In this document: one piece after another, positions 1 to 20,878 of the stretch
How the letters are laid out: each line of letters begins with the position of its first letter
Numbering within the stretch: position 1 is the first letter of the stretch
Origin: a virus
DNA: 20,878 bases
Reading direction: 5' to 3' (one strand)
Virus record (IMG/VR): IMGVR_UViG_3300009314_000096
Coordinates: 1-20,878 of that record
Notes under the pieces: generated by a model
Database searches by the model: none
The model's input: only the letters and a program-made list of their open reading frames with translations
Told to the model about the DNA's origin: nothing
Position numbers and translations under genes: made by a program

Positions 1-998
1 TCACCTTGAGCTTCGCCTGTCATTGTTAAGTCCTCTACTGTCCAAGTCCCGTCAGATATGTTTACATCTCCTAAATCCTCATCTTTATCTAATGTATAGC
101 CACCTGCGTTTACCGTATCCCCCGATACAGTATCCGCTGTAATCTCTAAACTGCCTATTGTGCTTTCAGCATAAATTTTATCTGCTGCAACCTTTTGAGA
201 AGACACAACAGTTGCTGTTATGGGGCTTATATTTCCTCCATCCACTTCCCAATAATTGCCAATATCCCCCACATCAGTTAAATAGCCAGAGTCATTAGTA
301 TAGACTGAGATATTTCCTGTGATATTCGTATTATCAAAGGTAGGCGAAGAACCTGAAGTCACATCTTGGTCTATATAAGAGTGGTCTGCACCAGTTGAGG
401 TTATATGGACGTTCGCATCATCCCAATCGTCATCTTTTTGAGTTCCCGCAGCATCACGGATTATCCCATAGTAAATCGTATCACCTGTTATGACACGACC
501 TGTAATCTTATCACCTGAAACTCGTGTAGAAGTTATAGGATAAATTGTGCTATCTGCATCAAAGTCCTGTGTCCATATCTCGGCACTTGCTCCAGCTGTT
601 GCCCCTGCATCGTCTTCCCAACCAAGGGTTGCTAAAGCCAAGTCATATTTAATCACTTGGTTGTCTCCAGGAGACCCTTGAGGTAAAGCATAAGAACCAG
701 TACGAACTGTATCCCCTGACACTGTTTTACCTGTTACCATTCCATCTGCGCCGATGTTATTATCAGAGTGAATATGCCCACCACGAACTGTGTCTACGGA
801 AATAGTATCTGACGTTATTTCCTTAAAAAGAGATGATACCTTAATATATCGAGAAGCAGGGGTTGTGCCATTTTCTACAATATATAAAAGGTCATCTCCT
901 GCCGTAACATCAGTTCCTGTAATTTCGGTCAGTTTCGCTCCTGCATAGGCGTTTGTGGCTAGAAACAAACATACAAGAAAAGCTAAAAGTTTCTTCAT
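1..998 (-). CDS. Exported tail-fibre-like protein, 3' end outside window
   Basis: The frame is open from ATG at 998 to the left edge, giving 332 codons with no stop, so the C-terminus is missing. The N-terminus is a textbook Sec signal peptide: KK, then a hydrophobic stretch, then N-A-Y-A with cleavage predicted after residue 19. The mature part is rich in T, S, G, D and V and contains recurring units around S-G-D-T-V and I-T-A/G-D-T, for example KTVSGDTVRTGSY and DTVSGDTVNAGGY. It also has a fibre-like segment, TFDNTNITGNISVYTNDSGY. Such repetitive, cysteine-poor beta-strand sequence is typical of phage tail fibres or tailspikes. No enzymatic motif is seen. A GGAG ribosome binding site lies 7 bases before ATG, and the upstream gene stops two bases before this start. 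Fibre role is inferred from composition and position; a signal peptide on such a protein is unexpected. Confidence 0.75.
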   Translation of the reverse strand, partial: MKKLLAFLVCLFLATNAYAGAKLTEITGTDVTAGDDLLYIVENGTTPASRYIKVSSLFKEITSDTISVDTVRGGHIHSDNNIGADGMVTGKTVSGDTVRTGSYALPQGSPGDNQVIKYDLALATLGWEDDAGATAGASAEIWTQDFDADSTIYPITSTRVSGDKITGRVITGDTIYYGIIRDAAGTQKDDDWDDANVHITSTGADHSYIDQDVTSGSSPTFDNTNITGNISVYTNDSGYLTDVGDIGNYWEVDGGNISPITATVVSSQKVAADKIYAESTIGSLEITADTVSGDTVNAGGYTLDKDEDLGDVNISDGTWTVEDLTMTGEAQG

Positions 999-1000
999 AT

Positions 1001-1534
1001 TTACTCCAATATCATTCCGAGGTCATTTTCAAGGTTTATAATTATGCTATTTTCATACGTGAAGTCTATATCTGGTGCTGCGATTACAGTCCAAGTTTCC
1101 CAAGCATCTCTTCTCCAAGTATTTGTGTTTATACACGCATACCAATAATTAGTATCATATGCCATTTCCCCTGTAACCCCTGTTGCATTGGGACTCGAAG
1201 GAACATTGGGAGATTTTAAAACAATATCGCTTATCTCAAGTTCATCATTTGTATTATCCCAAAATAAGTTTGAGTTATCTTCTGCCAAATCTCCATCTTC
1301 AGAAAATATTACAGACCCATCTGTAAAAGCAGTCACTATAACTCTGGATGCTCCTAATTCTTCAAGGGCTGACTCTACCGAAGGCGGACTTGCTACATCT
1401 CCAAAGTATCCGGCTGAATCTTCAACCCATATAAGGTAGGCTTGATTTGCAGGAAGGTCTCCAAAATTACCGCCAAACAAATCCTGTGCATAACAAGGGG
1501 TAGTTAATAACATAAATAGTAATACATATCTCAT
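1001..1534 (-). CDS. Exported fibre-like structural protein (177 aa)
   Basis: The protein begins with a short hydrophobic Sec signal peptide (MR, hydrophobic core, T-P-C-Y-A, cleavage after residue 16). Residues about 72-97 read GSVIFSEDGDLAEDNSNLFW, a motif pattern common in phage tail fibres ('GSVLF...L.EDNSNLFWD'), where it forms part of the shaft. The C-terminal half has several Trp and Tyr residues (NYWYACINTNTW) and is otherwise unrecognised. The start is coupled to the previous gene: its TAA and this ATG share bases in TAATG, and no convincing Shine-Dalgarno sequence is present. Expression therefore probably depends on translation of the 109-residue gene upstream. Function as a fibre or fibre-attachment protein is inferred. 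The cysteine at -3 does not fit a lipobox, so a lipoprotein is unlikely. Confidence 0.75.
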   Translation of the reverse strand: MRYVLLFMLLTTPCYAQDLFGGNFGDLPANQAYLIWVEDSAGYFGDVASPPSVESALEELGASRVIVTAFTDGSVIFSEDGDLAEDNSNLFWDNTNDELEISDIVLKSPNVPSSPNATGVTGEMAYDTNYWYACINTNTWRRDAWETWTVIAAPDIDFTYENSIIINLENDLGMILE

Positions 1535-1863
1535 TAGTCAAAAGTCTGTATTTCGATTACTACGTTACTTCGTGTAGTTCTAGCCCACACACCCGATGTG
1601 GGGGCGAACGTTTCAGCCAATCCCGCCCCAGCGTTAGAAATGAACGCAGTTCCATCAGATACATCATCTGCTATGTCTGGACTAGAAGAAAACGCTATAT
1701 CAAAAGATTGCGGAACTCTTTGTCCTATAGTAAAACGAGGCTTTATCTTAATCCCTCTTACTGCCTTAGCTTGGGCTTCCGTAAGAATAGCAGTCCAAGC
1801 CCCTGATGAAGGGAGGCTTACTGCATAAACTTTGCCTACTTTAGGGACGTAATTGAATGACAT
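1534..1863 (-). CDS. Small putative virion structural protein (109 aa)
   Basis: This is a short beta-rich protein without a signal peptide, transmembrane segment or cysteines. It has a regular mix of G, S, A and V with strand-like segments such as VGKVYAVSL, KPRFTIGQRV and NVVIEIQTF, and ends in TFD. I do not recognise a family. Its place between ejection-type genes and two fibre-like genes suggests a small tail or fibre-base component. It follows a 109-base gap, one of the larger non-coding gaps in the window, and no Shine-Dalgarno sequence precedes the ATG. It may be the first gene of its own transcript. It is translationally coupled to the next gene through TAATG. Confidence 0.6.
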   Translation of the reverse strand: MSFNYVPKVGKVYAVSLPSSGAWTAILTEAQAKAVRGIKIKPRFTIGQRVPQSFDIAFSSSPDIADDVSDGTAFISNAGAGLAETFAPTSGVWARTTRSNVVIEIQTFD

Positions 1864-1972
1864 TTATTGTTTACTTTTCTCTATTTTAAGGTATAATATA
1901 TACATGGGAGCAATCACAATCTTCATAGTTTGTTTCATTTTAGTATTGCTATCTAATTATAGAAATTGATAG
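1864..1972. other. Intergenic gap with promoter-like sequences on both strands
   Basis: This 109-base AT-rich gap separates the ejection-type genes from the fibre genes. On the plus strand TATAAT (1892-1897) lies 16 bases after a weak -35-like TTTACT (1870-1875). On the minus strand TTGTGA lies about 15 bases before TATTAT, placed to drive the 109-residue gene that starts at 1863. A 21-codon plus-strand frame (1904-1969), beginning about where transcription from TATAAT would start, encodes a hydrophobic peptide. A 24-codon minus-strand frame (1864-1938) abuts the next ATG. Neither has a ribosome binding site, so I do not call them genes. The promoter assignments are pattern matches only. Confidence 0.3.
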
Positions 1973-3241
1973 CTATTGGACACCTTCAAACCCTCCAAAT
2001 TCCCCACCTCTGTCACCAAGAATAGGGTCAACTAAGAACTTCCTCGCTGCAGCAAATCTACCTACTGTTCCCAGTGTTCCAAGAAATCCTCTTTTAATTC
2101 CCTGAGCAATATTAAATCCTTCAATATCTCGAATAATGTCAGTTACACGAGGAGATAATTCCGCTAATCTTTTAAAAAACTCTCTTATTCCAGGCTCACC
2201 TTTTGAAGTAAACAAATTCTGCAGTTTATTTGCTATAGGATTTCCTCTTGGATTCTTTACTATTGGGTCTACTTCTGCCTTTATCTTTTCTATATTAGAA
2301 TATTTATCCATTATAGGTGCAACTCGTGGGTCAACTTCCCTTAAAATTGTCGCCAATTCATTACGGGCTGTTCGTATCACCTGCTTTTCTATTTTGCCAG
2401 CATCAATATAGTCTTTTCTTGTCAAGAAATCATCCAAGAACCGCCTCAATCTCCAAATATTTCTTGCTTTTGGGTCTAACGTACCATCAGGCAAAAAGCG
2501 TACTTTAAATATTCTTTGATTAGCAACTGTTTTTAATTTTCTTATAACTCTCGTAGGTAAAGCTTCGAGGGCTTTACTTGTTCGTGCAATATTCACAGCC
2601 TTATCTCCTGCAGGACTATCCCACAAATCTCCAATAGCTCTACCAGCTTGCTTCTCTAAATCATCAGATATATTACCTATTTCTTTTGAACGACTTAAAA
2701 CATAATCAGGATTTTTAAAGAACTTTATCTTGCCAAGACGTTTTCCTATATCAATCATATTACCGCCCAAAGCAGTATTGCGTAAAGCAGCCTGACTAAT
2801 GCCAAATACTGTTGCCTCAGTCACACCTGCTCCAAATTCCTGAAAATGTCCTACAGGCATACGTTCTGCCGCAAACTGCTGAAGTCTTCCAGGAAATGTC
2901 GTAGGCGTCATAGCTCTTTGTCTTTCTTGAACACGAGATATTATTTCTTTTCCCTTCTCAGTTTCAGCAAGTTTTCTTGCACCAAATCCTATTGCACTTG
3001 CAACTGGGGCTTTTATGGCAAGAGTGGCTCTTAGAGATTCCTCAGGCTTTTCTATTATTCTCTGACTAGCAGAACCAGCAAACCCAGGAATTAGTGCACT
3101 TTTGACTGCTGTCTCAAAACCTATCCGTGCTGGGTCAAGTCTGCCAAATCTCGGTTCATCTAGTTCAAATCCCTCTGGTAGACTTATATCTCCGTCTAAT
3201 ACAAAGCCCTCTGGCAATTCTACTGATTTAACATTTGCCAT
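1973..3241 (-). CDS. Putative ejection/internal virion protein with LPEGF repeats (422 aa)
   Basis: The N-terminus carries two copies of a short linear motif, LPEGFVLD and LPEGFELD, at about residues 9-16 and 21-28. This kind of repeat is often seen near the ends of phage internal virion proteins. The rest is predominantly helical and strongly basic (many K and R, for example RVIRKLKTVANQRIFKVRF), with some apolar Ala/Gly-rich stretches and no signal peptide. No lytic transglycosylase or peptidase motif is visible. It is the last of three consecutive genes (285, 403 and 422 residues) following the tail and fibre genes, where podoviruses such as P22 keep their DNA-ejection proteins. The start at 3241 has a GAGGTGG binding site and overlaps the previous gene by 22 bases. 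The ejection role is inferred from position and composition. Confidence 0.65.
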   Translation of the reverse strand: MANVKSVELPEGFVLDGDISLPEGFELDEPRFGRLDPARIGFETAVKSALIPGFAGSASQRIIEKPEESLRATLAIKAPVASAIGFGARKLAETEKGKEIISRVQERQRAMTPTTFPGRLQQFAAERMPVGHFQEFGAGVTEATVFGISQAALRNTALGGNMIDIGKRLGKIKFFKNPDYVLSRSKEIGNISDDLEKQAGRAIGDLWDSPAGDKAVNIARTSKALEALPTRVIRKLKTVANQRIFKVRFLPDGTLDPKARNIWRLRRFLDDFLTRKDYIDAGKIEKQVIRTARNELATILREVDPRVAPIMDKYSNIEKIKAEVDPIVKNPRGNPIANKLQNLFTSKGEPGIREFFKRLAELSPRVTDIIRDIEGFNIAQGIKRGFLGTLGTVGRFAAARKFLVDPILGDRGGEFGGFEGVQ

Positions 3242-4431
3242 TTACCACCTCTATATATCATTTTTTCTCCAGTGTTAGGATTAGTCGCAGTTTGCCCTTC
3301 TCTTATTGCTGGCTTTTGTACTTTACGACTTTCTATTCTTTTACTAATCGGTTCAACAACACTAGCGGACAATTTATCTACAGACGCTTCTTCTTCAGGA
3401 GACAATTCAACTCTATCTGCTAATCTTGCTACTTTTGCCACCCAATTAGCTAATCTAGGTGACATTCTGCCTTGTTCATCAACTAAATTGTTAATATCCT
3501 CTGCAGTAAATTCTCTACTAAACTGCATTTTATTTTCTTCAGCTGCTCTCGCAAATCTATAGAATGTCCTAACAGTTTCTGTGAGTTGTCTTATAGCAGT
3601 TCTTGCCGCAGTATTCTTATCAGGAACAGTCTGACCTAACGCTGCCAAAACAGAACGTATTAACCTAACAGAACCTTCAGGCTTTTCTGTCTGCTGTGTT
3701 AGCATAGGCATCATTTTAAGTAAGAATTCATTCCGCTTACCTGGAACCGCCCCGCTTGCAGGGAATTTACCGCCTATTTCCGCCCCTCCTAAAAACTTAG
3801 GCAAATCGCCAATTCTCTCTGCTCTTCTGCTAATAAAAGCCTGGAAAGCACCACCTGCACCGCCTTCCTCCATCGCATCAGCTAATACTTGTGCAAAATC
3901 ACGCCCAACTCCAGTTATTAATTCAAGGTTTGATATTGATGCTCTTGAGCCTGCTGCTACTTTTTGCTTTCTTTGTGCAATTTGACCAGCTTCTGCTTTT
4001 CTCATCGCAGCACCTTTTCTTTCAAATTGCGTAGGTTGTATACCTCCAAACGCTGTTCGTTCAAATTTCGTAGGTTCAAGTTCTATATCTCTCCCCATTC
4101 CTCTAAAGTTCAAACCTTGCCCTCTTGTGACAGGTTCTGCTGATTGTCCAGGGGCTGCAGTAGGAACTTCTGGTATTTCTAACTCTGCTCCAGCTTCTGC
4201 AGTTCCAAAAATACCACGAGGGTCTATACCCGCATCCATTAATGCCTTACTTGCCGTAGCTACATCTACAAGTTTATCCATTGGACTTGCAAATTCTTGC
4301 TTTATTTTAGCTTCCTCTCTTGCTAATTTAATCTTATCCTGAAATTCCTGCTCTTTAGATTTACGCCTCTGTTCTGCTATAGCCATAGCAGCAAATAAAT
4401 TACCTATAGTATCCCCTATATTCTTCGCCAT
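3220..4431 (-). CDS. Putative ejection/internal virion protein (403 aa)
   Basis: The protein starts with a helical segment that becomes a charged coiled coil (about residues 18-47, rich in E, K, Q and R). A low-complexity middle follows, with a twofold repeat of the form PTKFER / PTQFER near residues 115-137. Long helical regions come next. The C-terminus reads ATNPNTGEKMIYRGGKWQML, an ending I associate with phage internal virion and tail-associated proteins. There is no signal peptide and no recognised catalytic motif. A strong AAGGAGG site sits 4 bases before ATG at 4431. It belongs to the 285-403-422 residue group and its stop overlaps the next start, so the three are probably made together. 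Its role in DNA ejection is inferred; a tail-needle or tail-tip role cannot be excluded. Confidence 0.65.
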   Translation of the reverse strand: MAKNIGDTIGNLFAAMAIAEQRRKSKEQEFQDKIKLAREEAKIKQEFASPMDKLVDVATASKALMDAGIDPRGIFGTAEAGAELEIPEVPTAAPGQSAEPVTRGQGLNFRGMGRDIELEPTKFERTAFGGIQPTQFERKGAAMRKAEAGQIAQRKQKVAAGSRASISNLELITGVGRDFAQVLADAMEEGGAGGAFQAFISRRAERIGDLPKFLGGAEIGGKFPASGAVPGKRNEFLLKMMPMLTQQTEKPEGSVRLIRSVLAALGQTVPDKNTAARTAIRQLTETVRTFYRFARAAEENKMQFSREFTAEDINNLVDEQGRMSPRLANWVAKVARLADRVELSPEEEASVDKLSASVVEPISKRIESRKVQKPAIREGQTATNPNTGEKMIYRGGKWQMLNQ

Positions 4432-4440
4432 AGAGCCTCC

Positions 4441-5298
4441 TTATAGATTCTTTAGAAAATCAAATATGTTTTGCCCTGTGGAAACTCTTTTAGTTTTTCC
4501 TGTCGTTTCTGTACCATCAAACAAATCAGCTAGTGTTGCTATATCAAGACCTCCGCCTGTTTTAGCAGGTTTTCTTGCACCTGTTATATGACTGATATCC
4601 TGAACATTAGGTTCAAATAAATCTCCTATCCCACCGCCAATTTCACTACCAACTGCTCCACCTATAGGGCCTCCAAATATACTCCCTAAAATACCACCAC
4701 CTGTTTTACCTATAGTAGAAAATAAATTAGCAGCAGCAGACCTTTTCTGAAAATCACGAATGGCATTCTGTAGAGCAGTCTGAAAATCAGCCTCTGTTTG
4801 TAAATTAGATTGACTTATGTCAGTTTCTACAAAAGGAGATACAGCTTGTAATGGGTCTATGCCTAACATCTGAAGTATACCCGATTCCCTACCTCTTAAA
4901 GCAAGCTCAGACCTTCTTTGACCTAAATTAGATAAAAACTTCCCAATATTAAATATGGTAGGACTTATGGCTTTGGAAAATAGTTCCGGAAATGACGCTT
5001 CCATTCCTGATAATGATGCCCTATGACCTGATGTTCGACTTGCTTTTTCCAATGCATCCTCAAAGAATGTTCCAGATATGCCTTCCTCAAAAGAAGTAGG
5101 ACCGAATTGTTCAAAAAACTCCATGCCGGGCTCAAGGTCTCCTGCCTGGATTCTTCTTAAAGCTTCCTCTCTTGAACCCATAGCAAGAGGAAATTCACCT
5201 CTGCCAAAACTTAAAGCATCTCTAAATATCTGGTCTGCTGTTTTAAAACGCCTCTGCGGAAAATCACCAAATGATATATTGCCACCGAACAATCCCAT
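4441..5298 (-). CDS. Putative ejection protein with glycine-zipper segment (285 aa)
   Basis: Residues about 198-228 form a Gly-rich apolar stretch (GGGILGSIFGGPIGGAVG and following), a glycine-zipper pattern able to insert into or pack within membranes. Similar segments occur in podovirus ejection proteins that form a conduit across the host envelope. The flanking sequence is helical and polar. No signal peptide, cysteine pair or enzymatic motif is seen. A very strong TAGGAGG site precedes ATG at 5298. Its place after the fibre genes and before two large helical proteins fits the usual order of tail followed by ejection genes. The family is not certain; the ejection assignment is inference from the zipper and the context. 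Confidence 0.65.
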   Translation of the reverse strand: MGLFGGNISFGDFPQRRFKTADQIFRDALSFGRGEFPLAMGSREEALRRIQAGDLEPGMEFFEQFGPTSFEEGISGTFFEDALEKASRTSGHRASLSGMEASFPELFSKAISPTIFNIGKFLSNLGQRRSELALRGRESGILQMLGIDPLQAVSPFVETDISQSNLQTEADFQTALQNAIRDFQKRSAAANLFSTIGKTGGGILGSIFGGPIGGAVGSEIGGGIGDLFEPNVQDISHITGARKPAKTGGGLDIATLADLFDGTETTGKTKRVSTGQNIFDFLKNL

Positions 5299-5306
5299 AA
5301 TTCCTC

Positions 5307-5621
5307 CTATGGTTCTAAAGCTGATACTCTTTGTTCGAGTTCGGTCAGTCTTTCTTCTATTGTTTTTGGTTTAATAAAGTCTTTTTTATAATCTTTAATT
5401 ATTTGCTTAAGTTCCTGTTTTGTGGGCTTAGGCACACCCTGTACTTCCCATGAAGTAATTTTATATGATTTACCGATTGACCGAGTGCCAACTTCAGCTC
5501 CTTCTAGTTTCCCTTGTTTTTCCAGCCACCACGATAAAGCTAAGGCACATGGTTCATTAGAAACATCCGCGTATACTGATACTGATATTAGTAAAATCGC
5601 TATTACTAAAAATACTTTCAT
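5307..5621 (-). CDS. Small exported protein with C-terminal coiled coil (104 aa)
   Basis: A clear Sec signal peptide opens the protein (MKVF, hydrophobic core, V-S-V-Y-A, cleavage after residue 18). The middle reads YKITSWEVQGVPKPTKQELK, resembling small phage tail-region proteins with an 'I-x-W-...-P-x-P-T-x-E-E-L' pattern. The last 18 residues (TIEERLTELEQRVSALEP) form a short heptad coiled coil suited to trimerisation or attachment. One cysteine lies near the mature N-terminus (NEPC), but the spacing does not fit a lipobox. The start is set by a strong AAAGGAGG site. It sits between the receptor-binding-like fibre gene and the ejection genes. A fibre-linker or chaperone-like role is possible but unproven. 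Confidence 0.7.
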   Translation of the reverse strand: MKVFLVIAILLISVSVYADVSNEPCALALSWWLEKQGKLEGAEVGTRSIGKSYKITSWEVQGVPKPTKQELKQIIKDYKKDFIKPKTIEERLTELEQRVSALEP

Positions 5622-5660
5622 ATATTCCTCCTTTAGATTGGTATAATAGAGGCAAATCTA

Positions 5661-6566
5661 TCAAGGTATCACCTCCGTAATAGTTATGCTTGAAGCTAAA
5701 ACTCCTCCATAAAGCCTACCACCAGCGGCACCATTAAACGTTATAGTATCAGTAGATGCACTACCTGACCTTACTTTAAAAGTGGTAGAACTTGTTGTGC
5801 CAGCTACCATATAATGAGAAAATGATATATCCATTGTTACAGCATTTGTATTGTCAGACCTTCTAGCACAAGCTAAAGCATCTGCTGTAGTATCTTGAAA
5901 TAGTGCAACAGCAATCCCGTTATTAGCGCCGCTTGACCCATTCCAAACAACATCAATCTTTAACATATTAGAAGCATCTGTTGGAGTAATAGCCAATGTT
6001 ATATTTTCATGTCCCTCAGTGTTTTGCGGTATAGTGTCATCATTTGGTATTTGAGAATTAGCATTAGATTGGACTTCTCCATCCTGAGTATTCACTACCT
6101 GAACTACAGTAGAACTTGCCTCTTGCCACGCTGGGTCTGATGTCGCCCCTTGAGCAGTCAAAACTTGACCTATAGTCCCGGAGCCTAAGCGTGACCATGC
6201 GGAACCGTCATAATAAATAACATCACCTTGCGTAGGAGAGCCTGATACTGTAATAGTTTGCTGGAAAGCAGAACCTGTATCAAAGTTTATAGTATCGTTT
6301 GTGGTTAAGAATATAACGCGCCCCTCAGTACCTGCAGCAGGCAAAGCTCCTAAGACTTCAAAGAATCTATAACCGCCAGACGTATCTGCATTATCATTAT
6401 CAAGTCCACCATTTACAACAGTTACAATGTTGTCAAAATTGCCATTGAGATTGGTAGAATTGACCTCAGAATTTGTCGCATACGTAGTATGTCTATTTAC
6501 TGTCCCTGCATATGCTGAAGTCGTTAATAATAAGCACAATATAACTAATATAGCTTTTTTCATCAT
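5661..6566 (-). CDS. Exported tail fibre with receptor-binding-like C-terminus (301 aa)
   Basis: The start is placed at ATG 6566 because GGAGG lies 5 bases upstream and the upstream gene ends in an overlapping ATGA; an in-frame start at 6620 has no binding site and would bury the signal peptide. Residues 1-20 are a Sec signal peptide (MMKK, hydrophobic core, S-A-Y-A). The segment GDVIYYDGSAWSRLGSGTIG is a widespread phage tail-fibre shaft motif. The last 115 residues (ITPTDASNMLKIDV ... TTFKVRSGSA ... SSITITEV) match the pattern of a C-terminal jelly-roll receptor-binding domain common in environmental phage fibres. Adsorption to the host surface is the expected role. The signal peptide is at odds with cytoplasmic virion assembly and is the point to explain. 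Confidence 0.85.
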   Translation of the reverse strand: MMKKAILVILCLLLTTSAYAGTVNRHTTYATNSEVNSTNLNGNFDNIVTVVNGGLDNDNADTSGGYRFFEVLGALPAAGTEGRVIFLTTNDTINFDTGSAFQQTITVSGSPTQGDVIYYDGSAWSRLGSGTIGQVLTAQGATSDPAWQEASSTVVQVVNTQDGEVQSNANSQIPNDDTIPQNTEGHENITLAITPTDASNMLKIDVVWNGSSGANNGIAVALFQDTTADALACARRSDNTNAVTMDISFSHYMVAGTTSSTTFKVRSGSASTDTITFNGAAGGRLYGGVLASSITITEVIP

Positions 6567-8182
6567 TCTCTCCTCCAAGTTTTCATTTTCGCCAATAGTG
6601 TGAATGAATGCAGGTTGCAAGTTTCACTTACTACATTCTGTTCAAATCTCACCTTTATCTTTTTAAATTCTCCATATCTCTGTAATTGGAAAGTCTTTCT
6701 GGCTACTCCACTGGCACCTAAAGTAAAAGGTAAATTCACCGGTAACGTAGGAGCGTCACTTGAAACTTCTATCGTCCCTACATTCTGAAATCCTCCGTTA
6801 TCTATTTCGATATAAACTGTAACATCAAATGCCCCGTCTGTTCCAAATTCCACGTCCAAAGAGTCCAATTGTTTAAAATTCTCCGCATTTTCAAAATCTA
6901 CGTTCTTAGAAGTATACTGCCAAGCAATTCCCACCGTAGGCTCTGAGGCAGATGTGACTATAGGACCTGAAGCCATGTCTCCCGTAGTCCCGGTAAAACA
7001 CTGAACAGCTCTCCCATCCAACGCATCTATATAATAAAGGTTATTACTTATTTTAATCCATGCAGCAGGATACCATCCGTCTATTACATACCAAGATTCT
7101 GTTATAGCATCAAATACCAAAACTGTATTGTTTACCGTAGAAACCCCGGTAGGTATGGCAAGAATGTATTTATTATCATAAAGAATAGCGCAAGACTTCT
7201 CAATTACTGTGGTGTTTATAGTCGTATCACCAGACCCATCAAAGTAATCCTGAACTGGAGTTGAGACCATATTGAGAAGAAGCTTGTCAAATTCAGACCT
7301 AACTAAACTCCTTACCGCTATCGGGTCAGAGGATAAGAACCAATGGTCATTGCCTATATTTACAACGCTTCTCGGAGCTATGCACCCCACAGACTGAGTA
7401 ACAGCCTGCAGAGACCAATTAGTCAAAGGCGTAGCTCCCGTTATATCTAATATCCAAATGCTTCTTTCTTTATAAACTATGAGCTCATTAAGCTTGAAAG
7501 GCTCAAGTCTTGTAATCTTCTGCCCATCTCCTGTATTTACTCTAAAGAGGTCAGTTGACGTATAAGTAGCAGGGTCTAGATTGTTAGAAAATCGTACAGT
7601 ATCTACCGCAGCAGGGTCACCCGCCAAAAAGAGATAATTCCTAAGCCATGCGCCGGTCGTTGCCACAGGAGCAGAAGCCGTGTCGCTTGAACCCGGGTCC
7701 CATACTGAACCTGAGTAATTTGCTGTGCTATCAGAGCCATTTAAAATGAATAAAAGATTATTTGCCTGAATAAATTCTGTATCTTTTCCCGTAGTTAAGT
7801 TATTCTCCGGGTTTACTCTAAGCCAACTTGCAGGCGAAAGAACCGACCTTAGTATTTGCTCTCCAGAAGCAACCATTAGGTATGATGTGTTCACATCCGG
7901 GTAAAAAGCACCAAGACCCGTAAATGCAGTATTTGATATGTCAGTAGCAAAAAGAGCCTGACCTTTACGTTTAAAAAGCTGACCCTTTTTATTCAAGACT
8001 ACATTTTTAACCAAAGTACCTTGAGAAGCATCAATAACATCTGATAAATCAAATGAACTCTGACCCCCGTGAAAGAGGTCTACTCTCACTTTAAGAAGCC
8101 CTTTATCACCTTGCTCTACCTGAGCAAAGGCACAAGTCGATATGAGTAATGCAATTATTAATGTCTGAAGTTTTTTAACCAT
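6563..8182 (-). CDS. Tail nozzle-like protein with signal peptide (539 aa)
   Basis: This long beta-rich protein has repeated W/Y-containing strands such as SYLMVASGEQILRSV, NNLLFILNG, NKYILAIPTG and SWYVIDGWYPAAW, consistent with a beta-propeller. It ends SFTLLAKMKTWRRE. It directly follows the adaptor gene, the arrangement in podoviruses where the adaptor is followed by the nozzle (the P22 gp10 / T7 gp12 class), which forms the lower tail tube. The first 20 residues are a Sec signal peptide (MVKK, hydrophobic core, C-A-F-A), not expected in this family. The start overlaps the adaptor gene by 25 bases and has no Shine-Dalgarno sequence, so translation is probably coupled. Nozzle assignment rests on size, fold pattern and neighbours. 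Confidence 0.75.
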   Translation of the reverse strand: MVKKLQTLIIALLISTCAFAQVEQGDKGLLKVRVDLFHGGQSSFDLSDVIDASQGTLVKNVVLNKKGQLFKRKGQALFATDISNTAFTGLGAFYPDVNTSYLMVASGEQILRSVLSPASWLRVNPENNLTTGKDTEFIQANNLLFILNGSDSTANYSGSVWDPGSSDTASAPVATTGAWLRNYLFLAGDPAAVDTVRFSNNLDPATYTSTDLFRVNTGDGQKITRLEPFKLNELIVYKERSIWILDITGATPLTNWSLQAVTQSVGCIAPRSVVNIGNDHWFLSSDPIAVRSLVRSEFDKLLLNMVSTPVQDYFDGSGDTTINTTVIEKSCAILYDNKYILAIPTGVSTVNNTVLVFDAITESWYVIDGWYPAAWIKISNNLYYIDALDGRAVQCFTGTTGDMASGPIVTSASEPTVGIAWQYTSKNVDFENAENFKQLDSLDVEFGTDGAFDVTVYIEIDNGGFQNVGTIEVSSDAPTLPVNLPFTLGASGVARKTFQLQRYGEFKKIKVRFEQNVVSETCNLHSFTLLAKMKTWRRE

Positions 8183-9111
8183 GTGTTTATTATTTTATGT
8201 TGGTACGCAGTTCCCATTTTTCCGCCTTGATTACTTAATATAGCAGCAAGAGCGTTTTCTGCCTGTTTCAAAAAGCTCCCTGCTCTTGCGCCTTCTTTAT
8301 CCTGTTCTAAGGCAGCAGCAGCCGAACTAAACACTAAAAACTTGTCGCACTCTACAAAAGGATAATCATTATCGTCTATAAGAGGTCTTACGATTTCTTT
8401 AAAAAGAAGCCTCATGGAATTGACAGAGTCGGGTATTAGACCTAACTTTAGAACTTTATGACGGGCAATTCTCTCTATAGGAGCCAATGTTTCTAAGGTA
8501 GCATCAGAAGAATTTGTTATTGTAATATAACCTGTAGTGTTAGCGGATTTGCTTACATGAGTAATTTTATAAAATGTCTTAGTTCCTGCAACTGCTGTAG
8601 TAGGGCTTGAAGTTGAAATGTCTATATCCTCAAATTCCTCTATCAAATGGGCAGAGTCAATATACCCTCTGATTCTTACAGTTATCCCCGTGTTATCACT
8701 ACCAGAGGAGCTTTTAACCTTTACAGTGTCTCCCGATGTGGATATCGCAACTCTAGTTCCCGTTTTACCGTATATCCTGTATTTTTCAGGGTCACCGGAT
8801 TCAGCATCTGCAATATTAGAGACATTATTATCAAAATATTCAAGTTCCGTTTCGGGTTCTATTTCCTTCTTATCCGTTAAATCATACAGTCTAAAAGGCT
8901 TGTCAAACCTGTTCGGAAGAGGGTAATCTTCTTGGTCTGCTACAGTATCAAAGTTATGTATCCCTTCAAGTTCATTCCAAAAGTCATAAAGCTCTGAAAG
9001 TCTCTGGTGCTCAAATCGCATCCAAACTTTGATGTAAGCTTTATAAGAAGTGTCGCCTGACCTTTGAGCTAGTACTGCAGCATCATCTACAAGTTCCGTA
9101 TATGTTCTCAT
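8158..9111 (-). CDS. Head-tail adaptor protein (317 aa)
   Basis: The N-terminal helix region ends in HQRLSELYDFWNELEG. It is followed by a strand motif, VADQEDYPLPNRFDKPFRLY, and then GDPEKYRIYG. This order (helices with a W-x-E element, 'D-Y-x-L-P-x-x-F', then 'G-x-P-x-x-Y') is characteristic of podovirus adaptor proteins that bind the dodecameric portal and receive the nozzle. The middle contains an Ig-like Ser/Thr-rich insertion (about residues 118-210), and the C-terminus is helical with an Ala-rich segment (FSSAAAALEQDKEGARAG). It has no signal peptide, in contrast to the nozzle-like protein encoded immediately downstream. The start is coupled to the previous gene by TAATG. Confidence 0.75.
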   Translation of the reverse strand: MRTYTELVDDAAVLAQRSGDTSYKAYIKVWMRFEHQRLSELYDFWNELEGIHNFDTVADQEDYPLPNRFDKPFRLYDLTDKKEIEPETELEYFDNNVSNIADAESGDPEKYRIYGKTGTRVAISTSGDTVKVKSSSGSDNTGITVRIRGYIDSAHLIEEFEDIDISTSSPTTAVAGTKTFYKITHVSKSANTTGYITITNSSDATLETLAPIERIARHKVLKLGLIPDSVNSMRLLFKEIVRPLIDDNDYPFVECDKFLVFSSAAAALEQDKEGARAGSFLKQAENALAAILSNQGGKMGTAYQHKIINTWLKNFRH

Positions 9112-9308
9112 TAAAAACTCCTTCTTGCAGGGCTTAAAAAGAAACCATTCACCCTCAATACGACAAAGCTTTTAGTTTCTTCTATTACCGTATAATCTAC
9201 AATTGCTTTTATCTTCTGCCCTATTTTCTTGTTCCCGAGACCCGTATGCATATTCTCAGGAATATCCACGGTAGGTTTAAAATCTTCCATCAATATAGGA
9301 ATAGGCAT
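9111..9308 (-). CDS. Small phage protein, unknown function (65 aa)
   Basis: This small protein has an N-terminal polar segment (MEDFKPTVDIPENM) and a strand-rich C-terminal half (KIKAIVDYTVIEETKSFVVLRVNGFFL), a pattern suggesting a small beta-barrel. A GAGG site lies 5 bases upstream of ATG at 9308, and TAATG overlaps couple it to both neighbours, so expression is locked to the adaptor gene. No signal peptide or cysteine is present. A minor structural or assembly role is plausible from context. I do not recognise a named family. Confidence 0.6.
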   Translation of the reverse strand: MPIPILMEDFKPTVDIPENMHTGLGNKKIGQKIKAIVDYTVIEETKSFVVLRVNGFFLSPARRSF

Positions 9309-9535
9309 TAAGACCTCGTGTTTTTCTTTCTTATAAGCTCCGATGTTTCTATTCTAATGGTTTTAACAAGTAAGTCCGTTCCGTCAGGCTGAACCTCTAT
9401 TCTCTCAGAATCTATAAAACCGACAATCTCCATTTGACCGGACTCTCCCGTATGCAAATCCTGCTTAACGGAAAAAGACTTATCAAGTATAATCCTCGGC
9501 TTTCTCTGGATTATTAGAGACCTTGCTTCTTCCAT
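9308..9535 (-). CDS. Small phage protein, unknown function (75 aa)
   Basis: The sequence is rich in charged residues and beta-strand-like segments (GQMEIVGFIDSERIEVQ, TDLLVKTIRIETSEL), with no cysteine, signal peptide or transmembrane helix. It lies between an exported beta-rich protein and another small gene just before the head-tail adaptor. Both ends overlap their neighbours in TAATG, and the Shine-Dalgarno match is weak, so translational coupling is likely. A small structural protein of the connector region is the simplest guess, but no family is recognised. Confidence 0.55.
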   Translation of the reverse strand: MEEARSLIIQRKPRIILDKSFSVKQDLHTGESGQMEIVGFIDSERIEVQPDGTDLLVKTIRIETSELIRKKNTRS

Positions 9536-9948
9536 TATTGCCTATATTCAAATCCAAATAATGTAACCGCAATTGACGAACCGGTATCACTTGTAACTGT
9601 AAACCCTTCGTCAGATTTGGTAACATAAACAGGATATCCTCCTGCATGAAGAACAATCGGGTCTGAAGCTAATAGACTCGCCTTTGCTATGGCAGACGGA
9701 TTCAATAAAGCAGGGTTGCTTGCGCTTATCTCTATTTCTACGTTATCAGATGCGCTGATTGTAGCTGACATTAAAAAATATGAATTACCGGTCGAAGGAA
9801 AGAAACTTGCCCCTGAGGCAGTGTCGTCTATTGTACCTATAGCCTCAATAACAACCGGGCTTGCTTCTCTATGTCTTACCGGTGAGTCAGCATAACAAAT
9901 GCTTGTCAATAAAACCAAACTTAGAACAACTAGAATTCCTTTTCCCAT
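9535..9948 (-). CDS. Small exported beta-rich protein (137 aa)
   Basis: Residues 1-20 are a Sec signal peptide (MGKG, long hydrophobic core, S-I-C-Y-A). The mature 117 residues look like a beta-sandwich: alternating strands such as YFLMSATISASDNVEIEIS and SSIAVTLFGFEY, many S, A, T and V, and no cysteines. It resembles small structural or decoration-like virion proteins in composition but has no motif I can name. A strong AAGGAGG site overlaps the stop of the upstream gene, one base before the start. It heads the block leading to the adaptor and nozzle genes. The cysteine at -3 does not fit a lipobox. Whether it ends up in the virion or on the host envelope is open. Confidence 0.7.
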   Translation of the reverse strand: MGKGILVVLSLVLLTSICYADSPVRHREASPVVIEAIGTIDDTASGASFFPSTGNSYFLMSATISASDNVEIEISASNPALLNPSAIAKASLLASDPIVLHAGGYPVYVTKSDEGFTVTSDTGSSIAVTLFGFEYRQ

Positions 9949-9949
9949 G

Positions 9950-10141
9950 TTACCTCCTTATGGAATCTTCTCTTTCTTCATCAGTAAGTTTATCAAAATT
10001 AGATTTATGGACATTACGTCCCCTTTGGACAAACATGTCCCTATCTCTCTCGAAATGCTCAGAACCATCTATGTCATCTAGGATTTTCTTTCCGCGCAAT
10101 ATATGCCTACTAGGTATTATATTTCTTCCTTTTTTACCCAT
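9950..10141 (-). CDS. Small basic protein, unknown function (63 aa)
   Basis: This small protein is very rich in R, K, D and E (for example RGRNVHKSNFDKLTDEEREDSIRR), begins MGKKGRNIIP, and has no hydrophobic segment. The start is supported by an AGGA-type site about 8 bases upstream. Its 5' end overlaps the homing-type endonuclease gene by 25 bases, and its stop lies one base before the next start. Nucleic-acid binding is suggested by charge alone. I do not recognise it. Confidence 0.55.
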   Translation of the reverse strand: MGKKGRNIIPSRHILRGKKILDDIDGSEHFERDRDMFVQRGRNVHKSNFDKLTDEEREDSIRR

Positions 10142-10710
10142 TCTCTATATTCCTTTTCTGTTTTTGTTCGTTTCGAATGATTACATTTTTTGCAAGCTAC
10201 AGCTAAATTATTATATTCATTCGTTCCCCCACGGCTCAAAGGTATTTTATGCTCTAAATGGTCTTTACCAAACAGTATAGATATTTCACAAAGATAGCAA
10301 GTTAGCGTTCCATATTTTTTTATATTATCTTCATAAACCAATTGAATACGTTCAATTGGTAATTCACCACCGCCCTTCTCCAATGCTTTTCGTCTTTGTC
10401 TATATTTCTTTGTATCTTTGGATATGCCACCTTTCCATAAATAACTATTTTTACCACTATTAGCTAAACCTATCTTTCTCTTTGTTTCCTGTGTGTGCTT
10501 TTTACCGACTCCCAATTTATGCCCTTTTCTAAATGCGGTTTTAGGTACCTGCCCTGGTTGACATCTAAAACATTGACAATTTACATTATGTGCATATAAA
10601 GCTTGTCCTTTTGCAAAACCATATCCTTGATATATGCCTTTTTGAAACTTCACAGCTACATCATTGCGCCCACCAACTATAAATCTACCGTTGCTATCCC
10701 TTTCAACCAT
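10117..10710 (-). CDS. NUMOD3-HNH homing-type endonuclease (197 aa)
   Basis: The C-terminal half holds an HNH nuclease motif with zinc ligands: C138-x2-C141, D150-H151, E153-H154, N164, N168, then C173-x2-C176 and H178. Residues about 71-95 (KHTQETKRKIGLANSGKNSY) match the NUMOD3 DNA-binding repeat found in homing endonucleases. A further small Cys cluster lies at residues 45-50 (CQCFRC). This combination marks free-standing phage homing endonucleases that cut an intron-less or variant allele and spread by recombination. It has its own GGGG-type binding site and lies between the O-antigen ligase-like gene and a small gene, overlapping the latter by 25 bases. It is probably a mobile insertion and not part of virion assembly. 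Confidence 0.85.
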   Translation of the reverse strand: MVERDSNGRFIVGGRNDVAVKFQKGIYQGYGFAKGQALYAHNVNCQCFRCQPGQVPKTAFRKGHKLGVGKKHTQETKRKIGLANSGKNSYLWKGGISKDTKKYRQRRKALEKGGGELPIERIQLVYEDNIKKYGTLTCYLCEISILFGKDHLEHKIPLSRGGTNEYNNLAVACKKCNHSKRTKTEKEYREWVKKEEI

Positions 10711-10718
10711 TTCTACCC

Positions 10719-11846
10719 CTAGCCATTTAACGCTCCTTTATACAATCCATAAAACACGCATAATAACATCCCCGAAACTGCGATATGAGATAAAAAATTT
10801 CCCTGTGCATTTAAAATATAAGCCACTATACAAGCAAAGTAAGTAACCACTTCTTTTGTCTTATCTGACCTGATAAAATCAATAATAAATCCGCCCACTA
10901 CGCATCCTAACGCTAAAATACCAAGTATACCTAATTCAAATAACACCTCTACGGTATCATTATGAGCATGCATGTATTTCTCGTTTACATAGTTAAAATT
11001 CTCTTGTTCGGGGACTAGATGGAAATATGTATTAAAATGCCCAAATCCATATCCTATCCACCTGTTTCCCTTTATCTCTTTAGATACCCCCCTTGACTGT
11101 ACGTTTAAAGATTCATTCCACGTAGACATTATTGAATGTTTCCACACATCATATCTTGCTAAAAGGTCAGCTGATTTAATTTTGTCTACTTTTCCAAAAA
11201 ATACGCCACCGGCAATTAAACATAAAACTATAGCATATTCAAACCATCTGCGGTTTCTATAAAATAAATATATAAGACCTGCCACAATACCGGCTACAAA
11301 AGCAAAAGACGACTTAGATATGCCTATACCAGTTAAAGACAAAACAGCCAATGGCGGAAATACGTTTAACGCTACAGGCAGGGTCGTGGCATAAAATGTA
11401 CCAAGCTGGTCAGCAGAACCGGAAAACCCAACCATCTCATCCTTACCGGGTCTTTGACTGGAAGTAAATATAAAGTCTTTGTTTAAGCCCTGTATCAAAA
11501 CCCAACTAGACTGGATTAAAATAAGAGCAACTACAGTCCAAATTATTAACCTACAATTCTTAAGCTTACTAATACCATAAGAAACTAGACATGCCAAATC
11601 CAAAGTAATAACCATCATTATTGCTCTAGGATACATCTTAGCTACGAAGAATGTGGATAAAAGGCATACTCCTGTGAATATTGAAAGCCATTTGTTAAAA
11701 TCCCATAAAATTAAAGAACACCCTGCTAAAAGACAAAAAAGCCACGTGGCATACTGTGGATACCATATGGCTTGCCCTTTTAAAGGAATCACAGCCCCTA
11801 GGAGAACTGCGAATATTGTTATTACTATAAATATCGTATACTTCAT
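10719..11846 (-). CDS. O-antigen ligase/polymerase-like membrane protein (375 aa)
   Basis: The protein is strongly hydrophobic, with about ten predicted transmembrane helices and a large loop at roughly residues 221-297. The loop contains R231 in ARYDVWKHSI, GYGFGHF (265-271) and HAHND (293-297) followed by E300 and the ELGILG segment. This order of Arg, G-x-G-x-F and H-N is the signature of the Wzy_C / WaaL family, integral membrane enzymes that polymerise O-antigen units or ligate glycan from an undecaprenyl diphosphate carrier. Length fits the family. Here it sits inside a phage virion gene cluster. A likely role is alteration of host surface glycans, for example to block superinfection or release progeny. 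No Shine-Dalgarno sequence is seen, and a hairpin lies just upstream. Confidence 0.85.
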   Translation of the reverse strand: MKYTIFIVITIFAVLLGAVIPLKGQAIWYPQYATWLFCLLAGCSLILWDFNKWLSIFTGVCLLSTFFVAKMYPRAIMMVITLDLACLVSYGISKLKNCRLIIWTVVALILIQSSWVLIQGLNKDFIFTSSQRPGKDEMVGFSGSADQLGTFYATTLPVALNVFPPLAVLSLTGIGISKSSFAFVAGIVAGLIYLFYRNRRWFEYAIVLCLIAGGVFFGKVDKIKSADLLARYDVWKHSIMSTWNESLNVQSRGVSKEIKGNRWIGYGFGHFNTYFHLVPEQENFNYVNEKYMHAHNDTVEVLFELGILGILALGCVVGGFIIDFIRSDKTKEVVTYFACIVAYILNAQGNFLSHIAVSGMLLCVFYGLYKGALNG

Positions 11847-11854
11847 GTTAAGGG

Positions 11855-11883
11855 AAGGAGGCGGAGTAGGAAGCCGCCCCCTT
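11855..11883 (-). terminator. Hairpin between exported 128-aa gene and membrane glycan gene
   Basis: On the minus-strand transcript the arms AAGGGGGCGG and CCGCCTCCTT pair over 10 base pairs, including one G-U wobble, around a 9-base loop. On the plus strand the same position would be an A-C mismatch, so the structure fits the minus-strand RNA better. The minus strand has only a C/U-mixed tail, so this is a weak terminator or attenuator at best; a 3' RNA stabiliser for the capsid-region transcript is equally possible. It ends eight bases before the ATG of the membrane protein gene. Confidence 0.5.
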
Positions 11884-11898
11884 TTGATTACGGTTCTT

Positions 11899-12285
11899 TT
11901 AGTGTTGTTTTCCTACTTTCGGACCACTTGCATCCTGCCAGTAAGTAGTCGGGGGAGAAGCAGTCTCCAAACCGTCACCTACCGCTAGAGCATCCGGCGA
12001 AGCAATTCTAAGCGACCCGTCACTTCCGACCCAAAGATAAAATACCTCAGTGGTATAATCATCCGCGTCAGCTGCCGGAGCGCCACCTTCATCCGTAGAT
12101 GCGCTAGTTCTGTGAAGCATTATGTATCCAGGAGCCGCCCCCGGTCCGCCAAGACAAGCAATATTAGAGAAGTTTGTCTGTCCTTCCCGCTGCTGAATCG
12201 GCGGTGAGGTGGTTCTGGACTGTGCATATACAGGAACCGCAAATAATGAAGCGATTAACATTATCGCAATCAGCTTCTTTATCAT
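11899..12285 (-). CDS. Small exported protein behind the capsid gene (128 aa)
   Basis: It has a Sec signal peptide of 21 residues (MIKK, hydrophobic core, V-P-V-Y-A). The mature 107 residues are Gly/Ala/Pro-rich, with a beta-rich middle (EVFYLWVGSDGSLRI) and a polar tail, and contain a single cysteine. No family is recognised. It lies 12 bases after the major capsid gene and has a strong AGGAGG site, so it is likely made at high level together with the capsid. Candidate roles are a secreted decoration or fibre-like protein, or a secreted factor acting on the envelope. The sequence alone does not decide. Confidence 0.65.
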   Translation of the reverse strand: MIKKLIAIMLIASLFAVPVYAQSRTTSPPIQQREGQTNFSNIACLGGPGAAPGYIMLHRTSASTDEGGAPAADADDYTTEVFYLWVGSDGSLRIASPDALAVGDGLETASPPTTYWQDASGPKVGKQH

Positions 12286-12297
12286 GTTTACCTCCTG

Positions 12298-13200
12298 TTA
12301 TGCGCCACTTGACCCGTAAGTTCCCATCCAGTGTGAATACCCAACTGAGAATCTCATTCTCGCAAGATGCTTAAGGTTAGTGGAATCAAAATCAGTCCCA
12401 CGCCTTAATGCGCCAAGCTGGACTCTCCAGAAGAACTTAAGCATATGATTGGCTTTTTCAGCTAACAGTGCCCAAGCATCTGCATCAGTCAGATAATGCC
12501 ATACAAAATACTGCAAATCCTTCTTTTGTAAAGCATTTACTTCGTTGTTTGCAACGTAAGGTTTATACTCCGAACCGATAAGCTCCTCCGCCACATTCCA
12601 GTTATCCACTGCAATTATGAGAAGAACAGCCTTTGTCGGACGTTTTAAACCTCTCTCATCCGTAAACTTTTCAATAGCAGTCAAGCCAGCCGTTAAACTT
12701 GCCACCGAAAGGTCGGCATCAGTTGTCGGTTTATTGGCTTGAGTTGTATTGTCTAAATTCGGATGAGATGCTGAAAACAACGGCACTCCGTCAAATCCGT
12801 TGGTAGTAAAACCGTTGTTGATAACATTCGCTGCCGCAACTTCAACAGTTTCAATACCGCTGCGATTGAGTGCTTGCGGAAGTTTATTGAATGTCTCAGG
12901 TGTTCTGAGATTGTCTTCAATAGCTTCTTCGGTAATCTCGTAACCTAAAGCATAGGTTGTATGCGTATAGGTTTTCCTGATACCCGGCTTGATTACGTCA
13001 TATGTCGCAGCTGACCCTTCAGTCTTGGCTGGCATTGCCGCAAAGCCAGATTCGTAGGAATCAATTTCGGATTGTTTGTCCGAAGGCCCTACGTTGAAAA
13101 TCTTCCGATACTCCTCGCCCCAGCTTGTAAGTCCATCTTGGTACATGGAATTCAAGTTGGCGTCAAGAGCATCAACAATTGTACTTCTAGATATTGGCAT
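12298..13200 (-). CDS. Major capsid protein (300 aa)
   Basis: The sequence follows the HK97-fold major head protein pattern of the Mu gpT-like and podovirus type. It has an N-terminal helix arm, YALGYEITEEAIEDNL (about residues 83-98), GFDGVPLFSASHPN (135-148), and a C-terminal region with WHYLTDADAWALLAEK and RRGTDFDSTNL. It would self-assemble on the scaffold into the icosahedral shell. Its order after scaffold and decoration genes is typical. The ribosome binding context is almost identical to that of the gene just upstream. There is no signal peptide. Length and motifs are complete, with no sign of damage. Confidence 0.85.
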   Translation of the reverse strand: MPISRSTIVDALDANLNSMYQDGLTSWGEEYRKIFNVGPSDKQSEIDSYESGFAAMPAKTEGSAATYDVIKPGIRKTYTHTTYALGYEITEEAIEDNLRTPETFNKLPQALNRSGIETVEVAAANVINNGFTTNGFDGVPLFSASHPNLDNTTQANKPTTDADLSVASLTAGLTAIEKFTDERGLKRPTKAVLLIIAVDNWNVAEELIGSEYKPYVANNEVNALQKKDLQYFVWHYLTDADAWALLAEKANHMLKFFWRVQLGALRRGTDFDSTNLKHLARMRFSVGYSHWMGTYGSSGA

Positions 13201-13213
13201 TGTTTACTCCTTT
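13194..13213 (-). promoter_or_regulatory. Translation start region shared with the decoration gene
   Basis: The 20 bases AAAGGAGTAAACAATGCCAA cover the ribosome binding site and first codons of the major capsid gene. The same 20 bases occur at 13775-13794 at the start of the decoration-like gene. The Shine-Dalgarno AAAGGAG overlaps the preceding stop codon in both cases. This points to matched high-level translation of the two shell proteins. Confidence 0.6.
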
Positions 13214-13781
13214 ATACACCAGCAGTTCCATCGAACCAATAACTTAGCTGTGGCACAACCAGTAAATCGACATGTTCTGCCCAAGTATTTGAAGGCTCCT
13301 CGACTTTACCGATTATTTTAAACTGACCGTCAGTTGTCACAGTACTATTCGCTTCCATCTTGCTTACCGCAGTTGTCGTATCCCCTGCTGTAGCAACGAT
13401 ATCAACACCGTTGAATATATCAGTCGCAGCTAATGCGGTTCCTGAGCTTGCCTGTACTTTGAATACAGAGTCAGGAAGCATTAAAGCAACGTCAGCATAT
13501 CCAGCGGTTGACGAGGGCAGATACTTGCTTGTTACGGCTGCACCGGGACTTCCTATCGGAATTCCATCAGTGTCATACAGCGCAACAACAGCACCTAATG
13601 CCGAATCGTCTTCCCCGGCGTCTGCAACCTCAAGACCTCCGTCTGCTTCCGCGCCAACCATATCGCCTACGAACATGTTCGTATCGTTACTTGCGTCAAC
13701 CGGAAATTGCCAGACAGGAATCTTGGAGCCATCTAAACGCGCCACGGGAATAAAACCAAACGGGCTGTCTATATTTGGCAT
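13212..13781 (-). CDS. Capsid decoration-like protein (189 aa)
   Basis: The sequence fits a common environmental podovirus protein found next to the major capsid gene. It begins with a 'DSPFGFIPVARLDGS' element, then VDASNDTNMFVGDMVG, GALGAVVALYDTDG-like text, KYLPSSTAGYADVALM and a C-terminal FKIIGKVEEPSNTW. It is beta-rich, acidic, cysteine-free and has no signal peptide. Such proteins stabilise or decorate the shell. The gene sits 11 bases upstream of the capsid gene, with the same translation start sequence. The role follows from family resemblance and position. Confidence 0.7.
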   Translation of the reverse strand: MPNIDSPFGFIPVARLDGSKIPVWQFPVDASNDTNMFVGDMVGAEADGGLEVADAGEDDSALGAVVALYDTDGIPIGSPGAAVTSKYLPSSTAGYADVALMLPDSVFKVQASSGTALAATDIFNGVDIVATAGDTTTAVSKMEANSTVTTDGQFKIIGKVEEPSNTWAEHVDLLVVPQLSYWFDGTAGV

Positions 13782-13794
13782 TGTTTACTCCTTT
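13775..13794 (-). promoter_or_regulatory. Translation start region shared with the capsid gene
   Basis: This is the second copy of the 20-base sequence AAAGGAGTAAACAATGCCAA, here covering the ribosome binding site and first codons of the decoration-like gene. The coding sequences diverge soon after the fourth codon, so the identity is confined to the initiation region. Confidence 0.6.
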
Positions 13795-14279
13795 TACATT
13801 CCCAAATCTTTCTGAGTCTGGATTCCTTTCATAGTCTCATGTATATCTTTGCCTGTCTTGGAATCTCCAGACTTAATCATTCTTTCCACAGCTTCCAATG
13901 GCTCATTTGCCTGTTTCTTCTTATGCGATGCTTTTTCATCGAAAAGTTTCTTAGGCATAAAAGCCAATACCGTGTCCCCTCTTCTCAACATGCCATCCGG
14001 AGAGATTTCCCTCTCTTTAATGCCAAGTTTAAGAAGATGTTCACGTGTTACGATTTGCCACCCACCTTTTTGAAAGAGAAGGTTACCTGTCTTTATAGAC
14101 AGATTCTTATGTTCATCTCTTAAAAACCGATAAGCGTAATTCGGGTCTTTTTTGGATAAGTAGAATGGGTCTACCTTTCCATAATAATCCCGTATGACTT
14201 CGACTTTGTAGTCGTCTTTCGCCTCGTTTTTTACAGATACGGGCGTATCAACTGTTGGAACTTGTTTTAAGTTAGCCAT
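13794..14279 (-). CDS. Head-region protein of unknown function (161 aa)
   Basis: This is a charged, soluble protein with a polar N-terminus (VDTPVSVKNEAKDDYKVEV). A central mixed region (YAYRFLRDEHKNLSIKTGN, GGWQIVTREHLLKLGI) is followed by a helical, lysine-rich C-terminus. No cysteine, membrane segment or catalytic motif is seen. It lies between the scaffold-like and decoration-like genes, a place where many environmental podoviruses have a conserved protein of similar size and 'GGWQIV' type motif. A head-assembly role is inferred. AAGGAGG and a TAATG overlap with the scaffold gene set the start. Confidence 0.65.
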   Translation of the reverse strand: MANLKQVPTVDTPVSVKNEAKDDYKVEVIRDYYGKVDPFYLSKKDPNYAYRFLRDEHKNLSIKTGNLLFQKGGWQIVTREHLLKLGIKEREISPDGMLRRGDTVLAFMPKKLFDEKASHKKKQANEPLEAVERMIKSGDSKTGKDIHETMKGIQTQKDLGM

Positions 14280-15157
14280 TACGTCCTCCTTGATTTCTTA
14301 GCTTCCAGGGCTTTTACGTAAGCCTCATTTGCTGTATAATTCCTCCCTGTTTTAGGATTAACAGCACGTATATACATTCTTTCCGCTGCCGTCTTCTCGT
14401 CCTCAGACAGCGTAAGTTCTTTTTCTTTGGGAGTTCTGGGCGGCGCACCGGAAGAATCAAGATTTAAATCATCCGTTCTATCTATATTCTTGTCCGTAAT
14501 CCTAAGTATCTGCTTTGCCCTTTTCAAAGCCAAACTCAGTCCTTTAGGATTCGATGCGTAGCCTTCCTTATAAATCTCTGTTGTGGTCTTATATAATTGG
14601 TCTTCCGGATTATGGCTAGGATGCGTTTTGCTGAATTCCGGGTATTCTTTAAGGACAGATTCAGCATCCTTAACTCTTGTTTCGTTTTCAGATTCCTTTT
14701 TAGTTTCTTTGCCAAGCTCCTGTTTCAGCTCCAACTTCACTTCTTCTTTATCACGCTTCCGTTGATACTGAAATGCGTCTTGGTCAGTAATTTTGCCTGA
14801 CTTTATTTGAGCCAAAAGAGCTTCATCCGTGTAATACTTCTTTCCGCCTATCTCTATCGTATCATTAACCTTATCCACTAAAGGCTCAGGAGCAGGTTTG
14901 GATTCTAATGCCGCTAAACGCGCTTTAGTCTCTTGCAATTCTTTTTCCGCTCTCTCCCTAGCTTCGCGTTCTGTCTCCGTCTCCCATTTCATCTTATCAA
15001 TCTTTTTCTGCATCCTTTTTCCGTAACGCTCTTTAAGCTCGCCAAGCTCTTTATTCTCTTCTTCAGTCCTATCCTCTTTAGTATTCAGTTCCTTAAAGCG
15101 AACATCATCCTGTTCTTCATCCGTAACCTTTTTTGGGTTTTGCGTATTTTCTGTCAT
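14279..15157 (-). CDS. Scaffold-like coiled-coil protein (292 aa)
   Basis: The protein is extremely rich in E and K, with continuous helix and coiled-coil pattern over residues about 20-90 (for example TEREARERAEKELQETKARL). A short ordered segment follows (IEIGGKKYYTDEALLAQIKSG), then more charged helix and a basic C-terminus ending in KKSRRT. This is the classic look of a phage scaffolding protein, whose basic tail contacts the shell. It sits just before the decoration and major capsid genes, the usual location. No protease motif is seen. The assignment comes from composition, length and position and not from a specific motif. Confidence 0.75.
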   Translation of the reverse strand: MTENTQNPKKVTDEEQDDVRFKELNTKEDRTEEENKELGELKERYGKRMQKKIDKMKWETETEREARERAEKELQETKARLAALESKPAPEPLVDKVNDTIEIGGKKYYTDEALLAQIKSGKITDQDAFQYQRKRDKEEVKLELKQELGKETKKESENETRVKDAESVLKEYPEFSKTHPSHNPEDQLYKTTTEIYKEGYASNPKGLSLALKRAKQILRITDKNIDRTDDLNLDSSGAPPRTPKEKELTLSEDEKTAAERMYIRAVNPKTGRNYTANEAYVKALEAKKSRRT

Positions 15158-15167
15158 TGTTATCTCC

Positions 15168-15362
15168 TTATTTCTCCATTAACACTAATTCGCCATTAGC
15201 AACCATCTTCTTTTCTTCCGGTGTAGTTGCTTTTATCTCCTTATAACCTTCAGCTTTTCTTTCATCTACATTAGACTGCTTAACAAATCGCCTTACTTTA
15301 GAAGCCTTGGATTTAGGTATCCATGCTGGCTTCTTCGCCTGTTTCTTTATCTTTTTAGGCAT
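15168..15362 (-). CDS. Small lysine-rich protein, unknown function (64 aa)
   Basis: The N-terminal 30 residues are highly basic (PKKIKKQAKKPAWIPKSKAS), then a mixed segment ends in KKMVANGELVLMEK. There is no cysteine or hydrophobic helix. A strong AAGGAGG site precedes ATG at 15362. It lies just before the scaffold gene. DNA or scaffold interaction is suggested by charge only. Confidence 0.6.
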   Translation of the reverse strand: MPKKIKKQAKKPAWIPKSKASKVRRFVKQSNVDERKAEGYKEIKATTPEEKKMVANGELVLMEK

Positions 15363-15371
15363 AAATCCTCC

Positions 15372-15506
15372 TTAACCAAGCAAAAGCGTAGCCTTGGCTA
15401 CAGCTATTATAGAATCCCCTGCTTGGCATATTGTTGTCATAGCTTCATGCAATGCTACCATCCCAACATCTACCAGATAATCACAAATTACATTTAATAC
15501 TGGCAT
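15372..15506 (-). CDS. Very small protein (44 aa)
   Basis: ATG at 15506 has an excellent TAAGGAGG site 5 bases upstream, and the frame is open for 44 codons to TAA at 15372-15374. The product is mostly apolar (MPVLNVICDYLVDVGMVALH, then AGDSIIAVAKATLLLG), with two cysteines. It may form one amphipathic or membrane-associated helix. The gene is in an operon with tight spacing on both sides, which supports it as real. No family is recognised. Confidence 0.55.
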   Translation of the reverse strand: MPVLNVICDYLVDVGMVALHEAMTTICQAGDSIIAVAKATLLLG

Positions 15507-15517
15507 CTAGCGCCTCC

Positions 15518-15694
15518 TTAATTAGTCTTTACTTTTTCTCTCTTTATAGAACCAAGCATACCTTCTGAGCGTATACCCATTTCCCTATTAAGAGACTTTA
15601 TCGGAGAACCTTTCTCCGTTCTTATCTTGGAAGGTATCAACTTATTTACCTTGCCGAAATTTCCTTTCTTGGTCATTATTATATTTTTTGGCAT
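15518..15694 (-). CDS. Small basic protein (58 aa)
   Basis: ATG at 15694 follows AGAAAGGAGG, a strong binding site, and the frame runs 58 codons to TAA at 15518-15520, directly abutting the binding site of the next gene. The product is basic (MPKNIIMTKKGNFGKVNKLI and many later K and R) and lacks cysteines and membrane segments. The spacing and binding sites support a genuine gene. Its function is unknown. Confidence 0.55.
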   Translation of the reverse strand: MPKNIIMTKKGNFGKVNKLIPSKIRTEKGSPIKSLNREMGIRSEGMLGSIKREKVKTN

Positions 15695-15706
15695 TTTACC
15701 TCCTTT

Positions 15707-17689
15707 CTATGCTAATAAACTATGCGGAGCACCTTCAACTGTTTTAGGTGCTTCGCTAAATAATGGTAAGCCTTTTTTAATCTTTTCTTTTATCTCTGGT
15801 GTGAGTTTAAGAGTAGGTTGAGTCTTGCCAAAAAGCATCTTTCTCCACTCGTTTATTGCCTTTACATCTTCAGGACTAACGCCATCCCCCCACCTACTTT
15901 CCCAATCATTATATTCAGCCAATGACCTTCTTGCTTCTCCCGTAGAATCAAATCCAAAATAGTCGTACTTTTTAATAATGTTTTGAATTTTTTCAGTTGC
16001 TCTGATTTTTCCTTTAGGAACTACTAAATTAAATGTACTCGCCTTCCCTTTCGTCACCTTCTCCATCGCCTTTGGTATCATGCGGTCGTAGAGGTTCTTT
16101 GCCCATTCGCCGCCGACCTTTAAATCTAAGCCAGTATACTCTACTTGAGCTTCTGATTGCTTTCGTATTGTGTCTGCCAAATCTTTACCAACCCACTTTT
16201 CTAACTCTGTTTCAGTAACTGGCTGATTGATAACTTCTTGTCCTTCATGAGATACTACATATAAACCAACTTGACCCTTTTTTGCTCCATACATACCACC
16301 TTTTGAAGCTACCACCTTCGCTATTCTCTTACTCAAATCATACCTGTCAGCCTGTTGCTCTCCTGTAGTCCAAGCTATAGCGTCGTAGCCTTCTCTGACT
16401 GCTACTTCGAGGGCTTTCTTGGTTGCTAGTTCGTGCCAGTTTTTGAGGAGGGGGTGGGAGGGTTTATCAGTTTTAGAAAGCATTTCTCTTGCTTTCTCCA
16501 TACTAATATTTTCTGTATATGCAAAAGAAGCAACATCTTGTTCACTTGGTTTTGTAGCTTTCTTAATTTCCCTCGCCCAATCACTCTGTGCTTCTTCTAT
16601 AAAAAGGACTTTCTTGCCATCTACTGTGCGGTCGTTTAGGCGGAGGTGGAAGAGGATGTTGGGTTCGTCGAAGTGGGAGGATTTGAAAGTTGGAGTTCTT
16701 TCTATGCTCTCTAATCCTTTATTTATACGATTAAACTCATTAAGTTCGCTCTGTGTCATTTTCCCTTCATCTGCTATATCAAATGGATTTGCTATATTAC
16801 CCCATTTTGCTCTTATTCGTTCTACAAAATCATCATATTCTTTTCTTAATCTACCCTCTTGTTCTGCATGAGGAACTGACGCCTTCACCACCAATTCTCT
16901 ATAATTCTCACCGCCTGGGAGTTGGTATTGGGAGAATTTGGTTTCGCCTTCTCCAGTTCTGCCTGCTCGTCTTGCATCAATCTCATAGTCAACATCAATT
17001 TTTTCTTGTTCTGTTAATTGACCATAAGGTTTATTGTGCATATATTGAGCAATATCATCTTGGGTAAATGTCTTTGTCCCCTTCCACACCTCCTCAATCT
17101 GAGGCATCCTAGACTGTATCATATCAAGCACCTGCTGTTTCGTAACCTTACCGGATATCTTATCTAAGCCTAAAGCCTCAAGTTCTGATTGTGGAACTTT
17201 ACCTCGAAGCATGCCTGCTATCTGTTCTCCCATAGCCGCTCCGCCCATTTTTTCTTTTAGGATATCTTCAGACTTTGACTTCCAGGGCATAGAAGTATGA
17301 ACTGTCGGAGGATGTTCTATAACAGGGAAACCCTCTCTCATTATCGGTTGTTCTATAGCAGTAAACTCCTCAGCTATCCGAGGTCTTTCTCGTGTGATAT
17401 CAAATCCACCTAATTGGAATCTTCCGTCTTTTATCGGGTCTGCATGAACTGTCGGAACTTGCTCAATAACAGGGTCAACATGAACCGGAGGTTTAATATC
17501 TCCCGGAGGAGTAGCACCGAACATGTCAGGTTTCGCCTGTTGGATTCTCTGTTGCATAACATCCTTGCTTACACCTGATAAAACATCATCAAGCATAGCG
17601 CGTGTCATATCTTGGCTTAATTTCGCTCTTAGCACTTGTTGTAGCATATCCGGATTTGCTAATCCTAATAACGCCTGTATATTTGCCAT
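15707..17689 (-). CDS. Large polyvalent-protein-type domain protein (660 aa)
   Basis: ATG at 17689 is chosen over an in-frame TTG at 17716 because GAAGGG lies 7 bases upstream. Residues 1-250 are helical with Pro-rich linkers bearing repeats of PxVIExxPTVH type. Four blocks match a phage domain common in large polyvalent and head-associated proteins: QYQLPGGENYREL (about 254-266), SHFDEPNILFHLRLNDRT (338-355) continuing to FIEEAQSDW, NWHELATKKALEV and AIAWTTGEQQADRYDLSK (up to 454), and GLDLKVGGEWAKNLYDRMIP (520-539). The domain's activity is unknown to me. C-terminal LTPEIKEKIKKGLPLFS is a typical end of this family. Such proteins are often packaged and injected; that role is inferred. The conserved blocks use C-ending codons unlike the rest of the gene. 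Confidence 0.75.
   Translation of the reverse strand: MANIQALLGLANPDMLQQVLRAKLSQDMTRAMLDDVLSGVSKDVMQQRIQQAKPDMFGATPPGDIKPPVHVDPVIEQVPTVHADPIKDGRFQLGGFDITRERPRIAEEFTAIEQPIMREGFPVIEHPPTVHTSMPWKSKSEDILKEKMGGAAMGEQIAGMLRGKVPQSELEALGLDKISGKVTKQQVLDMIQSRMPQIEEVWKGTKTFTQDDIAQYMHNKPYGQLTEQEKIDVDYEIDARRAGRTGEGETKFSQYQLPGGENYRELVVKASVPHAEQEGRLRKEYDDFVERIRAKWGNIANPFDIADEGKMTQSELNEFNRINKGLESIERTPTFKSSHFDEPNILFHLRLNDRTVDGKKVLFIEEAQSDWAREIKKATKPSEQDVASFAYTENISMEKAREMLSKTDKPSHPLLKNWHELATKKALEVAVREGYDAIAWTTGEQQADRYDLSKRIAKVVASKGGMYGAKKGQVGLYVVSHEGQEVINQPVTETELEKWVGKDLADTIRKQSEAQVEYTGLDLKVGGEWAKNLYDRMIPKAMEKVTKGKASTFNLVVPKGKIRATEKIQNIIKKYDYFGFDSTGEARRSLAEYNDWESRWGDGVSPEDVKAINEWRKMLFGKTQPTLKLTPEIKEKIKKGLPLFSEAPKTVEGAPHSLLA
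17296..17326 (-). repeat. Imperfect direct repeat, copy 1
   Basis: This 31-base segment inside the 660-residue gene matches 17444-17474 at 26 of 31 positions. It encodes PVIEHPPTVH, the other copy PVIEQVPTVH. Both lie in a Pro-rich linker of the N-terminal third. Confidence 0.55.
17444..17474 (-). repeat. Imperfect direct repeat, copy 2
   Basis: This is the second copy of the linker repeat, 26 of 31 bases identical to 17296-17326. A weaker third motif (PPVHVDP) lies immediately N-terminal in the protein, suggesting past duplication of a short linker unit. Confidence 0.5.
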
Positions 17690-17721
17690 AAAAAAACCCT
17701 TCAATATTTCTATCAAAGGGT
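17690..17721 (-). terminator. Terminator-like hairpin overlapping the ribosome binding site of the 660-aa gene
   Basis: On the minus-strand RNA, ACCCTTTGAT pairs with ATTGAAGGGT (10 pairs, two of them G-U) around the loop AGAAAT, followed directly by seven U. That is the layout of an intrinsic terminator. The 3' arm contains GAAGGG, the ribosome binding site of the following gene, and the U-run leads straight into its ATG at 17689. The element could reduce downstream transcription, hide the binding site when folded, or both. Stem strength is moderate because of the wobble pairs and A-U pairs. Confidence 0.6.
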
Positions 17722-17746
17722 CTCGATTTAAGACTACCTTGCTAAT

Positions 17747-17923
17747 TTAGAGTTTTACTGACTTTTCCATCTGGACATTCATATTAGCTATCCCGCCTTC
17801 TCTGAAATTCAGTTTAAATGACCTGTTGCCCGTAAACTTTGCCTCTTCTAGGCTTTCAAGCTCATGGCGGATAGCCTCTATGTATTCTTCTGTCTTCGTA
17901 TCAAGTTTTGCTCTAAAGTTCAT
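17747..17923 (-). CDS. Small protein, unknown function (58 aa)
   Basis: ATG at 17923 overlaps the TGA of the upstream gene (ATGA), and the frame is open for 58 codons. The product has an acidic helix (KTEEYIEAIRHELESLEEAK) and a C-terminal strand-like part (RSFKLNFREGGIANMNVQ). The spacing supports a real gene translated by coupling. No family is recognised. It lies just before the hairpin and the 660-residue gene. Confidence 0.55.
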   Translation of the reverse strand: MNFRAKLDTKTEEYIEAIRHELESLEEAKFTGNRSFKLNFREGGIANMNVQMEKSVKL

Positions 17924-18141
17924 CCCAGCTCTTTCTCTATCTTCTTAGGCAAATCAAGTATAGCTTTTACCGCAAAGCACTGCCCGACAAAAAACTCTCT
18001 GTTCTTAGTTCTTACTGAATGCAAAGCATCATCTGCGTTAGAATACACTTGCCTCAGCTCCTCCCGGAAGTCCTTCCATTCCGGTGACTGGAACAGCACT
18101 TGGAGCCTGCCCAGGTGAGCCTTGTGTTCTTGGTTGTCCAC
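17920..18141 (-). CDS. Small protein overlapping the portal 3' end (73 aa)
   Basis: GTG at 18141 is preceded by AGGAGG at 5-base spacing, better than an earlier in-frame GTG at 18147 that abuts the same site. The product has the pattern SPEWKDFREELRQVYSNADD, then FVGQCFAVKAILDLPKKIEK, resembling small helical proteins encoded just after portal genes in other podoviruses. Its first 104 bases also encode the portal C-terminus in another frame. It contains one cysteine and no membrane segment. Function is unknown; a head or packaging accessory is plausible from location. Confidence 0.65.
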   Translation of the reverse strand: MDNQEHKAHLGRLQVLFQSPEWKDFREELRQVYSNADDALHSVRTKNREFFVGQCFAVKAILDLPKKIEKELG

Positions 18142-20266
18142 TGGCACCTCCTAAAACCATTCTTTGGGTTATTTCTTTTTTCATTAACTCTACGGTAGCC
18201 TGAACATGCTCTAAAAGAGCTTTTCTTACTTCTTCAGGAACTGTAGGGTCTACCAACATTTGATTATGAACTCTTAAGTGATGAACATGGTCTTCGCCTT
18301 GTTCGGGCTCTCCTTCATCGCCTTGTAAGAATCTCGCATTTTCTTCTTCCGGTGTCCTTACGCTTACTTTAACCGGAGGAAGGAAATTAGATATGCCCGT
18401 CTCATCAAACTTATCTAAGAGCCATGTAGTCGCCTCTCTTAAGGCTCTTAAGCCTTCTTGGGTCTGTGGTGAGAAGAAAGGATTCTGTATTAAGACTCCG
18501 TATATCGCCATAGCCTTCTGAGCCTCTGCTTGTTTATTAGCGTTTAGAACGTTCCCAACGAGCTCAAAGTCGGGTATTGCCTTAAGAGCAAAATCACTCA
18601 TGTTTATAGGTTCAAACTTCCAGGGATTATTCGGGTCTTCCCCGGCAATACGAGTAAACTTATTCGGAGGCATATTGGCTTGGTAGAGTAAAAACCATCT
18701 CTTAAATATATCCTTAAGAGTCTTATTCTTACGCTTTATAATCATGTTAAGCCGGACATTCCCCTGTCCTACGATAAACTGAACTTTCTTAGCAGGAGCA
18801 TCCGGGTCAATGGTAGACTCCATCCCGGCAGTAAATGAACTTATTCCAAAAAGAAGCTGCGAGTTATTCTGAAGCTGGCTCATAGCATAAACTATGCTTT
18901 CATCAGGCTGTTGTATTTTTATCATATTAACCGAGCTCGGGTCAGCCGAAGGGAAAAGATAACCGGCTTTTATCTTAATCGGCTCATCCCTCATGTTCCC
19001 CGTGGGCTGGAAAAACCCGAAAGGATTATTAGCTTGGACTGTACCAAATACATATTGAGAGAATAATGCGTCATTAGCCCTCTGCGTACCGTCTAACATC
19101 TCAGCAACACCTATGCCGCCGCGCCTTCCGTCTCCGTCCGGTAAAAATTCATCCAACCCAAACGGTCTCATCTTTAACGGAAACTTGTTTTTCTTAAGCT
19201 CGCATAATGTCTCGGATTTGATTTCTACCGTAGCAATAAACTCATCTTCTAATTCTTTGTATGCCTCTTCATTTTGGTCATCTGTTTTTATAGCGCGTAT
19301 TCTCAATCTTCCGTAAAACTCTATAAATATCTTTTCTGTCTTACCAAGAGGCCTCTCTTCCCCTTCTCTCGTCAAAGCCGTATTATCCATAGAAGTCGGC
19401 ACCTCAGTTCCCCATCCGCCTATATCGTCAAACACATTAGGATAATATTCTCCTTCCAGGTCTCTACGGCGGACAGTATTTGCGTTCATTCTCTTAATGC
19501 GCATCTCCCAATCCGGCACCTTGTTCCACATAGAGTTCTCCGGAAGAATGTAGTCTTTACGGGAGAATATCTCAAGTTTAGGACCGTTGTAAAGCATCTT
19601 AGTTACTTCTCTTTCCTGAGTCAAAGGCTCTCCTGTATCCGAATCTAAAAGCGGTTCACTGGGATTAGCGGGATTCATAAGAGGCTCAATTTTGACCTCT
19701 GTACCATATTCCTTCACCCAGTGAACCATATAAGGCGTATCACCATTTTTAGTCGTGGCATGAAATAATCTATCGCAATTATTAAACACATCCATCTCAT
19801 TAGACATAGACCAATTACCGAATGTATCCAATTTCTTGACTTTAGGAATGTCTCCGGCTTCGGTCGGTATAACTCTTAATATGTCTTTAGGAGTAAAAAA
19901 GACATTCATTATGTTAGCATGAATAACTTCAATGTTTACTGTGGTAAGAGGGGTTCTATATCTCGGACTCTCTCCGTCATCGCCTGTAAGAGAGATAGGC
20001 TCCATCCGCCATATAGTATCATACTCGTCTAACTTGTCAGATAAAACTCTTTGTGTGTCTTTACTTTTATTATACAAGTCAACTACATGCTTTGCTATTC
20101 TTTCACGCTCCAGAACATCAAGCTGAATGAGATTTTTCTTATTCTTTTTCTTAAGCTTTTTTAAATACTCATCCTCGTTTATTTCGTTGATTTCGTTGCG
20201 TATATCCTTATCGGAAAAGGTGGGATTTGTGGGATTTTCTAGATTCTGGTCAAATATATCAGCCAT
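18038..20266 (-). CDS. Portal protein (742 aa)
   Basis: This is a large acidic protein of the P22-type portal class, which forms the dodecameric ring through which DNA enters and leaves the head. Visible features: a charged N-terminal helix region (to about residue 80), wing-region strands with IHANIMNVFFTPKDILRVIP (114-133), the conserved RPFGLDEFLPDGDGRRGGIG followed by VAEMLDGTQRANDALFSQ (367-404), and long stem helices. A His-containing segment (EDHVHHLRVHNQML) and a Gly/Pro-rich tail end the protein. Length is typical for podovirus portals. The AGAGG site before ATG at 20266 and 3-base spacing from the upstream gene support the start. Its last 104 bases double as the start of another gene. 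No terminase gene is in the window; it would be expected further upstream. Confidence 0.85.
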   Translation of the reverse strand: MADIFDQNLENPTNPTFSDKDIRNEINEINEDEYLKKLKKKNKKNLIQLDVLERERIAKHVVDLYNKSKDTQRVLSDKLDEYDTIWRMEPISLTGDDGESPRYRTPLTTVNIEVIHANIMNVFFTPKDILRVIPTEAGDIPKVKKLDTFGNWSMSNEMDVFNNCDRLFHATTKNGDTPYMVHWVKEYGTEVKIEPLMNPANPSEPLLDSDTGEPLTQEREVTKMLYNGPKLEIFSRKDYILPENSMWNKVPDWEMRIKRMNANTVRRRDLEGEYYPNVFDDIGGWGTEVPTSMDNTALTREGEERPLGKTEKIFIEFYGRLRIRAIKTDDQNEEAYKELEDEFIATVEIKSETLCELKKNKFPLKMRPFGLDEFLPDGDGRRGGIGVAEMLDGTQRANDALFSQYVFGTVQANNPFGFFQPTGNMRDEPIKIKAGYLFPSADPSSVNMIKIQQPDESIVYAMSQLQNNSQLLFGISSFTAGMESTIDPDAPAKKVQFIVGQGNVRLNMIIKRKNKTLKDIFKRWFLLYQANMPPNKFTRIAGEDPNNPWKFEPINMSDFALKAIPDFELVGNVLNANKQAEAQKAMAIYGVLIQNPFFSPQTQEGLRALREATTWLLDKFDETGISNFLPPVKVSVRTPEEENARFLQGDEGEPEQGEDHVHHLRVHNQMLVDPTVPEEVRKALLEHVQATVELMKKEITQRMVLGGASGQPRTQGSPGQAPSAVPVTGMEGLPGGAEASVF

Positions 20267-20269
20267 GTT

Positions 20270-20500
20270 TTACCTCTTTAAAAAATCTTTTACTCCTCCC
20301 ACAGGAACAGCGATTTTAGGCTTATTAGCCATGTCTTTTTTCATGTTAGCCTGCAGTATTTTGTTTTCTAAGTGCATATCTAACAGTTTAACCGCATAAG
20401 CCATCATTGGCAAATGCCCGGTATTTACTTTTATTTCGATGTCCTTCTTACCGTCTTTATCAACTAGCTGAGCCTGAAACAACAGGTTCGGGTCGTTCAT
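20270..20500 (-). CDS. Small protein upstream of portal, unknown function (76 aa)
   Basis: ATG at 20500 is favoured over the in-frame ATG at 20524 because AAGGA lies about 8 bases upstream of the former and nothing suitable precedes the latter. The product (MNDPNLLFQAQLVDKDG, then helix HLPMMAYAVKLLDMHLENKI, ending VGGVKDFLKR) is basic and helical, without cysteine or membrane segment. Its start region overlaps the 3' end of the upstream small gene by 41 bases in another frame. It stops three bases before the portal ATG. No family is recognised. Confidence 0.6.
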   Translation of the reverse strand: MNDPNLLFQAQLVDKDGKKDIEIKVNTGHLPMMAYAVKLLDMHLENKILQANMKKDMANKPKIAVPVGGVKDFLKR

Positions 20501-20630
20501 GATTGAATTCCTTCCGTATTTCATTATACATGTCTAAAACACCGTTTATATATGCTTCTTTTATAATCATGTTCGGTTCTTCGTATTTTATCTTTCTTAA
20601 GAGACCGTCTCTCATTTCACCGATTGTCAT
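20460..20630 (-). CDS. Small protein, unknown function (56 aa)
   Basis: ATG at 20630 overlaps the TGA of the preceding gene (ATGA) and has a GAGG site 5 bases upstream. The frame is open for 56 codons. The product has a helical, mixed-charge body (MRDGLLRKIKYEEPNMIIKE, AYINGVLDMYNEIRKEF) and a short disordered tail (HERPEPVVSGSAS). The tail is the part that overlaps the next gene. Coupling and binding site support a real gene; its function is unknown. Confidence 0.6.
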   Translation of the reverse strand: MTIGEMRDGLLRKIKYEEPNMIIKEAYINGVLDMYNEIRKEFNHERPEPVVSGSAS

Positions 20631-20878
20631 ACTTCCCTCACAGTTCCGATAATATCAGATGCATTCACCAAAGTAAGCATTTCCTGCGGGTCGTCTTCTG
20701 TGAAATCTGTTCCGACATACTTTGAAATCATTACTAAGTCTCCCGGCTTGAGAGACTTATGCTTAATAAAAAGATTAAGCCGAAGCAATGTATCTAAAGA
20801 CGAGGAATCTCCCTCTTTGGCATTCTTGGTCATAGCCAAGATAATCGCTTCGGCATTGTTTAATATTTCCTGGTCTCC
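20627..20878 (-). CDS. GroES-like co-chaperonin C-terminus, 5' end outside window
   Basis: The frame is open from the right edge to TGA at 20627, giving 83 codons without the start, so the gene is truncated by the window. An internal TTG at 20839 is not needed as a start. The last 40 residues (LKPGDLVMISKYVGTDFTED ... EMLTLVNASDIIGTV) match the end of GroES proteins, 'V-K-x-G-D-x-V-x-x-x-K-Y-x-G-T-E ... E-x-L-x-x-x-x-x-S-D-I-L-A-x-V'. The part before it (AIILAMTKN and a Ser/Leu-rich stretch) departs from the usual 'V-V-A-V-G-P-G' loop and has an insertion. A phage GroES analogue assisting folding of head proteins by host GroEL is the likely reading. Confirmation needs the missing N-terminus. 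Confidence 0.55.
   Translation of the reverse strand, partial: GDQEILNNAEAIILAMTKNAKEGDSSSLDTLLRLNLFIKHKSLKPGDLVMISKYVGTDFTEDDPQEMLTLVNASDIIGTVREV

Follow-up and report, generated by a model that had tools for sequence, protein, structure and literature searches.

The analysed window, an IMG/VR virus contig of 20.9 kb (the whole stretch of 20,878 nucleotides), is a podophage structural module read from the minus strand, whose nozzle, fibres and small companion proteins carry N-terminal signals of the Sec type. By sequence, export of this tail-exterior set is well supported, because the signals occur clade-wide, the starts are coupled to upstream genes, homologues outside the clade are signal-less and the cysteines are paired. 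These features, and the absence of such signals from the head proteins, suggest that tail building takes place beyond the host cytoplasm, at odds with the accepted view of tailed-phage morphogenesis; to our knowledge, the tailed phages described so far assemble their tails in the cytoplasm. On balance, it is probable that the window represents the structural module of a podophage clade that builds its virion in two compartments.

Gene content and predicted signal peptides

The module comprises genes for a portal, scaffold-like and decoration-like proteins, a major capsid protein, an adaptor, a nozzle, a fibre, three ejection-type proteins and further tail genes (Table 1). Signal peptides were evaluated using a home-made scorer of the n-, h- and c-regions of Sec signals, which was checked on 185 genes of E. 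coli K-12. In this check all known Sec proteins scored at least 11 bits, the Tat protein HyaA fell below 11, and above 15 bits a pseudopilin was the sole non-Sec protein having just one hydrophobic segment. Seven minus-strand genes of the window (starting at 998, 1534, 5621, 6566, 8182, 9948 and 12285) scored from 18.5 to 27.6 bits; the E. coli references OmpA, OmpF and MalE had 24.3, 24.4 and 20.3 bits, respectively. The remaining window genes were all below 6 bits, except for the multi-spanning Wzy_C protein (13.1 bits). By sequence criteria, the seven N-termini are predicted Sec and signal peptidase I substrates with real starts, as the sequence-only reading had claimed, and none of the head, portal, adaptor and ejection genes scores as a signal peptide, also in agreement with it.

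Table 1. Features of the structural module in the window. A slash marks the predicted cleavage site.
Product	Position	Strand	Predicted signal peptide	Score (bits)	Support and remarks
Fibre-like protein	3..998	(-)	MKKLLAFLVCLFLATNAYA/GAKL	25.9	3' end cut by contig end
Tail protein, 177 aa	1001..1534	(-)	MRYVLLFMLLTTPCYA/QDL	19.7	PHROG 17312 'tail protein', 1.5e-6
Small protein, predicted exported, 104 aa	5307..5621	(-)	MKVFLVIAILLISVSVYA/DVS	20.9	
Fibre A	5661..6566	(-)	MMKKAILVILCLLLTTSAYA/GTV	27.6	Alignment with clade relatives
Tail nozzle protein, 539 aa	6563..8182	(-)	MVKKLQTLIIALLISTCAFA/QVE	23.2	Foldseek matches
Tail adaptor	8158..9111	(-)	None	-8.5	Pfam SU10_adaptor, 8.6e-8, above cut-off
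Small protein 'wzx', predicted exported, 137 aa	9535..9948	(-)	MGKGILVVLSLVLLTSICYA/DSP	18.5	
Wzy_C/O-antigen-ligase-like polytopic membrane protein	10719..11846	(-)			Pfam Wzy_C, above curated cut-off
Small protein 'capx', predicted exported, 128 aa	11899..12285	(-)	MIKKLIAIMLIASLFAVPVYA/QSR	24.1	Adjoins capsid gene
Major capsid protein	12298..13200	(-)	None	-7.1	PHROG 371, 3.9e-17
Portal	18038..20266	(-)	None	-16.8	PHROG 1216, 9.3e-14

All seven signals have a basic n-region, a hydrophobic core and small residues at -3 and -1, with neither a twin arginine nor a lipobox cysteine at +1. Their predicted cleavage ends, listed from gene 998 to gene 12285, are NAYA/G, CYA/Q, VYA/D, SAYA/G, AFA/Q, CYA/D and VYA/Q, and agree with the form proposed earlier ([AVC]-[YF]-A followed by G, Q or D). 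The accompanying description of the signals as near-identical was overstated: their mean pairwise identity is 0.40, much the same as among ten unrelated E. coli signal peptides (0.35). A duplicated signal cassette was rejected, since the seven are barely more alike than the E. coli signals. Shine-Dalgarno sites were found at five of the seven signal-gene starts.

The fibre-like gene at the contig end had no match in PHROG and Pfam searches. The 177 aa tail protein has its N-terminal part in common with the predicted exported fibres (647-871 aa) of relatives, with 41% identity to the start of the 871 aa fibre of locus L003. The 104 aa protein weakly matched PHROG 8746 (tail fibre assembly, E 0.015). 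In fibre A, a stretch of about 100 aa past the signal is conserved at the N-terminus and the C-terminus is variable. The name 'wzx' is an ad hoc label for the 137 aa protein and does not denote a Wzx flippase.

Conservation across the clade

Scans with the nozzle, capsid and Wzy_C proteins retrieved relatives forming one clade of about 25 uncultured podophage contigs, of which four are circular genomes (42.6-45.6 kb), as judged from the direct terminal repeats of 50-127 bp at their ends. Identities to the window were 47-63% for the nozzle (first set) and 76-83% for the capsid. At the strict cut, the signal was kept in 22/22 capx, 18/19 wzx, 19/21 nozzle and 14/17 fibre A proteins. The large downstream fibres of clade members also carry signals, and in total 85 of 324 clade genes passed 16 bits and 93 passed 14 bits. 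Among the exceptions at the strict cut, the L105 nozzle and the L110 fibre adjoin extra insertion-like open frames; the others score just below the cut, have a second hydrophobic stretch or, in L112, retain a still signal-like N-terminus. Across the clade, the capx gene follows the capsid gene and the wzx gene follows the Wzy_C gene.

In most members, the nozzle and fibre A genes start no more than about 3 nt from the stop codon of the preceding gene, frequently in ATGA overlaps, and the signal is therefore part of the gene. Nozzle signals are 34% identical, compared with 55% for the mature nozzle, and keep the n-h-AxA form; such faster divergence under a constant form is what real signal peptides would be expected to display. 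Each of the five near-complete genomes has a single nozzle gene, which bears the signal. Internal start codons preceded by a Shine-Dalgarno site and close to the predicted mature N-terminus were found in 2/19 nozzle genes (one being that of the window), 1/15 fibre A, 0/20 capx and 0/17 wzx genes. Owing to this rarity, cytoplasmic forms arising from alternative internal starts were rejected.

Several members showed further features. The major capsid gene is split by a LAGLIDADG-like ORF (GWLAGIIEGEG), probably an intron or intein, in L110 (4922-6514) and L145 (5838-7548). Long low-complexity Ser-Ala-Arg repeat frames, probably a tandem-repeat region, occupy one end of the G001 genome (L130, 8191-10309). 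Phage G004 encodes a Staphylococcal-nuclease-like protein (L125, 9737-10150) whose strong signal peptide marks it as an apparently exported nuclease.

Loci outside the clade

The control set comprised 78 loci with capsids 37-41% identical (934 genes), among which no gene passed 16 bits and two passed 14 bits. At the 95% upper bound of this 0/934 background rate, the probability of at least 7 signal genes among 25 is 1.6e-12. Wrong start codons or chance had to be considered as a source of the signals, and misassigned starts had been named by the sequence-only reading as a possible refutation. Misassigned starts are unlikely because of the Shine-Dalgarno sites at five of seven starts and the coupling of clade starts to upstream stops; with the conservation in about 25 contigs and the empty background added, such an artefact was rejected and is given hardly any weight.

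Members of the nozzle family beyond the clade (L008, L009, MW202524, MW202497, C75C1 and others) have no signal. In L008, the gene past the nozzle region starts with MGIISVTTITSENEKITKTTLNG and encodes a signal-less fibre that, after its Met, aligns from the first predicted mature residue of the clade fibre (hhalign E 1.7e-4, with a probability of only 49.5%). Because the nozzle homologues lack the signal and this fibre aligns from the mature N-terminus, the signal seems to have been added to a tail that is ordinary in other respects. Another nozzle homologue, in L101 (MW495066.1 198352-223326; GenBank 'Microcystis phage MaAM05'), is flanked by lepA, ftsH, proS, hppA and glgX, and the MaAM05 record resembles a piece of bacterial chromosome rather than a phage genome.

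Identity of the nozzle

The nozzle was modelled with AlphaFold2 from seven sequences, at low confidence (mean pLDDT 56). Foldseek ranks 1-11 for this model were all podophage tail chains (best E 1.3e-14), among them Pa223, VP1, P22 gp10, Sf6 gp8, the PhiM1 nozzle and T7 gp12; the SU10 nozzle was matched in a second comparison. VIA-align of the model (pLDDT 56) against solved nozzles gave Z of 12-14 over about 260-310 residues with an rmsd of 11-14. Alignments starting near model residue 85 start at chain residue 55-62, so that the window nozzle exceeds the solved nozzles by about 24-30 residues at its N-terminus, roughly the length of a signal and a short linker. The gene directly follows that of the adaptor and is present in one copy per near-complete genome. 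On the strength of the fold search, the earlier nozzle-like call is confirmed, and the predicted product is a podophage nozzle with the beta-propeller fold of P22 gp10, T7 gp12 and SU10.

Paired cysteines

If exported, the proteins would fold in the periplasm, and their cysteines are therefore expected to be gained and lost in pairs. Two cysteine columns of capx were both occupied in 6 members, both empty in 14, and singly occupied in 1 and 1 (p 6e-4, related sequences counted). The wzx pair was complete in 5, absent in 10 and single in 3 (p 0.0065, related sequences counted); the three single-cysteine members contain additional cysteines outside the aligned column. In the nozzle, columns 331 and 522 covary (p 0.013), together with two weaker pairs (p 0.04-0.05), again with related sequences counted. 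Mapped onto a tree built from four cytoplasmic proteins, both the capx and the wzx pair show more than one joint change. No pair below 0.05 was found in seven cytoplasmic families (capsid, portal, adaptor, decoration, scaffold, the 161-aa protein and the first ejection protein), of which the portal and decoration offered 6 and 5 cysteine columns, respectively, and no covarying pair was seen in fibre A. The paired cysteines of the three exported families are as expected for disulfides that would be made after export.

The Wzy_C gene and the small exported proteins

The Wzy_C gene, a core gene of the clade, sits between the capx and wzx genes and was present in 10/10 records searched and at every other locus covering the place. 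Its conservation, of which the sequence-only reading made no use, ties capx and wzx to a glycan enzyme of the periplasm. Pfam Wzy_C was matched by 7/7 aligned members; R231, H293, H295, N296 and E300 are invariant, and the profile matched the WaaL structure 7tpg (E 1e-9). The protein had no PglL_A domain match and no NCBIfam match, and that of the window had no match in the phage collection. It shares the Wzy_C domain with the bacterial O-oligosaccharyltransferases PglL and TfpO but lacks the PglL_A match. Directly downstream, the window carries an HNH endonuclease gene (10117-10710); in relatives, this slot is filled by extra ORFs (L108, 7078-7809; L138, 9154-9654; L142, 9178-9882).

Beyond the clade, relatives of the Wzy_C protein were found only in L152 and L153, both singletons. 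These distant phages (L152, 1126-2959; L153, 3753-5537) have the order capsid, signal-peptide protein, Wzy_C, and a nozzle without a signal. Since the trio occurs there beside a signal-less nozzle, the pairing of Wzy_C with an exported neighbour does not depend on tail export, and the trio possibly represents a separate pair of exported protein and glycan enzyme. No relation was found between the L153 exported protein and capx. The AF2 model of capx (mean pLDDT 69) had no PDB or viral match below E 0.2, and PDB comparisons gave no convincing relative of the small exported proteins.

In bacterial O-glycosylation, the transferase and its exported substrate are often encoded side by side. By analogy, the small exported proteins are possible candidate substrates of the Wzy_C enzyme, the main alternative role of which would be altering the host O-antigen. 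Phage O-antigen ligase or polymerase genes, such as D3 Wzy-beta and VarioGold VG_p25, likewise encode membrane proteins with a Wzy_C domain, and VG_p25 lies beside a gene for a signal-peptide protein (PMC9658991). However, the D3 and VarioGold genes belong to moron clusters opposing the late genes, whereas the clade gene lies within the late structural operon in every genome covering the locus.

Host

A walled bacterial host is argued for by the exported SLT and DPBB lytic enzymes that relatives encode. The single genome-collection match was L114 (VGTM01000014.1), a clade contig of similar base composition in a MAG labelled 'Euryarchaeota', which contained no Omp85 and no other Wzy_C. This contig is probably mis-binned; an archaeal host may be conceivable for the L114 member alone. 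The host search gave no plasmid match and no tRNAs.

Assembly model and alternative explanations

In the proposed model, the portal, scaffold, capsid, adaptor and ejection proteins would be synthesized and assembled in the cytoplasm. The nozzle, the fibres and two small companions would be exported through Sec, processed by signal peptidase I and folded in the periplasm, where disulfides would form in some of them. The Wzy_C membrane enzyme would probably act there on the small exported proteins or a host glycan, and might also modify the nozzle and fibres. We infer that heads and tails meet once lysis opens the inner membrane: holin and endolysin would open this membrane and the wall, DNA-filled heads would encounter the pre-formed tail parts, and the nozzle would dock on the adaptor. 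The full version, with cytoplasmic heads, periplasmically folded, disulfide-bonded tails O-glycosylated by the phage Wzy_C, and virions completed only at lysis, is a tentative proposal, appreciably less probable than two-compartment building as such. A point against two-compartment assembly is its demand for efficient nozzle-adaptor docking after lysis.

Two readings had been offered earlier, namely two-compartment assembly and tail-derived proteins acting on the host envelope. Export of the tail-exterior set, which they share, is upheld; two-compartment assembly fits best, because near-complete genomes have a single, signal-bearing nozzle gene and internal starts are rare, and the assembly step itself we infer. 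The other reading, that the exported proteins are tail-derived but serve receptor blocking, superinfection exclusion or Wzy_C surface remodelling and are not virion copies, accords with the known seroconversion 'morons' carrying Wzy_C genes, with the neighbour of the VarioGold ligase gene (PMC9658991), and with the L152/L153 trio existing without tail export. It would nevertheless leave the virion with no other nozzle, since the sole gene carries the signal, and the exported genes stand in the standard virion order, coupled to the adaptor gene; we regard it as unlikely. That no other nozzle gene is found in near-complete genomes strongly indicates that the exported nozzle would be the virion copy.

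Somewhat less likely again is a dual fate, in which one part is exported for surface roles and another, through slow export or late Sec overload, is kept in the cytoplasm and builds the virion. Some precursors do escape export at high expression, but the internal starts that could supply a cytoplasmic form are rare, as counted above, and covarying cysteine pairs suit a single oxidised functional form. The N-terminal segments might instead be hydrophobic virion elements, inserted into the membrane at infection or cut by a phage protease, much as some podophage ejection proteins have hydrophobic segments. This is improbable: the segments conform to the n-h-AxA pattern, are found on proteins unrelated to one another and vary freely in sequence where a structural element would keep its residues, and the ejection-type proteins themselves lack them.

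Comparison with known phages

The clade shares the gene order portal-scaffold-capsid-adaptor-nozzle-fibre-ejection with the P22, Sf6, T7 and SU10 podophages, whose tails are also alike in the nozzle fold and the SU10-type adaptor; compared with these, the clade nozzle and fibres add cleavable-looking Sec signals. In known podophages, the docking site of the nozzle and fibres is the adaptor of the filled head. The platform domain of the SU10 nozzle docks straight onto the adaptor (PMC9509320).

The clade tail proteins with export signals depart from the wholly cytoplasmic pattern of tailed phages, represented by 0/934 genes in the capsid-related loci. The virion proteins of filamentous phages (Inoviridae) carry Sec signals and are used after export. 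However, those proteins are unrelated and the virions are extruded through the envelope, whereas the portal and tailed-phage major head protein found in the window place it outside Inoviridae. Searches of open-access papers, judged by title and abstract, did not bring up any tailed phage with signal peptides described on its virion tail proteins, and to this extent the earlier statement that no precedent was known for so many in one cluster stands. The probability that this mode of assembly is of a new kind is substantial.

If the model is true, tailed phages would have a second, clade-wide mode of assembly, in which disulfides and glycosylation in the periplasm become available to the tail proteins and lysis is the final step of morphogenesis. 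Signals combined with paired cysteines would also provide sequence-only tests for finding similar phages.
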